This document shows positions 1 to 64,000 of a stretch of 64,000 nucleotides of DNA, piece after piece. Positions within the stretch are counted from its first letter, which is position 1. Every line of letters begins with the position of its first letter. The notes under the pieces were generated by a model, which saw only the letters and a list, made by a program, of their open reading frames with translations, was not told where the DNA came from and did not search any database. Origin of the DNA: Hyphomonadaceae bacterium (GTDB lineage: Bacteria > Pseudomonadota > Alphaproteobacteria > Caulobacterales > Maricaulaceae); assembly GCA_013001295.1 (NCBI GenBank), contig JABDMW010000046.1, positions 62,001 to 126,000 on the forward strand. Direction: 5' to 3'. A program made the translations under genes and the position numbers.

Positions 1-96
1 TGGGATTGGAGAGGTCTCCGGTTACACACCCTGCAGAACCTCTATATCACCGCCCGCCAGACGCTAAACTCCCCGGTGGAAGATCGCTTTAATTAA
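1..96 (+). CDS. C-terminal end of an unidentified protein (5' end outside window)
   Basis: Frame 1 is open from the first base to a TAA at 94-96 and encodes about 31 residues ending in SPVEDRFN. Most third codon positions are G or C, as in the definite genes nearby, which supports real coding. Its stop overlaps the stop of the convergent porin gene by a few bases. Too little is present to name a family. Confidence 0.5.
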   Translation, partial: WDWRGLRLHTLQNLYITARQTLNSPVEDRFN

Positions 97-1886
97 AAGG
101 TAAATCCGGCCTCCACGAATAATGCGTAGGCTTCTTCTTTATTTTTGATCCGGCCGGTAGGGGACAATGCTGGTACATCACGATTGACATATTGCAGCCC
201 GGTGCCGAGACGGTATTTGCCAATATCATAGCTAACTGCCAACACGCCTTGGTCAGATGTCAGTTTCGCGACGTCATCATCTGCATGGCCGTAACTGGCG
301 GTAAAGCCCCATTTATTGGGCTTGTATGTGATGCCCGCATCATAAGCATTATAATTGCCCTGCCCGGCCACGCCATTATTGGAGTTTAGATAGGATGTTC
401 CAAAAACCAAGGGACCGTATTTAAGCTCTAATCCCGCCCCATAAGCCTGTAGATCGTCAAAGGCATTGTTCCCCGTCGCCTCAGAACCGCGTGCATAAGT
501 TCCAGTGGCTTCAATAGACAATCCATTATCGAATGTACGGTCGAGCGCCAAAGCCACTTCGATGACGTCTTCAATTTCCGGTGCGAAAGGTTCGCCGACG
601 CCGGTCAGATTATCCTTCACGCAATAATCAACGCCGCAGGCCTTGGCGTTTAGGGCATAGGATGCGCCGACTTGAACACCAACGCCTATATTGTCGCCAA
701 GCAAGCGCGGGCTGGTATAGGTAATTTTTTCCGAGAACCCGGACGGGTCATTATAGGTTTTAACACTGTCAAGACCGGTATAGTCGACAGGCGAATTGGA
801 TGCGTTAACCGCGACCAGGCTTGGCGCTCCGAGCGAGAACAAATACGCCGCGCCATCATCGCGGCCCAAAACGACATCGCCGTAGGACGAACGAAGGAAA
901 AGATAAGCCCCTTCAAGCGCCACTTCTGTTTCGCGGCGGCTTTCAGGTCCGGACGTGTAGAATTGTGAGGTATGCCCTTTAATCGAACGCTGCGTTCCGG
1001 CAACATCAACGTTGGAACAGGCCGGATCGCCAGCGGCACAATCGCCAACCCGACCACCAAAGCCGCGCCGGTACCGATCACGCTGAGCGCGGGCGCGCAG
1101 GCCAGCGCCGTACTCCATGCCGCCATCGGTAATCGCGCTGACTTCGCCGCGCAGATCAATATCCACGATGGTTTCCGCATTGACATTCCGGCCAGGTAAA
1201 TCTGCGGCAGCCACTCCGGCTTTCACATGCCCGGTAAACGAAGTTTCCACATTGCCAAATCCAAGTCGTTGAGCCCAGGTCGGCTTAGAGGGTCCGCGCA
1301 GGCCTCCCGCCTGTTGTCCATATCCTCTTTGTTGCGGCGGGTATTGTTGGGTTTGTTGCGGAGAAAGTTGTTGATAATGTTGCTGTTGTTGTTGCGGCGC
1401 ATATCCATAGTTGTGACCCGCATTGGCAGGGGCCGGTTGCACAGGCTTTTTCCCGGGATAATAGGTGCCGGACGTAGGTGCCGTTTGAGATGACTGCGGT
1501 GCATAGCGTTGCGTCGATCCAGAATAATTTTGTGCTGGAGCGCTGGCGGGCCCGCGGTATTGTGGTGCCGGCGCATAATTGGGTGGTGCTTGATATTGGG
1601 GCTGCTGGCTTGGCGCAGGTTGCGGCGCGGGATCCTGGACCTGCCATTCCGGCCCGCTGGTCGCCGCCGGCGCATTTTGAACCGGATACGAATAAGGTTG
1701 CGCTTGATATTGATTTGGAGCTGTGTTTGTCGGCGCTTGGGGCGCAGGCGCAGCTTGCTGTTCCCAGGGCTTTGCTTTTTTATTCGCGAACGGCGAGGAG
1801 GTTCCGGTTTGAGCTACAGATACAATGGAAATCGCTGTCAAAACTGAGCTAACAGAGACAAGTGCGAACATTTTTGCAGAGACCAT
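93..1886 (-). CDS. Outer-membrane porin with long Pro/Gln-rich N-terminal region
   Basis: This 597-aa protein starts with a Sec-type signal peptide (residues 1 to about 25, ending in SVAQ). Residues about 30-200 are low-complexity sequence rich in Pro, Gln, Ala and Tyr, including a run of five Gln. From about residue 215 the sequence alternates hydrophobic and polar residues with frequent aromatics and Gly, as in Gram-negative porin barrels, and it ends in GFTF with the terminal Phe typical of outer-membrane proteins. Four Cys residues (GDC..AC and CGVDYC) lie in presumed loops. The barrel of roughly 380 residues is normal porin size; the N-terminal extension is unusual. Diffusion of small solutes is the family function, but the substrate is unknown. 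The gene stands alone and is convergent with the partial gene at the window start. Confidence 0.85.
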   Translation of the reverse strand: MVSAKMFALVSVSSVLTAISIVSVAQTGTSSPFANKKAKPWEQQAAPAPQAPTNTAPNQYQAQPYSYPVQNAPAATSGPEWQVQDPAPQPAPSQQPQYQAPPNYAPAPQYRGPASAPAQNYSGSTQRYAPQSSQTAPTSGTYYPGKKPVQPAPANAGHNYGYAPQQQQQHYQQLSPQQTQQYPPQQRGYGQQAGGLRGPSKPTWAQRLGFGNVETSFTGHVKAGVAAADLPGRNVNAETIVDIDLRGEVSAITDGGMEYGAGLRARAQRDRYRRGFGGRVGDCAAGDPACSNVDVAGTQRSIKGHTSQFYTSGPESRRETEVALEGAYLFLRSSYGDVVLGRDDGAAYLFSLGAPSLVAVNASNSPVDYTGLDSVKTYNDPSGFSEKITYTSPRLLGDNIGVGVQVGASYALNAKACGVDYCVKDNLTGVGEPFAPEIEDVIEVALALDRTFDNGLSIEATGTYARGSEATGNNAFDDLQAYGAGLELKYGPLVFGTSYLNSNNGVAGQGNYNAYDAGITYKPNKWGFTASYGHADDDVAKLTSDQGVLAVSYDIGKYRLGTGLQYVNRDVPALSPTGRIKNKEEAYALFVEAGFTF

Positions 1887-1943
1887 GGCCGAATCCTTAT
1901 CAAATCCTTTAACTCTGTATCCTGTCCGGCCCCTAATAAATGG

Positions 1944-1958
1944 TTAACAAAATGGTAA
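1944..1958. promoter_or_regulatory. Near-consensus CtrA-like site upstream of porin
   Basis: TTAA-N7-GTAA matches the CtrA consensus TTAA-N7-TTAA at 7 of 8 fixed bases. It lies about 60 bp upstream of the porin start, in the gap between the divergent porin and DUF3576 genes. A single near match could be chance. Confidence 0.25.
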
Positions 1959-2138
1959 GGGCTGCGCTAAAACACCGTTTTTATGGGGTCTCTGGCGACT
2001 TTCGTCTGCGTATTACAATAAATTATAGGACAGGCCCCTGTTTTCGTGCATCAAACACTGGAAGTGCGCAGAGCTTGTGTTATATAGCGGATTAAATTAG
2101 TAAAAATCGGCGGATTTACGCCGCTTGGAGAACACATT

Positions 2139-2633
2139 ATGTCATTGTCCTCAACGACACCGAAATTTTTGCGGACCGCCGCACTTGCCGCCGTCTTAAC
2201 CGTCGGCCTGTCTGCGTGCAGTACGGTCGCTAAAGTTATCCCTGGCAAACAAATTAAATCAACCAGCACAGCCAGTGGGACTTATGTTCGTGGTCAAACG
2301 ACTGCGCCGCGTATGGGGGTCAACGAATTTCTATGGCGCGCGTCTCTGGAAACATTGAACTTCATGCCGATGGCGGAAATAGATCCATTCGGCGGCGTCA
2401 TAATCACCGATTGGTATGCAAGTCCGCAAGCCCCGGACGAGCGCTTTAAGGCCAATGTCTATATTCTCGACACAAATTTACGCGCCGATGCATTGAAGGT
2501 ATCTATTTTCAAACAAGTCCGCAGCCCAAGCGGCTGGAACGATGCAACAGTGGATGCAGATACTGCCCGTACGATCGAAAATTCAATCCTTACCGAGGCA
2601 CGTCGCCTGTACATCGCAACCGTTGATAGCTAA
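2139..2633 (+). CDS. DUF3576 family lipoprotein
   Basis: This 164-aa protein has a lipoprotein signal peptide with lipobox LSAC (lipidated Cys27). The mature part contains [14 protein letters not shown] and [12 protein letters not shown], the hallmark blocks of the alphaproteobacterial DUF3576 family. It probably sits on an envelope membrane facing the periplasm. The function of the family is not known. A GGAG ribosome binding site precedes the ATG. leuS starts 23 bp downstream on the same strand, a neighbourhood often seen in alphaproteobacteria, so the two are probably co-transcribed. Confidence 0.85.
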
Positions 2634-2656
2634 CCCCTCCTCCAGTAGAGACTTAC

Positions 2657-5227
2657 ATGACCCGATATAATGCGGCGGACGTAGAGCCAAAATGGCAAGC
2701 CGCATGGGAAACGGCCAATTCATTTGTCGCTGACGACGCGTCGAGCAAACCTAAATACTTTGCGCTGGAAATGTTTCCGTATCCGAGTGGACGCATCCAT
2801 ATGGGGCATGTGCGCAATTACGCCATGGGTGATGTAATTGCCCGCTACAAACGTGCACGCGGATATGAAGTCCTGCATCCGATGGGATGGGACGCGTTTG
2901 GCATGCCAGCCGAAAACGCCGCCATGAAAGAAGGCGGGCACCCCAAAACATGGACCTATAATAATATTGATGCCATGCGGGCCCCCATGAAGCGATTGGG
3001 CTTCGCGCTTGACTGGTCACGTGAATTCGCCACTTGCGACCCGGAATATTACAAACAGCAGCAAGCTATTTTTCTCGCATTCTGGGACAAGGGTTTGGTT
3101 TACCGCAAAACCGCCAAGGTCAACTGGGACCCGGTCGATATGACAGTGCTCGCTAATGAGCAGGTTATCGATGGTAAGGGATGGCGCAGTGGCGCGGAAG
3201 TGGAAACCCGCGAGCTCGACCAATGGTTTTTCAAGATCACAGAATATGCAGATGATCTCTACTACGCGCTCGATAAGCTAGACCGGTGGCCGGAAAAAGT
3301 CCGTACCATGCAAAAGAACTGGATCGGCCGCTCAGAGGGCGCGCAATTCAAATTCGGATTTGCGAGCGATGCACCTGAAGGGTTTGACGGCATTGATGTT
3401 TACACAACCCGACCCGATACATTATTCGGTGCCAGTTTTGTTGCGCTTGCCTATGATCATCCATTGATCAAATCATTGACGCCGGCCAGCGCCGAGCTTC
3501 AGGACCTCGCGGACAAATGCATCAAAATGGGTGCTACAGCAGAAGCCGTGGAAAAGGCTGATAAGCTTGGTGTGGACACCGGCCTTCGGGTCGCACATCC
3601 GTTTGATAACAGCATTACCTTGCCAGTCTATGCCGCAAACTTTGTATTGATGGGCTATGGCACGGGTGCTGTGTTTGGCTGTCCGGCGCATGATCAACGC
3701 GATCTCGATTTTGCCCGCAAATACGGCTTGAATGTCACAGCGGTGGTATTACCCGAAGGGGAAACCCCGGACACATTCGCGATTGAAAACGAGGCCTATG
3801 TCGGCCCGGGGAAATTGTTCAATTCGGACTTCCTTGACGGCATGAATGTCAATGACGGCATTAAGGCAGCGATTAAAAAATTAGAATCGCAAGGCGCGGG
3901 TACAAAACAAGTAACCTACCGCCTGCGCGATTGGGGTGTGTCGCGGCAACGCTATTGGGGCTGCCCAATCCCGATCATTCATTGTGAGGATTGCGGTGCC
4001 GTTCCCGTACCGGTCAAAGACTTACCTGTGGCACTGCCGGACGATGTGACATTTGAGAAACCCGGCAACCCGCTTGACCATCATCCTACTTGGCGAGACG
4101 TCGACTGTCCGGGCTGCGGAAACGCGGCGCGGCGGGAAACCGACACACTCGATACGTTTGCAGACAGTTCCTGGTATTTTGCGCGCTTTGCCGGCGGCAA
4201 TACAGATGACCGCCCGTTTGATAAGAAAGCGGCCAGTGACTGGTTGCCCGTCGATCAATATATTGGTGGTGTCGAACACGCCGTGTTGCATTTACTCTAT
4301 GCGCGTTTTTTCACGCGTGGTCTGCGTGATTGCGGTTTTTTGGACTTGCCCAGCGGCGAACCGTTTGACGGCCTGTTTACGCAAGGCATGGTGACCCATG
4401 AAACCTATAAGAATGAAGCTGGTCATTGGGTGACACCTGCTGAAGTCACTGAAAAAGATGGCCAATGGGTCGAGATTGCAACCGGTGGAAAGATCAGCCG
4501 CGGTTCCATTGAAAAAATGTCGAAGTCAAAGAAAAACGTTGTCGATCCTGATGATATTATTGAAGGCTATGGCGCGGATGTAGCGCGCTGGTTCATGCTG
4601 TCCGACAGCCCACCGGAACGTGACGTTGAATGGACGGATGCAGGTGCGCTCGGCGCGTGGCGGTTTGCCAACAAAGTCTGGGCGACTATCGCTGAAACGC
4701 CGAGCGGTGAACTAAATCCATTGAGCGAAGCAGATAATGCAAAAGGTGACGCGCTCGCCTTACGCAAAATCGTGCACAAAGCAATTCTCAAGATCACTGA
4801 TGGAATCGACAGTTTCCGGTTTAATACGTCAGTCGCCCAAATCTATGAATTGGTCAATGCACTCAAGAAATACACGCCGAATGATGATACTAAGGCCGAG
4901 GGACTTGGCGCGTTAGTCCGGTTGATCGCTCCGTTCATGCCACACCTGGCAGAAGAATGCTGGGCCCATATGGGCGGTAAAGGGTTGGCGTGTGACGCGC
5001 CGTGGCCAACTCCTGTGGAGGCTTTACTTGTCGACGATGAAGTTTTGTTGCCTCTGCAGGTGAACGGCAAAAAAAGATCTGAGCTTGTTGTATCAAAAAC
5101 GATTGAAAAAGATGAATTGGAAAAATTGGCGCTTGCCGATGCCAGAGTTTCAGAATTCATTGCCGATAAAACCGTGCGCAAGATCATCATTGTTCCAGGT
5201 CGGATTATCAATATAGTGGCCAATTAG
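2657..5227 (+). CDS. leuS: Leucyl-tRNA synthetase
   Basis: This 856-aa class I aminoacyl-tRNA synthetase charges tRNA-Leu in the cytosol. The HIGH-type signature HMGH is at residues 48-51 after PYPSGRI, and the KMSKS loop is near residue 620. An inserted CP1 editing domain with TTRPDTLFG (about residue 250) and the anticodon-binding C-terminus with [13 protein letters not shown] complete the family architecture. Length matches bacterial LeuRS. lptE and holA follow on the same strand with short gaps; leuS-lptE-holA is a conserved alphaproteobacterial order. Confidence 0.98.
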
Positions 5228-5235
5228 GAGAGACT

Positions 5236-5727
5236 ATGCGCATCCTTGTTCTGACACTCATAGCATTTGGCTTAACCGCATGCGGTTTTAAGCCCATGCA
5301 TGCGCCCGGCGCCTTCAGTGATACCGGCTATAGTTTTGAAAAAATTTCTGTTGTGACCGTAAAAGAAGATAAGGCGGACTTTTTGCTCAAACAAGCTTTA
5401 CGCGATCGGTTCGGCGACAATGCTAACACACAATATGAACTTCGGATCGACCCGAAAGTTTCAAGAGGCGGATTAGGTATCGGAGCCGACGATGTCGCGT
5501 CCCGCTATGATATGCGCATGAGCGCCAAATATGAGTTGGTGGAACGAAAATCCGGAAAAACCGTCGACCAAGGAACCGTGAGTTCTATTTCAACATTTGC
5601 TGCCCCCCGTGATCCATATGGGCGTATTTCAGCCGAAAACAATGCAACAGAGCAAGTCGCACGTGAAACGGCAGACCGTATTATCATTAAGCTCGCCAAC
5701 TATTTCGAATCCGAAGACAAAGAGTAG
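5236..5727 (+). CDS. lptE: LPS-assembly lipoprotein LptE
   Basis: This 163-aa protein has a short signal peptide and lipobox LTAC (Cys16) followed by GFKPMHA, the typical LptE N-terminus. LptE plugs the LptD barrel and helps insert lipopolysaccharide into the outer leaflet of the outer membrane. Sequence conservation in this family is low, so the call rests on the lipobox context, the size and the position between leuS and holA. It begins 8 bp after leuS and ends 6 bp before holA, so it is almost certainly in the same operon. Confidence 0.85.
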   Translation: MRILVLTLIAFGLTACGFKPMHAPGAFSDTGYSFEKISVVTVKEDKADFLLKQALRDRFGDNANTQYELRIDPKVSRGGLGIGADDVASRYDMRMSAKYELVERKSGKTVDQGTVSSISTFAAPRDPYGRISAENNATEQVARETADRIIIKLANYFESEDKE

Positions 5728-5733
5728 CTTGCA

Positions 5734-6786
5734 GTGAAGCTGACTGGGGCCCGCGCAGAAAACTATTTGAAATCGCCGCCACCGGACAGTCTCGGCGCTT
5801 TGTTTTTTGGCCCCGACCAAGGCTTGTGCGCTGAACGGGCTACGGCACTTGCCGGCCAGTTTTCAGATAATCCCGATGATCCCTTTTCGGTGACAGCTCT
5901 ATCAGCCGATGATCTTGCCAACGATCCGGCCCGGCTTGCGGATGAGATGTCGGCGCTTTCCCTGCTGGGGGATACCCGCTTGATCCGGGTGCGTTTGTCC
6001 CACGAACGGCCCGGGGCAGCCGTCGCCAAAATCCTGAAAACCCTCGATGCACGACCGGAAACCTGTGCCGCACGCCTGATTATCGAGGCCGGTGATATGA
6101 CACCGCGATCTGCTGTTCGTAAAGCTTTTGAGACTGCAAAAAATTTTGCTGCGATCCCGTGCTATGCAGACACGCAGGCTTCACTTGCAACATTAGTGAA
6201 GAATGAACTTACCGATCTGGATATTCGCATCGAACGGGAAGCGCTTGATGCTTTTGTTCCCCTGCTTGAGGGCGACCGGAGATTGGCACGCGGAGAGATC
6301 GAAAAATTGGCCCTTTATAAAGGCTATGGCAAAGACGAAGGGGCGGTCGTTTCACTCGACGACATCAAAGCTATTGCGGCCGGTGCGGGAAGCGCAGGTC
6401 TTGATGATATCATAATGGATGCCATGAGCGGCAACCCCAAAGCCGCGGACTCGAGTTTTCGCCGCGCCATGGACAGCAAAATCACCCCGCCCTCCGTCTT
6501 GTTTGCCCTCCAGCGGCACCTGACCCGTTTGCATCAGGCAGGCAGCCTCATGCGGGTGGGCCAAAGCGCTGACCAAGCTATGGGGTCCCTGCGCCCACCG
6601 GTTTTCGTTATGCAAAAAACCCAATTTTCCAGGCATTTGCGAATATGGTCTCTGCCCGCACTTTCGCGGGCGATCGCGCAAAGTCTGGAAGCTGAAAAAC
6701 AAATGAAAACCGCGGGCTCTCCCGCCGAAGCCTTGATGGGAAGATTGCTGATGGCGCTTTCCTCATATGCGGCAAAAAGGATTTAG
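5734..6786 (+). CDS. holA: DNA polymerase III delta subunit
   Basis: This 350-aa clamp-loader subunit opens the beta sliding clamp with the gamma/tau and delta-prime subunits. The N-terminal block LGALFFGPDQGLCAERA is the degenerate nucleotide-binding region of HolA, and the middle DGDRRLARGEIEKLALY-like block (about residues 185-200) is a family signature. The start is GTG at 5734, 6 bp after lptE. The length is normal. mscS follows with a 2-bp gap. Confidence 0.93.
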   Translation: MKLTGARAENYLKSPPPDSLGALFFGPDQGLCAERATALAGQFSDNPDDPFSVTALSADDLANDPARLADEMSALSLLGDTRLIRVRLSHERPGAAVAKILKTLDARPETCAARLIIEAGDMTPRSAVRKAFETAKNFAAIPCYADTQASLATLVKNELTDLDIRIEREALDAFVPLLEGDRRLARGEIEKLALYKGYGKDEGAVVSLDDIKAIAAGAGSAGLDDIIMDAMSGNPKAADSSFRRAMDSKITPPSVLFALQRHLTRLHQAGSLMRVGQSADQAMGSLRPPVFVMQKTQFSRHLRIWSLPALSRAIAQSLEAEKQMKTAGSPAEALMGRLLMALSSYAAKRI

Positions 6787-6788
6787 AG

Positions 6789-7595
6789 ATGGAAAATTTA
6801 CCCAAATTCGACTGGACAAGCTTAATGCCAATCGCGGTAAACCTTCTATCCGGCTTCGGCATTTTTATCCTCGGCTGGATACTCAGTGGCTGGGCCTATC
6901 GCACAATCATGAGCCGCCTTGGAAACGAGAGGGGGTTGCAAGTCAGCGCGACCATCCGCCCGCTCATTGCAACCAGTGTCAAATATGCCATTCTTTTGGG
7001 CGCGCTATATGCAGGCCTGACTCAGGCTGGCGTCGCTGCATCAAGCCTGTTGGCCGTGTTTGGCGCAGCTGGCCTCGCGATCGCGCTCGCGGTCCAAGGG
7101 ACGCTGTCAAACATTGCAGCTGGTATAATGTTAATTTTCCTGCGTAGCATGAAGGTCGGAGAGTTTATCGAAACGCCAAATATTTCTGGAACCGTTCTCG
7201 AAATCGGATTGTTTACAACTCATATCCGGCGCGGCGATGGCGTTTTTGTAACAGTGCCAAATGCACAGATTTGGTCCTCTCAAATCACCAATTATTCCCG
7301 GTTTGATGAACGTCGGATTGACATCGATATCGCAATTGCAAGAGACAATGATCTGGCCGCAGCCATTGCGGTATTGGAAGCCACTATTGCAGACCACCCC
7401 CTGGTCGTCGATCCGGATTTAACCAATGTGACAATATTAAATACAACGCCACATACTGTGATTTTGCAAACAAGGTGCTGGGTCGCTCGAACCAGTTTTC
7501 GCGCTGACTCTTCAACCTTGCGGCTCGTTTTGCATGAAGCCTTGCGGAGCCAGGGTTTCAAGCTGCCGAAAACCTTTCCGATAAACGAAGTATAG
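6789..7595 (+). CDS. Small-conductance mechanosensitive channel (MscS family)
   Basis: This 268-aa protein has three predicted membrane helices (about residues 12-34, 60-80 and 85-115). The third is the Gly/Ala-rich pore helix (LAVFGAAGLAIALAVQGTLSN), followed by the beta domain with FLRSMKVGEFIE and VPNAQI, both MscS signatures. It should release solutes from the cytoplasm upon osmotic downshock. It lies 2 bp after holA, so it may be the last gene of the leuS operon. The size fits minimal MscS channels such as E. coli MscS. Confidence 0.93.
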   Translation: MENLPKFDWTSLMPIAVNLLSGFGIFILGWILSGWAYRTIMSRLGNERGLQVSATIRPLIATSVKYAILLGALYAGLTQAGVAASSLLAVFGAAGLAIALAVQGTLSNIAAGIMLIFLRSMKVGEFIETPNISGTVLEIGLFTTHIRRGDGVFVTVPNAQIWSSQITNYSRFDERRIDIDIAIARDNDLAAAIAVLEATIADHPLVVDPDLTNVTILNTTPHTVILQTRCWVARTSFRADSSTLRLVLHEALRSQGFKLPKTFPINEV

Positions 7596-7717
7596 ACCCA
7601 ACTGAGAACCGCATCCTCATTTCAAAACGGTGCGCAACTAAAAGCAGAACATTGCATTTGCGCCATTTTTCCCGTAGGTTGTTCGACCCCCAACTGAACT
7701 CTTCGAAGGAGAACTGA

Positions 7718-8374
7718 ATGTCCCTACGTATTAACGACACTGCCCCCAATTTTACCGCCGACACGACGGCCGGAGAGATAAACCTTCACGATTATGTTGG
7801 CGATGGATGGGCCATCATGTTCTCTCATCCGAAAGACTTTACACCCGTATGCACTACAGAGCTGGGCTATATGGCCGGCTTGGCAGATGAGTTTGCTAAA
7901 CGAAACTGCAAAATCATCGGCATATCAGTGGACCCCGTGTCCAGTCACCATGAGTGGAAACAGGACATTGTGGATGTCACAGGCAATTCGGTTGATTATC
8001 CTCTCATTGGTGACCCTGAACTGAAAGTCGCAAAGCTATATGATATGCTGCCAGCGGATGAAGGAGACAGCTCTGACGGTCGAACTGCTGCGAACAACGC
8101 AACCGTCCGTACGGTTTTTGTGATCGGGCCTGACAAGAAAATCAAATTGCAACTAACATATCCAATGACAACAGGGCGTAATTTCGACGAAATACTGAGA
8201 GTCATCGACTCCATGCAATTGACGGCAAACCACAGTGTGGCCACGCCGGCACAATGGACACCGGGCGACGACGTCATTATCGCACCGTCGATTTCTGATG
8301 CGGACGCGCAGTCAAAATTTGGTGACTTTAAAACCGTAAAACCCTATTTGCGTACAATTCCGCAGCCCAAATAA
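7718..8374 (+). CDS. 1-Cys peroxiredoxin (Prx6 family)
   Basis: This 218-aa thiol peroxidase has the peroxidatic motif HPKDFTPVCTTE with Cys45. The C-terminal region (PGDDVIIAPSISD) is the Prx6 dimerisation segment. It reduces H2O2 and organic peroxides in the cytosol. No resolving Cys is obvious, in line with a 1-Cys mechanism. An AAGGAG ribosome binding site lies just before the ATG. It faces the methanethiol oxidase operon, whose enzyme family makes H2O2, so a functional link is plausible but not shown. Confidence 0.93.
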   Translation: MSLRINDTAPNFTADTTAGEINLHDYVGDGWAIMFSHPKDFTPVCTTELGYMAGLADEFAKRNCKIIGISVDPVSSHHEWKQDIVDVTGNSVDYPLIGDPELKVAKLYDMLPADEGDSSDGRTAANNATVRTVFVIGPDKKIKLQLTYPMTTGRNFDEILRVIDSMQLTANHSVATPAQWTPGDDVIIAPSISDADAQSKFGDFKTVKPYLRTIPQPK

Positions 8375-8379
8375 ATTAG

Positions 8380-9105
8380 CTAAATCGCAAACACAAATAT
8401 TCCGGCGGCAATAAACAAGCCGCCGGTTATTTTTGTAAACAGATTGGTGCGTGGCACGGTTTTTTCCGCGACCATGATGACGGTCAGCGCCGCCATAGCG
8501 GTTAAGTTCATCAATCCAAACACGAACATGGTCAACATCATCGGCCAGCAGCATTTTATGCAATCAACCCCATAAACCAGGCCGCGTCCAATAATCTGAT
8601 CTCCCCTCACGGGCGCTTTTTTAATTCGTTTCAAAGAAAGCCGACACGCTTCTAAACGTACCAACTTTGCGCTCGACAATTGGTAAAGGCCAGCTGCAAA
8701 CAATAGCCCCGCGCTGAGCCAAACCGAGACGGACATATCGTGCATATTCAAAAGAGCATTTGATCGAAGCCCGTATTGAAGCGCCGTTGCTGCCACGCAA
8801 AATCCGACCCAAGCCAACACATATCCGAGGATAAATCCGGCGGTTCGGTTAGGGGCAAGCAAGCTGTCCGCTCCTGATTTATACAAGGGCAGCAGGGTTG
8901 GCACCATCATGGCCAAAACCATCACCCCCCACATTGCCAAAGCCTTGGCAAAGTCCATCGGCACCCATCCCATTTCCGGTGTGTGATGGATCATGAGTTG
9001 AACCGGATGCGCAATAATGATGGCCCAACCCAGCACAATCAATCCGACAAAAATCAGTTTCGACAAAGTCGGCTTGAAGTCGTGAGGGAAATACGTTGGT
9101 TTCAT
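8380..9105 (-). CDS. DUF2182 integral membrane protein
   Basis: This 241-aa protein has about five to six hydrophobic helices. It carries DUF2182 signatures: MMVPTLLPLY early, YQLSSAK in the middle, and GVDCIKCCWPMMLTMFVFGLMNL near residues 175-195. The family is often described as predicted metal-binding membrane proteins, and the Cys cluster CIKCC could bind a metal such as copper; that is inference. It overlaps the ferredoxin gene by 4 bp and is the last gene of the methanethiol oxidase operon, which suggests it serves that enzyme. Confidence 0.8.
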   Translation of the reverse strand: MKPTYFPHDFKPTLSKLIFVGLIVLGWAIIIAHPVQLMIHHTPEMGWVPMDFAKALAMWGVMVLAMMVPTLLPLYKSGADSLLAPNRTAGFILGYVLAWVGFCVAATALQYGLRSNALLNMHDMSVSVWLSAGLLFAAGLYQLSSAKLVRLEACRLSLKRIKKAPVRGDQIIGRGLVYGVDCIKCCWPMMLTMFVFGLMNLTAMAALTVIMVAEKTVPRTNLFTKITGGLFIAAGIFVFAI

Positions 9106-9458
9106 TTTTTATTCCCTTTGAGGGGTGGTACGTAGCCACCGGAAACCGAAAACGGGTTAACATAAAGCTTATCGTGACTTTCGACTCCCACTTCGAGGAC
9201 ACAATCCGTCTTGGGACGGGCGACGCAAAGTAATATATACCCGGCGCTTGATTGGCGTTTGTTAAGAGCGGTGCCGTTGGGTTGACGCACTTTGCCTTCT
9301 AACAATTTGGCTGCACACGTAATACAACCACCATACCGACACCCGATCGGCAACAGGTGGCCTTTGGCCTCAACAGCATCGATGATCGCCTCATCTTCGC
9401 CGACGTCGAAGCTAAGATACTCCCGATTTTTCAAGACGACCTGGTGCGTATTCCCCAA
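9102..9458 (-). CDS. [2Fe-2S] plant-type ferredoxin
   Basis: This 118-aa protein has the cluster ligands Cys40, Cys45 and Cys48 (GCRYGGCITC) and Cys78 (LLCVA), the C-X4-C-X2-C-Xn-C pattern of plant-type ferredoxins. It should carry single electrons in the cytosol. It starts 6 bp after the methanethiol oxidase gene and overlaps the DUF2182 gene by 4 bp, so the three are translated from one mRNA. Its redox partner may be the oxidase or its maturation system. Confidence 0.9.
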   Translation of the reverse strand: MGNTHQVVLKNREYLSFDVGEDEAIIDAVEAKGHLLPIGCRYGGCITCAAKLLEGKVRQPNGTALNKRQSSAGYILLCVARPKTDCVLEVGVESHDKLYVNPFSVSGGYVPPLKGNKK

Positions 9459-9464
9459 GAGTGG

Positions 9465-10832
9465 TTACACCCAGATATCTGAGGAGCAATCACCTCCGGG
9501 ATACCGAGTTTCATGGGCCCGGGCCGGTCCATTTGGCTCTTTACCAAAATCAACCAGAAAATCTTTGTTGATTGTCATGCCGCCGTTTTCGTTGTCACAG
9601 TCAACGATCAACATCACGCCGCCCGCCTGTTTCATATCTGGATAGAACTGATTGTCCCAGGTCGAAAACAAGGAAGTCGTAACATAGAGACGCTTGCCGT
9701 CTAAAGACAGCTGGATCATTTGCGGCGCGCCGGCAATGGCTTGCCCGTTCACCACAGGCGCTTTGCCGAGCAAGCCGCCGATCCAGACCTGGCCGGTCAA
9801 TTTAGGATTGGACGGATCCGAGATATCATATTGACGAAGATCACCGTGCAGCCAGTTTGAAAAATACAAGTATTTATCATCCATGGAGACAAGGATATCC
9901 GTGATCAAGCCCGGCATCGGAACCGGGAAAGTCTCCACGTCAATGGCGTCAACATCGATGACTTTCTCTATCTGCAATTCACCCGCATCATCTTTATACC
10001 AATGGAAAACATTCGAAGACAAAGTCGCGCCGACAAAGCCATGAGTGGAATCCGGGTTATGATGAAAACGCACCTCAAGTGGAATCAAACCTTCCTCACC
10101 GAGATCGACCGTACGCTCTATGCTTTTGTTCTTAAAGTCCCAGAAATGGATCTGTTGCCCATATTTACCCTTGCCGACATCTTCCAGATCAAAGCCCGGC
10201 ATGAAGGTATTAGGCGCGCCCCATTCCGTGGAGACCATCATATTGTGCCGTGGTTGATACCAGAAATCATAATTAAATTTCATGCCGGTAATGTCTTTTT
10301 CCCACCGGCCCATGATTTCAAAATCTTTGTTCAGGTGCAGGAAGCCGCCTGGGGCATTGCCGTTCGCGTCGCCGAGCATGGAAACGATAATGTCAGATCC
10401 GAGGCAATGAACCGTATGCGGCGCTGATAAATTGGTTTTCTTTTTGATCTCTTCCCCGTCGATGGTTTTGTAAAGCGTTGGGTTGCGTGGATCTGTGGCG
10501 GTATCAACAATGTAGAAATTGGTCGTGCGCACGCCTGGAATAATCAAATATTTACGCGACATTTCACTGTCATCGTGACAGGACGAACAGGCATTCCACC
10601 CCATATGGTGAAGCTCATCGCCAACGGTCGGCATTTCGGTACGGGCAATAACTTGGCTATAGGTCGGGCTGTCCGGGTCAACATCGATAGTCGCCAGATA
10701 GTCTGGCCTTTCAATGCCGGTTCCCGTATAAATACAAATTGTATAAACGACTTTTTCTTTGGGCGCCTTTATCGCTTCTTGCGGTGATGCATACCCCGGT
10801 CCCGTACAGCATTCTGCTTCGGTCGTTTCCAT
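9465..10832 (-). CDS. mtoX: Selenium-binding protein / methanethiol oxidase (SBP56 family)
   Basis: This protein of about 455 aa matches SBP56 throughout: a conserved CCTGPGYASPQEA start, HHMGWNACSSCHDD near residue 75, TEWGAPN, and a C-terminal HETRYPGGDCSSDIWV. Bacterial members are copper-dependent methanethiol oxidases that turn methanethiol and O2 into formaldehyde, H2S and H2O2. I chose the ATG at 10832 because GGAGAG lies just upstream; an in-frame ATG at 10844 would place that site inside the gene. The usual partner genes (SCO1, mauG) are not adjacent; a ferredoxin and DUF2182 follow instead. No signal peptide is evident at this start. The gene symbol follows the family's characterised bacterial member. 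Confidence 0.9.
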   Translation of the reverse strand: METTEAECCTGPGYASPQEAIKAPKEKVVYTICIYTGTGIERPDYLATIDVDPDSPTYSQVIARTEMPTVGDELHHMGWNACSSCHDDSEMSRKYLIIPGVRTTNFYIVDTATDPRNPTLYKTIDGEEIKKKTNLSAPHTVHCLGSDIIVSMLGDANGNAPGGFLHLNKDFEIMGRWEKDITGMKFNYDFWYQPRHNMMVSTEWGAPNTFMPGFDLEDVGKGKYGQQIHFWDFKNKSIERTVDLGEEGLIPLEVRFHHNPDSTHGFVGATLSSNVFHWYKDDAGELQIEKVIDVDAIDVETFPVPMPGLITDILVSMDDKYLYFSNWLHGDLRQYDISDPSNPKLTGQVWIGGLLGKAPVVNGQAIAGAPQMIQLSLDGKRLYVTTSLFSTWDNQFYPDMKQAGGVMLIVDCDNENGGMTINKDFLVDFGKEPNGPARAHETRYPGGDCSSDIWV

Positions 10833-11029
10833 AGCTCTCTCCATTCACATTGTGCGCTTATGGGAGACAGTTATTTTGCGTCCCGTCTTTCTCCAAAGCG
10901 CCGGAATAGCGCTGCGCAAGGCCGCCAATCTACCATAGCGCCCAGATATCGACAAGCTATCGTCAATTAGATTCAAAGTTTTATGGAAGATATTAGAAAT
11001 TTCGCTATAAATTGTGCATGGGAGCTTAG

Positions 11030-11416
11030 ATGCTGGTGTTAGCCAAAGTGATTGTTGCAATATCGGCGCTGTGGCTGATCGCGGTCAGCGTGATGATGAT
11101 TTACCGGCCAAGCGTCGCTCTAACCGGTCTATCCAAAATGGCCGGCACGAACATGATCAATTATACCGAGCTCAGCCTCCGTCTTATCGCTGGCTTGGCG
11201 TTCATCATTGCAGCGCCGCTCTCCAGTGTATATTTGATCTTCCATTATTTTGGCTGGTTTTTAGCGGTGTCCGCCATTGTACTCATGGCCATTCCGCGAA
11301 AATGGCATCAAAACTATGCTCTATACTGGGCGCGCAAATTAAGCCCGTTTACCGTCCGCGCTCTTGGGCCGTTATCATTGGTTGCCGGCCTCGCAATTTT
11401 GAAAACGATATTGTAA
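11030..11416 (+). CDS. Small unknown membrane protein
   Basis: This 128-aa protein has about four hydrophobic stretches (residues 3-25, 45-65, 68-88 and 108-125) and few charged residues between them. I do not recognise the family. A GGGAG ribosome binding site precedes the ATG. It is divergent from the methanethiol oxidase operon across about 200 bp and convergent with the META lipoprotein, ending 1 bp from its stop. Confidence 0.7.
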   Translation: MLVLAKVIVAISALWLIAVSVMMIYRPSVALTGLSKMAGTNMINYTELSLRLIAGLAFIIAAPLSSVYLIFHYFGWFLAVSAIVLMAIPRKWHQNYALYWARKLSPFTVRALGPLSLVAGLAILKTIL

Positions 11417-11417
11417 T

Positions 11418-11816
11418 CTAATCCCAATCGCGGCGGTTCAGCGTCAGCAAAGTATCCCCGGTATCCGACATCAATACGAGTTTCAAATGATCGCCTCTAA
11501 ACGACCGTGTTTGGTCGAGAGCCTGGAAGAACGCATTTTCCTGATCAAGTTCCAGACAGGCCATTTTGGTCGACATGATGCGACCGAAAGAAATTTGATT
11601 TCCGGTTTGTTCATAAGACCCACTGAAGCGATTGCAGCCGCCATTGCCGACAGCTTTGCCTTCGCCGGTGAATTGAATGAACGGAACATGTGCGCCCGAC
11701 TCCAGCCCCCACTCGCTTCCTGCTAAATTAAAATCTTCCGTACCGGTGCCTGATGTTGTTGGTGCACAAGCCGCAACAGATGCCGCAATTAGGATGGCCA
11801 GTTTTCGCGTGTACAT
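11418..11816 (-). CDS. META-domain (HslJ-like) lipoprotein
   Basis: This 132-aa protein has a signal peptide with a lipobox-like AAC (Cys17). The mature domain carries GSEWGL, then VGNGGCNRFSGSYEQ and MACLELDQENAFFQAL, the characteristic blocks of the META domain of HslJ. HslJ-type proteins are envelope stress or novobiocin-resistance factors of unclear mechanism. It is probably anchored to an envelope membrane. It begins 1 bp after the Smr gene, so it is likely the last gene of the Tim44-mltA-smr operon. Confidence 0.85.
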   Translation of the reverse strand: MYTRKLAILIAASVAACAPTTSGTGTEDFNLAGSEWGLESGAHVPFIQFTGEGKAVGNGGCNRFSGSYEQTGNQISFGRIMSTKMACLELDQENAFFQALDQTRSFRGDHLKLVLMSDTGDTLLTLNRRDWD

Positions 11817-11817
11817 A

Positions 11818-12306
11818 TCATCTCCGCTTTCTTTTCAAGAATACATAAAAAGCACCGCTGCCGCCATGTTTGATATGCGCTTCAGCAAAACTGGCCACGA
11901 TCGGCCGGATATGCGGGTCCATTAACCAACCCGGCAGGCTCTTGCGCAGCACACCTTCAAGGTTGGGGCCTTTGCCAGTGACCACGAGCACACAGCGTGC
12001 GCCCGCGGCATGGGCACGAGTCAACCGTCGCAAAAGAGCCGGAAAGGCCTGATCGCGGGTGAGATCATGTAGGTCAATTTTTTGATTGATCTCAACGCGC
12101 CCCCGGCGAACAAGTTTATCGCCATTGAGCGCGAGCTCGCCTTTTGGGATACGACGAATGGGTTTTGGAGCCGGGGAAATATGCACATGAGGCGGCGTTG
12201 ACGGGCGCACAGGTTGACGCCCGGCCTGATCCAGGGGTTGAACCGTACGCGCGACCTTTTGCCAGATTTGCAAATCTTCTTCACTAAGTGGACGCTTGGG
12301 CTTCAT
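11818..12306 (-). CDS. Smr domain protein
   Basis: This 162-aa protein has a C-terminal Smr (small MutS-related) domain starting with KIDLHDLTRDQA and containing CVLVVTGKGPN and HGGSGAFYVFLKR. Stand-alone Smr proteins are putative nucleases acting on branched DNA or on RNA at stalled ribosomes. The N-terminal 75 residues are Pro-rich and probably disordered. It sits 10 bp after mltA in the same direction, an order common in alphaproteobacteria. Confidence 0.9.
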   Translation of the reverse strand: MKPKRPLSEEDLQIWQKVARTVQPLDQAGRQPVRPSTPPHVHISPAPKPIRRIPKGELALNGDKLVRRGRVEINQKIDLHDLTRDQAFPALLRRLTRAHAAGARCVLVVTGKGPNLEGVLRKSLPGWLMDPHIRPIVASFAEAHIKHGGSGAFYVFLKRKRR

Positions 12307-12316
12307 CTTTCCGGCG

Positions 12317-13591
12317 TCATGATAGAATTAAAGCCCGCAAGGCTAGACTTCGCGGCAGGAACAGAGTCCAAATAGCCTGATGTTTAGTTACGCCGGCCTT
12401 CGCGCCAGCCTCGTCGCCGGCCCCGTAGTATAAATCGCCGCGCATGGGGCCTCTTATCGCATTTCCCGTATCCTGCGCGCTGACCAGAAAACCCGATTCT
12501 GCGCCCGTATAATCGCCGCCGTATTGCGGTAATTTAGCGCGTATCCAGACCAGCGCCCCATAGGGATGATACCGTGGATCAACGGCCAGCGATCCCATTG
12601 CCGTAAGCGGTACGCGCATGGCCCCCTTCGGCCCAAGATCTCCGGACAGGGTTTCAGTTTTAAAAAAGATGTAGCGCGGATTCTCATTCATTAATGCGCG
12701 GGCTTTTACCGGTCCGGCCCGCACCATCCAATCCTCAATAGACTGTTTCGACGATTGCTCCAAAGTCAGCTCGCCGCGTGTTACTAATAGCTTGCCAATC
12801 GACACATATTTATGACTGTTGTGGCCATCATATGCGGCCCGGTAAACAGTTCCGTCCGGAAATTTGATCCGTCCCGACCCTTGAATTTGCAGGAAAAATA
12901 CTTCCATCGGTCGACCATATGCCAGTACCCGCGATGTTGTCGCATTGATGTTTTTACGCGGTTGGTTTTGCAGTGCTGCGCTTGAAGGGCGGGCCAGGAT
13001 AGGCTCTGAATACACAGCGTCAGCCCGGCGCTTCACATCGATTTGTGGCGCATAATACCCCGTCAATTTCCCGGCATTCTGTGTGCTGGTCGCGAGCTGA
13101 ACCGGCTCGAAATGGGTTTGGAAAAATCCGCGGGCAGCATAAGTATCGAGTGGAGTTTGTGCCGCCTCCGCACAGGCGGGGAGCCAGTCCCGGATCCGAC
13201 CATAATCGGGCAGGTTCGGATTAAGCCAGTCACCATCTTCTCGACGCGCCCATAATTCGCAAGACTGGATAAATGATTTTAGTGCCGGCAACGGATTGGA
13301 GCGCGACCAATAAGGAAGCTCGTCATACCCGCTTTTCAACTCATAAACAGGCTCCTCGGGGGGGGCTGGCGTCGGCGGAGCGGGAACCGGCGTTGGGTCA
13401 GGTTCCGGTTGAGCAATGATAGGTGGCGTCGGCGTCGGGTCAGGCGTTGCGATGGGAGCCGTTTCCAGGTCGGGCGTTTCGACAATTGGAACGGGTTCAT
13501 CAGCAACAGGCTCGACGGGGCGTGTGGTGACACAGCCGCTAAGCGCAATGCACAAGAAGAGACAAGTGATCCGGGCCACTATTCCAGTCAA
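12317..13591 (-). CDS. mltA: Membrane-bound lytic murein transglycosylase A
   Basis: This 424-aa enzyme cleaves peptidoglycan glycan strands to 1,6-anhydromuropeptides in the periplasm. It has a signal peptide with lipobox LSGC (Cys20), a Pro-rich linker at about residues 30-85, the MltA core (GKLTGYYAPQIDV, FFLQIQGSGRI) and the C-terminal 3D domain (VSAQDTGNAIRGP, DLYYGAG) with the catalytic Asp region. The start is TTG at 13591 with GGAG eight bases upstream; a GTG at 13579 is an alternative. It follows the Tim44-like gene closely. Confidence 0.93.
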   Translation of the reverse strand: MTGIVARITCLFLCIALSGCVTTRPVEPVADEPVPIVETPDLETAPIATPDPTPTPPIIAQPEPDPTPVPAPPTPAPPEEPVYELKSGYDELPYWSRSNPLPALKSFIQSCELWARREDGDWLNPNLPDYGRIRDWLPACAEAAQTPLDTYAARGFFQTHFEPVQLATSTQNAGKLTGYYAPQIDVKRRADAVYSEPILARPSSAALQNQPRKNINATTSRVLAYGRPMEVFFLQIQGSGRIKFPDGTVYRAAYDGHNSHKYVSIGKLLVTRGELTLEQSSKQSIEDWMVRAGPVKARALMNENPRYIFFKTETLSGDLGPKGAMRVPLTAMGSLAVDPRYHPYGALVWIRAKLPQYGGDYTGAESGFLVSAQDTGNAIRGPMRGDLYYGAGDEAGAKAGVTKHQAIWTLFLPRSLALRALILS

Positions 13592-13596
13592 AGCGA

Positions 13597-14271
13597 TTAC
13601 TCCGAGTCAGGGGAGTGGTCGGGGCCGCCCGCATTGCCGCTAACCGTATCGTGTGGCTCTACGGATGACAAAACCCAGTTGGGGTTTTTTGAACTTAAGG
13701 TGCGTTCATAGCTCCACACTTCACGAATCCGAGATAGAACATCCAAGTCGCCATCAACAACTTCACCTGCTTTATCGAGTAAAGCTGTGGCCAGTTCGGC
13801 CACATAAAGAACTTTAATTTTTCCGGTTTTGCCCGAACGCGATGCGTCGACAATTTCAGCGCTGATCAGGCGCGCCAGATCTGTAGTTTGGCGAAGCTCT
13901 TTCTTTTCGCGGTCATCAATCGCGTCAACATATGCTTGATTTACGTCCGCGCTTAACAGTCCTGACAGCGTTTCCTTATCCCCGTCGGCAAATGCTTCCA
14001 GGATCATACCGTAAGCGGCTTTCGCGCCGTCCATAAAGCTTGCGACAGTAAAACTGGCATCAGCCTTACGAATCGCCCTGATTCCTTCGGCTCCGGGGCC
14101 CTCATATTCGGGCTCTGCGTCCAAGGCATCCGGCTTCGCCGCAATTTTGTCCAGCAAGTCTTTCGGGTCCAAAGACGGCTCGGAACCATGACCAACATCT
14201 TTACCCAGAACCGAGAATAACATGGAGCCAACAATCAGGAATAAAACCGCATATAATATTATTTCTTGCAT
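13597..14271 (-). CDS. Tim44/TimA-like membrane protein
   Basis: About 224 aa. An N-terminal membrane helix (MQEIILYAVLFLIVGSMLFSVLG) is followed by an acidic linker and a Tim44-like domain (about residues 85-220) containing FMDGAKAAYGMILEAFADGD and the typical ending of the fold. The family is related to mitochondrial Tim44. In alphaproteobacteria the gene commonly lies next to mltA, smr and secB, as here, but its role is poorly defined. I chose the ATG at 14271 so that the membrane helix begins the protein; a TTG at 14304 would extend it by 11 residues. It is divergent from secB. Confidence 0.85.
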   Translation of the reverse strand: MQEIILYAVLFLIVGSMLFSVLGKDVGHGSEPSLDPKDLLDKIAAKPDALDAEPEYEGPGAEGIRAIRKADASFTVASFMDGAKAAYGMILEAFADGDKETLSGLLSADVNQAYVDAIDDREKKELRQTTDLARLISAEIVDASRSGKTGKIKVLYVAELATALLDKAGEVVDGDLDVLSRIREVWSYERTLSSKNPNWVLSSVEPHDTVSGNAGGPDHSPDSE

Positions 14272-14393
14272 TGCGCAGACTTTCTCACAAATTGCCTCTG
14301 ACAAGGCTTGAATTACCGTGCAGATATGGCCATGTTAGCGGCAAGTTACAAGACTAATCAAACCAAACTTACATTTAAAATCAAGAGGCGAAT

Positions 14394-14903
14394 ATGGCCA
14401 AAAAGAAAAAAGAAGAAACACCAGAAGAACAGGCTCAACCGGCTGACGCATCTCAGATGCCGAGCATGACGATTCTGGCGCAATACACCAAGGATGCGAG
14501 CTTTGAAAACCCCAATGCTCCGCAAAGTCTGCAAAATGATAAAGGCGCGCCAGCGATCAATATCAATATCGAAATTGGCCGCCAAATGATGGACGATAAC
14601 ACGGTGGAAGTCGTGTTGATTTTGTCTGCGAAAGCTGAGCGAGATGGCGGCGTGGTCTTCTTGTGTGAACTTGAATATGCCGGACTGTTCGGGTTTTCTA
14701 ACATCTCCGCTGAACAGGTTCAGCCGATGATTTTGATCGAATGTCCGCGCATGTTGTTCCCTTTTGCCCGTCAAATCATGGCGGAATTGACACAGAATGG
14801 CGGCTTCCCACCGATCTTGCTCGATCCCCCGGATTTCGCCGCCATGTACCGCGATGAAATGATGCGGCGTTCGGCTGAAACCCCCGACGGGTTGGTCAAC
14901 TAA
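14394..14903 (+). CDS. secB: Protein-export chaperone SecB
   Basis: This 169-aa cytosolic chaperone keeps preproteins unfolded and hands them to SecA. The SecB core shows SMTILAQYTKDASFENPNAP near residue 22, NINIEIG, and the C-terminal region PPILLDPPDFAAMYRD. A short Lys/Glu-rich N-terminus precedes it. The size and motifs fit alphaproteobacterial SecB. dapB follows after 6 bp, suggesting co-transcription. Confidence 0.96.
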   Translation: MAKKKKEETPEEQAQPADASQMPSMTILAQYTKDASFENPNAPQSLQNDKGAPAININIEIGRQMMDDNTVEVVLILSAKAERDGGVVFLCELEYAGLFGFSNISAEQVQPMILIECPRMLFPFARQIMAELTQNGGFPPILLDPPDFAAMYRDEMMRRSAETPDGLVN

Positions 14904-14909
14904 ACCTCT

Positions 14910-15644
14910 ATGCGGTCTCGCGTCAAAATCGGATTGCTCGGCGCTGAAGGACGCATGGGTCAGGCACTGGTCACCGAAATTGAGAAAAACGAGCGTACAG
15001 AACTTGTCTGTGCGCTTGCTTCCCCTGGCTCGCCCAATTTGGGGTTAGCGATCGGGGGCGTCAAATTAAGCGCGGATACAAGAAGCGCCCTGAATTTGTG
15101 TGATGTGATGATTGATTTTTCACATCCCAAAGCTGCTATTGACGCCGCCCTGATGATGCACAGAACCGCGTGTAAAACACTGGTTACGGGCACTACCGGA
15201 TATGCCAAAGCAGAAGAGAAAGCCCTGATTGCCGCATCGGAGGCTATCACGCTGGTTAAGTCCGGCAATTTTTCCGTAGGTATTTGTATATTGGAAGACC
15301 TCGTCGAGAAAGCCGCAAACAAACTGCGCGACGGATGGGACATTGATGTTTTGGACGTTCATCACCGACATAAAGTCGATGCGCCGTCCGGTACAGCGCT
15401 GATGCTCGGGCATGCAGCGCAAAAGGGCCGTGGAGACAATACGATAGTCGAATATGCCGCCCTCCGTCACGGTGGGGTCATTGGCGACCACAGTGTGAGT
15501 TTCAGCTCAGACATGGAAACATTGACGCTGTCCCACTCATCGATTGACCGGGCGTTATTCGCCAAGGGCGCACTTATTGCGGCTTTGTGGGCTATTGATC
15601 AGGACAAGGGGCTTTATACCATGAAGGATGTGCTCAATCTGTGA
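14910..15644 (+). CDS. dapB: 4-hydroxy-tetrahydrodipicolinate reductase
   Basis: This 244-aa enzyme reduces hydroxy-tetrahydrodipicolinate with NAD(P)H in lysine and diaminopimelate synthesis. The N-terminal Rossmann motif reads GLLGAEGRMGQAL. The dihydrodipicolinate reductase signature ends in DVHHRHKVDAPSGTAL (about residues 148-163), with the catalytic His pair and Lys. The length is slightly shorter than E. coli DapB (273 aa), within the family range. It starts 6 bp after secB and overlaps the GFA gene by 4 bp. Confidence 0.96.
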   Translation: MRSRVKIGLLGAEGRMGQALVTEIEKNERTELVCALASPGSPNLGLAIGGVKLSADTRSALNLCDVMIDFSHPKAAIDAALMMHRTACKTLVTGTTGYAKAEEKALIAASEAITLVKSGNFSVGICILEDLVEKAANKLRDGWDIDVLDVHHRHKVDAPSGTALMLGHAAQKGRGDNTIVEYAALRHGGVIGDHSVSFSSDMETLTLSHSSIDRALFAKGALIAALWAIDQDKGLYTMKDVLNL

Positions 15645-16069
15645 GCGAGGAGCACTATACCGGCGCCTGTCTATGTGGCGAGGTGAAATATTCATTGCGC
15701 GCGCAATCAGAAGAAATCAGAGGCATTACTGCCTGCCATTGTGAGCAATGCCGGCGCTGGAGTGGTCATCATTGGGCCAGCATTCATGGCCCTAAATCCG
15801 AGTTTGAAATTACCAAGGGCGAGGCCAGTGTGAAATGGTATAGATCCTCCGACAAAGCCCGGCGCGGTTTTTGCCGAAATTGCGGTTCGGCTCTATTCTG
15901 GCACGGAGAGGGTTATTCCGACCTGGTTGATCAAATGGATATTTCCGCAGGCTCACTCGACAATCCGAAGGGCCTCACATTGAGCCGTCACATTTTTTGT
16001 AAATTCAAAGGTGCGTACTACGAGATCAAAGACGGCGTCCCGGTTTTTGAGACATTTCCCAAAGATTGA
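15641..16069 (+). CDS. GFA/CENP-V zinc domain protein
   Basis: This 142-aa protein of the glutathione-dependent formaldehyde-activating-like (GFA, DUF636) family has zinc-binding motifs CLCGEVKY, CHCEQCRRWSG and FCRNCGSALFW. Only a few members have a shown formaldehyde link and most are uncharacterised. The start is GTG at 15641 overlapping the dapB stop (GTGA), indicating translational coupling. It is convergent with the glyoxalase-like gene. Confidence 0.88.
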   Translation: MSEEHYTGACLCGEVKYSLRAQSEEIRGITACHCEQCRRWSGHHWASIHGPKSEFEITKGEASVKWYRSSDKARRGFCRNCGSALFWHGEGYSDLVDQMDISAGSLDNPKGLTLSRHIFCKFKGAYYEIKDGVPVFETFPKD

Positions 16070-16095
16070 AACCAGAGACCTTTTCTGGCCACGCC

Positions 16096-16572
16096 TTACC
16101 AAATCCCGTGGTTTTCCATCTCGGCCCAAGGGGATTTGATCTCAAGCGGTTCTCCGTTCTGCAGCAGTTCCACCGAGATATTGTCAGGGGAGCGCACAAA
16201 AGCCATGCGCCCGTCGCGCGGCGGGCGATGAATATTGTATCCCATATCCATCAAGTGTTGGCACTTGGCATAAATATCGTCGGTATAATAAGCGACATGG
16301 CCAAAGTTTCGCCCCTCCCCGTATTCCTCAGCTTTGCCATCTTTTGGCGGCCAATTATATGTCAGTTCCAGCATCGGCAATCCGGCAACCATTTTGCCAT
16401 CACCTTCAGCTTCAGCGCGGGCGATATCCATCGGCGCGGCCAGAAAAATTAAACTAAACCGGCCTTTTTCATAGTCTGAACGCCGTACCTGTTTCAGCCC
16501 CAATCCATCGCAAAAAAACCTAAGGCTTTCGTCGATATCGCTGACGCGGATCATTGTATGTAGAAATTCCAT
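16096..16572 (-). CDS. Glyoxalase I-like VOC protein
   Basis: This 158-aa protein has a paired beta-alpha-beta VOC fold. It starts MEFLHTMIRVSDIDESLRFF, very like lactoylglutathione lyases, with candidate metal ligands His5, His in FGHVAYYTDD and Glu in ISVELLQ. GloA converts the methylglyoxal-glutathione hemithioacetal to lactoylglutathione. The assignment to glyoxalase I rather than another VOC enzyme is likely but not certain. It lies 25 bp downstream of the membrane protein gene at 16598-17566 on the same strand. Confidence 0.8.
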   Translation of the reverse strand: MEFLHTMIRVSDIDESLRFFCDGLGLKQVRRSDYEKGRFSLIFLAAPMDIARAEAEGDGKMVAGLPMLELTYNWPPKDGKAEEYGEGRNFGHVAYYTDDIYAKCQHLMDMGYNIHRPPRDGRMAFVRSPDNISVELLQNGEPLEIKSPWAEMENHGIW

Positions 16573-16597
16573 TTCGCGGTCCTTTCGTTTTTACTGC

Positions 16598-17566
16598 TTA
16601 TTTTTGATAGATGAAAAATTCGAGATTGGCATGTCGAAACCCACGCATACGACGCGATGTTTTGCCCACCTCATTGTTACGGTTCACAGCTATATTTTCA
16701 ATCTTTTCATAACTGGCGAGCAAATCCTCTTGTAAGGAAATAATTGTAAAAACCTGTTCTTTATCATCTTCGCGCGCGTGCTTGTGCTTGACAAAAAACG
16801 GGTGCGTATCTTCGGGAAATTGCTCCCCCTCTTCGATGTGGACATGCACATAAATTTTCATGCCGGACCCGTCCGTATATTGATCACATATAAAGCCAGA
16901 TCCGGCGAAATCCTTAATTGTTTTTTTGCTTAATCCGAGCGCCGTTTCGAACAGTTCCATATAGGTACTCCGACTATCCGAATGGGCCTTCACGTGAGCG
17001 GGGTTGGCCCCGACAGTCAATTCATCCGTCGGCTTGAATGCTCCGCGTTCTTCAATAAGCTCATCGCGCATCAATCCGGGGGCATTGCGATAATAATGGC
17101 GGGCAGCCAGAGCGGCGATTAAAGCCCAGATCGCAATAATCCCGAAAAAAGTAAAAAACCCCCAAACCATATTGCCCGGTTCAAATGTCAGGCTCTCGAT
17201 ATTTTCACGAATGCCGCCACCGCGGACCGATTCCTGAACAGGTTCATCTGATGAATTCCAGAGCGTCATCAAAATACTGTTGATAAAGGCGAAGGCTACA
17301 GGAGTCAGAACAAAAATTGCCGTAAAGACACTGGCTATGTAGAGCTGACTGCGCGGGGCGTGAACTTTTTTATATGCCCGCACATAGGCATCTTTGGTTA
17401 AACGCAAATCATGCATGTTTTGCGATACCTGATAGTCCCAGTCTTCTGCTGCTTCATGCGGCAGGCGGCGATAGGCCAAAAACGTACGCAGCCAGAATAT
17501 TGCAGCCAGAACGGCCATGGCAACGATCGTCCATACAAAGGGCGGGCTTTGAAAATATATCGGCAT
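16598..17566 (-). CDS. Unknown three-helix membrane protein
   Basis: This 322-aa protein has a hydrophobic N-terminal helix (residues 9-29) and two further helices (about 75-97 and 133-158). A soluble C-terminal half of about 160 residues is rich in charged residues (KHKHAREDDKEQ). I do not recognise a family. The glyoxalase-like gene follows it. It is divergent from the PQQ dehydrogenase gene across about 115 bp. Confidence 0.65.
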   Translation of the reverse strand: MPIYFQSPPFVWTIVAMAVLAAIFWLRTFLAYRRLPHEAAEDWDYQVSQNMHDLRLTKDAYVRAYKKVHAPRSQLYIASVFTAIFVLTPVAFAFINSILMTLWNSSDEPVQESVRGGGIRENIESLTFEPGNMVWGFFTFFGIIAIWALIAALAARHYYRNAPGLMRDELIEERGAFKPTDELTVGANPAHVKAHSDSRSTYMELFETALGLSKKTIKDFAGSGFICDQYTDGSGMKIYVHVHIEEGEQFPEDTHPFFVKHKHAREDDKEQVFTIISLQEDLLASYEKIENIAVNRNNEVGKTSRRMRGFRHANLEFFIYQK

Positions 17567-17682
17567 ATTTACTCATTGTTATAATATACAAAAAATCTTT
17601 TACCCTGCCCGCATTCAGAAATCTATCCCGCTTATTGCACGCTTCTGTGATTTCCTGCATACTTGCAAAAAAGGGGACGCAA

Positions 17683-19851
17683 ATGAAAAACATAACAATT
17701 TTAGCCCTGGCTGCTGCATTTTCATTTGGCGCCTGCCAAGCGCCCGACACAAAATCCGAAACACGTGCCGAACCGGAAACGAAAACAGCAATGGTGACAG
17801 ACGCAGATTTGGCAAATGCGGAAAACACGCCTGCGGAATGGCTCACATATGGCGGTACATATGAAGAGCAACGCTACTCAACCCTGAACAAAATTACCAA
17901 AGACAATATCAAAAATCTCGGGATCGCGTGGACATTTGACTTGTCGACGTCGCGCGGCGTTGAAGCCACACCGATTGTTGTCGATGGCGTGATGTATGTG
18001 ACCGGTGCATGGTCGATTGTGCACGCGCTGGATGCCCGCACCGGTGAGGAGCTTTGGACCTATGACCCGGAGGTCTCCGGCGAAGATGCCATTAAAGGGT
18101 GTTGTGATGTCGTCAACCGCGGCGTCGCTGTGTATGACGGCAAGGTCTATATCGGCGTGTTTGACGGGCGCCTTGAGGCCCTTGACGCCAAGACAGGCAA
18201 AGTTGCCTGGTCAACTGTAACTGTCGATCAGTCCAAACCCTATACGATCACAATGGCCCCACGCATCGTCAAAGGCAAAGTGTTAATCGGCAATAGCGGC
18301 GCGGAACTTGGCGTGCGAGGATATATTTCGGCCTATGACGCGCAGACTGGCGAAAAAGTTTGGCGTTTTTATACGGTTCCCAATCCGGAAAAAAAGCCTG
18401 ACGGCGAGGCGTCCGACAAAATTCTCGCCGACCTCGCCAATAACACATGGGGCGACACGGGCGCGTGGACAACGGATGGTGGTGGCGGCACGGTTTGGGA
18501 TTCCGTGATTTATGATGACGTCAATGACTCCGTGATCATTGGTGTCGGCAATGCGTCCCCATGGAATGCAAAAATCCGCGATCCCGAAAGCAATGGCGAC
18601 AATTTATTCCTTTCCTCAATTCTGGCATTAGATGCGGATACCGGAACATATAAGTGGCATTTCCAGACCACGCCACGCGATCAATGGGATTACACGGCCA
18701 CACAGCATATCATAATAGCGGAACTGCCGTTGGGTGACGACGGCGGCAATCGGCGGGTGGTCATGCAAGCTCCGAAGAACGGGTTTTTCTATGTTCTTGA
18801 CGCCGCGGACGGTGAGTTTATTTCAGGCGACGCATTTGTCCCGATGAATTGGGCGACGGGTCTCGATGAAAACGGACGGCCGATCGAAGCGCCAAATGCC
18901 CGCGATACGGCTGGCGACGGCGTTATGTTATTTCCAGGACCGCACGGGGCGCACAATTGGCATCCAATGGCATTTAGCCAGCAAACAGGTTTGGTTTACA
19001 TCCCTGCTCAGGTCGTACCGCAAATATTCCAGGACGAAGTGATACCAAGCGATCCCGATGCCTATTGGAATCTTGGATACAATCTAGCAGCTGGCATTCC
19101 GCCAGCTTATCCGGCGGGAACGATCGATGCGCTCCGTAAAGGCAATCAAGGCTTCCTGCTGGCCTGGGACCCGGTCGCGCAAAAAGCCGCTTGGACAGTC
19201 CCCCATGACGGGCCGTGGAACGGCGGGGTCCTGGCAACCTCCGGCGGGCTTGTGTTCCAAGGTACAATCAAGGGCGATGTTGTCGCCTATGACGCTGCAA
19301 GCGGCGAAAAACTGTGGTCAAAAAGTGTAAATTCCGGCGCCCTGTCCGGCATCTCGACCTATGAACTTGACGGCGATCAATATGTCGCGATGACGACCGG
19401 TTGGGGCACGTCATTTGCATTGTCTGCCGGGTATGAATTTGTGAGCCCCGTCGCGCCCGATGTTGGTCATGTGATCTCATTTAAGCTCGGCGGGACCACC
19501 GACGCCCCGGACGGTATGGCAGCCATGGACGACCGCACACCAAAAGGCGATGCCTTTGGCACACCGGAAATGGTCAGCGAAGGGCTGCTGCATTATTCGC
19601 AGAATTGTTTGACATGCCATGGCCCACTAGCCATCAGCTCCGGCGTCACGCCTGATTTACGCTGGTCTTATGTCACGGGGGACAAACATGAGTGGGAAGA
19701 TATCCTGATGAACGGCGCGCTGAAAGACAATGGAATGGTATCGTTCAAAGAGCAGATCAGCGTCGAGCAGGCAGAGATGATCCGCGCCTATGTCCTGGCA
19801 CAAGCCCATATGGCTGTCGCAAACGGCGAGGCGGGCCCAGCGGAAGAATAG
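17683..19851 (+). CDS. PQQ-dependent alcohol dehydrogenase lipoprotein with fused cytochrome c
   Basis: This protein of about 722 aa begins with a lipobox signal peptide (FGAC, Cys18). It then has a quinoprotein propeller with W-motif repeats (ALDARTGEELWTYDPE, KVAWSTVTV), the adjacent-Cys disulfide of quinoprotein alcohol dehydrogenases (CCDV, residues 140-141), QWDY with the likely catalytic Asp, and a C-terminal cytochrome c site CLTCH (642-646). It should oxidise alcohols in the periplasm and pass electrons internally to heme. The upstream open frame from 17374 is not coding: GGGGA just before 17683 and the signal peptide fix the start. PQQ synthesis genes are absent from the window. Confidence 0.92.
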   Translation: MKNITILALAAAFSFGACQAPDTKSETRAEPETKTAMVTDADLANAENTPAEWLTYGGTYEEQRYSTLNKITKDNIKNLGIAWTFDLSTSRGVEATPIVVDGVMYVTGAWSIVHALDARTGEELWTYDPEVSGEDAIKGCCDVVNRGVAVYDGKVYIGVFDGRLEALDAKTGKVAWSTVTVDQSKPYTITMAPRIVKGKVLIGNSGAELGVRGYISAYDAQTGEKVWRFYTVPNPEKKPDGEASDKILADLANNTWGDTGAWTTDGGGGTVWDSVIYDDVNDSVIIGVGNASPWNAKIRDPESNGDNLFLSSILALDADTGTYKWHFQTTPRDQWDYTATQHIIIAELPLGDDGGNRRVVMQAPKNGFFYVLDAADGEFISGDAFVPMNWATGLDENGRPIEAPNARDTAGDGVMLFPGPHGAHNWHPMAFSQQTGLVYIPAQVVPQIFQDEVIPSDPDAYWNLGYNLAAGIPPAYPAGTIDALRKGNQGFLLAWDPVAQKAAWTVPHDGPWNGGVLATSGGLVFQGTIKGDVVAYDAASGEKLWSKSVNSGALSGISTYELDGDQYVAMTTGWGTSFALSAGYEFVSPVAPDVGHVISFKLGGTTDAPDGMAAMDDRTPKGDAFGTPEMVSEGLLHYSQNCLTCHGPLAISSGVTPDLRWSYVTGDKHEWEDILMNGALKDNGMVSFKEQISVEQAEMIRAYVLAQAHMAVANGEAGPAEE

Positions 19852-19860
19852 TAATAAAAG

Positions 19861-20721
19861 TTATGCCGCTTGTACGTTATGAGCCTGTTCAAAAGCGAGC
19901 ATTGCGCGTTTGCGGTCAACCCCCCAATGATATCCGGTCAGCCTTTGGTCGGCACCCAAGATACGGTGGCAGGGGATGACCCAGCTGATCGGATTGGCAC
20001 CAATGGCTGCGCCGACGGCGCGCACAGCTTTCGGGTTATTAATCTGATTTGCGATATCCATATAGCGCACGGTTGATCCGCTCGGCACTGTCAGCAAGGC
20101 CTTCCAGACTTGCAATTGAAAGTCAGTGCCATAAAGAGCCACCGGCACCACGCCGCCGCCAAAAATTTGAGACGTGATCTTAGCTGAATCCGCATCATCA
20201 CGCGTGTAATTGGCGTTGGGGTAACGACGCGCTAAATCTTCAAATGCCTCGCCTTCACCGCCTGCGTCACAAAACGCATAAGCTGATAAGCCGCGGGGGC
20301 TGGAAAGACTGACCGCCTTACCAAATGGGCTATCACTGACGCCCCAAACCATATCAACACCGGCGGCTTTGGATTTCGCTTCGCCGGGGGACAAAGCTTC
20401 GTGGCGAACAAACAAATCGTGCAAGCGTGAGGGCGTTGATAGACCGGCATCATAGCTGGCATCCTCGACTGTGCCGCCCTGCTCCAGCGTTTGCCGGGCC
20501 GCATCATGGGCCAAAGCATCGACATAGCGCTTGGGAGACACCCCGGCCCATCGCGTGAAAAGTTTGTGAAAATGATGTGCGCTCATGCCGGCCCGCTCCG
20601 CAGCTTCCTTATAATTAGGACGCTCCTCCCAATGATCGCCGAGAAAAGCCAATGCATCCGCCATCAGTTGATAATCCTTGGCGGCGCCCGAAAAGAATTC
20701 GCGTGTGTTTTCTTGTTTCAT
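19861..20721 (-). CDS. Ada-like AraC HTH / O6-methylguanine-DNA methyltransferase
   Basis: This 286-aa protein has an AraC-type HTH in residues about 15-100 (MSAHHFHKLFTRWAGVSPKRYVDAL) and a C-terminal alkyltransferase domain with the active site VIPCHRILGADQRLTGYHWG. The acceptor Cys removes alkyl groups from O6-alkylguanine in a suicide reaction. The N-terminal zinc domain of classical Ada (methylphosphotriester sensor, full protein about 354 aa) is absent, so a methylation-triggered activator switch is unlikely in its usual form. It is convergent with the PQQ dehydrogenase. Confidence 0.92.
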   Translation of the reverse strand: MKQENTREFFSGAAKDYQLMADALAFLGDHWEERPNYKEAAERAGMSAHHFHKLFTRWAGVSPKRYVDALAHDAARQTLEQGGTVEDASYDAGLSTPSRLHDLFVRHEALSPGEAKSKAAGVDMVWGVSDSPFGKAVSLSSPRGLSAYAFCDAGGEGEAFEDLARRYPNANYTRDDADSAKITSQIFGGGVVPVALYGTDFQLQVWKALLTVPSGSTVRYMDIANQINNPKAVRAVGAAIGANPISWVIPCHRILGADQRLTGYHWGVDRKRAMLAFEQAHNVQAA

Positions 20722-20818
20722 AAGCTGAATTTAGCGTGGTTAAAAAAGAACGCCACCCGATTCTTGCGCATACAGTCCAAATGCCTATAGTGCGCGAAAT
20801 TGAACCCTCGGAGCCTCT

Positions 20819-21391
20819 ATGTCAAAGTCTGCAAAACCCGTCCGCATTGGCCTGATCTCAGGCAGCACGCGCGAAGGATCTATCAATAAACAGCTCGTAC
20901 GTGCCGTTTCTCTCATATTTAAAGACATGGGCGCCAAGCCCGTCAAAATTTCGCTCAAAGATTATCAAATGCCGATTTATGATGGGGACTGGGAAGCAAA
21001 AAACGGTGTGCCGCCGACGGTGAAGAAACTGATCCGGCGGATTAAATCCTGTGACGGCGTTTTTATTTCAACGCCTGAGTACAATGGCAGCTTGCCGGCC
21101 TTGTTAAAAAACACAATCGACTGGACGACACGCGTTGAGCTCGGCCATTTTAAAGGCCCAATTTACGGGATCGGCGCAGCCTCACCTGGACCCATGGCGG
21201 GGATAATGGCGATGCGGGAACTGCAATTTATTCTGACCCGTCTTGGCGCGAACGTGATCCCTACTCAAGTGGGTGCCGGGAATGCCGGTCAGGCTTTCGA
21301 TAAGAAAGGCCGGCTTGTTGAAGGCTTTTCTAAAAATCAGGCACAACATATGGCGAGCCAAATGCTCACGCAAATCAAGCAAAAGCGCTAA
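20819..21391 (+). CDS. NADPH-dependent FMN reductase family protein
   Basis: This 190-aa flavodoxin-fold protein has the phosphate-binding loop GLISGSTREGSINKQL near the N-terminus and the family block FISTPEYNGSLPALLKNTIDW (about residues 80-100). Members reduce FMN, quinones, azo dyes or chromate; the substrate here is unknown. GGAG precedes the ATG. Its stop overlaps the nth start by one base (TAATG), so the two are translationally coupled. Confidence 0.9.
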   Translation: MSKSAKPVRIGLISGSTREGSINKQLVRAVSLIFKDMGAKPVKISLKDYQMPIYDGDWEAKNGVPPTVKKLIRRIKSCDGVFISTPEYNGSLPALLKNTIDWTTRVELGHFKGPIYGIGAASPGPMAGIMAMRELQFILTRLGANVIPTQVGAGNAGQAFDKKGRLVEGFSKNQAQHMASQMLTQIKQKR

Positions 21392-22092
21392 TGGCCAAAA
21401 AACCCAATCCGAAAAGAAAAACAAAGAAAAAGCTGCCACGACCAAAATTGACGCGTGCACAAATCGCTTCGATCTATCAGCATTTACAAACCCTGGACCC
21501 GGCACCCGAAACCGAACTGAATTTTGTCAACCCATATACTTTGGTTGTTGCCGTCGCCCTGTCTGCGCAGGCCACAGATGTTGGCGTCAACAAAGCGACG
21601 AAAGAGCTTTTTAAAATTGTCGACACGCCGGAAAAAATGCTGGCGCTCGGTGAAGAAAAGCTGATCAGTCACATTAAAACCATCGGGCTTTATAAAACCA
21701 AGGCCAAAAATGTCATCGCTGCGGCGCAACGGCTCGTGGACGTTTACGGAGGCATCGTGCCTGAAGATCGCGATGCTTTGGAAAGCCTGCCAGGCGTTGG
21801 CCGTAAAACCGCAAATGTGGTCCTTAATGTGGCTTTTAGTCACCCGACTATGGCGGTGGACACACATATTTTCCGCGTCTCCAATCGGACCGGTATGGCA
21901 CCCGGGAAAGACCCCCTTGAGGTCGAATTAAATCTGTTGAAAGTCACACCAGAAGAATATGCCATGCACGCTCATCATTGGCTGATCTTACATGGGCGCT
22001 ATACGTGTGTGGCCCGCACGCCAAAATGCTTTAACTGCGCCATTGAAAAAATATGTAAGTTTAAAGACAAAACCAAACCGGTTGGAGCCTGA
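21391..22092 (+). CDS. nth: Endonuclease III
   Basis: This 233-aa DNA glycosylase/AP lyase removes oxidised pyrimidines. The helix-hairpin-helix LPGVGRKTANVVLNVAF carries the catalytic Lys, the Asp lies in MAVDTHIFR, and a [4Fe-4S] cluster site C-X6-C-X2-C-X5-C closes the protein (CVARTPKC..C....C). A Lys-rich N-terminal tail of about 20 residues precedes the core. It is coupled to the FMN reductase gene upstream. Confidence 0.97.
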   Translation: MAKKPNPKRKTKKKLPRPKLTRAQIASIYQHLQTLDPAPETELNFVNPYTLVVAVALSAQATDVGVNKATKELFKIVDTPEKMLALGEEKLISHIKTIGLYKTKAKNVIAAAQRLVDVYGGIVPEDRDALESLPGVGRKTANVVLNVAFSHPTMAVDTHIFRVSNRTGMAPGKDPLEVELNLLKVTPEEYAMHAHHWLILHGRYTCVARTPKCFNCAIEKICKFKDKTKPVGA

Positions 22093-22094
22093 TT

Positions 22095-23015
22095 TTAATC
22101 TGACAATTTTTTCAGTACCGCCTTGGCCAGTTTTTGCGCGCCCTTGTTATTGCCACCTTCGCCGTCTGCGAATGGCAGGTATAAATATGGTTCGATCAAC
22201 TCAAGCTCGATCAAAAGCAATCGACCATCATCGCCGCGCAGTAAATCGACACGCGCATAAAGTGGCGTAAAATCCAGAACATCGAGGATGCTGCGCGCCC
22301 GGTCCCGTTCTTCGGATGTCGGTGTATACGGATGTTCGTGTCCGCCGTATATTGACTGGACCCGATAATCCCCGGACTTGGGTGTTTTTTGTAAAGCGTG
22401 CGAGAAAGCGCCGCCAAAATACAAAAACGAGTATTCGCCCTCTTCAGTCACGCGGCTTAAGAAAGGCTGGACCATCGCCCCGTCAGGCGGCAAATCATCC
22501 TTGGATGGAAAAGGTTGTCCTTTTTCATACAAAACCTGCCGCCACGCTCCACCGCCGACGTCCGGTTTTATGACGACCTTATCCGTACGCAGCTCTTCCA
22601 TCGCGCGTAAAACTTCCATTTCATGGGCATGGCTGAGTGTAACCGTCGGAATTGTCGCAGCCCCGCGTGCTTCCATATCGTCGAGATAAGCCTTATTTGC
22701 ATTCCACTGCAGAACTTTAAACGTATTGAACAATTTTGTGTTCTGCTCAATGCGGGCCATCGCGGAAAGAAACTCTTCTTCATTATTTTCAAAATAGTCC
22801 CAAACAAATAAAGGGAGCATAGCATCATAGAGCTTGGCTTGATCAGGCGCTTTACGCCAATCAATTGTGACCAATTCCATCCCGTTCGCAGCAAAGGCGG
22901 GAATGAGCTTTCCCATTTCCTCTTCAAGCTCGAAAACATCTTCGCGCAGATCCGGATGTCCGGGCAGAAGATTTGCCGAAACAAGAATGGCGACACGTTT
23001 TGACAGCTCGGGCAT
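22095..23015 (-). CDS. ATP-grasp family ligase
   Basis: This 306-aa protein has ATP-grasp features: KVVIKPDVGGGAWRQV (nucleotide-binding Lys and Gly loop), PFLSRVTEEGEYSFLYFGG, and a metal-binding ELELIEPYLYLPF near residue 270. The layout resembles glutathione synthetase/RimK-type carboxylate-amine ligases. The substrates are unknown. It stands alone, convergent with nth (2 bp between stops) and divergent from the adenosine kinase gene. Confidence 0.8.
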   Translation of the reverse strand: MPELSKRVAILVSANLLPGHPDLREDVFELEEEMGKLIPAFAANGMELVTIDWRKAPDQAKLYDAMLPLFVWDYFENNEEEFLSAMARIEQNTKLFNTFKVLQWNANKAYLDDMEARGAATIPTVTLSHAHEMEVLRAMEELRTDKVVIKPDVGGGAWRQVLYEKGQPFPSKDDLPPDGAMVQPFLSRVTEEGEYSFLYFGGAFSHALQKTPKSGDYRVQSIYGGHEHPYTPTSEERDRARSILDVLDFTPLYARVDLLRGDDGRLLLIELELIEPYLYLPFADGEGGNNKGAQKLAKAVLKKLSD

Positions 23016-23138
23016 AACAATTCCTTTTCAAGGCCATTTGACTTAGCGAAGCGGACACCATTTCTCAACCCCGAATTCTCACCTTGCGATCTAACACCTT
23101 ATGGCCTAAGGCAATCTTGAAAATTGAAGGGATGCGAT

Positions 23139-24146
23139 ATGTCGACGAAGTATAATGTTTTGGGAATTGGCAATGCGATCATGGATGTGATCGCACCGGT
23201 GAATGATGCGGTTTTGACACAGGAAAACATCACCAAAGGCGGCATGACGCTGGTCGATGAGAACCGGGCCTTAGCGCTACACGCATCATTTAAAAGCCAT
23301 TCAAATTCGCTTAGCGAAGTCGCGGGTGGTTCGGGCGCAAATACGATTGCCGGAATTGCTGGTCTTGGGGTGTCTGCTGCTTATGTGGGCAAAGTGGCGG
23401 AAGACGGCGTCGGCAAACGGTTCACAAACAGTCTTCGAAGCGAAGGCGTGTTCACCAATACCGCACCCTTAAAAAACGGCGCAGCGACCGCGCGATGCTT
23501 AATTGCTGTAACGCCGGACGGGGAACGTTCAATGAGCACATATCTCGGTGCCAATACAAGTTTTGGTGTTGACGATATTGATGCGGATCTGATCCGCTCC
23601 GCGGATATCACTTATCTGGAAGGATATCTGTTTGACACGGACGCGCAAAAAGCAGCCTTTGTTAAGGCTTCGGAAATTGCCACCGCGGCAGGCCGCAAGG
23701 TGGCTTTGACGCTATCCGATGATTTTTGTGTTGGGCGTCACCGGGCTTCATTCCTGCACTTGGTGGAAAATCATGTCGATATTCTCTTCGCCAACAAAGA
23801 TGAAATGCTCTCCTTGTATGAGATCGATGATTTAGGCGAAGCCCTGCGCCGCGTTTGGAAGACCGGCACTACCGCGGCTGTGACGCGTAGCGAAAAAGGA
23901 TCTGTCATTATTGACAAAGGCGACATTCATGAAATTGCTGCAGTGCCTGTATCTAAAGTCGTCGATACGACCGGAGCGGGCGATCAATACGCTGCCGGGG
24001 TTCTGGCTGGACGCGCCATGAATATGAGCTGGCAGGATGCCGGGCGTCTCGGCTCCATTTGTGCGGCGGAAGTGATCTCACACTATGGCGCCCGTCCGGA
24101 AACCGACATTCATACGCTTGCGGCCAGCAATGGGTTTAAGCTTTAA
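23139..24146 (+). CDS. Adenosine kinase-like PfkB family sugar kinase
   Basis: About 335 aa. The N-terminus NVLGIGNAIMDVIAPV and the C-terminal PfkB signature VVDTTGAGDQYAAGVLAG (with the catalytic Asp) place it in the ribokinase-like family, closest to bacterial adenosine kinases. It would phosphorylate adenosine to AMP using ATP; another nucleoside or sugar is possible. The ATG at 23139 has AAGGGA upstream, so I prefer it to a TTG at 23124. It is convergent with the VWA gene across a bidirectional hairpin. Confidence 0.9.
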   Translation: MSTKYNVLGIGNAIMDVIAPVNDAVLTQENITKGGMTLVDENRALALHASFKSHSNSLSEVAGGSGANTIAGIAGLGVSAAYVGKVAEDGVGKRFTNSLRSEGVFTNTAPLKNGAATARCLIAVTPDGERSMSTYLGANTSFGVDDIDADLIRSADITYLEGYLFDTDAQKAAFVKASEIATAAGRKVALTLSDDFCVGRHRASFLHLVENHVDILFANKDEMLSLYEIDDLGEALRRVWKTGTTAAVTRSEKGSVIIDKGDIHEIAAVPVSKVVDTTGAGDQYAAGVLAGRAMNMSWQDAGRLGSICAAEVISHYGARPETDIHTLAASNGFKL

Positions 24147-24163
24147 GGGCTGACTTTTGTACC

Positions 24164-24194
24164 AAAAAGCCGCCCCGCATCATAGTGGGACGGC
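24164..24194 (-). terminator. Rho-independent terminator of the sigma-VWA operon
   Basis: Read on the minus strand, GCCGTCCC pairs with GGGGCGGC (one mismatch) around a 10-base loop and is followed by TTTTT. It lies 26 bp after the VWA gene stop, between convergent genes, and may also slow transcription from the + strand adenosine kinase gene. Confidence 0.7.
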
Positions 24195-24219
24195 AATTAA
24201 AGATCGGCGCTGACTCTAT

Positions 24220-26484
24220 TTATTTATCTTGCAAGGTTTCTGCGAGACGAACCAGTTGGATAAACTCCGAACGGTATCCGTGTTCGTCTTCTCCTTTGGC
24301 GCTATTGGCCAGTTCGATCGCGTCCTTATAGCTGTAAGATGTTAGCTGCGTATCACCGCGCAGCTTTTGGCCAACGGCGGCAACGGCAACGGCGAACCGT
24401 GTATCATCTCCAGCCCGTGCCAGGGATTTTTCCTCATCCGCGTCTACCGGGAATGTCTGCAACGTGCTCTTGTCCGCATTCGGGAGTTTGTGACGGATTT
24501 TCACAAATGCCAGCTCGTCAGATCCTGTCGATACCGTCACGGGCTTATCTTTCACATACCTTAAATCATCAACCATTTGAGCGGGCGATCCGACTGGGGT
24601 CAGCTCATAAATCGCCGTGACGCTATGGCCTGAATTTATCTCGCCTGCGTCCACCGCATCATTGTTGAAATCTTCGCGGTTTAAGGCCCGGGTTTCATAC
24701 CCGATTAACCGGTACTCTGAAATCGTCGCCGGATTGAACTCAACCTGGATTTTGACATCCTTGGCAATCGTGATCAAGGCGCTGCCCGCTTCATTAGCTA
24801 AGACCTTATTGGCTTCTGCGAGACTATCAATATAGGCCGCCACGCCATTTCCATTCTGGGCCAGGGATTGCATCAAATGATCATTATAATTGCCATTCCC
24901 GAACCCGAGGACCGACAGGAAAATCCCGGTCTTGCGTTTCTTTTCAACGAAGGTCTTCATTTCATCCGGCGAGGAGAAACCGACATTGAAATCGCCGTCT
25001 GTCGCCAGGATCACTCGGTTAATGCCTTCATCATCAAAGCTTTCCTGCGCTTTCAAATAGGCAAGTTCCAATCCAGCGGCCCCTGCAGTTGATCCCCCGG
25101 CCCGCAAGCGGTTAAGCGCTGAATTTATCGCGCTTTTATCACTGGCCGGTGTCGGCTCCAGAACCGTCCCTGCGCTGCCGGCATAGGTGACAATCGAGAC
25201 AGTGTCATCTGTGTCCAGCGTGCCCAGGAGCAGTTTGAAACTGTTGATCAGAAGCGGCAGTTTATTGTCCGCATTCATGGACCCCGACGTGTCGATCAGG
25301 AAGACAATATTGCTGCGCGGCTTTTCCGCGACAGGTGGCACATAGCCTTTGATCCCGATATGCATGAGTTTTGTATCGGCGTTCCACGGTGTTGGCGTCA
25401 CCGTCACATTGGCCTTAAACGGCTCCTTGGCTGACCGCGGCGCTTCATAGTCATACGGGAAATAATTGATCAATTCCTCAAGCCGAATAGCATTGGCCGG
25501 CGGCAATTGGCCCCGATTAATCGACGCGCGTAAAAAGGAATAAGACGCGGTATCCACATCGATTGAGAATGTCGATACGGGTTTATCTGTCACGGATGAA
25601 ACCGGGTTGGGATCGAAGTCTTCGAACTGATTGCGTGACTTTGGTTCAACATAAACCGGTTCAGCGATGATACGTTTAACACGTGGTCTCATCGAGTCTG
25701 CAGCCATGGCACTTTGTTGCCCGGCTTGTGCCCTGAATTCTGCTTCGCGTGCAGGACGAACATTTGCTTGAGCGGTGTCACTCGGTTTGCCTCTACCGAG
25801 GGCCTCATAGTCAGGCACTATGCCCCCCCGACTTTCAATCGGGCTTGCAGGAGCAACAATTGCGTCGCGTTCTGTGACGTTTTTCACGGGCGCCTCAGCT
25901 ACGTTATTGCTTTTATCCTTCCGATTGCCGGTGACAAGAACTTCGCTGATCTCGACTTTTGGCGCCGCAGGTGTTGTTTCACTTTTCTTTTCGTCCACCC
26001 TGACGATGGTTTCGGCTGGATTCATACTGCTTGAAATATTGTCAGTTTTTTCTGGGTCCTTTGAGTTTGAGATATCTACATACTCTACAGGCGGTTTATT
26101 TTGGTTCATTGAGTCCATTGCCACCGGAAATACAATGAACGAGGCCATAAGCGCCGCTGCGCAACTTCCCATGATCATTCTGGATTTCGGGTTAAAGGTG
26201 AATACTGAGTTTATTTTTGTCATCAAACTGCTCCCAAAGGATTGCCCACGTGTTATCTGTGTGGTCTGGGAGGTAAGACGCGGCTCGCTCTCCGATCCTT
26301 GGGGGTTTTGTGAATTTTTTTGTTCTATTACATCAGCGTCAAACGTTTTGGCCTGTTTCACATCGGCATTGGCAAACTCGGCATCAAAGGCCTTCATAGC
26401 GGCATCCATGCCCTGCGCGCGGGAAGATTTTGACGGTTTCAAATTTTTCATTTCAGCAGCCAGCTTATCCAATTCCTTACTCAT
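24220..26484 (-). CDS. YfbK-like VWA domain membrane protein, sigma-factor partner
   Basis: This 754-aa protein has a cytosolic N-terminus of about 105 residues, one membrane helix (GSCAAALMASFIVFPVAM), a variable linker, a YfbK-type N-terminal VWF domain (VSTFSIDVDTASYSFLRA), a VWA domain with the MIDAS motif DTSGSM (about residue 400), and a C-terminal DUF3520-like region. VWA domains bind protein ligands through a metal. The gene overlaps the ECF sigma gene by 4 bp, so it is co-translated. The cytosolic N-terminus could act as an anti-sigma element, but no classic zinc anti-sigma motif is seen. Confidence 0.88.
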   Translation of the reverse strand: MSKELDKLAAEMKNLKPSKSSRAQGMDAAMKAFDAEFANADVKQAKTFDADVIEQKNSQNPQGSESEPRLTSQTTQITRGQSFGSSLMTKINSVFTFNPKSRMIMGSCAAALMASFIVFPVAMDSMNQNKPPVEYVDISNSKDPEKTDNISSSMNPAETIVRVDEKKSETTPAAPKVEISEVLVTGNRKDKSNNVAEAPVKNVTERDAIVAPASPIESRGGIVPDYEALGRGKPSDTAQANVRPAREAEFRAQAGQQSAMAADSMRPRVKRIIAEPVYVEPKSRNQFEDFDPNPVSSVTDKPVSTFSIDVDTASYSFLRASINRGQLPPANAIRLEELINYFPYDYEAPRSAKEPFKANVTVTPTPWNADTKLMHIGIKGYVPPVAEKPRSNIVFLIDTSGSMNADNKLPLLINSFKLLLGTLDTDDTVSIVTYAGSAGTVLEPTPASDKSAINSALNRLRAGGSTAGAAGLELAYLKAQESFDDEGINRVILATDGDFNVGFSSPDEMKTFVEKKRKTGIFLSVLGFGNGNYNDHLMQSLAQNGNGVAAYIDSLAEANKVLANEAGSALITIAKDVKIQVEFNPATISEYRLIGYETRALNREDFNNDAVDAGEINSGHSVTAIYELTPVGSPAQMVDDLRYVKDKPVTVSTGSDELAFVKIRHKLPNADKSTLQTFPVDADEEKSLARAGDDTRFAVAVAAVGQKLRGDTQLTSYSYKDAIELANSAKGEDEHGYRSEFIQLVRLAETLQDK

Positions 26485-27038
26485 GCCAGCGCCTCCTTTC
26501 CTATATCTTTTGACGCCAATGTTTTAAGGCGCTTTCTGATTTCACTCATGCGCCATGCAATTGTTCCTTCCGCCACTCCTAAAACCTCGGCGGCTTGGGC
26601 AAAATTCATATCTTCCCCAAGTGTGAGCGCGGCGGTTTCGCGCAAATCATCAGACAGGGTCTCCAGGGCCATTTGCAACCAGGACAATCGTCTTTGTGTA
26701 TCCGCGGCTTCGTCGCGTGATAATTGGTCGATCTCTGCAAATCCCTCGACAGCGCGGGCGCGGGTTGCCGCGCGGCGAAGCGCATCTTTGGCCCCATTGA
26801 CCGCGATCCGGTGAAGCCATGTGGTGAGTTTCGCCTCGCCACGCCAGTTTTTTATTTTCGCTGGCAGCGCCGCCCAAATCTCCTGGGTGATATCTTCGGC
26901 TTCACTTTGATTGTGCACAACACTGTAAACAACGCGAAACACCCGGTCATAATGCCTGCGCAGGAGTTCACGGAAGGCGTTTGCCTCTCCTGACGCCGCG
27001 CGAGCTGCGAGCTGTTCATCAGTGTCTCTTTTCAACAT
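26481..27038 (-). CDS. ECF RNA polymerase sigma factor
   Basis: About 185 aa. Region 2 is seen in YDRVFRVVYSVVHNQSEAEDITQEIW and region 4 in MNFAQAAEVLGVAEGTIAWRMSEIRKRL; region 3 is absent, as in ECF (group 4) factors. It would direct RNA polymerase to a small regulon in response to an envelope signal. I chose the ATG at 27038; the open frame continues to a TTG at 27068. The VWA membrane protein overlaps its 3' end by 4 bp and is the likely regulator or effector. Confidence 0.92.
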   Translation of the reverse strand: MLKRDTDEQLAARAASGEANAFRELLRRHYDRVFRVVYSVVHNQSEAEDITQEIWAALPAKIKNWRGEAKLTTWLHRIAVNGAKDALRRAATRARAVEGFAEIDQLSRDEAADTQRRLSWLQMALETLSDDLRETAALTLGEDMNFAQAAEVLGVAEGTIAWRMSEIRKRLKTLASKDIGKEALA

Positions 27039-27141
27039 CTTACCCGTAAGACGTATCTGAAACAGCAATCCTTGGAAATATTTTTAATTTTTCTCTATTT
27101 AATCGGCTTTCAGCGATTTTTACCTTGTTTTGGCGGCTTTT

Positions 27142-27495
27142 TCACAAAAGTCCGAGCAATTCATCCAGTTCATCATCATTGAGCAGCCTGCTGCCCGCAA
27201 AGATCGCTTCTGGAATAGGGCCATCGGTTTCGAGTACGCGTCGCATGAAGTCCCGGCTGAGTAGGGTCAGTGCCATGGTTTTGGATAAACGGGCGCATGC
27301 TTTTGCCGGGCCATTTGTCTCGATCATATCCACCATGCCTTTATCGACCATACGGGACAGTGTTTTTCGTGTAGAAGAGAATGACCAATCTAACGCCGCA
27401 ACACACTCCAGGTGCAGTTGTTTGACCGGAATGTCGCCCAGACGCCATAGCGCCTTGAGCAAGATAAGCTCCGGAGGATTTGGCAATACAGTCAT
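27142..27495 (-). CDS. BlaI/MecI/CopY-like transcriptional regulator
   Basis: About 117 aa. A winged-helix domain (PPELILLKALWRLGDIPVKQLH, then SSTRKTLSRMVDKGMVD) resembles the BlaI/MecI/CopY (penicillinase repressor) family, and a C-terminal helical region fits the dimerisation segment. Assignment by eye is moderate. AGGA just upstream supports the ATG at 27495. No beta-lactamase, BlaR or copper ATPase gene is near. A perfect palindrome lies 11 bp upstream of the start, suggesting autoregulation. Confidence 0.7.
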   Translation of the reverse strand: MTVLPNPPELILLKALWRLGDIPVKQLHLECVAALDWSFSSTRKTLSRMVDKGMVDMIETNGPAKACARLSKTMALTLLSRDFMRRVLETDGPIPEAIFAGSRLLNDDELDELLGLL

Positions 27496-27505
27496 AATCC
27501 TATTA

Positions 27506-27521
27506 TGTGACAAATGTCACA
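27506..27521. promoter_or_regulatory. Perfect palindromic operator TGTGAC-AAAT-GTCACA
   Basis: The 16-bp palindrome TGTGACAAATGTCACA lies just upstream of the BlaI-like gene, in the gap to the divergent histidine kinase. It fits the Crp consensus TGTGA-N6-TCACA exactly and also resembles a cop-box-like GACA-N2-TGTC site. A 15/16 copy lies at 37600-37615. Confidence 0.55.
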
Positions 27522-27629
27522 ACTGTTCAAGTCAAAAGATTTAAATCGAAAATCCATTAAAAGTATGACCTCTTGTATAATCGCATTGGTTGTAAATTAA
27601 TTATTTACCATTAACGCCTAGTTCAAGCC

Positions 27630-29672
27630 ATGAACAAACATTCCTTTACTGAGAAAATAGAGAATATCGAAGTATTGATAGGTCTATTGGATTTGTTACC
27701 CAGCCCAGTTTATATAAAAGATAAAAATCACATCTGGGTAGCTGTCAACAATGCCTTTTGTGAATTTCTAGGGTACCCTGCAGAAAAGCTTATTGGTAAG
27801 TCTGATTTTGATTATAACCCAGCAGAACAAGCTCAGGTATTTTGGGATGCCGATAACAGAGTTCTAGATAATAAAGAAGACAGCTTAGACATTGAGGAAA
27901 CGACGAATAGCCGAGGAGATTTGCTATGGGTAGAATCCCGAAAATCTTACTATGAAACCTCAAACGGTGAGCCCTATATTATCGGTGTGATTACAGATAT
28001 CACAGAACTGGAATTGCAAAAAAAAGCCGCTCTGGAAGCGGAGCGTAAAGCAAAACTAGCCTCGGTCACCAAATCAGAATTTTTAGCGAATATGAGCCAT
28101 GAAATTCGGACGCCCATGAATGGGATTATGGGAATGGCAGAGTTATTGCTGAATACAAAGTTAACACCACGTCAGACTGACTTTGCCAACACAATAAACC
28201 AATCTGGCCACGCGCTTCTCACAATTATTAATGATATCCTGGATTTCTCAAAAGCCGAAGCTTGTCAAATTGAACTCGAACAGACGCCGTTTCATTTGCG
28301 AAATTGTATAGAAGACGTCACCGCCCTTCTTGCAAGCACCGTCAACGATAAAGATCTGGACCTTCTTGTTAGAATTCAACCTGATTTGCACCTGAGTTAT
28401 GTGGGCGACGTTGGAAGAGTTCGACAAATTCTGACAAATATTATTGGAAATGCTGTTAAATTTACCAGTGAGGGACATGTTTTAATCGACGTAGACGGAG
28501 AAACTCGGAATGGCATTACGCAACTCAAAATTCAGGTAATAGATACTGGCATCGGAATTGCGCCAGACAAACTTGGTACTATTTTCGAAAAATTTAGCCA
28601 GGCGGATGGGAGTACAACCCGAGAATATGGTGGAACAGGGTTGGGTTTATCCATATCAAAACAACTAACAGAGTTAATGGGGGGCGAGATTTCGGTTTCC
28701 AGTGACCTTGATAAGGGAACGAGCTTTAGTATTTCTTTGCCGCTAGAAATAACCAACGTCATTACCGACGATTCGAAAAAAAATATTGATATAAGTATCT
28801 CGGGGTCAAACATTTTGATTATCGACGACAACTCAATCAATTTAAATATATTAACTGAGCAACTCAGACACTGGAAATGCAAGACTATAGCGGTGGATTC
28901 CGCTCAAATGGGATTAAGTGTTCTCAAACAGGCCTTTAACAAAGGGATCAAAATAGACTTGGTTATCGTTGATTATCAAATGCCTATACACAGTGGGGAA
29001 GATTTTTATCTCGACAAACAAAAAGACTCAGATATTGCCGATATTCCGGTGATAATGCTCTCATCTGTAGATTCGACAGAGCTACGGAATCGAATGGGGT
29101 TCGGTCATATTTCGAGCTTTCTTTCAAAACCCGCAAAGTCATCGGTTTTATATAATGCCATTGTAGATATTATTTATGGATTGGATAAAAGATCAATTCC
29201 AATCAAAAGTGTATCAGTGAAATCAAAATCAGATTCTTTTCATTCACGCAATACCGATAGTAACCATGTCGACATTCTCATCGCTGAAGATAATGAGGTC
29301 AACCAAAAGTATGCGAGCTACGTTATGGAAGAATTGGGTTTAACATATGTAATCGTTCCGAACGGTAAAATGGCTATCGATAAATGGCAGCTCCTATCTC
29401 CTAGCGCAATTCTAATGGATATTTCCATGCCGAAGATGAACGGATATGATGCAACAAAAGTGATCCGACAAATTGAAAAAGACAGATTTCTTTCTCCAAC
29501 ACCTATAATAGCGGTAACAGCACATTCGATGAAAGGTGATGACAAAATTTGTCTGCAAAAAGGAATGGATGATTATTTGTCAAAACCATTATCCAAGCAA
29601 TCCTTAAAAGAATGTCTTGTGAAATGGGGTGTTTGTTTCGATGCAAAATTGCAAGCCGCTCACAAATGGTAA
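27630..29672 (+). CDS. Hybrid sensor histidine kinase (PAS-HisKA-HATPase-REC-REC)
   Basis: This 680-aa protein has no evident membrane helix. A PAS domain spans about residues 17-135 (PSPVYIKDKNHIWVAVNN). HisKA has the phospho-His in MSHEIRTPMNG (about residue 157). HATPase_c shows NIIGNAVKFT and GTGLGLSISKQL. Two receiver domains follow: REC1 (about 390-505, Asp in VIVDYQMP) and REC2 (about 545-665, Asp in LMDISMP). No Hpt domain is present, so phosphate should pass to a separate protein. The gene is visibly AT-richer than its neighbours and uses more A/T-ending codons, suggesting transfer. No response regulator gene is adjacent. Confidence 0.95.
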   Translation: MNKHSFTEKIENIEVLIGLLDLLPSPVYIKDKNHIWVAVNNAFCEFLGYPAEKLIGKSDFDYNPAEQAQVFWDADNRVLDNKEDSLDIEETTNSRGDLLWVESRKSYYETSNGEPYIIGVITDITELELQKKAALEAERKAKLASVTKSEFLANMSHEIRTPMNGIMGMAELLLNTKLTPRQTDFANTINQSGHALLTIINDILDFSKAEACQIELEQTPFHLRNCIEDVTALLASTVNDKDLDLLVRIQPDLHLSYVGDVGRVRQILTNIIGNAVKFTSEGHVLIDVDGETRNGITQLKIQVIDTGIGIAPDKLGTIFEKFSQADGSTTREYGGTGLGLSISKQLTELMGGEISVSSDLDKGTSFSISLPLEITNVITDDSKKNIDISISGSNILIIDDNSINLNILTEQLRHWKCKTIAVDSAQMGLSVLKQAFNKGIKIDLVIVDYQMPIHSGEDFYLDKQKDSDIADIPVIMLSSVDSTELRNRMGFGHISSFLSKPAKSSVLYNAIVDIIYGLDKRSIPIKSVSVKSKSDSFHSRNTDSNHVDILIAEDNEVNQKYASYVMEELGLTYVIVPNGKMAIDKWQLLSPSAILMDISMPKMNGYDATKVIRQIEKDRFLSPTPIIAVTAHSMKGDDKICLQKGMDDYLSKPLSKQSLKECLVKWGVCFDAKLQAAHKW

Positions 29673-29785
29673 GTAAAACAATTTTGTCGAAACTCCTTTA
29701 TTAGTAATTGATCTCTGTTTGAGATCCAAAAAAACACCTTGCTGCCGCTCCATCTAACTCCAAATCGCCAGCCTGGAAGTCTTTT

Positions 29786-30628
29786 TCATTTGGCCTGAAA
29801 TGCGATAATTGTATTGTCATATCCTGTGGGAACTAAGACCAAGTTTGCATCCGGCAAATAGGCATGATTGGTACTGGACAGATTTGCAGCCGTCCAAATT
29901 TCAGGCTGGCCGCTTTTCGGTAAATGCCAAACATCGCCGCCTACAATACTGACGGTCAGCCCCCCGCGTCCATCTGGCTCGATACCATCAATGTCCGACA
30001 GCCCGTCATGCCTTATATTATTGATTTTACTCGTTTTTAAGTCGATGCTGTAGATTTTGTCGCTGCCGACATACAGCGTATTCCGGTCAAGGTGTAAACC
30101 ATTGGCAAATGGGAAGCTTGCCTCGTCGTTCGGATATGCTGCCGCGACCCCGCCTTTGATTTTGATAACTTTGTGCCGAGCTGAATCGGAAACGTATACG
30201 GTCCCGTCGGAATCAACGGCTAAATCGTTGAAGGCTTTCGCATCTGAAAACGGCCCAAGCTTATCCGTCACTTTTCCTGTATCAATATTGATCAATTGAA
30301 CGCGGTCCAGGTCCGTGACGTAAAGCGAGCGACCCAAAATCGCCATGCCGGCAGGTGCATTAAAGCCGTCAATCCAGCGCGTTGTTTTTAGCGTGCCGTC
30401 CATATTGAGAATGGACAAATACCCTTCGCCATTTCTTTTGAACCCACAAATATTGCTAACAATCAACTGGTTGGTTTGTGTGTCGTGAATAATTGTTTCC
30501 GGCTCACAGAGCCCTTTGTCCAAAACCCATTCAACAGGCTGATTATATGTTTTTATCGAATCAGACGTCGAACAACTGATATTTGAAATCAGAATTGAAA
30601 CACCGATAATGCAAGAAATTGGCTTCAC
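29786..30628 (-). CDS. SMP-30/NHL-like beta-propeller exported protein
   Basis: This 280-aa protein has an N-terminal export signal ending near ISNISC (Cys19, a weak lipobox). Repeated propeller blades include GAPAGMAILGRSLYVTDLDRV, FNDLAVDSDGTVYVSDSARHKV and FANGLHLDRNTLYVGSD. These resemble SMP-30/gluconolactonase and NHL repeat proteins. Enzymatic activity cannot be predicted. It lies 3 bp downstream of parB on the same strand and may be read through from it, though a role in segregation is unlikely for an exported protein. Confidence 0.75.
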   Translation of the reverse strand: MKPISCIIGVSILISNISCSTSDSIKTYNQPVEWVLDKGLCEPETIIHDTQTNQLIVSNICGFKRNGEGYLSILNMDGTLKTTRWIDGFNAPAGMAILGRSLYVTDLDRVQLINIDTGKVTDKLGPFSDAKAFNDLAVDSDGTVYVSDSARHKVIKIKGGVAAAYPNDEASFPFANGLHLDRNTLYVGSDKIYSIDLKTSKINNIRHDGLSDIDGIEPDGRGGLTVSIVGGDVWHLPKSGQPEIWTAANLSSTNHAYLPDANLVLVPTGYDNTIIAFQAK

Positions 30629-30631
30629 GGT

Positions 30632-31687
30632 CTACATCTTGCGCATACGCTTTATCAAATCATCCAATTGCTCAAGTGTTTTATATTTTACACTCAGCGT
30701 CCCGCCCGGATTTTTATGTTTTAAGTCAACGCGCAACCCCAAATGATCTGACAACTGTTTCTCGATAAATCGACTGTCGGCATCACGACGGGCTTTCTTT
30801 TTATCGATTCCGCCCTCTTGTTCACGTTTGAGTTTTGTCGCGCGGCGCGCCCAAACCTCGGCCTCACGTACACTCATCTGTTTGTCAACGATCGCTTCGG
30901 CCAGCGCTTTCTGATCCGGCGCCGCCAATATCGCGCGGGCATGTCCGGGTGTGATCTTTCCTTGCGATAGATATTCACGGGCGAGAGCAGGAAGGGTGAG
31001 CATACGCAGGCTATTTGCAACATGGCTGCGGCTTTTCCCGACCGCATTTGCGATATCTTCCTGACGGCGACCAAATTGATCCTTAAGTGCTTGATAAGCC
31101 ATGGCTTCTTCAATCGGGTTGAGATCCGCCCGCTGCACATTTTCCACAACGCCGACCTCTAAAACTTCCTGATCAGTAAGCTCGCGGATCAATGCCGGCA
31201 TATTGTCGAGGCCCGCTTTTAACGCGGCTTGCCACCTGCGCTCACCCGCTACTATCTGGAAGAAGTCTTTTTTCGATCCAGTTTTGAGTTTTTTCTTGGC
31301 CACCAAACGATCCGGCAAAGGACGCAGCAAGATTGGCTGCAAGACACCCTTGTCTTTAATCGACTGGCTCAACTCGTTGAGACGGGTTTGATCAAATACT
31401 TTGCGCGGCTGATCCGGGTTCCGTTCAATCTTATCTATGGGGATCATATTGACGCCACGTCCGGGCTTAGCAGGTGACGACAAAGTTTTCGGAGCGGTTT
31501 TCTTCTTCGCAACCGCTTTCTTTGTTGTTTTTTTAGGAGTGGTTTTTTTTGCCGCCGCTTTTTTTGCTGGCTTGGTTGCCTGCTTGGGTGCTGGCTTGGA
31601 TTCTTCCGGCGGTGTAATCTCCGCCATCAATGCGGACAGGCCCCGTCCCAATTTCGAACGATCTGCTTTTTTGGCTGCCTTACTCAT
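30632..31687 (-). CDS. parB: Chromosome-partitioning protein ParB
   Basis: This 351-aa CTP-dependent clamp loads at parS and spreads on DNA. Residues 13-20 (LGRGLSAL) form the ParA-stimulating N-terminus. Residues 30-75 are a Lys/Ala/Thr/Pro tract of histone H1-like composition, unusually long for ParB. The CTPase domain includes GERRW (from residue 148), and the HTH reads GRRQEDIANAVGKSRSHVANSL. The C-terminal dimer domain is intact. ATG overlaps the parA stop (ATGA). Three perfect parS sites lie 1.9-3.8 kb upstream. Confidence 0.97.
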   Translation of the reverse strand: MSKAAKKADRSKLGRGLSALMAEITPPEESKPAPKQATKPAKKAAAKKTTPKKTTKKAVAKKKTAPKTLSSPAKPGRGVNMIPIDKIERNPDQPRKVFDQTRLNELSQSIKDKGVLQPILLRPLPDRLVAKKKLKTGSKKDFFQIVAGERRWQAALKAGLDNMPALIRELTDQEVLEVGVVENVQRADLNPIEEAMAYQALKDQFGRRQEDIANAVGKSRSHVANSLRMLTLPALAREYLSQGKITPGHARAILAAPDQKALAEAIVDKQMSVREAEVWARRATKLKREQEGGIDKKKARRDADSRFIEKQLSDHLGLRVDLKHKNPGGTLSVKYKTLEQLDDLIKRMRKM

Positions 31688-32517
31688 GCTCGTCCTCCCG
31701 TTTTCACTGTACGTTTATGGCGGCGCAACACTTCGCGCCCTAATTTCATGTAAGCTTGGGATCCGGCGCAATAAGGATCATATTGTAAAACCGGCTTGCC
31801 AAAGGATGGAGCTTCGGCAATGCGCACATTGCGCGGAATCATTGTTTTAAACACGGCGCGGCCCAGATGTTTGCGGACGTCTGCCGCAACCTGATCAGAT
31901 AATCGGTTTCGTTTGTCATACATGGTAAGCATCACTCCATCGATGACCAAGCCGGGATTGATCTCGGCTTTCGCCATTTCAACCGTTTTCAAAAGCTGGC
32001 TTAAACCCTCTAACGCAAAAAACTCGCATTGAAGCGGCACAATCACGGAATCAGCGGCCGCCAGAGCATTTACCGTCAACAAGCTGAGACTCGGCGGGCA
32101 GTCGATTAGAATATAGTCTGGTTTTGGTGTATATTTCGTAATTGCGTTTTTTAAACGAGTGGTTCGGTTGGGCGAATTGGCAATTTGTAGTTCGGCACTG
32201 GACAGATCCATGTCAGACGCCACCAACAACAGGCCGGGCACACCGGATTGAACTTGTGCACCGGCCAAATCCGCTTCTTCGACGATGATGTCATAAAGGG
32301 TAATATCGCGTTGGCCGCGGCGCGCGCCGAGCCCAGTGGTTGCATTTCCCTGCGGATCGAGATCAATCAACATAACTGTTTGCCCCAATTGTGTGAGCGC
32401 TGCTGCTAAGTTGATTGTTGTTGTGGTTTTTCCGACGCCGCCCTTTTGGTTGACGATAGCAATGACCCGTGTGCTTTTTGATTCAGGCTGATTTTTGGTC
32501 AATCGACTGTCCCCCAT
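31684..32517 (-). CDS. parA: Chromosome-partitioning ATPase ParA
   Basis: This 277-aa ATPase has a deviant Walker A motif KGGVGKTTT near residue 25, LIDLDPQGNATTGLG, and DYILIDCPPSLSLLT. ATP-bound ParA dimers coat the nucleoid and pull ParB-parS complexes apart. The start overlaps the end of rsmG by about 35 bp and the stop overlaps parB by 4 bp, so rsmG-parA-parB form one operon. The length matches chromosomal ParA/Soj. Confidence 0.97.
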   Translation of the reverse strand: MGDSRLTKNQPESKSTRVIAIVNQKGGVGKTTTTINLAAALTQLGQTVMLIDLDPQGNATTGLGARRGQRDITLYDIIVEEADLAGAQVQSGVPGLLLVASDMDLSSAELQIANSPNRTTRLKNAITKYTPKPDYILIDCPPSLSLLTVNALAAADSVIVPLQCEFFALEGLSQLLKTVEMAKAEINPGLVIDGVMLTMYDKRNRLSDQVAADVRKHLGRAVFKTMIPRNVRIAEAPSFGKPVLQYDPYCAGSQAYMKLGREVLRRHKRTVKTGGRA

Positions 32518-33160
32518 GATCTTGTTTCTTTTTTGGTCTTAATTTCGTGACCATTAAGATTCGCGCGTTTTCATCCGTCTGGCTTGGTTGAGTTTTGTTT
32601 TTGAACTCCCATGCGACCAACGCATCTTCGATTTCACTTTCCCACGATTCGCCTTTGGGAAAAACGCCCACTGTCGTCCCGTTCCAAAATTGATGTGCAT
32701 AAGATAATAGACGCGGCAACGGTGCGAAGGCCCGCGCCGTAACGACATCGTAGGGCTGATGCGTCAAGTCTTCGGCCCGACGCTGGATCACCTCGGCCGG
32801 CAGGGACAACTCTCGAATTACGGTCCTTAAAAAATTACATTTTTTGCCATTGGACTCGACCAAGGTGATCTGCGCGCCCGGCGTATCTCGCATCATAACA
32901 GCCAACGCAATTCCAGGGAAGCCAGCCCCTGCCCCGAGGTCAATAATAGTCTTGGTCCCGGGTGGCAAGCAGGCATGTATTTGATGCGAATCCATGGCGT
33001 GCCTGAACCAAAAATCTCTCAAGGTAGACGAAGCGACCAAATTAATCCTTGAATTCCAGCGGGTTAAGAGCGCAAACCAATGCTTGTATAAATTGAGCGT
33101 CTCGTCGGTAATATCTATCGCCCTTTGAAAATCCAGAGCATTGAATGGGACGCCCTGCAT
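32483..33160 (-). CDS. rsmG: 16S rRNA (guanine527-N7)-methyltransferase RsmG
   Basis: This SAM-dependent methyltransferase of about 225 aa (formerly GidB) modifies G527 in 16S rRNA. The SAM motif IIDLGAGAGFPGIALAV lies near residue 90, VESNGKKCNFLR follows, and DVVTARAFAPLPRLL is the family signature. I chose the ATG at 33160, which overlaps the mnmG stop (TGATG); a TTG lies one codon earlier. The C-terminal tail is Lys/Gln-rich and overlaps parA. Confidence 0.96.
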   Translation of the reverse strand: MQGVPFNALDFQRAIDITDETLNLYKHWFALLTRWNSRINLVASSTLRDFWFRHAMDSHQIHACLPPGTKTIIDLGAGAGFPGIALAVMMRDTPGAQITLVESNGKKCNFLRTVIRELSLPAEVIQRRAEDLTHQPYDVVTARAFAPLPRLLSYAHQFWNGTTVGVFPKGESWESEIEDALVAWEFKNKTQPSQTDENARILMVTKLRPKKKQDHGGQSIDQKSA

Positions 33161-35025
33161 CAAGACGCCCGCTTCAAATGCGCCAGTAAGGCCGTCAATG
33201 CACCAGGCGTGACGCCCTCTATCCGGCCCGCCTGCCCCAAAGTCGCAGGCCTCGCAGTCTCGAGCTTCTCTCTTACTTCGTTAGAGATTCCGCCGATGGA
33301 TTTGTAGTCGATATGGTCCGGCAAGCGGAGCCCTTCATCGCGCCTGAAGGCCGCTATCTCCCGAGCCTGTCTCTCGAGATAGCCGCTATACAGTGCTTCA
33401 GTCTCCAATGCTTCGCGGGCATAGAAAGGCAAGCTCTCGAGCTCCGGCCACATGGTTAACAAATCGTTAATTCCGATGTTGGGATAAGCAAGCAGGTCGA
33501 GTACAGTGCGGCGCACACCGTCCTCATTTACCTTCAGTCCGCGTAAATTCAATTCGTTCGGCGTCATACTTAATGTAGCGCCCAGCGCCCGCGCCCGCTC
33601 CAGCTCCTTTAGTTTTGCCTCAAAGAATGTTTCACGTGAAACATCGATCACACCGAGCTTCTGCGCAATAGGCGTAAGGCGCTGGTCCGCATTGTCAGCT
33701 CGCAAGATTAACCTGTATTCTGCGCGGGACGTAAACATGCGGTAGGGCTCGCTCACACCCTTGGTGATTAAATCGTCTATCAACACCCCAATATAAGCTT
33801 GTGAGCGATCCAAAATGAATGGCTCCCGACCTTGTGAGGCAAATGCGGCATTAAACCCGGCCACCAGTCCCTGCGCGGCCGCCTCTTCATATCCCGTTGT
33901 TCCATTGATTTGCCCTGCTAAATATAAGCCAGGTATCCTTTTGGTCTCTAACGTCGCCCTTAATTCGCGCGGATCTACATAATCATACTCAATCGCATAG
34001 CCATATCGCAGTATTTTAGCTTTTTCGAGGCCTTTAATCGTCCGCACAAATGCATCTTGAACATCTTCTGGCAAAGAAGTGGAAATTCCGTTGGGATAAA
34101 TAACCTCACCATCCGGCGTCCCCGGCAATCCCTCAGGCTCGAGAAAAATTTGATGCTTGTTGCGATCGGCAAATCTGACGACCTTATCTTCCAAAGATGG
34201 GCAATATCGGGGTCCGCGGCCGGATATTCCCCCTGAATACAAGGCAGACTTGGTAATATTATCTGAAATCACCTTATGTGTACGCTCGTTGGTGTGGGTT
34301 ATCCCACAGGATATCTGCGGCACCTCTATTTTCTCCGACATAAAGGAGAAAGGTACAGGGTTTGCGTCCGCCTCCTGAATGTCCAATATATCCCAATTTA
34401 TGCTGTTCGCCGCCAAACGTGCGGGCGTCCCGGTTTTTAATCGGTCCATCTTAAATCCGGCGCTATAAAGGCGCTCTGAGAGCCCAATAGCCGGCGCCTC
34501 CCCATGCCGTCCCGCCGGGATGCGCTTATTCCCGATATGAATCATACCCTTTAAGAAGGTGCCTGTAGTCAAAACCACGCGGTTCGCGCGCCATTCCCTG
34601 CCCTGCTCGTCGCTGACACCCGATATTTTTCCATCTTCAAACAGTAAATCGGTGACCGACGCGGCTTTTATCGTCAAACCTTCCTGGTCATCCAACATAT
34701 CCTGCATAGTTTTCTTATACAGGCCTCGATCAGACTGCGTACGCGGCCCCCGCACAGCCGGGCCTTTTGATCGGTTTAGTAATCTAAATTGAATTCCGGA
34801 CGCGTCCGCGACCAACCCCATTACACCACCTAACGCATCAACCTCACGGACCAAATGCCCCTTTCCGAGGCCCCCGATAGCCGGATTACAGGACATTTCG
34901 CCGATAGATTCGACCTTATGGGTCAGCAGTAATGTGCTTGCGCCGGCACGCGCAGCCGCGCTGGCGGCCTCACATCCTGCATGGCCACCCCCAATTACGA
35001 TTACGTCATACTTTATATCGATCAT
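33160..35025 (-). CDS. mnmG: tRNA uridine 5-carboxymethylaminomethyl modification enzyme MnmG
   Basis: This 621-aa FAD enzyme (GidA) works with MnmE to install cmnm5 on U34 of some tRNAs. The FAD motif [19 protein letters not shown] begins near residue 10; [15 protein letters not shown] and the C-terminal helical domain are present. A parS palindrome within the gene encodes VSRETF at about residues 461-466, a known effect of parS sites in gidA genes. It is coupled to rsmG downstream. Confidence 0.97.
33628..33643. promoter_or_regulatory. parS: parS site 1 (inside mnmG)
   Basis: TGTTTCACGTGAAACA is a perfect 16-bp match to the universal bacterial parS consensus bound by ParB. It lies in the mnmG coding region and is read there as VSRETF. 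Confidence 0.95.
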
Positions 35026-35126
35026 ATCGCCGTATCTGCGTTCTTTGTTGCTGTGAACGTCTTACAGAAGCCGTATGCGATTGTCGATTGCTTGCTGCAA
35101 TTAAAGACCAGGAATTTGTGAAAAAA

Positions 35127-35142
35127 TGTTTCACGTGAAACA
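35127..35142. promoter_or_regulatory. parS: parS site 2 (mnmG-mnmE gap)
   Basis: Perfect parS palindrome TGTTTCACGTGAAACA in the 131-bp gap between the mnmE stop and the mnmG start. It may also lie in the mnmG promoter region, so ParB binding could influence mnmG transcription. Confidence 0.95.
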
Positions 35143-35156
35143 TTAGCCCTAAAACT

Positions 35157-36512
35157 TTATTTTCCTATACAAAAACTGGAAAAAACCCGGTCCAAGACAG
35201 CTTCTATATCCGCCTCGCCCGCCAACTCCTTGATCGCATGCAGGGCAACTCGCAACTCCGCGCCTGACAATTCCGGCGCCACGCTCAAATTTTGATAAGC
35301 TTTAGTAACGGATTGCATTGCACGCCTGACGCAATCACGATGCCGGACACGGGTCAGGCCGGCCTGTTCGGTCGCTCCAAACCGTTCTCTTACGACGCGC
35401 TCCAACCCAATTACCAGATCATAAAACCCTTCGCCCGTTTTAGCGCTGATAAGAAATGTTTCACGTGAAACATTTTCTTCTCCTGATGGATTTTCATTTC
35501 CAAGGTCGGCTTTGTTATAGACCAAAAAGTCACCAGGCATCAGCGTCTCTGTCCCCAAGCTCATTGATGTGCTGCGAGTATCTACGACAAGAATCCGCAA
35601 GTCTGCATCTTCAGCGCGGAGCAGGGCGCGCCGGACCCCTTCGGCCTCGACTTTATTCGAGGTGTCCCGCAAGCCGGCCGTGTCCGACATGCGAACCGGG
35701 AGGTTGGCAAGCTCCATATGAACCTCTACTATGTCCCGTGTCGTCCCAGCCTCATCGGACACAATAGCGGCTTCCCTTCCAGCCAGCCTATTGATTATAC
35801 TCGACTTTCCGGAGTTTGGCTCTCCTATTATCGCTATATCAACGCCGTGTCGCACGCGCTCACCCCGACCACTTTCGGCCAGCGCTTTACTTAATTTTTC
35901 ACTGAGGTTGAAAAGGCCCGGCCCAGCCCGTTTAGCTAACGCGTCCGGCACATCCTCTTCATCAGGAAAGTCAATTTCGCCTTCCACAAATGCCAAGGCA
36001 TCGAGAATATCTGACCGCCATTGCTCATACTGATCCCGCAAGCCGCCCTTCATTTGCCGCAAAGCCTGATGTCTTTGCCCCTGCGTATTTGCATCAATAA
36101 GATCCGCGAGGCCCTCTGCTTCTGTCAAATCCATCTTCCCGTTTTGAAAGGCGCGTCTCGAAAATTCGCCTGGCTCTGCCTGCCGGAGACCTTGTTCATA
36201 CAGCGCCGTGCTCAACGCCTCGACCACGGCCGGGCTGCCGTGAATATGATATTCCGCCACATCTTCGCCTGTAAAACTATGAGGGCTTGGAAACCAAACC
36301 ACCAAAGCCTCATCAATTGGTGACTTTTTTTGATCAATTAACTTTCGAAGTGTCGCTTTTCGAGGTTTCGGCAATGACTGATCCGTGAGCCGTTGGACAC
36401 TAATATTCGTATCCGGGCCGCTAATTCTCATAACCGCTACCCCCGACCGGCCTTGCGGCGTCGCCAACGCGAAAATCGTATCGCTACGATCTGACTTTTT
36501 TAAATTATTCAT
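35157..36512 (-). CDS. mnmE: tRNA modification GTPase MnmE
   Basis: This 451-aa GTPase (TrmE) is the partner of MnmG in U34 modification. The N-terminal tetrahydrofolate-binding domain starts DTIFALATPQGRSGVAVMRISGP. The inserted G domain has GEPNSGKSSIINRL and SDEAGTTRD, and the C-terminus is FCIGK with the conserved Cys. A parS site is embedded in the G-domain region, encoding VSRETF at about residues 347-352. mnmG follows 131 bp downstream. Confidence 0.97.
   Translation of the reverse strand: MNNLKKSDRSDTIFALATPQGRSGVAVMRISGPDTNISVQRLTDQSLPKPRKATLRKLIDQKKSPIDEALVVWFPSPHSFTGEDVAEYHIHGSPAVVEALSTALYEQGLRQAEPGEFSRRAFQNGKMDLTEAEGLADLIDANTQGQRHQALRQMKGGLRDQYEQWRSDILDALAFVEGEIDFPDEEDVPDALAKRAGPGLFNLSEKLSKALAESGRGERVRHGVDIAIIGEPNSGKSSIINRLAGREAAIVSDEAGTTRDIVEVHMELANLPVRMSDTAGLRDTSNKVEAEGVRRALLRAEDADLRILVVDTRSTSMSLGTETLMPGDFLVYNKADLGNENPSGEENVSRETFLISAKTGEGFYDLVIGLERVVRERFGATEQAGLTRVRHRDCVRRAMQSVTKAYQNLSVAPELSGAELRVALHAIKELAGEADIEAVLDRVFSSFCIGK
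35457..35472. promoter_or_regulatory. parS: parS site 3 (inside mnmE)
   Basis: Third perfect TGTTTCACGTGAAACA palindrome, in the mnmE coding region and read as VSRETF in the G-domain region. It is about 10 kb from the proposed origin. Confidence 0.95.
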
Positions 36513-36605
36513 TCGGATTAACTGCAGCTTCCTCTATAAGCAGGCAATATATACCCCATACCGACAAAACTAACAGTCGATATTTTTCTTTTTCGGGACC
36601 AACTT

Positions 36606-37589
36606 ATGCCAAAGAATTACGCTCATCACACAAACAACTTATCTAAAGTTGCATTTACTGCCGCAATGGTAGTGTTTTTGGGGACTCTCACGTCGTGCCA
36701 AGCACCCAATAGCCCGGTAAAAGATTCTAAGGTCGACGAGAGCGCCCCTAAAAATATGCCTTATCCGTCAGTTTTAAAGCTTTTTTCGTGCAAACCGGAC
36801 GATGCCGCATTTGTTGCAGCCCATCGCGGTACCCACGAAGGCTCTACATTTCCGGAAAACACGACGGAAAGTTTACAGGCCTTGGCCGCGGCGAAAGTCA
36901 AGTTCGCCGAAATTGATGTGGCCCGGCTGAAAGACGGCACGTTGGTATTATGGCATGACGGTATTTGGGACCGGGGATCGACGGGGAAAGGCCCGATTGC
37001 CGCCAGCACCTGGGAAGATGCCCAAAAACTATTGACCAAAGACACAAACGGAAATCTCACAAGTATTCGGCCATCAAAATTTACCGACGTCCTGGAGTGG
37101 TCAAAAGACAAGATTTATTTGGAGATTGACTTCAAATCGAGTGTCGATCCTAAAAATGTCATTCAGGAAATTCAGAACGCCGGCATGATCAATCAGGTTA
37201 TCTTAATCGCCTACAATACAGATCAAGCCTCGCTCTTTCATGACCTCGCACCCGAGGCGGCTATTTCGGTCAGTATCTTTAAGCCCGGCGACATCAAAGC
37301 GCTTGAAGTTCGCGGAATTCCAAAATCCGTAATGACCGGATGGACGGGCAGGGGCCCGCTCGATAAACCACTGGTCGACGCCCTTCGCAGCAACAATATC
37401 CCCATTCTCGCCGCGTCATTCTTCAGTCTTGATGATCAATTGCAAAAATCCGGCAACTTCAAAGATTATGTAAGTTTCGCCAAACCGGCCGATCTTGTGG
37501 TGACTGATTTCGCCTTTGATGTCCAACCGGTACTTATGATGAACCAAAATCAGGAAAATCAAATGCTGGCTTGCTTGGCGTCTAAATAA
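36606..37589 (+). CDS. Glycerophosphodiester phosphodiesterase family lipoprotein
   Basis: This 327-aa protein has a signal peptide with lipobox LTSC (Cys31). The GDPD domain shows AAHRGTHEGSTFPENT (catalytic His-Arg and Glu), FAEIDVARLKDGTLVLWHDG (Glu, Asp, His) and KIYLEIDFK. The family hydrolyses glycerophosphodiesters to glycerol-3-phosphate and an alcohol. It probably acts in the periplasm. It is divergent from mnmE and interrupts the usual rho-mnmE neighbourhood. Confidence 0.9.
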   Translation: MPKNYAHHTNNLSKVAFTAAMVVFLGTLTSCQAPNSPVKDSKVDESAPKNMPYPSVLKLFSCKPDDAAFVAAHRGTHEGSTFPENTTESLQALAAAKVKFAEIDVARLKDGTLVLWHDGIWDRGSTGKGPIAASTWEDAQKLLTKDTNGNLTSIRPSKFTDVLEWSKDKIYLEIDFKSSVDPKNVIQEIQNAGMINQVILIAYNTDQASLFHDLAPEAAISVSIFKPGDIKALEVRGIPKSVMTGWTGRGPLDKPLVDALRSNNIPILAASFFSLDDQLQKSGNFKDYVSFAKPADLVVTDFAFDVQPVLMMNQNQENQMLACLASK

Positions 37590-37599
37590 GCACCAATCT

Positions 37600-37615
37600 T
37601 GCGACATTTGTCACA
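37600..37615. promoter_or_regulatory. Second copy of the TGTGAC-N4-GTCACA-type palindrome
   Basis: The reverse complement reads TGTGACAAATGTCGCA and matches the operator at 27506-27521 at 15 of 16 bases, including the AAAT centre. It lies between the convergent GDPD and GST genes, so it is not obviously a promoter site. Confidence 0.35.
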
Positions 37616-37673
37616 TTTTATAACGAACCATAATTTAAGCGCTATATATTCAATGGTTTACGAGACTTAAAGG

Positions 37674-38294
37674 CTAGTTGGATGCCGCAACAAATGCCGG
37701 CCTTTGTTTTAGGGTTTCCCAATAGTGGTGAATTGGCTCTGGAAATTTATCTTTTGCCTTTGCTAATCGGAGAAGTAGTAAGGCATAGCCAATGGATATA
37801 TCTGCTGCGCTAAACCCAAACTCTAATACATAATCGCGGCCGTCGAGCTGCGAAGCAAGATAATCCAGCTGTTTAATCATCTCAGCTTCAGCGAAGTCTT
37901 CCGTTTCCTTATTGCGCTTATCCATTGGTAAGAACCGGCGCTGTTTCATCAAGGTCACGCCAATTGCCGACAAGGTGGCTTCACCAAAATGATACCATTG
38001 CAAATAAGCGCCGTATTCGGGGTCGTGAATACCCGGACGTAAGCCTCCATCACTATATTTATTCATGATGTATTGCATGATCGCGAGACTCTCAGCCATC
38101 GTGGTATCGCCATCAACCAAGGCCGGCACTTTGTTGACAGGATGAATTTTGCGGTATTCTTCCCCACCAGCATCACCAAAATCAAACTCGATCGGCTCGA
38201 CAGCGTAGGGCAGACCAAGCTCTTCCAACAACCAAAGCACACGAAATGAACGCGATGCCCTCATATGGTAGACTGTAAAATCTGGTTTGGTCAT
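37674..38294 (-). CDS. Glutathione S-transferase family protein
   Basis: This 206-aa cytosolic protein has an N-terminal thioredoxin-fold domain (VYHMRASRSFRVLWLLEELGLPY) with the loop NKVPALVDGDTTMAESLAIMQYI, where Glu-Ser binds the gamma-glutamyl group, and a helical C-terminal domain with GFSAADISIGYALLL. The substrate is unknown. It is divergent from the FetB-like permease gene. Confidence 0.92.
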   Translation of the reverse strand: MTKPDFTVYHMRASRSFRVLWLLEELGLPYAVEPIEFDFGDAGGEEYRKIHPVNKVPALVDGDTTMAESLAIMQYIMNKYSDGGLRPGIHDPEYGAYLQWYHFGEATLSAIGVTLMKQRRFLPMDKRNKETEDFAEAEMIKQLDYLASQLDGRDYVLEFGFSAADISIGYALLLLRLAKAKDKFPEPIHHYWETLKQRPAFVAASN

Positions 38295-38400
38295 TCTTGT
38301 CTCCGTTTTAAAGGCTTCACCTCAGCACCTTAAAACCAAAACCCGAATAGGCCAGACAAAACTCTTGTTGCACGCCTCTCTTATCGGTAGCGTCAACCCG

Positions 38401-39102
38401 ATGGACGCCATCTCCAATATTTCCTTGTCACATTTGGCACTATCACTCGCGCCCATCGCCATTGTGATGTTCATTCAGCACCGGTGGAACAACAATACCA
38501 AGGAAACGCTTTGGGCAGTGACCCGCATGCTCACTCAATTAGCGGTGATCGGGTATTTACTGGTTTTCATTTTTACATCTAAAAGCCCGTTCATCATTCT
38601 CGCGGTAATATTCATTATGCTAAGTGCTTCCGCATGGATTGCATTACGCACGGTCAAGCCCATGCGGTTGCAGCTTTACCCAACGGCGTTCCTTTCCATA
38701 TTCATTGGGGGCACATCGGTGCTGGTCTTGATCACCCAAGGCGTGTTGCAAATTGATCCCTGGTTTAAACCCCAATACCTGATCCCGCTCGCAGGCATGG
38801 TTTACGCATACAGCATGAATGCCTTAAGCTTGGGGGCAGACAGATATTATCATGAGACGGGCCAAGGCGCCGATCCGGTCACGGCGCGCTCATCGGCCTT
38901 CCGTGCTGCGCTGATCCCGGTAACCAATTCATTTTTCGCCGTCGGGCTCGTCCTCATACCCGGAATGATGACGGGTCAAATTCTTTCCGGGGTCGATCCA
39001 TTAATCGCAGCCCGCTACCAAATCATGGTCATGGCCATGGTTTTCGGGGCAGGAGGTCTCTCAAGCGCCATTTTCCTGGCATTGGTCTCTCGATCAGAGT
39101 GA
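38401..39102 (+). CDS. FetB/UPF0014-like ABC transporter permease
   Basis: About 233 aa and six to seven hydrophobic helices. The C-terminal block RAALIPVTNSFFAVGLVLIPGMMTGQILSGVDPLIAARYQIMV is the strong UPF0014 signature found in E. coli FetB, the membrane subunit of an iron exporter. I start at the ATG at 38401 because the open frame upstream of it overlaps the GST gene and lacks membrane character. No FetA-type ATPase gene is adjacent, so the ATPase must be elsewhere or absent. Confidence 0.85.
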   Translation: MDAISNISLSHLALSLAPIAIVMFIQHRWNNNTKETLWAVTRMLTQLAVIGYLLVFIFTSKSPFIILAVIFIMLSASAWIALRTVKPMRLQLYPTAFLSIFIGGTSVLVLITQGVLQIDPWFKPQYLIPLAGMVYAYSMNALSLGADRYYHETGQGADPVTARSSAFRAALIPVTNSFFAVGLVLIPGMMTGQILSGVDPLIAARYQIMVMAMVFGAGGLSSAIFLALVSRSE

Positions 39103-39221
39103 CAATGGATAACTGTATTCTACCAAGACCCCAAAGCACACGAACATGCGACATCACGCTCCGATCCAAGGACTGTGAAATATCGTAATAAAGATAGAGG
39201 AATGACACCAAGGACAAGACG

Positions 39222-39626
39222 TTGCACATCACAGACAACTATTCGCCCATCTCAAAGTTCTCGGTCTATTATGACCGATCATGCCCGATGTGCCGGTATG
39301 AAATCGAGTTTTACAATCGGCGCTCCGGGGCTGATAAAATAGATTGGGTTGATGTTTCAAGACCAGATAATACGCCTCCCGAAATTACCTGCGAGCTTGC
39401 GATGTCCCGGTTTCACGTTTGCACACCTACTGGCAAACTCATTGATGGCGGAGCCGCCTTCGCGGAGCTGTGGAAACAATTGCCGGCTTTCCGATGGTTT
39501 GGTGTAGCCTTCAGTCTCCCACCCTTACGCTGGGTGTTGAATATCGCCTACTCAATCTTTCTCCCGCTTCGCCCGTATCTACAGCGGGTTTTCACCCGGT
39601 TTTCCCGGCCCGCAAAATTACCATAA
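39222..39626 (+). CDS. DCC family thiol-disulfide oxidoreductase (DUF393)
   Basis: This 134-aa protein starts with FSVYYDRSCPMCRYEIEFY, the DxxCxxC motif that names the DCC family (Cys-Pro-Met-Cys), followed by the family blocks IDWVDVSRPD and LIDGGAAFAELWKQLP. It is predicted to have a thioredoxin-like redox role. The start is TTG at 39222 with AAGGA upstream. The AarF kinase gene follows by 13 bp. Confidence 0.88.
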   Translation: MHITDNYSPISKFSVYYDRSCPMCRYEIEFYNRRSGADKIDWVDVSRPDNTPPEITCELAMSRFHVCTPTGKLIDGGAAFAELWKQLPAFRWFGVAFSLPPLRWVLNIAYSIFLPLRPYLQRVFTRFSRPAKLP

Positions 39627-39639
39627 ATAACTTTGATAA

Positions 39640-40968
39640 ATGAGTGATAACACCAAGGATAAATCGGGAACGCCTGTGCCGACACGCCGCTTGTCTCGCC
39701 TGGCGGGACTTGGCGGTGTCGCCGCTAATGTGGCCGGCGGGGTGGCCATACAGGGCGTCCGTCAAATGGCATCTGGGAAGCGTCCAAAAATATCAGACCT
39801 TTTACTGACGCCTAAAAACGCGCAAAAGCTAACGCATCAACTGTCCAATATGCGCGGCGCGGCCATGAAAATCGGTCAGATGATTTCAATGGACAGCGGC
39901 GACTTTTTGCCAAAAGAATTCGCTGACATCCTGGCAAGGTTGCGTGCAGATGCCCAACACATGCCGCGCTCTCAACTCATGAGAGTGTTGACCCAGGAGT
40001 GGGGTGATGATTGGCAGGCTCAGTTTTCCGAATTTGAATATAAACCGGTTGCGGCGGCATCCATTGGTCAGGTACAGCGCGCTCGATTACCCAATGGCGA
40101 CACGCTTGCGATTAAAGTGCAATACCCTGGCGTTAAGGATAGTATCGACAGTGACGTCAATAACGTCGCATCATTACTTCGGATATCCGGCCTGATACCC
40201 GGCAATCTCGATGTAAAACCAATTATCGAGGAGGGCCGGCGTCAATTACATCAAGAAGCGGATTATGAGCGCGAAGCCGAATACCTCAATCGGTTTCGGA
40301 ACGTATTAAGAGATGATAAAAATTTTCAGGTCCCCAATCATTACAAAACGCTCTCAACAGATAAAATTCTTGCAATGTCTTACATTGAAAGCCGTCCGAT
40401 TGAATACATGCTCGATGCGCCCCAAGAAACTCGCGACCGGATTTCAGCATTATTGATTGAGCTCACCTTGCGCGAGATATTCGTTTTCAACATCATGCAA
40501 ACTGATCCAAACTTTGCTAATTACGGGTACAATCTGGAGAATGGGAAGTTGGTTCTTCTCGACTTCGGAGCCAGCTGTGACATCGAAAAGGGCTTGGTTG
40601 CAGCCTACAAAAATATGTTTTCGGCCATTGTCCGGGGCACCCAACAAGACATAATTGAAAACGCTATACAAATCGGATTCATCCCGGCGGATATGCCGGT
40701 CAAGTATTTGACCGATATCCTTGAGATCATAGATTTGGCCATTCAACCATTGTGCCAAGATAAAATATTCGACTTTGGTGCAAACGAAGTTGCAGCACAG
40801 ATACGCGATAAATCAATGCCGTTAGCATCGCAGCGGGAGTTATGGCATTTACCGCCCGCAGAGACCGTGTTTATTCAACGCAAAATTGGCGGGGTCTATC
40901 TGTTAGCGACGCGCCTGGGTGCGCGGGTCAATATCCACTCTCTCTTACAAAAATATCTCGCAAATTGA
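39640..40968 (+). CDS. ABC1/AarF/UbiB-type atypical kinase
   Basis: This 442-aa protein of the COQ8/UbiB family has the KxGQ motif (AAMKIGQMISMDSGDFLP, about residues 72-88), the A-rich loop AAASIGQVQRARL, the invariant Lys in LAIKVQYPG, the ExD-like MQTDPNFANYGY and the metal Asp in LVLLDFGA. Family members support ubiquinone biosynthesis by an ATPase activity. No long C-terminal membrane helices are evident, unlike E. coli UbiB. An FAD oxidoreductase gene follows, perhaps in one transcript. Confidence 0.92.
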   Translation: MSDNTKDKSGTPVPTRRLSRLAGLGGVAANVAGGVAIQGVRQMASGKRPKISDLLLTPKNAQKLTHQLSNMRGAAMKIGQMISMDSGDFLPKEFADILARLRADAQHMPRSQLMRVLTQEWGDDWQAQFSEFEYKPVAAASIGQVQRARLPNGDTLAIKVQYPGVKDSIDSDVNNVASLLRISGLIPGNLDVKPIIEEGRRQLHQEADYEREAEYLNRFRNVLRDDKNFQVPNHYKTLSTDKILAMSYIESRPIEYMLDAPQETRDRISALLIELTLREIFVFNIMQTDPNFANYGYNLENGKLVLLDFGASCDIEKGLVAAYKNMFSAIVRGTQQDIIENAIQIGFIPADMPVKYLTDILEIIDLAIQPLCQDKIFDFGANEVAAQIRDKSMPLASQRELWHLPPAETVFIQRKIGGVYLLATRLGARVNIHSLLQKYLAN

Positions 40969-41016
40969 GAGGGTTACGGATAAGTTGTGTGTTTTTTGGT
41001 GAGGTAACGGCGAGCG

Positions 41017-41970
41017 ATGAATAAAAGAGTCGCAGTTATAGGCGCGGGCGTGGCGGGGATAACAGCTGCGTCAATACTCCAGGAAAACGGCGTATCTGTT
41101 ACCGTTTTTGAAAAAAGCCGCGGGGTAGGGGGACGCATGGCCACGCGCAAATCGCGTACAGGGTATGAATTTGATCATGGAGCCCCATTTTTTACGGTCC
41201 ATTCACCGTCATTTCTCAATACCACACAAACTGGAAATTGGGCCAATCATGTAGGTGTTTGGGATGTCAATGATCCTGATAAACAAGTCCCTTATTTCGT
41301 CGGTGAGCCAATGATGAAATCGCCTATCGAAGCGTTGGCGGCGAAATTAAAAATTTCCCTGAATGCGCGTATAACGAAAATACACCGGACAAACGGAAAG
41401 TGGGGGCTAACCATAGAGCATAACGATCACAAAGACATTTATGACATGGTGGTCGTGGCAGCTCCCGCCTTTCAAGTACATCAACTCACCAGGTTTTCAA
41501 AGCGCCTTACGGGCCAACTTTCACAAGTCAACATGACGCCGTGTTGGGCTCTTTTGGTCAGCGTCAACACCCCGGCTCACCATCGCGGCCCCGTTTTCGT
41601 TCCAAAAACTGGGCCGATTTCCTTTATTGCCAGAAATAGCTCGAAAGCGGGTCGTGATTCCAAAAGAGATGTTTGGGTGGCGCACGCCAGCCCAGCCTGG
41701 AGTCAAACCAACCTCGAGCTGGACCCCGAAGACGCCATTTCGCATCTCCATCCTGTTCTAAATTCAATTATCGGATCATCCGAAGCCAATCCGCCTTACA
41801 TCTCAGCTCATCGATGGCGATACGCAAATGTGGCTCAAGCTGCGGGGACACCGTTCCTCAAAGATGAAACGGCTTCCTTGTTTGCGGCTGGCGACTGGTG
41901 CCTTGGGCCCGGTGTTGAACATGCATTTGCAAGCGGTGAGGCCGTTGCTCAATCTATATTGTCCACTTAA
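41017..41970 (+). CDS. FAD-dependent amine oxidase/renalase-like oxidoreductase
   Basis: This 317-aa protein has an N-terminal dinucleotide-binding motif VAVIGAGVAGITAASIL followed by VFEKSRGVGGRMATRK, and a C-terminal LFAAGDWCLGPGVEHAFASGEAVA, the FAD-binding end of renalase-like flavoproteins. The substrate is unknown. It lies 48 bp after the AarF gene and is convergent with rho. Confidence 0.88.
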   Translation: MNKRVAVIGAGVAGITAASILQENGVSVTVFEKSRGVGGRMATRKSRTGYEFDHGAPFFTVHSPSFLNTTQTGNWANHVGVWDVNDPDKQVPYFVGEPMMKSPIEALAAKLKISLNARITKIHRTNGKWGLTIEHNDHKDIYDMVVVAAPAFQVHQLTRFSKRLTGQLSQVNMTPCWALLVSVNTPAHHRGPVFVPKTGPISFIARNSSKAGRDSKRDVWVAHASPAWSQTNLELDPEDAISHLHPVLNSIIGSSEANPPYISAHRWRYANVAQAAGTPFLKDETASLFAAGDWCLGPGVEHAFASGEAVAQSILST

Positions 41971-41978
41971 CCAAAGAC

Positions 41979-41994
41979 CGGCCCGATCAGGCCG
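41979..41994. terminator. Weak bidirectional hairpin between FAD gene and rho
   Basis: CGGCC and GGCCG pair around a six-base loop in the 33-bp gap between the convergent FAD oxidoreductase and rho genes. No U-run follows on either strand, so it is at most a weak or Rho-assisted terminator. Confidence 0.3.
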
Positions 41995-42003
41995 CTCAAA
42001 TAT

Positions 42004-43365
42004 TTAAGTGTTCATGCTATCAAAGAACTCAGCATTATTTTTAGTGTCTTTAAGTTTGCCAAGCAGGAATTCAATCGCATCCATTGTGCCCATCGGATTA
42101 AGGATCCGGCGCAGTACATAAGTTTTTTGCAAATCAACGGGACTCACAAGCAGTTCTTCTTTCCGTGTTCCGGATTTTGTCACGTCGATAGCCGGGAAGA
42201 TCCGCTTATCAGCGACTTTCCGGTCGAGCACGATCTCACTGTTACCTGTTCCTTTAAATTCCTCGAAAATAACTTCGTCCATACGTGAACCCGTATCGAT
42301 CAATGCAGTTGCTACAATCGTCAAAGAACCGCCTTCCTCGATATTCCGGGCAGCACCGAAGAAACGCTTGGGGCGTTGCAACGCGTTAGCGTCGACACCA
42401 CCGGTCAACACCTTACCTGAACTCGGCACAACTGTGTTATAAGCGCGGCCCAAGCGAGTGATCGAGTCGAGCAATATCACAACGTCCTTCCCATGCTCGG
42501 TCAAACGTTTTGCTTTTTGAATAACCATTTCCGCGACCTGGACGTGGCGCGTTGCCGGCTCATCGAATGTCGAGCTGACGACTTCGCCCTTTACCGAACG
42601 CTGCATATCGGTCACTTCTTCCGGCCGTTCGTCAATCAACAAAACAATGACATAGACTTCCGGGTGATTGGCTTCGATGGAATGTGCAATGTTTTGCAAG
42701 ATAACGGTTTTACCGGTCCGCGGCGGCGCCACGATTAAAGACCGCTGTCCTTTACCAATTGGGGCCACGATATCGATAACCCGTCCGGATTTATCTTTAA
42801 CCGTTGGATCATCCAATTCCATTATCATCCGCTCATCTGGATAGAGCGGCGTCAAATTATCAAAATGCACCTTGTTACGTGCCTGCTCCGGTGTTTCAAA
42901 GTTAATCGAGCTTGGATTGACCAGAGCAAAATAACGTTCATTGTCACGCGGGCTTTTAATCTCTCCGGATACAGTGTCGCCCGTGCGCAAGCCAAATTTA
43001 CGAATGATTTTTGGGCTTACATAAATATCATCGGGGCCGGCAAGGTAGTTCGCTTCAGGCGCGCGCAGAAACCCAAACCCATCCTGTAAAACCTCCATTA
43101 CGCCGCCGCCACTGATTTCGACATCGCGCGATGCCAGTTCTTTCAGGACCGCAACAAAAATATCCTGCTTGCGGAGATTACCGGCGTTTTCAATGCCGAC
43201 GGCTTCAGCAAACTGGATAAGCTCTGGTGGTTTTTTTTGTTTGAGATCATCAAGGCTCAGCGCTTTGATCGCATCAATATCGATATCTGCTGGATCGAGT
43301 TTCGTAACTGTATTCATGGTTTTACTTTTTTTGGAGTAGCCGACAACGGACGTTGTGGTTTTCAT
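42004..43365 (-). CDS. rho: Transcription termination factor Rho
   Basis: This protein of up to 453 aa is a hexameric RNA helicase that ends transcription. It has the N-terminal Rho domain ([20 protein letters not shown]), RNA-binding block [23 protein letters not shown], Walker [18 protein letters not shown], Walker [17 protein letters not shown] and the Q/R-loop region. The start is uncertain: ATG at 43365 or ATG at 43317, neither with a clear ribosome binding site. A good promoter lies 47 bp upstream of the longer start. Confidence 0.96.
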
Positions 43366-43411
43366 AATAATGGAGGGGGTGCAGGTATTTTACCGCTTAT
43401 GTGATACTTTC

Positions 43412-43440
43412 ATGTAGCGCAGGTCCGATTACAGCGTCAA
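43412..43440 (-). promoter_or_regulatory. Candidate rho promoter
   Basis: On the minus strand, -35 TTGACG and -10 CTACAT are separated by exactly 17 bp, close to the alphaproteobacterial housekeeping consensus. It would give rho a short leader of about 40 to 90 nt depending on the start codon. Confidence 0.5.
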
Positions 43441-43503
43441 GTTAAATTATTGAAGCAAAATTACCGGTAAAATGGCAGTTTGGACCAATCCATTTTGTGA
43501 AAC

Positions 43504-43935
43504 TTACTCAGCAGCAAACAAAACCTCAGGGTTCACCATGGTTTTAATCTCAAGAACGTTATTATTCGGATCTGCAATAAAAAACGTCTCTTGTTCAAAC
43601 TTGTCGCCTTTAAAACGTCGATAAGGAACATCAATATATTCCAGACCGGCGGCAGAAATTCTGTCTTTGACCGCGTCGAAATCTTCCTGTGTCAAGTGTA
43701 TACCGAAATGGGGAACCAAAACCGCTCCCATATCAACATCATGGCGAACATTCGGCAGCTGTTCTTCGCTTTGATGTAAAGTAAGTTCATTGCCCCAGAA
43801 ATTAACATCAACCCAACGACCTTCTTCACCGTTGCCCAACGTGCAGCCCAACACGTCTGTATAAAATTTCACTGTCTTACTGAGGTCCCCAGCTGGTATG
43901 GCGAGATGTAGAATGGCTGACATAGGGCTGCTCAT
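43504..43935 (-). CDS. VOC family protein
   Basis: This 143-aa protein has a glyoxalase/bleomycin-resistance fold: ILHLAIPAGDLSKTVKFYTDVLGC at the start and FFIADPNNNVLEIKTM near the end, with candidate metal ligands His and Glu. The substrate is unknown. An ATG at 43923 (MSAILHL) is an alternative start. It lies between rho and hemJ on the same strand. Confidence 0.85.
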   Translation of the reverse strand: MSSPMSAILHLAIPAGDLSKTVKFYTDVLGCTLGNGEEGRWVDVNFWGNELTLHQSEEQLPNVRHDVDMGAVLVPHFGIHLTQEDFDAVKDRISAAGLEYIDVPYRRFKGDKFEQETFFIADPNNNVLEIKTMVNPEVLFAAE

Positions 43936-43988
43936 TTAGAATATTAGTGATGATTACGAATATAGGAGAAATAAACTACAAACAAAGG

Positions 43989-44438
43989 TTAAAAAGGCTC
44001 AACAATCGCCATTATCACGATAATAATGATTAAAATTGCCGGCACTTCGTTCAAAATCCGGTAAAATTTTTCAGTTCGTGGTCGTTCACCCCGGGCGAAT
44101 TTCTTGCGATCTGCAGCTAAAATACCGTGAATATAAAACAGAATAAACACAGCAAAAAGTTTAATCCAAAGCCAGCTGATCATCGCCAATTGATCATGAC
44201 GCAGGACGACAAGCACAAGCCCTAATAAAAATGCAACGATCATCGCCGGGTTTATGATAATCCGCAGCAAACGGTGTTCCTGACCGATGAGAGCTTTTTC
44301 CATTTCACCATCGGGTACGGCCTGCGAATGATACACATACAGCCGCGGTAAATACATCATACCTGCCATCCAAAAAATCACCGCAATCACATGCAACGCT
44401 TTGATCCAATCAATGTGCGATGCCAAGAAACTATACAT
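43989..44438 (-). CDS. hemJ: Protoporphyrinogen IX oxidase HemJ
   Basis: About 149 aa with four membrane helices. IDWIKALHVIAVIFWMAGMMYLPRLYVYH, with its conserved His, and the central KLFAVFILFYIHG match HemJ (UPF0093). HemJ oxidises protoporphyrinogen IX to protoporphyrin IX in the inner membrane for heme synthesis. I chose the ATG at 44438 with GGTGA upstream; it overlaps the hemE stop by 8 bp, so the genes are coupled. Confidence 0.93.
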   Translation of the reverse strand: MYSFLASHIDWIKALHVIAVIFWMAGMMYLPRLYVYHSQAVPDGEMEKALIGQEHRLLRIIINPAMIVAFLLGLVLVVLRHDQLAMISWLWIKLFAVFILFYIHGILAADRKKFARGERPRTEKFYRILNEVPAILIIIIVIMAIVEPF

Positions 44439-45465
44439 AATCACCTTTTCCGGTTCTAATATGGGCCAAAACTGCCTCCACATTCTTTATTTTAACATCC
44501 GGCGCTACGCCGTGTCCGAGATTAAAAATATGTGGGCCCCTCGCATCATCGAGGACTTTTTGAACCGCCCTTTTTAATACCGAGCCCCCTATGCGTAAGG
44601 CTAAGGGATCCAAATTTCCTTGTAATGGCAATTGATCTCCAAGCATATCCCGCGCCATAGTCAGACTTGTATCCGTCCCGATAGCTAAACCCGTAACATC
44701 AACTTGTTGCGCGAAACTCAGCATATTCAAACCAGCGCCGCGCGGAAATCCGATAATCGGCTGTTTTATACCCGCTGAACGAACACGTTCGATCATGCGC
44801 ACTGTCGGTTTAGTCACACATGTTTCGAACATTGCAGGTGAAAGCCCTTCAGCCCAACTTTCAAATATTTTTAATACTTCTGCGCCGGCTTTCGCTTGGC
44901 CAATCAAATAGTCCGCGCTCGCATCTGCCAGTTTATTGAGCAGCATCTCCATTTCTTTTGGGTTTTGCATGGCAAAGCGTTTCGCCACTTCTTTGCCAGA
45001 CGATCCCTTTCCTTCGATCATATAGGTCGCGACCGTCCAGGGTCCACCACAAAAACCTATCAAAGTGGTTTGATCATCCAATTCTTGGCTGACCCGTTTA
45101 ACTGTCTCAAACACATTAGAGATCCGGTCAGCTGCACCCTCCAATTCGAGCTTTTCAACATCCGTTACTTTCAGCGGATCCAGAACAGGTCCGGTGCCTG
45201 GAACAAAAGTGACTTTTCTGCCAAGCCCGATGGGTATGAGTAAAATATCGGCAAACAGAATTGCTGCATCCATTTTATATCTACGGATCGGCTGTAATGT
45301 GGCCTCTGCAGCCATTTCGGGCTGAAAGCAAAAATCTATAAAATCCTTCGCCTGTGTTCTTAGTTTTTTATATTCTGGTAAATGCCGTCCAGCTTGACGC
45401 ATAAACCAAACGGGTGGGGTCTCTAACTGTTCTCCAGAAAGCACCTTTAAAATAGGTTTGATCAA
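44431..45465 (-). CDS. hemE: Uroporphyrinogen decarboxylase
   Basis: This 344-aa cytosolic enzyme removes four acetate carboxyls from uroporphyrinogen III to give coproporphyrinogen III. The signature PPVWFMRQAGRHLPEY is at about residues 18-33, and FCGGPWTVATYM and NLGHGVAPD are present. The length is typical. It is coupled to hemJ, and its upstream region is the proposed replication origin, as in Caulobacter. Confidence 0.97.
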   Translation of the reverse strand: MIKPILKVLSGEQLETPPVWFMRQAGRHLPEYKKLRTQAKDFIDFCFQPEMAAEATLQPIRRYKMDAAILFADILLIPIGLGRKVTFVPGTGPVLDPLKVTDVEKLELEGAADRISNVFETVKRVSQELDDQTTLIGFCGGPWTVATYMIEGKGSSGKEVAKRFAMQNPKEMEMLLNKLADASADYLIGQAKAGAEVLKIFESWAEGLSPAMFETCVTKPTVRMIERVRSAGIKQPIIGFPRGAGLNMLSFAQQVDVTGLAIGTDTSLTMARDMLGDQLPLQGNLDPLALRIGGSVLKRAVQKVLDDARGPHIFNLGHGVAPDVKIKNVEAVLAHIRTGKGDYV

Positions 45466-45558
45466 AACTTGTTCCTTATTTGCACAGCTCTTTTTGTCTC
45501 TCTTATTATATTTATAAAAGTAGTGATAGTAGTAGAGCCTGTGACTTTGTGACCGGAA

Positions 45559-45573
45559 TTAAGACTTTTTTAA
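45559..45573. promoter_or_regulatory. CtrA binding site in the origin
   Basis: TTAA-GACTTTT-TTAA is an exact match to the CtrA consensus TTAA-N7-TTAA. In Caulobacter, CtrA bound in the origin blocks initiation in swarmer cells. It lies 1 bp from a weak DnaA-like box, which would allow competition. Confidence 0.65.
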
Positions 45574-45697
45574 CTTATCCTAATAAAACGATAATATGCA
45601 CACATCTTTCGATTTGGGGATATGAAGAATAAATCAATACACGCTGTGTAAAACCTATTTTTTGAACATAAATATAAGTAACTAGACAATTAAAACC

Positions 45698-45706
45698 TGT
45701 GGATAA
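45698..45706 (-). promoter_or_regulatory. DnaA box (perfect)
   Basis: TGTGGATAA on the + strand is the reverse complement of the consensus DnaA box TTATCCACA. A weaker GGATAA copy follows 3 bp later. Confidence 0.8.
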
Positions 45707-45764
45707 AAATAAGGATAAAATGTTTTGTACACTTTGTTTGAGACTCGAAAAAAAGTTGTGTACA

Positions 45765-45773
45765 TGTGGATAA
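45765..45773 (-). promoter_or_regulatory. DnaA box (perfect)
   Basis: Second perfect TGTGGATAA, same orientation as the first, 67 bp away and close to six helical turns. Confidence 0.8.
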
Positions 45774-45853
45774 AACCGAATAAATCTCCGTGGTTACACA
45801 TCTGATTTACGCTCGGTGAAAAAAGGTCTTTCTTTCTGTGAATGAAATACCGA

Positions 45854-45862
45854 GTATCCACA
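45854..45862 (+). promoter_or_regulatory. DnaA box (one mismatch)
   Basis: GTATCCACA differs from TTATCCACA at the first base. It lies just upstream of the chosen ppsR start and in opposite orientation to the two perfect boxes. Confidence 0.5.
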
Positions 45863-45882
45863 GGATATTAGGGATTGAAGAC

Positions 45883-46755
45883 ATGCCGGACAAACGCCGT
45901 AAAGCACCTGAAAAAATACAATCGATTTATTTCCATGTGCATTTGGTCTCTGACTCAACCGGCGAAACACTGGTTGCGACATCGCACGCATCATGCGCTC
46001 AATTTCCCCATGGTATCCCGGTGCAACATTTACATGCACTGGTGCGCTCAGAAGCCCAATTGGAGCGATCACTGGAATCGATCTCTGATTATCCCGGTAT
46101 CGTGTTTTATACGCTTGTGAACACAGAGCACCGACGATTACTGGAAGAGCGGTGCGCGAAACTGAATATTCCGGCTGTGTCTATCCTGGATCCCGCATTG
46201 GCCTCTTTGGGAAGGTATCTCGGCGCACCGATGAGTAGTGAAATCGGCGCACAACGGACGATGAATGAAGAATATTTCTCGCGGATAAGTGCGCTTGATT
46301 TTGCGATGGCTCATGATGACGGCAAAAATATTGAAGGGCTGTCAACGGCGGACATTATTTTGATCGGGATCAGCCGAACATCGAAAACACCGACCTGTAT
46401 TTATTTGGCAAATCGTGGATTTAGAACAGGTAATATCCCGCTTGTACCCGGCACCAACCTGCCTCCTGACGTGCTGACATATAAAAAGCCTTTTATTGTC
46501 GGGCTTGTTTCATCTCCGGACCGTATCGTCGAAATACGTAAACAACGTCTTTCTGGTCTCGGGCAGGACAGAACCACGCCTTATGTCAGCAAAGAACAGG
46601 TGCGCGAGGAGATGTTGATGGCCAAACGGTTGTTTGCAAAAAACCGTTGGCCGGTTGTGGATACAACCCGTCGCTCTATCGAGGAATCTGCAGCGCGGAT
46701 TATTAATTTGTATCAAGATTTTACGGAGAGAAATCACGGGGTAGGGTCATCATGA
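45883..46755 (+). CDS. ppsR: Kinase-pyrophosphorylase of the DUF299/PpsR family
   Basis: About 290 aa. HVHLVSDSTGETL near the N-terminus and the P-loop-like GISRTSKTPTCIYLANRG (about residue 165) define the family. It switches PEP synthetase or pyruvate phosphate dikinase on and off by ADP-dependent phosphorylation and phosphate-dependent dephosphorylation. I chose the ATG at 45883; a GTG at 45838 would put the coding region over a DnaA box. It overlaps maf by 4 bp. Which of the two target enzymes it controls is not shown here. Confidence 0.93.
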   Translation: MPDKRRKAPEKIQSIYFHVHLVSDSTGETLVATSHASCAQFPHGIPVQHLHALVRSEAQLERSLESISDYPGIVFYTLVNTEHRRLLEERCAKLNIPAVSILDPALASLGRYLGAPMSSEIGAQRTMNEEYFSRISALDFAMAHDDGKNIEGLSTADIILIGISRTSKTPTCIYLANRGFRTGNIPLVPGTNLPPDVLTYKKPFIVGLVSSPDRIVEIRKQRLSGLGQDRTTPYVSKEQVREEMLMAKRLFAKNRWPVVDTTRRSIEESAARIINLYQDFTERNHGVGSS

Positions 46756-47351
46756 CCAAACCAACTTTGGTTCTCGCGTCCAAAAGCGCTATACGCCGCC
46801 AAATCCTGGATGGAGCGGGTTTGTCCTATGAAGTACGGGCCGGCCAAACGGATGAAGGTGCGCTCAAACGGAAATTTTTGATTTCCGGCGCTCCTTTAAC
46901 AGAGCTGCCCCTGGTTCTCGCGACAGCGAAAGCGATGGAAGTGACGGCGACAGCTGATGAAATCCTGATTGGTGCAGACCAAATTATGGAAATGGACGGC
47001 AAGCTGTTTGATAAACCTGCAAACATGGCTGAGGCCCGTCAACGCCTGTTGGATATGCGCGGTAAAGAACACCGTTTGATTGGTGCCGTGGTCACGGTTC
47101 GCGATAATAAACAGATTTGGCATCACACAAGTACAACACGGTTGAAAGTGCGGCAGTTTTCTGAAAAGTTCCTCGATACATATCTCGAGCTGGAGGGCGA
47201 AGAGATTTTGTACTGTGTTGGGGGATATAAATTTGAGGGTCGTGGCGCGCAATTGTTTGAACATGTCGAAGGCGATTTTTTTTCTATCCTCGGATTGTCA
47301 CTTCTACCATTGTTGGCCCATTTGCGTGATATCGGCGCGGTTATGTCATGA
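46752..47351 (+). CDS. maf: Maf-like nucleotide pyrophosphatase
   Basis: This 199-aa house-cleaning enzyme hydrolyses modified or canonical nucleoside triphosphates to monophosphates. LVLASKSAIRRQILDGAGL and ILIGADQIMEMDG are the Maf signatures. The subclass (YhdE dTTPase/UTPase or YceF type) cannot be decided by eye. It overlaps ppsR and aroE by 4 bp each, so it sits in a coupled operon. Confidence 0.92.
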   Translation: MTKPTLVLASKSAIRRQILDGAGLSYEVRAGQTDEGALKRKFLISGAPLTELPLVLATAKAMEVTATADEILIGADQIMEMDGKLFDKPANMAEARQRLLDMRGKEHRLIGAVVTVRDNKQIWHHTSTTRLKVRQFSEKFLDTYLELEGEEILYCVGGYKFEGRGAQLFEHVEGDFFSILGLSLLPLLAHLRDIGAVMS

Positions 47352-48262
47352 CTGAACCCGCACCGGCTAAACCGATTTCCCTGCCTGATGATGAGCGGAC
47401 ACCCCGGGCGCCTTCAAAACCCTATGCAAAAATCGCGGGGGTGTGCGGGTGGCCAATCCACCACTCTTTATCACCTCTTATTCAAAACTTTTGGCTTCAA
47501 AAAATGGGGATCAAGGGCGCATATACCATGTTTGCCGTTCATCCTGAAGAGGCGGTCTACGCGTTCAAATCTCTAAAACGAACAACGATCTGCGGTCTGA
47601 ATGTCACGATTCCCTTAAAAGGAAAGGCGTTTGAAGCAGCCGACGAAGTGACGCCGGACGCACAGAAACTGGGGGTTTGTAATATACTTTATCGACGCGG
47701 CGACAAGTTGATCGGGCACAATACGGATATGGAAGGCTTTGCCGGACCGTTATTGCAACGTGTTGGTCATAATTATGTTCTCAACAATACAGTCACGGTC
47801 ATTGGGGCTGGCGGCGCTGCCCGTGCGGTCATTGGCGCTTTACTGGCCATCGGCGCACCAGAGATTCGCCTGATCAACCGCACCGATGAACGAGCGGAAC
47901 TTCTAGCGCAAAATGTCAATGTTCCAAGCTTGTATGCGGTACCATGGCGACGGATGAAAGATGCGATTTATGGCAGTGGCTTGGTGGTCAATGCGTCGGC
48001 CGCCGGTATGAAAGGCATGCCACCCCTTAAACTCGATCTTGAGTATTTGGCTCCTGAAGGGTGGGTTTATGACCTTGTCTACACGCCGCAAAACACCCTG
48101 CTTTTAAAAAAGGCCAGAAAACTCGGGTTTAACACCATTGGCGGACTGGACATGCTCATCGCTCAAGCACGTCCGTCGTTTAAACTTTTTTATGAACAAC
48201 TGCCGCCCCATGATCTCGATCCGCGAGAATTGATCATTCAGCACCTTAAGGCAAAGAAATGA
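47348..48262 (+). CDS. aroE: Shikimate dehydrogenase
   Basis: This 304-aa enzyme reduces 3-dehydroshikimate with NADPH in aromatic amino acid synthesis. CGWPIHHSLSPLIQNFWL binds shikimate, NVTIPLKG contains the catalytic Lys, and VIGAGGAARAVIGALL is the nucleotide loop. About 28 extra N-terminal residues precede the usual start region. It overlaps maf and coaE by 4 bp. Confidence 0.95.
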   Translation: MTEPAPAKPISLPDDERTPRAPSKPYAKIAGVCGWPIHHSLSPLIQNFWLQKMGIKGAYTMFAVHPEEAVYAFKSLKRTTICGLNVTIPLKGKAFEAADEVTPDAQKLGVCNILYRRGDKLIGHNTDMEGFAGPLLQRVGHNYVLNNTVTVIGAGGAARAVIGALLAIGAPEIRLINRTDERAELLAQNVNVPSLYAVPWRRMKDAIYGSGLVVNASAAGMKGMPPLKLDLEYLAPEGWVYDLVYTPQNTLLLKKARKLGFNTIGGLDMLIAQARPSFKLFYEQLPPHDLDPRELIIQHLKAKK

Positions 48263-48849
48263 TCATTGTTGGTCTTACGGGCTCAATAGGCATGGGGAAA
48301 ACCACGACCTCACGCATGTTTGCAGACGCGGGCGCAGCCGTGTTCGATGCGGACGCTTGTGTGCATGACCTTTATGCCAAGGGAGGTAAGGCGGTGCCAA
48401 TTATTCGGGCCGTCTTTCCGGACGCTATTGTGGATGACGCCGTTGATCGTAAGATTTTATCAAAGCATCTGCAAAACGACCCTTTGCATATCCAGGTCCT
48501 CGAGAGTTTTATTCACCCGCTGGTCGGGGAGGCCCGCGCCGGGGCAGTAGCGGCAGCCCGTGCCCAGGGCAAAAAAATAATAGTCTTTGATGTCCCGCTC
48601 TTGTTTGAAACCGGTGGTGACAAAAAAGTCGATAAGATAGTCGTGGTTAGCGCAAGTGCAGATGTACAGCGCAAACGTGTCATGTCGCGACCTGGTATGA
48701 CCAAAGAAAAGTTCAAGATGATTCTGTCGCGACAAACACCGGACGCGGAAAAAAGAAAACGCGCCGATTATATTGTTGAGACGGATAAAGGTCTGGATTT
48801 TGCACGACAGCAAGTGCAAAATATCATCAAAGATCTCGGGGGAGTTTAG
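48259..48849 (+). CDS. coaE: Dephospho-CoA kinase
   Basis: This 196-aa kinase performs the last step of coenzyme A synthesis. The P-loop reads GLTGSIGMGKTT, with FDADACVHDLY and VFDVPLLFETGGDKKVD following. Length and motifs are standard. It overlaps aroE by 4 bp and lies 2 bp before dnaQ. Confidence 0.96.
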   Translation: MIIVGLTGSIGMGKTTTSRMFADAGAAVFDADACVHDLYAKGGKAVPIIRAVFPDAIVDDAVDRKILSKHLQNDPLHIQVLESFIHPLVGEARAGAVAAARAQGKKIIVFDVPLLFETGGDKKVDKIVVVSASADVQRKRVMSRPGMTKEKFKMILSRQTPDAEKRKRADYIVETDKGLDFARQQVQNIIKDLGGV

Positions 48850-48851
48850 GA

Positions 48852-49544
48852 ATGTCCGGTGTACGGGAAATCGCATTTGATACGGAAACGACGGGCTTTG
48901 ATGCCCGCGGCGATGACCGCCTTACCGAAATCGGGTGCGTCGAATTAATCGATTTTCTCCCCACCGGCAATACCTACCACACCTATGTAGACCCGCAGCG
49001 GGAGCTTTCCGCCAAGGTCACTGAAATTACCGGATTGACGACGGAGTTTCTCAAGGGAAAACCGTTGTTTGACGATATTGCACAAGATTTCATGGACTTT
49101 GTCGGCGACAGTCCGCTGATCGCGCACAATGCCAGTTTTGACCGCGGCTTTATCAATGCCGGGCTCGAGCGTGCCGGTTTTACGCCCTATCCTGGAAAAA
49201 GGTTCATCGACACCTTGATGATTGCACGGCAGAAATTCCCGGGCGCCAGCAATACCCTCGATGCTTTGTGTAAACGGTTCGATATTTCGCTGGCAACCCG
49301 GACGACGCACGGGGCCCTGGTTGATGCGGAGCTGTTGGCCAAAGTCTATCTTGAGCTCAATGGCGGCCGGGCACGCAACCTCGATTTCAAAATGGAACAG
49401 ACCAGCGTCACGGTCACCACGGCCCGGGCCCGTCCACGCCCCGCACCGCTCGATAGTCTGATCACCGACGAAGAGCGCGTCGCTCACGATAAATTCGTCG
49501 CCGAGAAACTTGGCGATAATGCAATCTGGAAACGGTATTCTTGA
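48852..49544 (+). CDS. dnaQ: DNA polymerase III epsilon subunit
   Basis: This 230-aa proofreading 3'-5' exonuclease of the replicase has Exo I (AFDTETTGFD, metal Asp and Glu), Exo II (IAHNASFDRGF) and Exo III (HGALVDAELLAKVYL). The C-terminal tail binds the polymerase subunit. It is the last gene of the ppsR-maf-aroE-coaE-dnaQ operon. Confidence 0.96.
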   Translation: MSGVREIAFDTETTGFDARGDDRLTEIGCVELIDFLPTGNTYHTYVDPQRELSAKVTEITGLTTEFLKGKPLFDDIAQDFMDFVGDSPLIAHNASFDRGFINAGLERAGFTPYPGKRFIDTLMIARQKFPGASNTLDALCKRFDISLATRTTHGALVDAELLAKVYLELNGGRARNLDFKMEQTSVTVTTARARPRPAPLDSLITDEERVAHDKFVAEKLGDNAIWKRYS

Positions 49545-49688
49545 GGGCACTTTGGGGGCATTGCAGACATTAGAAGAAACTTACCTAACGACTTACTTTG
49601 ACAGAAAGCGGTCCTAAGAACGCATCCCGTATCGTTAATTGGTGGGTTTGAACGTTGTAGGCCACTCAAGAAAGGTCGGGATCCGCAC

Positions 49689-50009
49689 TCACGCATTCCA
49701 GTCATAGGTCAAAGGCGCTTCCCGAAAAGCAAAACGATCAATATGGCGTTCGATCGCACCTTTTAGACCCTCTTTCTGACCTTGGGCGCTCGCCTCAATT
49801 TGACAGAAAAGAGCCGTATCATCGGCCACAAACGTAACGATAGCTTGATCCGGCCAATCAGCTCCGCGGGCATCTTTAGGGAAGATAACGGTCCCTTTGT
49901 TCGCGTCAAATTCGACTGTCAGATTATGCGCCCAATGCTTGCAGACTTGCTGCAAGTATTTGCTGGCATGTGCTGTTGGGACTTTTGCTTCTGTTTTATA
50001 AATTGTCAT
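49689..50009 (-). CDS. DUF2218 domain protein
   Basis: This 106-aa protein begins with TEAKVPTAHASKYLQQVCKHWAHN and contains a DUF2218-like core ending with IERHIDRFAFREAPLTYDW. The function is unknown; some members occur near iron or siderophore genes. It starts 3 bp after the FAD monooxygenase gene and ends the eight-gene catabolic operon, which may hint at a supporting role. Confidence 0.85.
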   Translation of the reverse strand: MTIYKTEAKVPTAHASKYLQQVCKHWAHNLTVEFDANKGTVIFPKDARGADWPDQAIVTFVADDTALFCQIEASAQGQKEGLKGAIERHIDRFAFREAPLTYDWNA

Positions 50010-50012
50010 AAT

Positions 50013-51161
50013 TTAAATAGGCTTGGCAACAACGCCGATGCTTTCTGCCGTTGCTTCGCTGTTATCGACTAGAGGTCCTTTGCCGAGCTGACCATAGCAG
50101 ATGGCGAGGCTTTTCTTGACGATATAATCACAGCGTTCAAAACGCCTGTCGCGATAGCTTTTAAAAGCTTCAATAGGACTTGAAGCTTTGGTGAGTTCAT
50201 CAGCTAAAACGAGCGCGTCTTCAATCGCAAGTCCTGCGCCCTGACCTAAATGCGGCGTTGTTGCGTGAACAGCGTCGCCTAATAATCCCACGCGCCCTTT
50301 GTGCCAATCGCCCTCGACCATCAACCATTCCAGTGGCCGATAGACGACGCCGTCATTATCGGTAACATCATCGGCATAGTGATGAAGCTTAGGGCAGGCC
50401 ATGGCAAGACGATCTTTCATTTCCTGTGCAAGTGTAGATTTTTTAAAATGAGGTTTCCCGGGTTCTGCAGTTGTGACGTACATGTAAATTTTTTCTTCGG
50501 ACATAGGTACGAGCCCAACACCAATCCGGCCATTATAAACATGCAGACCTTCCATGTCTTTTGGACGATCAAAATTGTAGCGCCAGACCGATTGTCCTGT
50601 AAATTCCGGACCGGGAATATCCGGGAAAAGTGTGCTGCGAGTTTGTGAATATACACCGTCAGCTCCAATCACGAGATCAAAGCGTCCTTCGCTACCATCG
50701 CTGAAGGTCACATCAACATAATCACCTGTGTCGTTGATGGTTGTTGCCGTTAGGCCCAGCCGAATAGTTGCTCCGGACTTTTCTGCACTTTCGGCCAGTA
50801 CTTTTTGCAAAGCAGGGCGGGCAATGCCGGCATTGGCCGGATATCCTTCAACGAGCGGCGGGAGCGGTATTTTGGCGACTTCCATACCGTTTGGGGCAAA
50901 TATTTTAACATGGTCAAAACCGTAGCCTGCATCGATATAATCGTCGATGACGCCAAGTTCATACATAGCGCGAATAACGTTATTTTGCTGAATAATCCCA
51001 ACCCCGTAGACCGTCCATTCAGGATCTTTTTCAATCATCTCGACGTCATACCCCTTTTTACGGAGAGCAATGCCGGCCGATAATCCGCCAATGCCTGCGC
51101 CTATAACTAAAACTTTCCAAGGGTTACCTTCACCTTGAAAGGAGGGTTCATTGATCGTCAT
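50013..51161 (-). CDS. FAD-dependent aromatic monooxygenase
   Basis: This 382-aa group A flavoprotein hydroxylase has the GxGxxG motif VIGAGIGGLSAGIALRKKG (from residue 19), the DG motif VIGADGVYSQTRS, and GLLGDAVHATTPHLGQGAGLAIEDA (GD motif). It should use NAD(P)H and O2 to hydroxylate a phenolic ring. The family includes salicylate, hydroxybenzoate and related hydroxylases; the substrate here is unknown. It is in the catabolic operon 15 bp after the FAH gene. Confidence 0.93.
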   Translation of the reverse strand: MTINEPSFQGEGNPWKVLVIGAGIGGLSAGIALRKKGYDVEMIEKDPEWTVYGVGIIQQNNVIRAMYELGVIDDYIDAGYGFDHVKIFAPNGMEVAKIPLPPLVEGYPANAGIARPALQKVLAESAEKSGATIRLGLTATTINDTGDYVDVTFSDGSEGRFDLVIGADGVYSQTRSTLFPDIPGPEFTGQSVWRYNFDRPKDMEGLHVYNGRIGVGLVPMSEEKIYMYVTTAEPGKPHFKKSTLAQEMKDRLAMACPKLHHYADDVTDNDGVVYRPLEWLMVEGDWHKGRVGLLGDAVHATTPHLGQGAGLAIEDALVLADELTKASSPIEAFKSYRDRRFERCDYIVKKSLAICYGQLGKGPLVDNSEATAESIGVVAKPI

Positions 51162-51176
51162 ATCGTCTATCCTTAC

Positions 51177-52151
51177 CTAGTTTTGCTTAACTTGCTGATC
51201 GATCGCGCCAAACAAAGGTGCATCTGTTTGACTGCGCGCTTCCATGCGAACACGGTCACCAAAAGACATAAAGGGCGTCCGGATTTCACCGAACTCAATC
51301 ATGTCTATGGCACGACGTTCTGAGATGCAGGACGAACCGACCTCGGCATAGTTTTTATTCGAAACTGTGCCTGAACCAATTATCGTTCCAGCAACAAGAT
51401 CGCGTGTCTTGGCAGCGTGTGCTATGATTTCATGAAATCCATATTCCATCTCATGACCTTGTGCCTCACCAAATCGTTTGTCGTTCCAGTCGACTCGGAG
51501 CGGAAGATGAACCCGCCCGTCTTGCCATGCTTCACCCAGTTCGTCGGGTGTTAAGGCCACGCCGGCCATGCTACAGGGCGGTTTGGCTTGGACGAACCCG
51601 AACCCGGTTTTCATTTCGGCTGGACCAAAATTTCGTAAGCTCCAATCATTAATTTGAACAACGAGCTTGATATGGTTCAGTGCGTTTTTTGCAGAAATAC
51701 CCATAGGGACAGCGTCAACGATGACACCAAACTCTCCTTCAAAGTCTATGCCGTCCGTTTCCGATGCAAAAGGTACCGTATCAGACGGGCCGTAGAAGCG
51801 ATCCGACAGCCCTTGATACATGAGTGGTTGTCCGGCATCTAAGGGCGGTAAGTTATAGGCCTGCTGCATAAGGTGACCGTGCTGAGGAAAGGCTGACCCG
51901 TCGAGCCATTGCCAAGATCGAGGTAACGGGGCAGATGCATGAGAACTGTCAAATGACTTTGCATCGTTCAGATCTCCCGCATTTAGATCATCCGCAAGAC
52001 GGCGCAATTGACTTTCAAGCGTCGCCCACTCTTCGATTGCAGTTAGAAGATTAGGCGCAATCGACTCCGCGCTGACGTAATGGCTGTTATCGGTTGAAAC
52101 AATGACGAGCGTGCCATCAGGCTTATCAGATTTTAGCGTAGCAAGTCTCAT
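51177..52151 (-). CDS. Fumarylacetoacetate hydrolase family protein
   Basis: About 324 aa. The FAH domain shows IDFEGEFGVIVD (metal Glu and Asp), KPPCSMAGVALTPDELG and GSGTVSNKN. Family members hydrolyse C-C bonds of diketo acids or hydrate and isomerise meta-cleavage products. I chose the ATG at 52151; the open frame runs further upstream but into the cupin gene. It is 16 bp after the cupin gene, consistent with a late ring-cleavage step. Confidence 0.92.
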   Translation of the reverse strand: MRLATLKSDKPDGTLVIVSTDNSHYVSAESIAPNLLTAIEEWATLESQLRRLADDLNAGDLNDAKSFDSSHASAPLPRSWQWLDGSAFPQHGHLMQQAYNLPPLDAGQPLMYQGLSDRFYGPSDTVPFASETDGIDFEGEFGVIVDAVPMGISAKNALNHIKLVVQINDWSLRNFGPAEMKTGFGFVQAKPPCSMAGVALTPDELGEAWQDGRVHLPLRVDWNDKRFGEAQGHEMEYGFHEIIAHAAKTRDLVAGTIIGSGTVSNKNYAEVGSSCISERRAIDMIEFGEIRTPFMSFGDRVRMEARSQTDAPLFGAIDQQVKQN

Positions 52152-52167
52152 GGGCAGGCCCGTAGGG

Positions 52168-52734
52168 TTAAGCAAGTTCGGGGGAAAATTTACCGTCAAT
52201 AAGAATGAAAGCGATCCGGCAATCTTGATCAGAGCGATTGGCCCAACCGTGATTTGTGCCCCGCTGAATAATAATGTCGCCTGCTTTGCAGAGTGTTTCA
52301 CCTTCATCCATAATCAAAACGATTTCACCCGACAGAACGATGCCGTAATCAATGGTTTCCGTTTTGTGCATGTGTGCGTGACGTTCACTATTTCCGCCAT
52401 CCGCGACTGCGTCGCCGGCCCCGATTTCTTCGAAGTGGGCAATACGCTCTTCCGCTGACATCGTTTCAAAACTGGCATCATCTGGCGGGATATCCAAGAC
52501 CCGAATGCGCGTTCCATTAGCAGGAGGTGCCAGAACAATTTTATCCTCAGGCGGCTCACCGCTTGCAGGATCGATAGGTGCAGGCGTGGCTGTCGTATTC
52601 CAAACCTCGTAAAACATAGGGCCTGTTCCGCCTCCAATCCGTTGAACGCGGGGTGGAGGGCTATCTTCAAGTATTATGGCTTTGCCTTCAGAATTATGGC
52701 CAGTCACAATTCGGCGAAACGGGGCTTCAGTCAT
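52168..52734 (-). CDS. Cupin domain protein
   Basis: This 188-aa single-domain cupin has motif 1 HAHMHKTETIDYGIVLSGE (two His and a Glu as metal ligands) and motif 2 GDIIIQRGTNHGWANRS (third His). Residues 1-110 add a unique N-terminal half. It could be a dioxygenase, isomerase or sensor; no specific activity can be read. It is tightly packed between the P450 and FAH genes. Confidence 0.9.
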   Translation of the reverse strand: MTEAPFRRIVTGHNSEGKAIILEDSPPPRVQRIGGGTGPMFYEVWNTTATPAPIDPASGEPPEDKIVLAPPANGTRIRVLDIPPDDASFETMSAEERIAHFEEIGAGDAVADGGNSERHAHMHKTETIDYGIVLSGEIVLIMDEGETLCKAGDIIIQRGTNHGWANRSDQDCRIAFILIDGKFSPELA

Positions 52735-52735
52735 T

Positions 52736-53953
52736 CTACTCTCCTATTTTCTCTATTTTCACAGGCAGGCTTTCGATAGAGCACAATGTGTTGTTCAACC
52801 GTATTACGGGAGCGCCCACCGCCGTAATCCGTGATATTTTTTCGCGCATCGCAGATAGTAATGCGTCTGCCTCCATACGCGCAACCATCTGGCCTAGGCA
52901 GACGTGAATTCCGTGACCAAAGCCAACATGTCCTGATGCATTGCGGGTAACAGAAAAGTCATTTGGGTTTTCCCATCGACGTTCGTCTCGGTTAGCGGCA
53001 GCCAAAAACGTAAGAACTTTAGAGCCTTCAGGAATTTCTACATTAGCGAGTGTCGTGTCTTGCGCTGCCGTCCGGAAAAAAGTCTGGACTGTTGAACGCC
53101 ACCGAAGACCTTCATTGAACGCTCGGCGTGTAGAACTTTGGTCTGTACCCATCTTTTCCCATTCATCAGGAAATTGAGTGAAAGCGTACATCAAGTTTGA
53201 AACACCGTTTACCGTTGTATCAACACCGGCTGATAACAAAGATCGAACGAGTCGCTCTGCCTCCTGATGTGTGCAATCACCACGATCAGCTGATTGGAAC
53301 ACCGCTTCACCCCATCCATCCTTCTTCAAATTCTCGCGCTTGCAGGCCTGTGCAACCCATTCGCTAGCCTCGGCGGCGTCTGCCATGCCGTCTTCGAAAA
53401 TTTTATTACGCGGACCAAATGCATTGAAGACGATGGCCGCATAAGTCAGTAAGTGATGTCGACCTTCGTCCATAAGCCCAACAGCATCGGGGAACACCCG
53501 CATAGGAAATTCTTCGGCAAGGTCAATTACGGCGTCAAACTCATCCTTTTGGATTAATTCTGCGACTAATTCTTTGGCCTTTGTCCGCCATAGGTCTTCA
53601 AGCCCTTTTAAGACCGGCATCGCGACGATTCTATTCATTACATCGCGTGTTCGATTGTGCAGAGGTGGATCAGCTTCCAGCAAAAGCGATGGCGGCCTGA
53701 AGGGTTTTTCTTTAGAAAAATCAGCTAGCCCTACGCCGCGGCTGGAAACGAAAACGTCATGGTTTTTTAAAACCTGCGTGACTTCTTCATGTCGCGCCAC
53801 ACCATAAACGCCAATGGAGTCCAGCCAAAACACTGGTCCGACTTCACGAAGGCGTGGATGATGCGCAAAGGGGTCCGACAAAAACTCTTCCGAGAATGGA
53901 TCAATCTCGACCCTCGGTACATCCATAGGAATATGTGAAGCGAGTCCCTGCAT
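52736..53953 (-). CDS. Cytochrome P450 (CYP199-like)
   Basis: About 405 aa. The heme-binding loop FGHGIHVCLG has the thiolate Cys352; the I-helix motif AGVDTT and the ExxR motif EGLR are present. SSRGVGLADFSKEKPFRPPSLLLEADPP strongly recalls CYP199 enzymes, which O-demethylate para-methoxybenzoates. I chose the ATG at 53953, 2 bp after the hydrolase stop. Electron donors are not encoded adjacent. The CYP199 link is by recall, not alignment. Confidence 0.93.
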   Translation of the reverse strand: MQGLASHIPMDVPRVEIDPFSEEFLSDPFAHHPRLREVGPVFWLDSIGVYGVARHEEVTQVLKNHDVFVSSRGVGLADFSKEKPFRPPSLLLEADPPLHNRTRDVMNRIVAMPVLKGLEDLWRTKAKELVAELIQKDEFDAVIDLAEEFPMRVFPDAVGLMDEGRHHLLTYAAIVFNAFGPRNKIFEDGMADAAEASEWVAQACKRENLKKDGWGEAVFQSADRGDCTHQEAERLVRSLLSAGVDTTVNGVSNLMYAFTQFPDEWEKMGTDQSSTRRAFNEGLRWRSTVQTFFRTAAQDTTLANVEIPEGSKVLTFLAAANRDERRWENPNDFSVTRNASGHVGFGHGIHVCLGQMVARMEADALLSAMREKISRITAVGAPVIRLNNTLCSIESLPVKIEKIGE

Positions 53954-53955
53954 AT

Positions 53956-55116
53956 CTAAGCCGTGCGTCCGCCAAGCGTATCTGCAAACCAATCTGCGAT
54001 ATAATCGCGGCCGTAAGACATATTGTCAGCGCCGACATGTTCAATACCGCCCTCGCGAGGCGTGAAGATTTTAAGCTCAGGTTTGATGGAATTTGTCATC
54101 TGCTCAAAAGCCTGATGGGCATATTTGACATTGATTTGACGGTCATTTTCACCGTGTGTGATCAGGAACGGCATTTTGATTTTATCCATATGGCCGTTCA
54201 TATTCATGCCCTCGACTTTCTTGAAAAAGTCCTCTTTATCTGTCGCGCCGAATACCCAGTACACATGCTTCCAATAATGCGGCACAGGATTTTCGCCCTC
54301 ACGGTCAAGACGGCCGATTTGAACTTCGTGCCAATTATGATTGGCGCCCCAAACGGCGCCGGAGGCAAATCGAGGTTCATAAGCAGCAGCCCGCGCTGCA
54401 AAATGTCCACCCAGCGAAATACCGGTCACACCGATTCTCTTGGCGTCCACATCGTCGCGCGCAGCAAGATAGTCAAAGCAAGGCGAAGCCCATTCTTCGG
54501 AAAATGGTGTCGCAGGCAAACCATGCAGCCTCAGGGTTTCGCCGGTGCCGGGCTGGTCGATACATAATGTGGAAATGCCGCGTTTCGCCAAGGCCGTCGG
54601 CAACCAGCTCCAGAACAAAAGCTCTTTTGAACTGTCCAATCCGTTACAATATAGGACGCAGGGGGCTTCGCCTTCGACGCCCTGCGCGCGAGTAAACAAA
54701 CCCGGAATGATTGCGCCTTTATACGGTATCTCAACGCGTTCAATGTTCTCGCCGCTATATTTGACGTAATTCTTGAATGCGTCTTGGGCCTTTGCAAAGG
54801 TGGCGGCTTTACCAGGCTGTCCGGCGCCCTGCATGCGTTCAGCTGTCGTGTAATAGAGTGCCGCACGGCGCAACTTTTCTGCCGCTGAAAATTTGCGGCC
54901 GCGGTCTAAATCTTCGTTTGCGAGTTCAGACAAAGTTTCTGCCTTTCGGGCCCATTGTCTCATGAACTGTGGTGTGCCTGCATCGGCGCCTTCATCGGCC
55001 GCTCGCTTAATAGGTTCGCACATATCGACGATTTCGCCGAGCTCAGCGCCGCTGGCGACGGCGATGGCCACAGAAAGATTCCAAATATAATTTGGGAAAA
55101 ACTCGTACAGGGCCAT
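53956..55116 (-). CDS. Alpha/beta hydrolase, 2,6-dihydroxypseudooxynicotine hydrolase-like
   Basis: This 386-aa protein has a helical N-terminal cap domain of about 130 residues. The hydrolase core has the oxyanion region YCNGLDSSKEL, the nucleophile elbow GISLGGHFA, an Asp in THGENDRQI and a His near GIEHVGADN. The layout matches the FrsA/DHPON-hydrolase type that can cleave C-C bonds. Next to an extradiol dioxygenase, a meta-cleavage product hydrolase role is likely but inferred. It lies 1 bp after the dioxygenase gene and 2 bp before the P450 gene. Confidence 0.88.
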   Translation of the reverse strand: MALYEFFPNYIWNLSVAIAVASGAELGEIVDMCEPIKRAADEGADAGTPQFMRQWARKAETLSELANEDLDRGRKFSAAEKLRRAALYYTTAERMQGAGQPGKAATFAKAQDAFKNYVKYSGENIERVEIPYKGAIIPGLFTRAQGVEGEAPCVLYCNGLDSSKELLFWSWLPTALAKRGISTLCIDQPGTGETLRLHGLPATPFSEEWASPCFDYLAARDDVDAKRIGVTGISLGGHFAARAAAYEPRFASGAVWGANHNWHEVQIGRLDREGENPVPHYWKHVYWVFGATDKEDFFKKVEGMNMNGHMDKIKMPFLITHGENDRQINVKYAHQAFEQMTNSIKPELKIFTPREGGIEHVGADNMSYGRDYIADWFADTLGGRTA

Positions 55117-55117
55117 G

Positions 55118-56020
55118 TTAAATTCCTACATCTTTAAACAATCCAGCGTCGGGCATTGGTTTAGGCATGGTTTCAGGCCCGCCAACACCAAACCCCCATT
55201 GATCCATAATTTCTTTGCTGGGAGGATGAACTTTGGCCTCCCAAGTCTCGTCATCTACTTCTTCAAGGTCACAAGTATATTCCACGGCATATCCGGCCGG
55301 TGTAACAAAATATGAAAAGACATTATTGCCAGCAGTGTGGCGACCAGGGCCCCATCTAATGTCGCCATTTGTACTGCGCAAACGCGCTATGCCTTTCATA
55401 ATCGCGTCAATATCCGGCACGTCGTAGGCGACGTGATTAAAAGCGGGAGGTCCAGGAAGGATAGCCAGCCGATGATGCCACTCATTGCAACGCAAAAAGC
55501 ACATAAAGTCACCAAGCCAATCCGAAGTTTTGAACCCCAAAGCGTTCTCATAAAATTTGACGTAGTCCTTATGATTAGGTGAATGGAGAACAAAGTGGCT
55601 TATCTTTTCGGGTCGAGGCTCGCCCGCCTCGAGCACCTCAGGCGTCTTGGTTTCAAATTCTGTCGAGACTTCAATGGTGAAACCGTTGATGTCAAAGAAC
55701 CGAAATCCATAACCTCCGCCCAAACTATCAAGCTCATGGGGCTGATTAATGAGTTTACCGCCGGCCTTTTCAATTTGTGGCACCAGCGCATCGACTTCAG
55801 CACGATCCTTTGCGCTCCAGCCGATAACGTCAATACGAGGTTCATCGGTCTGGCGAAGACGCACGGAGTAAGAAGGGGTGCTGCCCGGCGCAACAAGATA
55901 AACCATCCCGTCAGTGCTAGATATTTCCTCGAGCTTCCAGCTCTCAATATAGAACTTTTTTTCAGCTTCCAGATCGGAAACGCCGTAGCCTATATATCGG
56001 ATGTCATTTACGCGAGCCAT
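55118..56020 (-). CDS. Two-domain VOC extradiol dioxygenase-like protein
   Basis: This 300-aa protein has two VOC modules. The N-terminal one starts IRYIGYGVSDLEAEKKFY. The C-terminal one carries the candidate Fe(II) ligands His (ISHFVLHSP), His (FNHVAYDV) and Glu (YAVEYTCDL), as in type I extradiol dioxygenases of the 2,3-dihydroxybiphenyl dioxygenase type. These open catechol rings next to the hydroxyls. It lies 1 bp before the hydrolase gene, fitting consecutive steps. Confidence 0.9.
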   Translation of the reverse strand: MARVNDIRYIGYGVSDLEAEKKFYIESWKLEEISSTDGMVYLVAPGSTPSYSVRLRQTDEPRIDVIGWSAKDRAEVDALVPQIEKAGGKLINQPHELDSLGGGYGFRFFDINGFTIEVSTEFETKTPEVLEAGEPRPEKISHFVLHSPNHKDYVKFYENALGFKTSDWLGDFMCFLRCNEWHHRLAILPGPPAFNHVAYDVPDIDAIMKGIARLRSTNGDIRWGPGRHTAGNNVFSYFVTPAGYAVEYTCDLEEVDDETWEAKVHPPSKEIMDQWGFGVGGPETMPKPMPDAGLFKDVGI

Positions 56021-56046
56021 TTTGGTCTCCTGTGTTTTCTTCAGTA

Positions 56047-56757
56047 TTATGCTGCCGTTGCACTTGCGTTGGCGGGCTTAGATTTTAAAAATTTTGGCAT
56101 CAAACCATTTTCTTGCAAATATTTCTCGGCTTCTGCCTCCCGCGCAATGGCGCGCTGCGTGGCGGGATTTTTTAATGTTCTGGCGTAATGCGCGGAGATA
56201 TTTGGGAAATCTTTGGGATCAAAACCTGCTCCTGTTATGCGAAACCACACCCAATGTAGATAAGCGTCGAGAATTGACCAATGCGACCCGGCTAACCAGT
56301 CGTTTTGACTAAGCGTTTCTTCAATAGGAAGAAGTTGATCGCGGATGCTATCGATCGCCATCGCCGCTACACGCTCAGGTCCGCCGTCAATATCGCAAAA
56401 GAACATAGGCACACGTATTCTGGAAACTAAAGGGTGGAGGTCAGAAGAAAACTTAGCCAGTGAGCTTAGAAGCTGCGCTTGCCCCATTTTATTCTCAGTT
56501 CTCGGGAGTAGCTTTGCATCAGGATAGGCTGCGTCGAGCCATGTCAGTATCGCGATATTTTGAGATATAGGCACGCCGTCGACAACCAGAACAGGGATTT
56601 TTGAGGAGGGGTTGAGTTTTTTAAACGCCGGCGTTTTGTGAGCCCCCTTCATGAAAACCATAAGTTCTGTTTCAAAAGGGACTCCAATTGCCTCTAAGGC
56701 AATCAAAGGGACGCGAGAGCAAGCACCAGGAGAGAAATGTAGTGTCAACTTTAACAT
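56047..56757 (-). CDS. Glutathione S-transferase family protein
   Basis: This 236-aa protein has an N-terminal domain starting LTLHFSPGACSRVPLIALEAIGVPFE, with SSKIPVLVVDGVPISQNIAILTWL as the glutathione loop, and a helical C-terminal domain. In aromatic pathways such proteins act as maleylpyruvate isomerases, dehalogenases or ether-bond enzymes; which applies is unknown. It is the first gene of the eight-gene operon, 26 bp before the dioxygenase gene. Confidence 0.9.
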   Translation of the reverse strand: MLKLTLHFSPGACSRVPLIALEAIGVPFETELMVFMKGAHKTPAFKKLNPSSKIPVLVVDGVPISQNIAILTWLDAAYPDAKLLPRTENKMGQAQLLSSLAKFSSDLHPLVSRIRVPMFFCDIDGGPERVAAMAIDSIRDQLLPIEETLSQNDWLAGSHWSILDAYLHWVWFRITGAGFDPKDFPNISAHYARTLKNPATQRAIAREAEAEKYLQENGLMPKFLKSKPANASATAA

Positions 56758-56914
56758 ATATACCGCAGGGCTGAAAATTTTGAGCTACTGGTTTTATTGA
56801 ACACCTCTATTTCCCCATAGCTACGCGGCTTATCCCGCTAGAATTTATAGTTTTATGGAATAGAGGATGTTGTTGGATAATAAAAAGTTATTGTTTTTAT
56901 AGATATGTATTCGT

Positions 56915-57817
56915 CTAAGTAATGATTGTGTCTTGAATTTGGGCGATCATCCATTTGAGGCCCGGATCGTCTGCACGAGTGCTGTGATATTGGGCATGTT
57001 CCTGCAGAACAGGAAAATCAAATGGGATGTCCGCGATGGCAATTGGGAGGCGCGCAGCGAAGAAATTCGCCAGACGTTTGTGCATAACGGTCAGTCTATT
57101 CGTGCCAACAACGATTTCCGGAGCCAAAAGAAACGAACCCACTTGTACATTTGTTTGACGGGGTTTCTTTCGGGCCTCTAAAAGCTGATCTGTCACGGAA
57201 AGGGAGCGGATGCGTCCCAGTTTAACGACAACATGTCCGGATTCGTAAAAATTTTTTTCAGAGAGGCCGGATTTGAAAATGGGATTTGATTTACATCCGA
57301 CCACGACAAAGCGCTCTTCGAAAAGAAGCTCCGATGGGAAATTGTTAGAAAGCATTTGCTTTGGAGCCAGCTTCAAGTCGATCCGGCCTTGATCCAACAA
57401 CTGATCTGTCGAGTCCGTGGGAGCCAATAACTCGATCTGGATATTCGGTGCGGTGGGGCTGAGGCGCCGAAGGAGCGGCACGAATACAATTTGAGACAAA
57501 TAATCGGATGCGGTAATTGTGAATTTGCGGGTAGATGTAGACGGATCGAAGTATGCCGTTTTCGAGATCAGCGAGTCCACATTCCCTAGAACGCTTTTTA
57601 ACTCTTCATGTATGCGCAAAGCATGAGAGGTGGGGACCATGCGTTTGCCGTGCAAATTTAATATCGGGTCGTTAAAAAAGTCGCGGATGCGCCGGAGGGC
57701 CGCACTCATCGCCGGTTGGCTCAAATTTAATCTCTCGGCTGCTCTGGAGACACTTTTCTCATCAAGCAAAGCGTCAAGTGCCATAAGCAGGTTTAGATCA
57801 AGACCTTTAAATCTCAT
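56915..57817 (-). CDS. LysR family transcriptional regulator
   Basis: This 300-aa protein has an N-terminal winged HTH (LDLNLLMALDALLDEKSVSRAAERLNLSQPAMSAALRRIRDFF) and a substrate-binding C-terminal domain, as in NodD/LinR-type LysR regulators. It lies upstream of the catabolic operon in the same direction and is divergent from the TonB receptor, so it may control both. An aromatic inducer is likely. Confidence 0.95.
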   Translation of the reverse strand: MRFKGLDLNLLMALDALLDEKSVSRAAERLNLSQPAMSAALRRIRDFFNDPILNLHGKRMVPTSHALRIHEELKSVLGNVDSLISKTAYFDPSTSTRKFTITASDYLSQIVFVPLLRRLSPTAPNIQIELLAPTDSTDQLLDQGRIDLKLAPKQMLSNNFPSELLFEERFVVVGCKSNPIFKSGLSEKNFYESGHVVVKLGRIRSLSVTDQLLEARKKPRQTNVQVGSFLLAPEIVVGTNRLTVMHKRLANFFAARLPIAIADIPFDFPVLQEHAQYHSTRADDPGLKWMIAQIQDTIIT

Positions 57818-57872
57818 TTTACATCTTTCATTACGAACAGAGCTAATGGCTTATAAACCAATTACGCATCCT

Positions 57873-57891
57873 ATCCATCAAAAAAATGGAT
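57873..57891. promoter_or_regulatory. Inverted repeat, candidate LysR operator
   Basis: ATCCAT-N7-ATGGAT is a perfect inverted repeat in the 177-bp gap between the lysR and TonB receptor genes, 56 bp from the lysR start. The spacing is of the T-N11-A type favoured by LysR proteins. Confidence 0.4.
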
Positions 57892-57994
57892 GAACAATTA
57901 TAAAAACAATCAATTTTACGGATATTGAAACCAAGCCTAGTGTGATTCCAATTCATAATGGCGTGAGACGTCTATACTCAGGGGAATCCTTAAT

Positions 57995-60547
57995 ATGACC
58001 AAGACAGCTTTATTTACATCCGGTGCGGTATTTCTGGCCTTAGCCATAAGTGGTCCGGCCTATGCGCAGCAATCAGGTGAAACCAACGCCAATGATGGTC
58101 GCCAACTAGGCGAAATCGTTGTGACCGCGCAGCGCCGCGAGCAATCTTTGCAGGATGCCGCTATACCTATGCAGGCATTTGATCAAGATTCGTTGACACA
58201 GTCCGGCTTAGAATCAGCACAAGACCTTGGCCAATTGTCACCGGCTATAGGTATCAGCGCAGGTGGCGGTCCGTTGACAAGTGTTTTTGTTCGCGGCGTA
58301 GGAGCTCTGACCGTTAATCCACTGACAGATTCAGCGGTCGCGCAAAACGTTGACGGTGTTTACCTAGGGCGTTCCAGCGGAATGGCCGGTCAAGCCTTAT
58401 TTGACCTGGAACGTATTGAGCTTCTTAAGGGGCCGCAAGGCACTCTCTATGGCCGAAACGCGACAGGTGGTGTTGTAAACTATATTCCAGTGAAGCCTAA
58501 ATTGGGTGAAAACTCCGGCTATTTGCAAGGCGAGTTCGGCAATTATTCCAAGGTGGGTGTGCAAGGGGCTGTCAACTTCGATATAGGTGACGGAAAAACG
58601 GCTTTTCGCTTGTCGGGCAATCGTTTAAAGCGCGACGGCTATTCAGATGATGGAACAAATGATCAAGATTCTTTTAGTCTACGTGCACAGGTTTTGATTG
58701 AACCGACCGACAATCTTTCTGTCCGAGTTGCGGCAGATTATTCTGAAATTAACGGTACAGGTCCGGGCGGAGATTTGTATGGGACCTATAGCAACGATAC
58801 TGGGTCGCTTACAGATTTCACACCTTCGGGTTTAGAGATTGATAGTGGCCCGAGCTCTGATGGGGCAAATGCCATTAGAGCTGGTGTTCTTCATACGCCT
58901 TCATTTGCGCCTTTCCGGCCTATAGATGGCGATAATTTGTTCCAAGACATCAGCTTTACCGGTGTGATGGCGGAAATCAATTACGGTATCGATGCCGGTA
59001 CATTTACATTTATTCCGGCTTACAGAGAATCCGATCAGGATTATGCATTTTCCGGGCCCGGTTTTGCTCCCGCGGTTACTAAAGAAGAAAACAGTCAGAA
59101 GAGCTTGGAGCTTCGCTTTGCATCTGATCTTGAAGGCCCCTTCAACGGTATTGTCGGTGCGTTTTATATTGAAGAAGATATCAGCACGAGTGGCATATTT
59201 GCGCAGAACTATGCAACGCCTATGCAAAATTATGATAATGGCGGCGAGTCATGGGCGATCTTTGGACAAGGAACTTTTGACGTGAGTGAAGCGTTCCGTT
59301 TAAATGCCGGGATTCGCTACACAGAGGATAGCAAATTCGTTGACGGAATTAGTGATACATTTGTGACTTTCTGCGGGGGCTCGCCCATTAGTGGCGACTT
59401 CTTAACCCCCGGACCGCCTTTTGTACCAAATGCATTCAACCATGGTTGCGCTGTTCCCGGGGCGATTCCTGCTCATCCATTAGTAACTAACCGGGATGAA
59501 TTTATTCAGTACTTCGTGGATCAAGGGGCGCTTGCACCCGGTTCCGTCGCAACGGTTCCGGGAATGGGCCCGCCTCCGGTTTATAATTTAACGGTACCGT
59601 TTCCTGCTGGTTTTCCTGCGGGCTTAGCGCCTCCACCATTTCCCGGTTTTCCTGTCCCAGGTCGTCCGGCTCAACTCGCCGCAATCGTAAATGTAGGCGA
59701 TGGTGCGTTACAGCAAGAACTTGACTATAATGAAGTGACGTATCGCATAGGTGCGGAATACGATTGGGGGCCGAGTAACCTACTCTATGCTACATATGAG
59801 ACCGGGTATCGTGCTGGGGGTGTTGATTTGAGTACAGCTAGCCCGACTTATGATCCGGAGTATATTGACGCCTTTACACTTGGGTCAAAAAACCGTTTCT
59901 TGGATAATACATTGCAGGTCAATGCCGAAGCCTTCCTATGGAAATATGATGGTCAACAGGTGACATATTTCACGACCTTGGACTCAGCCTCTGCATTCCC
60001 AATTGCAAATGCGGATGCGACCATAAAAGGCGTCGACCTTGACGTCATTTGGGCGGCGACTGATAATACCACAATTAGCGGCAATGTTCAGATTTTGGAC
60101 TCCACATATGATGACCTGCAACTGATTTCCGATCCTGGCAGGGGCCGGTTTGGTTGTGATTCAACGGGTGTCGCTAACAACATAGAAAGCTATGACTGTT
60201 CAGGAAATGCATTGCTATATTCACCAGACTTTGGTGCAGATTTGACCATCAATCATATAATTGACCTGGCAAAGTTCGACTTGTCGTTGACCGGTAATGT
60301 TTCTCATCGCGCTGAACAACAAACGAATTTCTTGTTCTTAGACGATACCGCTTCGGGCTCTTATACAACATTGAACTTAGATGCTACTCTATCGACCGAT
60401 GATGCAGGCTGGTCGATATCTGCTTTCATGCGAAATGTGACAGATGAGCGTTACCTCACCAATACGAGTGTTAGTAATCGCGGTTTATCTTACGGTGTTT
60501 ATAACGCGCCGCAAACATATGGCGTGCGTCTTCGCGCAAACTTTTAG
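57995..60547 (+). CDS. TonB-dependent outer-membrane receptor
   Basis: This 850-aa protein has a signal peptide (to about residue 24, PAYA-QQ), a TonB-box/plug start GEIVVTAQRREQSLQDAAIPMQAF, plug motifs LKGPQGTLYGRNATGGVVNY, and a C-terminal barrel ending VRLRANF. This is the sphingomonad/Caulobacter type without a Secretin/STN domain. An unusual loop rich in Pro, Gly and Phe is at about residues 525-565. It faces away from the lysR gene, and a sulfatase follows. It probably imports the substrate of the catabolic cluster. Confidence 0.95.
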   Translation: MTKTALFTSGAVFLALAISGPAYAQQSGETNANDGRQLGEIVVTAQRREQSLQDAAIPMQAFDQDSLTQSGLESAQDLGQLSPAIGISAGGGPLTSVFVRGVGALTVNPLTDSAVAQNVDGVYLGRSSGMAGQALFDLERIELLKGPQGTLYGRNATGGVVNYIPVKPKLGENSGYLQGEFGNYSKVGVQGAVNFDIGDGKTAFRLSGNRLKRDGYSDDGTNDQDSFSLRAQVLIEPTDNLSVRVAADYSEINGTGPGGDLYGTYSNDTGSLTDFTPSGLEIDSGPSSDGANAIRAGVLHTPSFAPFRPIDGDNLFQDISFTGVMAEINYGIDAGTFTFIPAYRESDQDYAFSGPGFAPAVTKEENSQKSLELRFASDLEGPFNGIVGAFYIEEDISTSGIFAQNYATPMQNYDNGGESWAIFGQGTFDVSEAFRLNAGIRYTEDSKFVDGISDTFVTFCGGSPISGDFLTPGPPFVPNAFNHGCAVPGAIPAHPLVTNRDEFIQYFVDQGALAPGSVATVPGMGPPPVYNLTVPFPAGFPAGLAPPPFPGFPVPGRPAQLAAIVNVGDGALQQELDYNEVTYRIGAEYDWGPSNLLYATYETGYRAGGVDLSTASPTYDPEYIDAFTLGSKNRFLDNTLQVNAEAFLWKYDGQQVTYFTTLDSASAFPIANADATIKGVDLDVIWAATDNTTISGNVQILDSTYDDLQLISDPGRGRFGCDSTGVANNIESYDCSGNALLYSPDFGADLTINHIIDLAKFDLSLTGNVSHRAEQQTNFLFLDDTASGSYTTLNLDATLSTDDAGWSISAFMRNVTDERYLTNTSVSNRGLSYGVYNAPQTYGVRLRANF

Positions 60548-60571
60548 TCTAGCGACGTAAGTTTGAATAAT

Positions 60572-60613
60572 GACCCTATCCGAATTTGGTTTCGGGTAGG
60601 GTCTATTTGTTTT
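60572..60613 (+). terminator. Rho-independent terminator after the TonB receptor
   Basis: GACCCTATCCGAA pairs with TTCGGGTAGGGTC (13 bp, one G-U) around a short loop and is followed by TATTTGTTTT. It separates the receptor from the sulfatase, which therefore may need its own promoter. Confidence 0.82.
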
Positions 60614-60657
60614 AGATAGAAAATTAGATGTAAGCTTTGACATTAAGGATGAGAGTT

Positions 60658-62409
60658 GTGAAAAAAAATACAATTTATAAAGTTCTGATTTCAACTGCGA
60701 TTGCATTTCAAGTTGGATGTTCGCCAGCAGAAAATACGTCATTTCCAACATCTGAAACAGTTTCTTCGGATAAAAGACCTAATGTCTTGCTTATCGTAGC
60801 TGATGATTTGGGTTTTTCCGACCTCGGCGCTTTTGGCGGGGAAATTGAAACGCCAAACCTAGACGCATTGGCGATGTCAGGGATACGCTTGACGAGTTTT
60901 TACGCTTTGCCCAATTGTTCGCCAACACGCTCAATGTTGCTAACAGGCAAAGATAATCACAGTGTAGGCCTAGGTGTCATGGCAGAGGCTCTGGGCAGTT
61001 TTCCGATGTTGCAGGGAAAGCCCGGTTATGAAGGTTATCTTCATCCGGAAACAACCACGATTTCCGAGAAATTCTCGGAAGCCGGTTTCCGAACGTTGAT
61101 GACAGGCAAATGGCATTTGGGCCACAAACCCGAGCATCAGCCTTCAAATCACGGCTTTGATAAATCATTTGTACTGTTGCAAGGCGGCGCAGATCATTTT
61201 GGCTACGGACAAAATGGTGGTCCCGCCTTGGAAGCCGCGACATATACGGAAGATGGCCAGTTGGCCGAGTATCCTGTTGGCGTATATTCTAGCGACTTTT
61301 ACGCGGAGCGCATGATCGATTACATTTCGGCGGAAGCTGAAGATGGTGCCCCGTTTTTCGCTTACCTCGCTTTTACCGCGCCCCATTGGCCGCTACAGGC
61401 GCCCAAAGATTTGATTGAGAAATATGAAGGCCGATATGATGCGGGGCCAGAGGCCCTTCGCGACAGCCGATTAGAAAGAATGAAAGAATTGGGTCTGCTG
61501 GAAGACGAGCTTTTATCTGCAAATTTAACCTCGCTAAATGCATGGGATGAGATGTCCTCTGAGGAGCGCCAAATTGCCAGCCGCAATATGGAAATTTATG
61601 CGGCCATGGTTGATTCATTGGACCAGAATGTCGGGAAAGTTTTGGACCATTTGCGGGTCACTGACCAATTCGACAATACGATTATTGTGTTTATGTCAGA
61701 TAATGGCGCTGAAGGTATAGATCCCGGTCATCTTATTGCCCGAAGCTCAAACTCAACCCCGCCAGAGCATAAAGAACAGGTTTTGGCGACGATTAGTGCC
61801 GGTAATGTCGATCTCGAAAAAATGGGCTCCAAAGATAGCTTTATTACCTATGGTGACCAATGGGCACGGGCTGCGACAGCCCCTTTTCGCCAATTTAAAG
61901 GGGACACCGAAGAGGGCGGCATAAGAACGCCCGCTTTCATCACTGGGCCAGGTATTCGAGGCCAGAGAATTGTAGATAGTCCTCTTTCTGTCAGAGACAT
62001 TATGCCAACAGCCTTGGAACTTACGGGTGTCGTGGAACCGCAAGAGCAACCGTCAAAAGAAAACATTGACGGTGAAATTTTAACGCCGTCTGAAAGGTCA
62101 TGGGTGCCGATATTAACCGGTGAAGCTGAGACTGTCAGATCTAAAAATGACGCGATGGCCTGGGAGCTATTCTTAAAAAGAGGTGTGCGGCTCGGCGATT
62201 GGAAAGCCGTCTACTCAAAAGCCGCCGATGCGGCTCCGAACGATCGGCGTGCACCATCGTCATGGCGACTTTATAATCTGAAAACTGATCCCAGTGAAAG
62301 CACAGATGTGCGCGAACAACATCCGGAAGAGTTCAAGCGCCTTATGACCGCATGGGAGATGTATGCCAAAGAAAACGGTGTATTTGTCCCGGGCCCGCGG
62401 AAGCCGTGA
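60658..62409 (+). CDS. Formylglycine-type sulfatase lipoprotein
   Basis: About 583 aa. It has a signal peptide with lipobox VGC (Cys21), metal-binding VADDLGFSDLGAFGG, and the sulfatase signature NCSPTRS with Cys87 as the formylglycine precursor (C-x-P-x-R). GKWHLGHK and the C-terminal sulfatase region are intact. It hydrolyses sulfate esters, probably in the periplasm. I chose GTG at 60658 because AAGGA lies upstream at good spacing. A formylglycine-generating enzyme is not encoded in the window. Aryl versus carbohydrate sulfate cannot be decided, though the SPTRSMLLTG layout is arylsulfatase-like. Confidence 0.93.
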   Translation: MKKNTIYKVLISTAIAFQVGCSPAENTSFPTSETVSSDKRPNVLLIVADDLGFSDLGAFGGEIETPNLDALAMSGIRLTSFYALPNCSPTRSMLLTGKDNHSVGLGVMAEALGSFPMLQGKPGYEGYLHPETTTISEKFSEAGFRTLMTGKWHLGHKPEHQPSNHGFDKSFVLLQGGADHFGYGQNGGPALEAATYTEDGQLAEYPVGVYSSDFYAERMIDYISAEAEDGAPFFAYLAFTAPHWPLQAPKDLIEKYEGRYDAGPEALRDSRLERMKELGLLEDELLSANLTSLNAWDEMSSEERQIASRNMEIYAAMVDSLDQNVGKVLDHLRVTDQFDNTIIVFMSDNGAEGIDPGHLIARSSNSTPPEHKEQVLATISAGNVDLEKMGSKDSFITYGDQWARAATAPFRQFKGDTEEGGIRTPAFITGPGIRGQRIVDSPLSVRDIMPTALELTGVVEPQEQPSKENIDGEILTPSERSWVPILTGEAETVRSKNDAMAWELFLKRGVRLGDWKAVYSKAADAAPNDRRAPSSWRLYNLKTDPSESTDVREQHPEEFKRLMTAWEMYAKENGVFVPGPRKP

Positions 62410-62424
62410 ATTGATTCAATATAT

Positions 62425-63420
62425 TTATTGAAACTCTTCCGTATCAATGGCTTTTCGCATGGCTTCCGGATAGCGGTGTCCGGAAACAGTATCATGATTT
62501 ATCAGCTTTGAGATTTCAATTAAAACTGACGGGGCAACGACATTCTTGAGTGTGTCCAGGTTTTCTTCCAAGTGAGCAATTGACGCAGTGCCCGGAATGA
62601 CATGCACGTGCTCGCCCTGTGCTAACACCCAAGAAAGTGAAAGTTGTGCGGGTGTTAGATGTTCCCGCATTGCAATTTGCTCAAATTGTGCAACTAACTT
62701 CCGGTTTTTTTCCCAGCTGTCATCCTGAAACCGCGGCTGTTTTGTGCGCAGGTCTTTCGCATCCAATTGGGCCGGATCTTTCACCGCACCAGCAAGAACG
62801 CCGCGGGCTACCGGAGAGAAGGCTACAAGTGCCGTTCCTAACGCCCTACAAGTTTCCAGCACAGCTATTTCGGGATTACGCGTCCATAATGAATACTCTG
62901 ATTGCATGGCTGCGATTGGGTGTTCTTTGTGAGCATCCTTTAGCGTTGAGGCGGACATTTCTGAGAGACCAATCGCACCAATTTTTCCTTCGTCGATCAG
63001 TCTTGCCAACGTACCGACCGAGTCTTCTATCGGTGTGTTTGGATCCCGGCGATGCAGATAGTAAAGGTCAATATAATTGACCCCCATCGTGCTCAAACTT
63101 GTCTCAACGGCCCTGCGTATAGTCTTCGGCCTACAGTCGATACGGCGGTTGCCGCCATCAAATTCAATGCCGCATTTTGATGCAACGAAAACCTCATCTC
63201 TGCGGGTTTTTACGACCTTGGAAAGCAAGGCTTCATTGTGACCAAGCCCATAAAGCCGTGCGCTATCTAAGTGATTGTAACCAATATCTATGGCGCGATG
63301 CAGCAGGGCCTCCGCATCGCTCTCAGATGGCAGTGGGTAATAGGCTTGGCTCAGCGACATGCAACCCAGCCCTACCGGGCAAAGCTCTTTCCCATTCAGA
63401 GGTCTGGTTGGTAGGTTCAC
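62425..63420 (-). CDS. Aldo/keto reductase
   Basis: This 331-aa NAD(P)H-dependent reductase has DSARLYGLGHNEALL (catalytic Asp and Tyr), the Lys in FVASKCGIEF, and IDLYYLHRRDPNTPIED with the catalytic His. It resembles the AKR13-type oxidoreductases. It reduces aldehydes or ketones; the substrate is unknown. It starts with a 4-bp overlap with the 4-hydroxybenzoate monooxygenase gene, so they are co-expressed. Confidence 0.93.
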   Translation of the reverse strand: MNLPTRPLNGKELCPVGLGCMSLSQAYYPLPSESDAEALLHRAIDIGYNHLDSARLYGLGHNEALLSKVVKTRRDEVFVASKCGIEFDGGNRRIDCRPKTIRRAVETSLSTMGVNYIDLYYLHRRDPNTPIEDSVGTLARLIDEGKIGAIGLSEMSASTLKDAHKEHPIAAMQSEYSLWTRNPEIAVLETCRALGTALVAFSPVARGVLAGAVKDPAQLDAKDLRTKQPRFQDDSWEKNRKLVAQFEQIAMREHLTPAQLSLSWVLAQGEHVHVIPGTASIAHLEENLDTLKNVVAPSVLIEISKLINHDTVSGHRYPEAMRKAIDTEEFQ

Positions 63421-64000
63421 AAGGGTAGTCCTATATAGTTTTCAGCAATGCTCATCTGGGCCGCTTTGGAGTTGGCAATATAATCTAGTTCCGCAATCTG
63501 CATTTTGCGCCCAAAGTCTCCGTCCTCCGGAAAACTATGCATCAAGGAGGTGAGATACCAAGCGAAGCGCGATGATTTCCAGACTCTTGCCAAAGCCTTT
63601 GCTTCATAAGCGTCTGTTCCTGACAGGTCATTTTGCTTGAAGTAATCTATCAGAGCAGGCGCGAGGTAAGCAATATCCGAAGCTGCAAGATTGAGACCTT
63701 TCGCCCCTGTAGGTGGGACAATATGCGCCGCATCCCCGGCCAAGAATAGACTGCCATAGCGCATTTTTTCAAAGATAAATGACCGCAGCGGCGCGATAGA
63801 TTTCTCCAGGGAGGGGCCGGTGGTAATGTTGTCTTTAAACTCTGATCCCAACCGCACTTTCAGTTCATTCCAGACCCGCTCATCAGACCAGTCTTCAATC
63901 TTCTCATCCGTCGGGACTTGCAAATAGTAGCGACTGCGTGTGTTGGAGCGCATAGAGGCCAGTGCGAAGCCGTTATCGTGCTTGGCATAGACGACTTCAT
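63417..64000 (-). CDS. pobA: 4-hydroxybenzoate 3-monooxygenase (5' end outside window)
   Basis: The open frame continues to the window edge, so only the C-terminal half (about 193 residues) is present. FALASMRSNTRSRYYLQVP and LFLAGDAAHIVPPTGAKGLNLAASDIAYLAPAL match PobA, the flavoprotein that turns 4-hydroxybenzoate into protocatechuate using NADPH and O2. Its 3' end overlaps the aldo/keto reductase start. It suggests that 4-hydroxybenzoate-like intermediates are formed, perhaps by the P450 and sulfatase nearby. Confidence 0.9.
   Translation of the reverse strand, partial: EVVYAKHDNGFALASMRSNTRSRYYLQVPTDEKIEDWSDERVWNELKVRLGSEFKDNITTGPSLEKSIAPLRSFIFEKMRYGSLFLAGDAAHIVPPTGAKGLNLAASDIAYLAPALIDYFKQNDLSGTDAYEAKALARVWKSSRFAWYLTSLMHSFPEDGDFGRKMQIAELDYIANSKAAQMSIAENYIGLPL

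Follow-up and report, generated by a model that had tools for sequence, protein, structure and literature searches.

The intergenic gap between hemE and ppsR is almost certainly the chromosomal replication origin (oriC) of this Hyphomonadaceae bacterium, a marine relative of Caulobacter. Bacterial origins of this type are well known. The window, by which we mean the whole 64-kb stretch of DNA that was analysed, corresponds to C36:62001-126000, a part of the 248-kb contig C36 in a 59-contig draft genome of 3.49 Mb. The gap is 417 bp long with a GC content of 0.32, in agreement with its description as gene-free and AT-rich in a previous reading made from the sequence only (the sequence-only reading). 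It lies within the gene order parB-parA-rsmG-mnmG-mnmE...rho-hemJ-hemE, gap, ppsR-maf-aroE-coaE-dnaQ, and the wider gene order around it is common to members of the family. A GTG codon at 45838 is possible as the start of ppsR in place of the ATG at 45883; this start would shorten the gap, and the right-end boxes alone would then fall within the gene. We also observed a 22-nt imperfect inverted repeat (77%) between 45494-45515 and 45668-45689, by which the AT-rich candidate opening stretch pairs with a site 152 nt away. Farther to the right, the gene run at 50013-64000, named by eye from the translations, comprises genes resembling those for an FAD monooxygenase, a fumarylacetoacetase, a cupin, a cytochrome P450, an alpha/beta hydrolase, an extradiol-type dioxygenase, a glutathione transferase, a LysR regulator, a TonB receptor and a sulfatase, and is possibly an aromatic-compound catabolic cluster.

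Table. Features of the hemE/ppsR gap and its surroundings (window coordinates)
Feature	Position	Strand	Basis or remark
Origin gap	45466..45882	.	between divergent hemE (-) and ppsR (+); low GC, box cluster, low stability
hemE, uroporphyrinogen decarboxylase, left flank	44434..45465	-	TIGR01464, 376 bits
ppsR, PEP synthase / PPDK regulator (DUF299), right flank	45883..46752	+	NF003742, 313 bits
Conserved unwinding module, 93 bp	45513..45605	+	cross-relative model match; identity above rest of gap
AT-rich stretch beside trios, candidate DUE	45500..45519	.	stability minimum starting at 45502, ranked third among 30-bp stretches of the 248-kb contig
DnaA-trio-like triplets TAG-TGA-TAG-TAG-TAG	45521..45535	+	sequence; read 3'-GAT-5' away from boxes
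Two tandem weak DnaA half-boxes, TGTGACTTT and TGTGACCGG	45540..45556	-	8 bp start to start
CtrA-type site TTAA-N7-TTAA	45559..45573	.	consensus match; 2 bp from second weak box
Perfect DnaA box TTATCCACA	45698..45706	-	14-bp direct repeat shared with next box, spacing 67 bp
Perfect DnaA box TTATCCACA	45765..45773	-	position moderately conserved in congeners, 0.59
Right-end box pair	45837..45862	.	TCATTCACA (-) at 45837-45845; GTATCCACA (+) at 45854-45862
Perfect parS sites TGTTTCACGTGAAACA, n=3	33628..35472	.	exact 16-bp palindromes at 33628, 35127 and 35457

The DnaA boxes were examined against a null model of 2000 dinucleotide shuffles of the gap. Two perfect TTATCCACA boxes are present, both on the - strand, and they are the only ones in the window. 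When mismatches were allowed, the count rose to three boxes at one mismatch or fewer, the additional one being GTATCCACA of the right-end pair, and to nine at two or fewer. The corresponding shuffle means were 0.0085, 0.16 and 1.8, and none of the 2000 shuffles reached two perfect boxes. The gap is also the top DnaA-box cluster on C36, and it therefore contains a box cluster beyond chance as required of an oriC, which bears out the earlier claim of two perfect boxes in one orientation accompanied by several weaker ones. Among congeners, conservation climbs back to 0.63 and 0.57 at the right-end pair, and in relatives the columns of this pair hold boxes resembling TTATCCCCA. The second requirement, easily unwound DNA, is also found in the gap, since, of all 400-bp stretches of the contig, the one beginning at 45450 has the lowest stability; together with the 30-bp minimum listed in the table, this substantiates the unwinding-prone runs noticed previously. 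The GANTC site that had been listed with them is present once, at 45742, but it is uninformative, because its count is close to our estimate of the composition expectation and it has no fixed place in the gaps of relatives.

We computed GC skew over the whole of C36, over part of another contig and over stretches of relatives. The cumulative minimum of C36 was at C36:118141 (window 56141), some 10 kb from the gap; mean skew was -0.026 to the left of the gap and +0.018 to the right, a weak and noisy signal. The three parS sites lie 10-12 kb from the gap in the mnmG-mnmE region, near rsmG and near parB and parA (30632-32517). The dnaA gene is located on another contig, C29, at 183 kb, and the 134 kb examined there (60-194 kb) showed mostly negative skew, no clear sign change and no box cluster. 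A skew minimum elsewhere, for example near dnaA, had been named beforehand as contrary evidence, and none appeared on C36 away from the vicinity of the gap or on the examined part of C29, to the extent that a draft allows; dnaA as the origin was rejected, given the lack of a box cluster or a clear skew change on the examined part of C29. The same comparison was possible in a closed member of the family, G014 (one contig, 3.45 Mb), in which hemE, the gap and ppsR are at about 3,150,700 and dnaA is at base 1,357. Its coarse skew is mainly negative at 1.56-3.28 Mb and positive at 0-1.39 Mb. Within 832 contiguous kb around both loci, the minimum was at 3,115,593, with the gap at a distance of 35 kb and dnaA at 336 kb, and no box cluster in these 832 kb ranked above that of the gap. 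In the closed genome G036, the skew minimum was broad and, at coarse sampling, was not placed at the gap. The offsets of the minima in C36 and G014 could mean that the true initiation site lies some 10-40 kb away, outside the gap. However, gene strand use and rearrangement blur skew minima, the contig contains no competing box cluster, and the conserved module described below sits in the gap itself, so that we regard such a displaced site as extremely improbable.

The best-conserved part of the gap in the alignment of congener gaps was the hemE-proximal module and not the two perfect boxes, the mean pairwise identity being 0.72 within the module and 0.40 elsewhere in the gap. The module consists of the AT-rich TTATAAAAG, TAG-TGA-TAG-TAG-TAG, AGCC, TGTGACTT-TGTGACCGG, AA, TTAAGACTTTTTTAA and CTTATCCTAATA, followed by TAATATGCACAC. 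A calibrated model built from 16 relatives without the window gave one match in the bacterium's own genome at an E-value of 1.5e-20, the next being 0.25, and a profile from 14 relatives, also without the window, matched C36 at 1.9e-19 with a next best value of 4.7. When 200 genomes of the order were searched, the module was found at E below 1e-6 in 14 genomes of the same family, including its own. Six of these genomes (genus g9) were outside the model, and all six matches fall in the gap that separates hemE from ppsR. The weaker partial matches come from two other families, and most of them are also in this gap; the GC-rich members of the family and the order were not reached by the model. In three GC-richer members of the family (G016, G036 and G020), hemE, the gap and ppsR are kept, consensus DnaA boxes are few, and a CtrA-type site is found near ppsR and not near hemE, which suggests that the motif layout of the origin has been rebuilt within the family.

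The left flank of ppsR could be judged in nine congeners, the sequence of a tenth, G003, starting 336 bp before ppsR. Neither hemE nor hemJ was next to the gap in any of the nine, and rho was the nearest recognised gene to the left in six of them, yet the module remains beside ppsR. By model, hemE is absent from seven of the 14 genomes of genus g1, some of which are 98-100% complete, and six of these seven also lack hemB. A divergent hemE (about 36% identity), sited elsewhere, was found in five of the 14 genomes, and in four of these five it is on the same contig as hemB, about 2-11 kb apart. Apart from the present species, only G010 has the hemE type linked to Cori, and there it is a fragment. 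It looks as if heme synthesis was lost and then regained by transfer within one genus. The boxes and hemE, on which the sequence-only reading had relied, are present as stated, but the most conserved part is the 93-bp module. Since hemE is gone from the locus in the congeners, the argument from this flank is good for the present species; in most of the genus it would not hold.

The persistence of the module bears on whether the gap might be an ordinary divergent hemE/ppsR promoter region under DnaA and CtrA, with the origin elsewhere, for example at dnaA. The two genes are indeed divergent, DnaA and CtrA regulate promoters too, and conserved noncoding blocks can be promoters. A promoter region is nevertheless a very improbable explanation, because the module stays by ppsR once hemE and hemJ are gone, it is unique in the genome, the skew minimum and parS are close to the gap, and dnaA has no box cluster. 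In addition, sigma-70-like matches in the gap were at chance level, as were those of the terminator scan. A different possibility, compatible with the origin reading, is that the conserved block acts, instead or in addition, as a regulatory RNA or as the promoter of one. Since the CcnA RNA is transcribed from the origin of Caulobacter (PMC8959179), a transcript from the gap is possible, and the gap as single-stranded DNA folds somewhat better than shuffles (z -2.6). On the other hand, no Rfam family matched, although Rfam may have no CcnA family, and the block fits the order of box, spacer, trios and AT-rich DNA known from origins; we therefore consider an RNA function unlikely. A sub-threshold Rfam PreQ1 match inside hemE was taken as chance.

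The preferred reading as an origin is consistent with the internal order of the module. The BUS order, that is, box, short spacer, 3'-GAT-5' trios and AT-rich DNA, is found in Bacillus subtilis and has been predicted in most bacterial origins (PMC8287927). The module shares with the B. subtilis oriC the tandem boxes, the short spacer, the trios and the AT-rich DNA. The triplets TAGTAGTAG at 45527-45535 are separated by 12 bp from TGTGACCGG and by 4 bp from TGTGACTTT, and the 12-bp value, which applies to the second box position, is inside the peak reported for box-to-trio spacers at 10-13 bp (PMC8287927). Judged from its letters, the region contains a predicted BUS trio element, with at least three NAN trios beside a DnaA-box position at a spacer of up to 16 bp, and the box-proximal TAGTAG-like triplets are kept in relatives. 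Unlike in the BUS, the boxes of the window keep little beyond the CACA half, to which their good match is limited (4 and 5 mismatches), and a CtrA-type site is present on their far side. Several congeners have TTATnCACA, with at most one mismatch, at the position of the second weak box.

A perfect CtrA-type site located -385 to -300 from ppsR was found in 7 of 17 gaps, compared with 0.28 expected from shuffles that ignore kinship, and other relatives have TTAA-N7-GTAA at this position. The site in the table is the only perfect one in the gap, and the sole one-mismatch site, at 45447, falls inside hemE. Both GcrA and CtrA are encoded in the genome, the latter with 86% identity to a Caulobacter CtrA sequence. 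In Hyphomonas neptunium, a related stalked bacterium, CtrA binding adjoins the origin as determined by ChIP-seq (PMC7200025).

From what was observed, namely the elements, how conserved and unique they are, and the skew, we infer how DnaA binding, strand opening and control by CtrA would proceed. DnaA would bind the strong boxes on the right-hand side of the gap, and this DnaA would cooperate to place further DnaA on the weak half-boxes, which would need such help because they are degenerate and retain hardly anything beyond the CACA half. A DnaA filament would then extend from the weak half-boxes onto the trios and open the adjoining AT-rich stretch beside hemE, where the helicase would be loaded; this stretch is likely the site of first strand opening. 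By analogy with Caulobacter (PMC4468827), CtrA would block DnaA at the TTAA-N7-TTAA site. Phosphorylated CtrA bound 2 bp from the launching box may exclude DnaA, so that no start would occur in non-replicating cells.

With respect to its flanks, hemE and the DUF299/COG1806 gene (ppsR), the gap is the positional orthologue of Cori of Caulobacter crescentus, which lies between the same two genes in a gap of about 400 bp (PMC1914354, PMC4468827). Cori also has an AT-rich region, DnaA boxes, CtrA sites and parS within about 10 kb (PMC1914354, PMC4468827). The flanking genes had been recognised correctly in the sequence-only reading; the label of a Cori type, however, holds for position and not for motif content. 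In Cori, two moderate G-boxes TGATCCACA and five W-boxes are accompanied by five CtrA sites and an IHF site. In the window there are instead the two perfect TTATCCACA boxes, and a scan of the gap at one mismatch or fewer found no TGATCCACA. The gap also contains a single perfect TTAA-N7-TTAA and not the multiple sites of Cori, and no match to the IHF consensus WATCAANNNNTTR or to two looser patterns. Based on these differences, we classify the gap as an oriC orthologous to Cori by position, and not as a copy of Cori regulation. The origin of Rickettsia prowazekii, a distant lineage, is also between hemE and COG1806 (PMC1914354). Our literature search, of limited coverage and not proof of novelty, found no publication joining Cori, CtrA and the DnaA-trio.

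Based on these observations, we tentatively suggest that, family-wide, the unwinding core and the CtrA site may form one fixed module, with a separation of 2 bp between CtrA and the weak box from which DnaA is launched onto the trios. In such an arrangement, CtrA could be a direct gate on strand opening in a layout unlike that of Cori, and the module, not hemE, could be what invariably identifies the origin across this lineage. The finding fixes the origin for one group of marine bacteria whose known genomes are mainly drafts, a prerequisite for estimating growth rates from read coverage, and hemE is an unsafe origin marker in this genus. For specialists, the interest lies in the conserved CtrA-flanked unwinding module and in the separation of the origin from hemE. 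The module is short and alignable, with DnaA launching sites, trios and a CtrA-type site within about 60 bp, and because of this compactness the block of initiation by CtrA outside Caulobacter becomes testable by footprinting.
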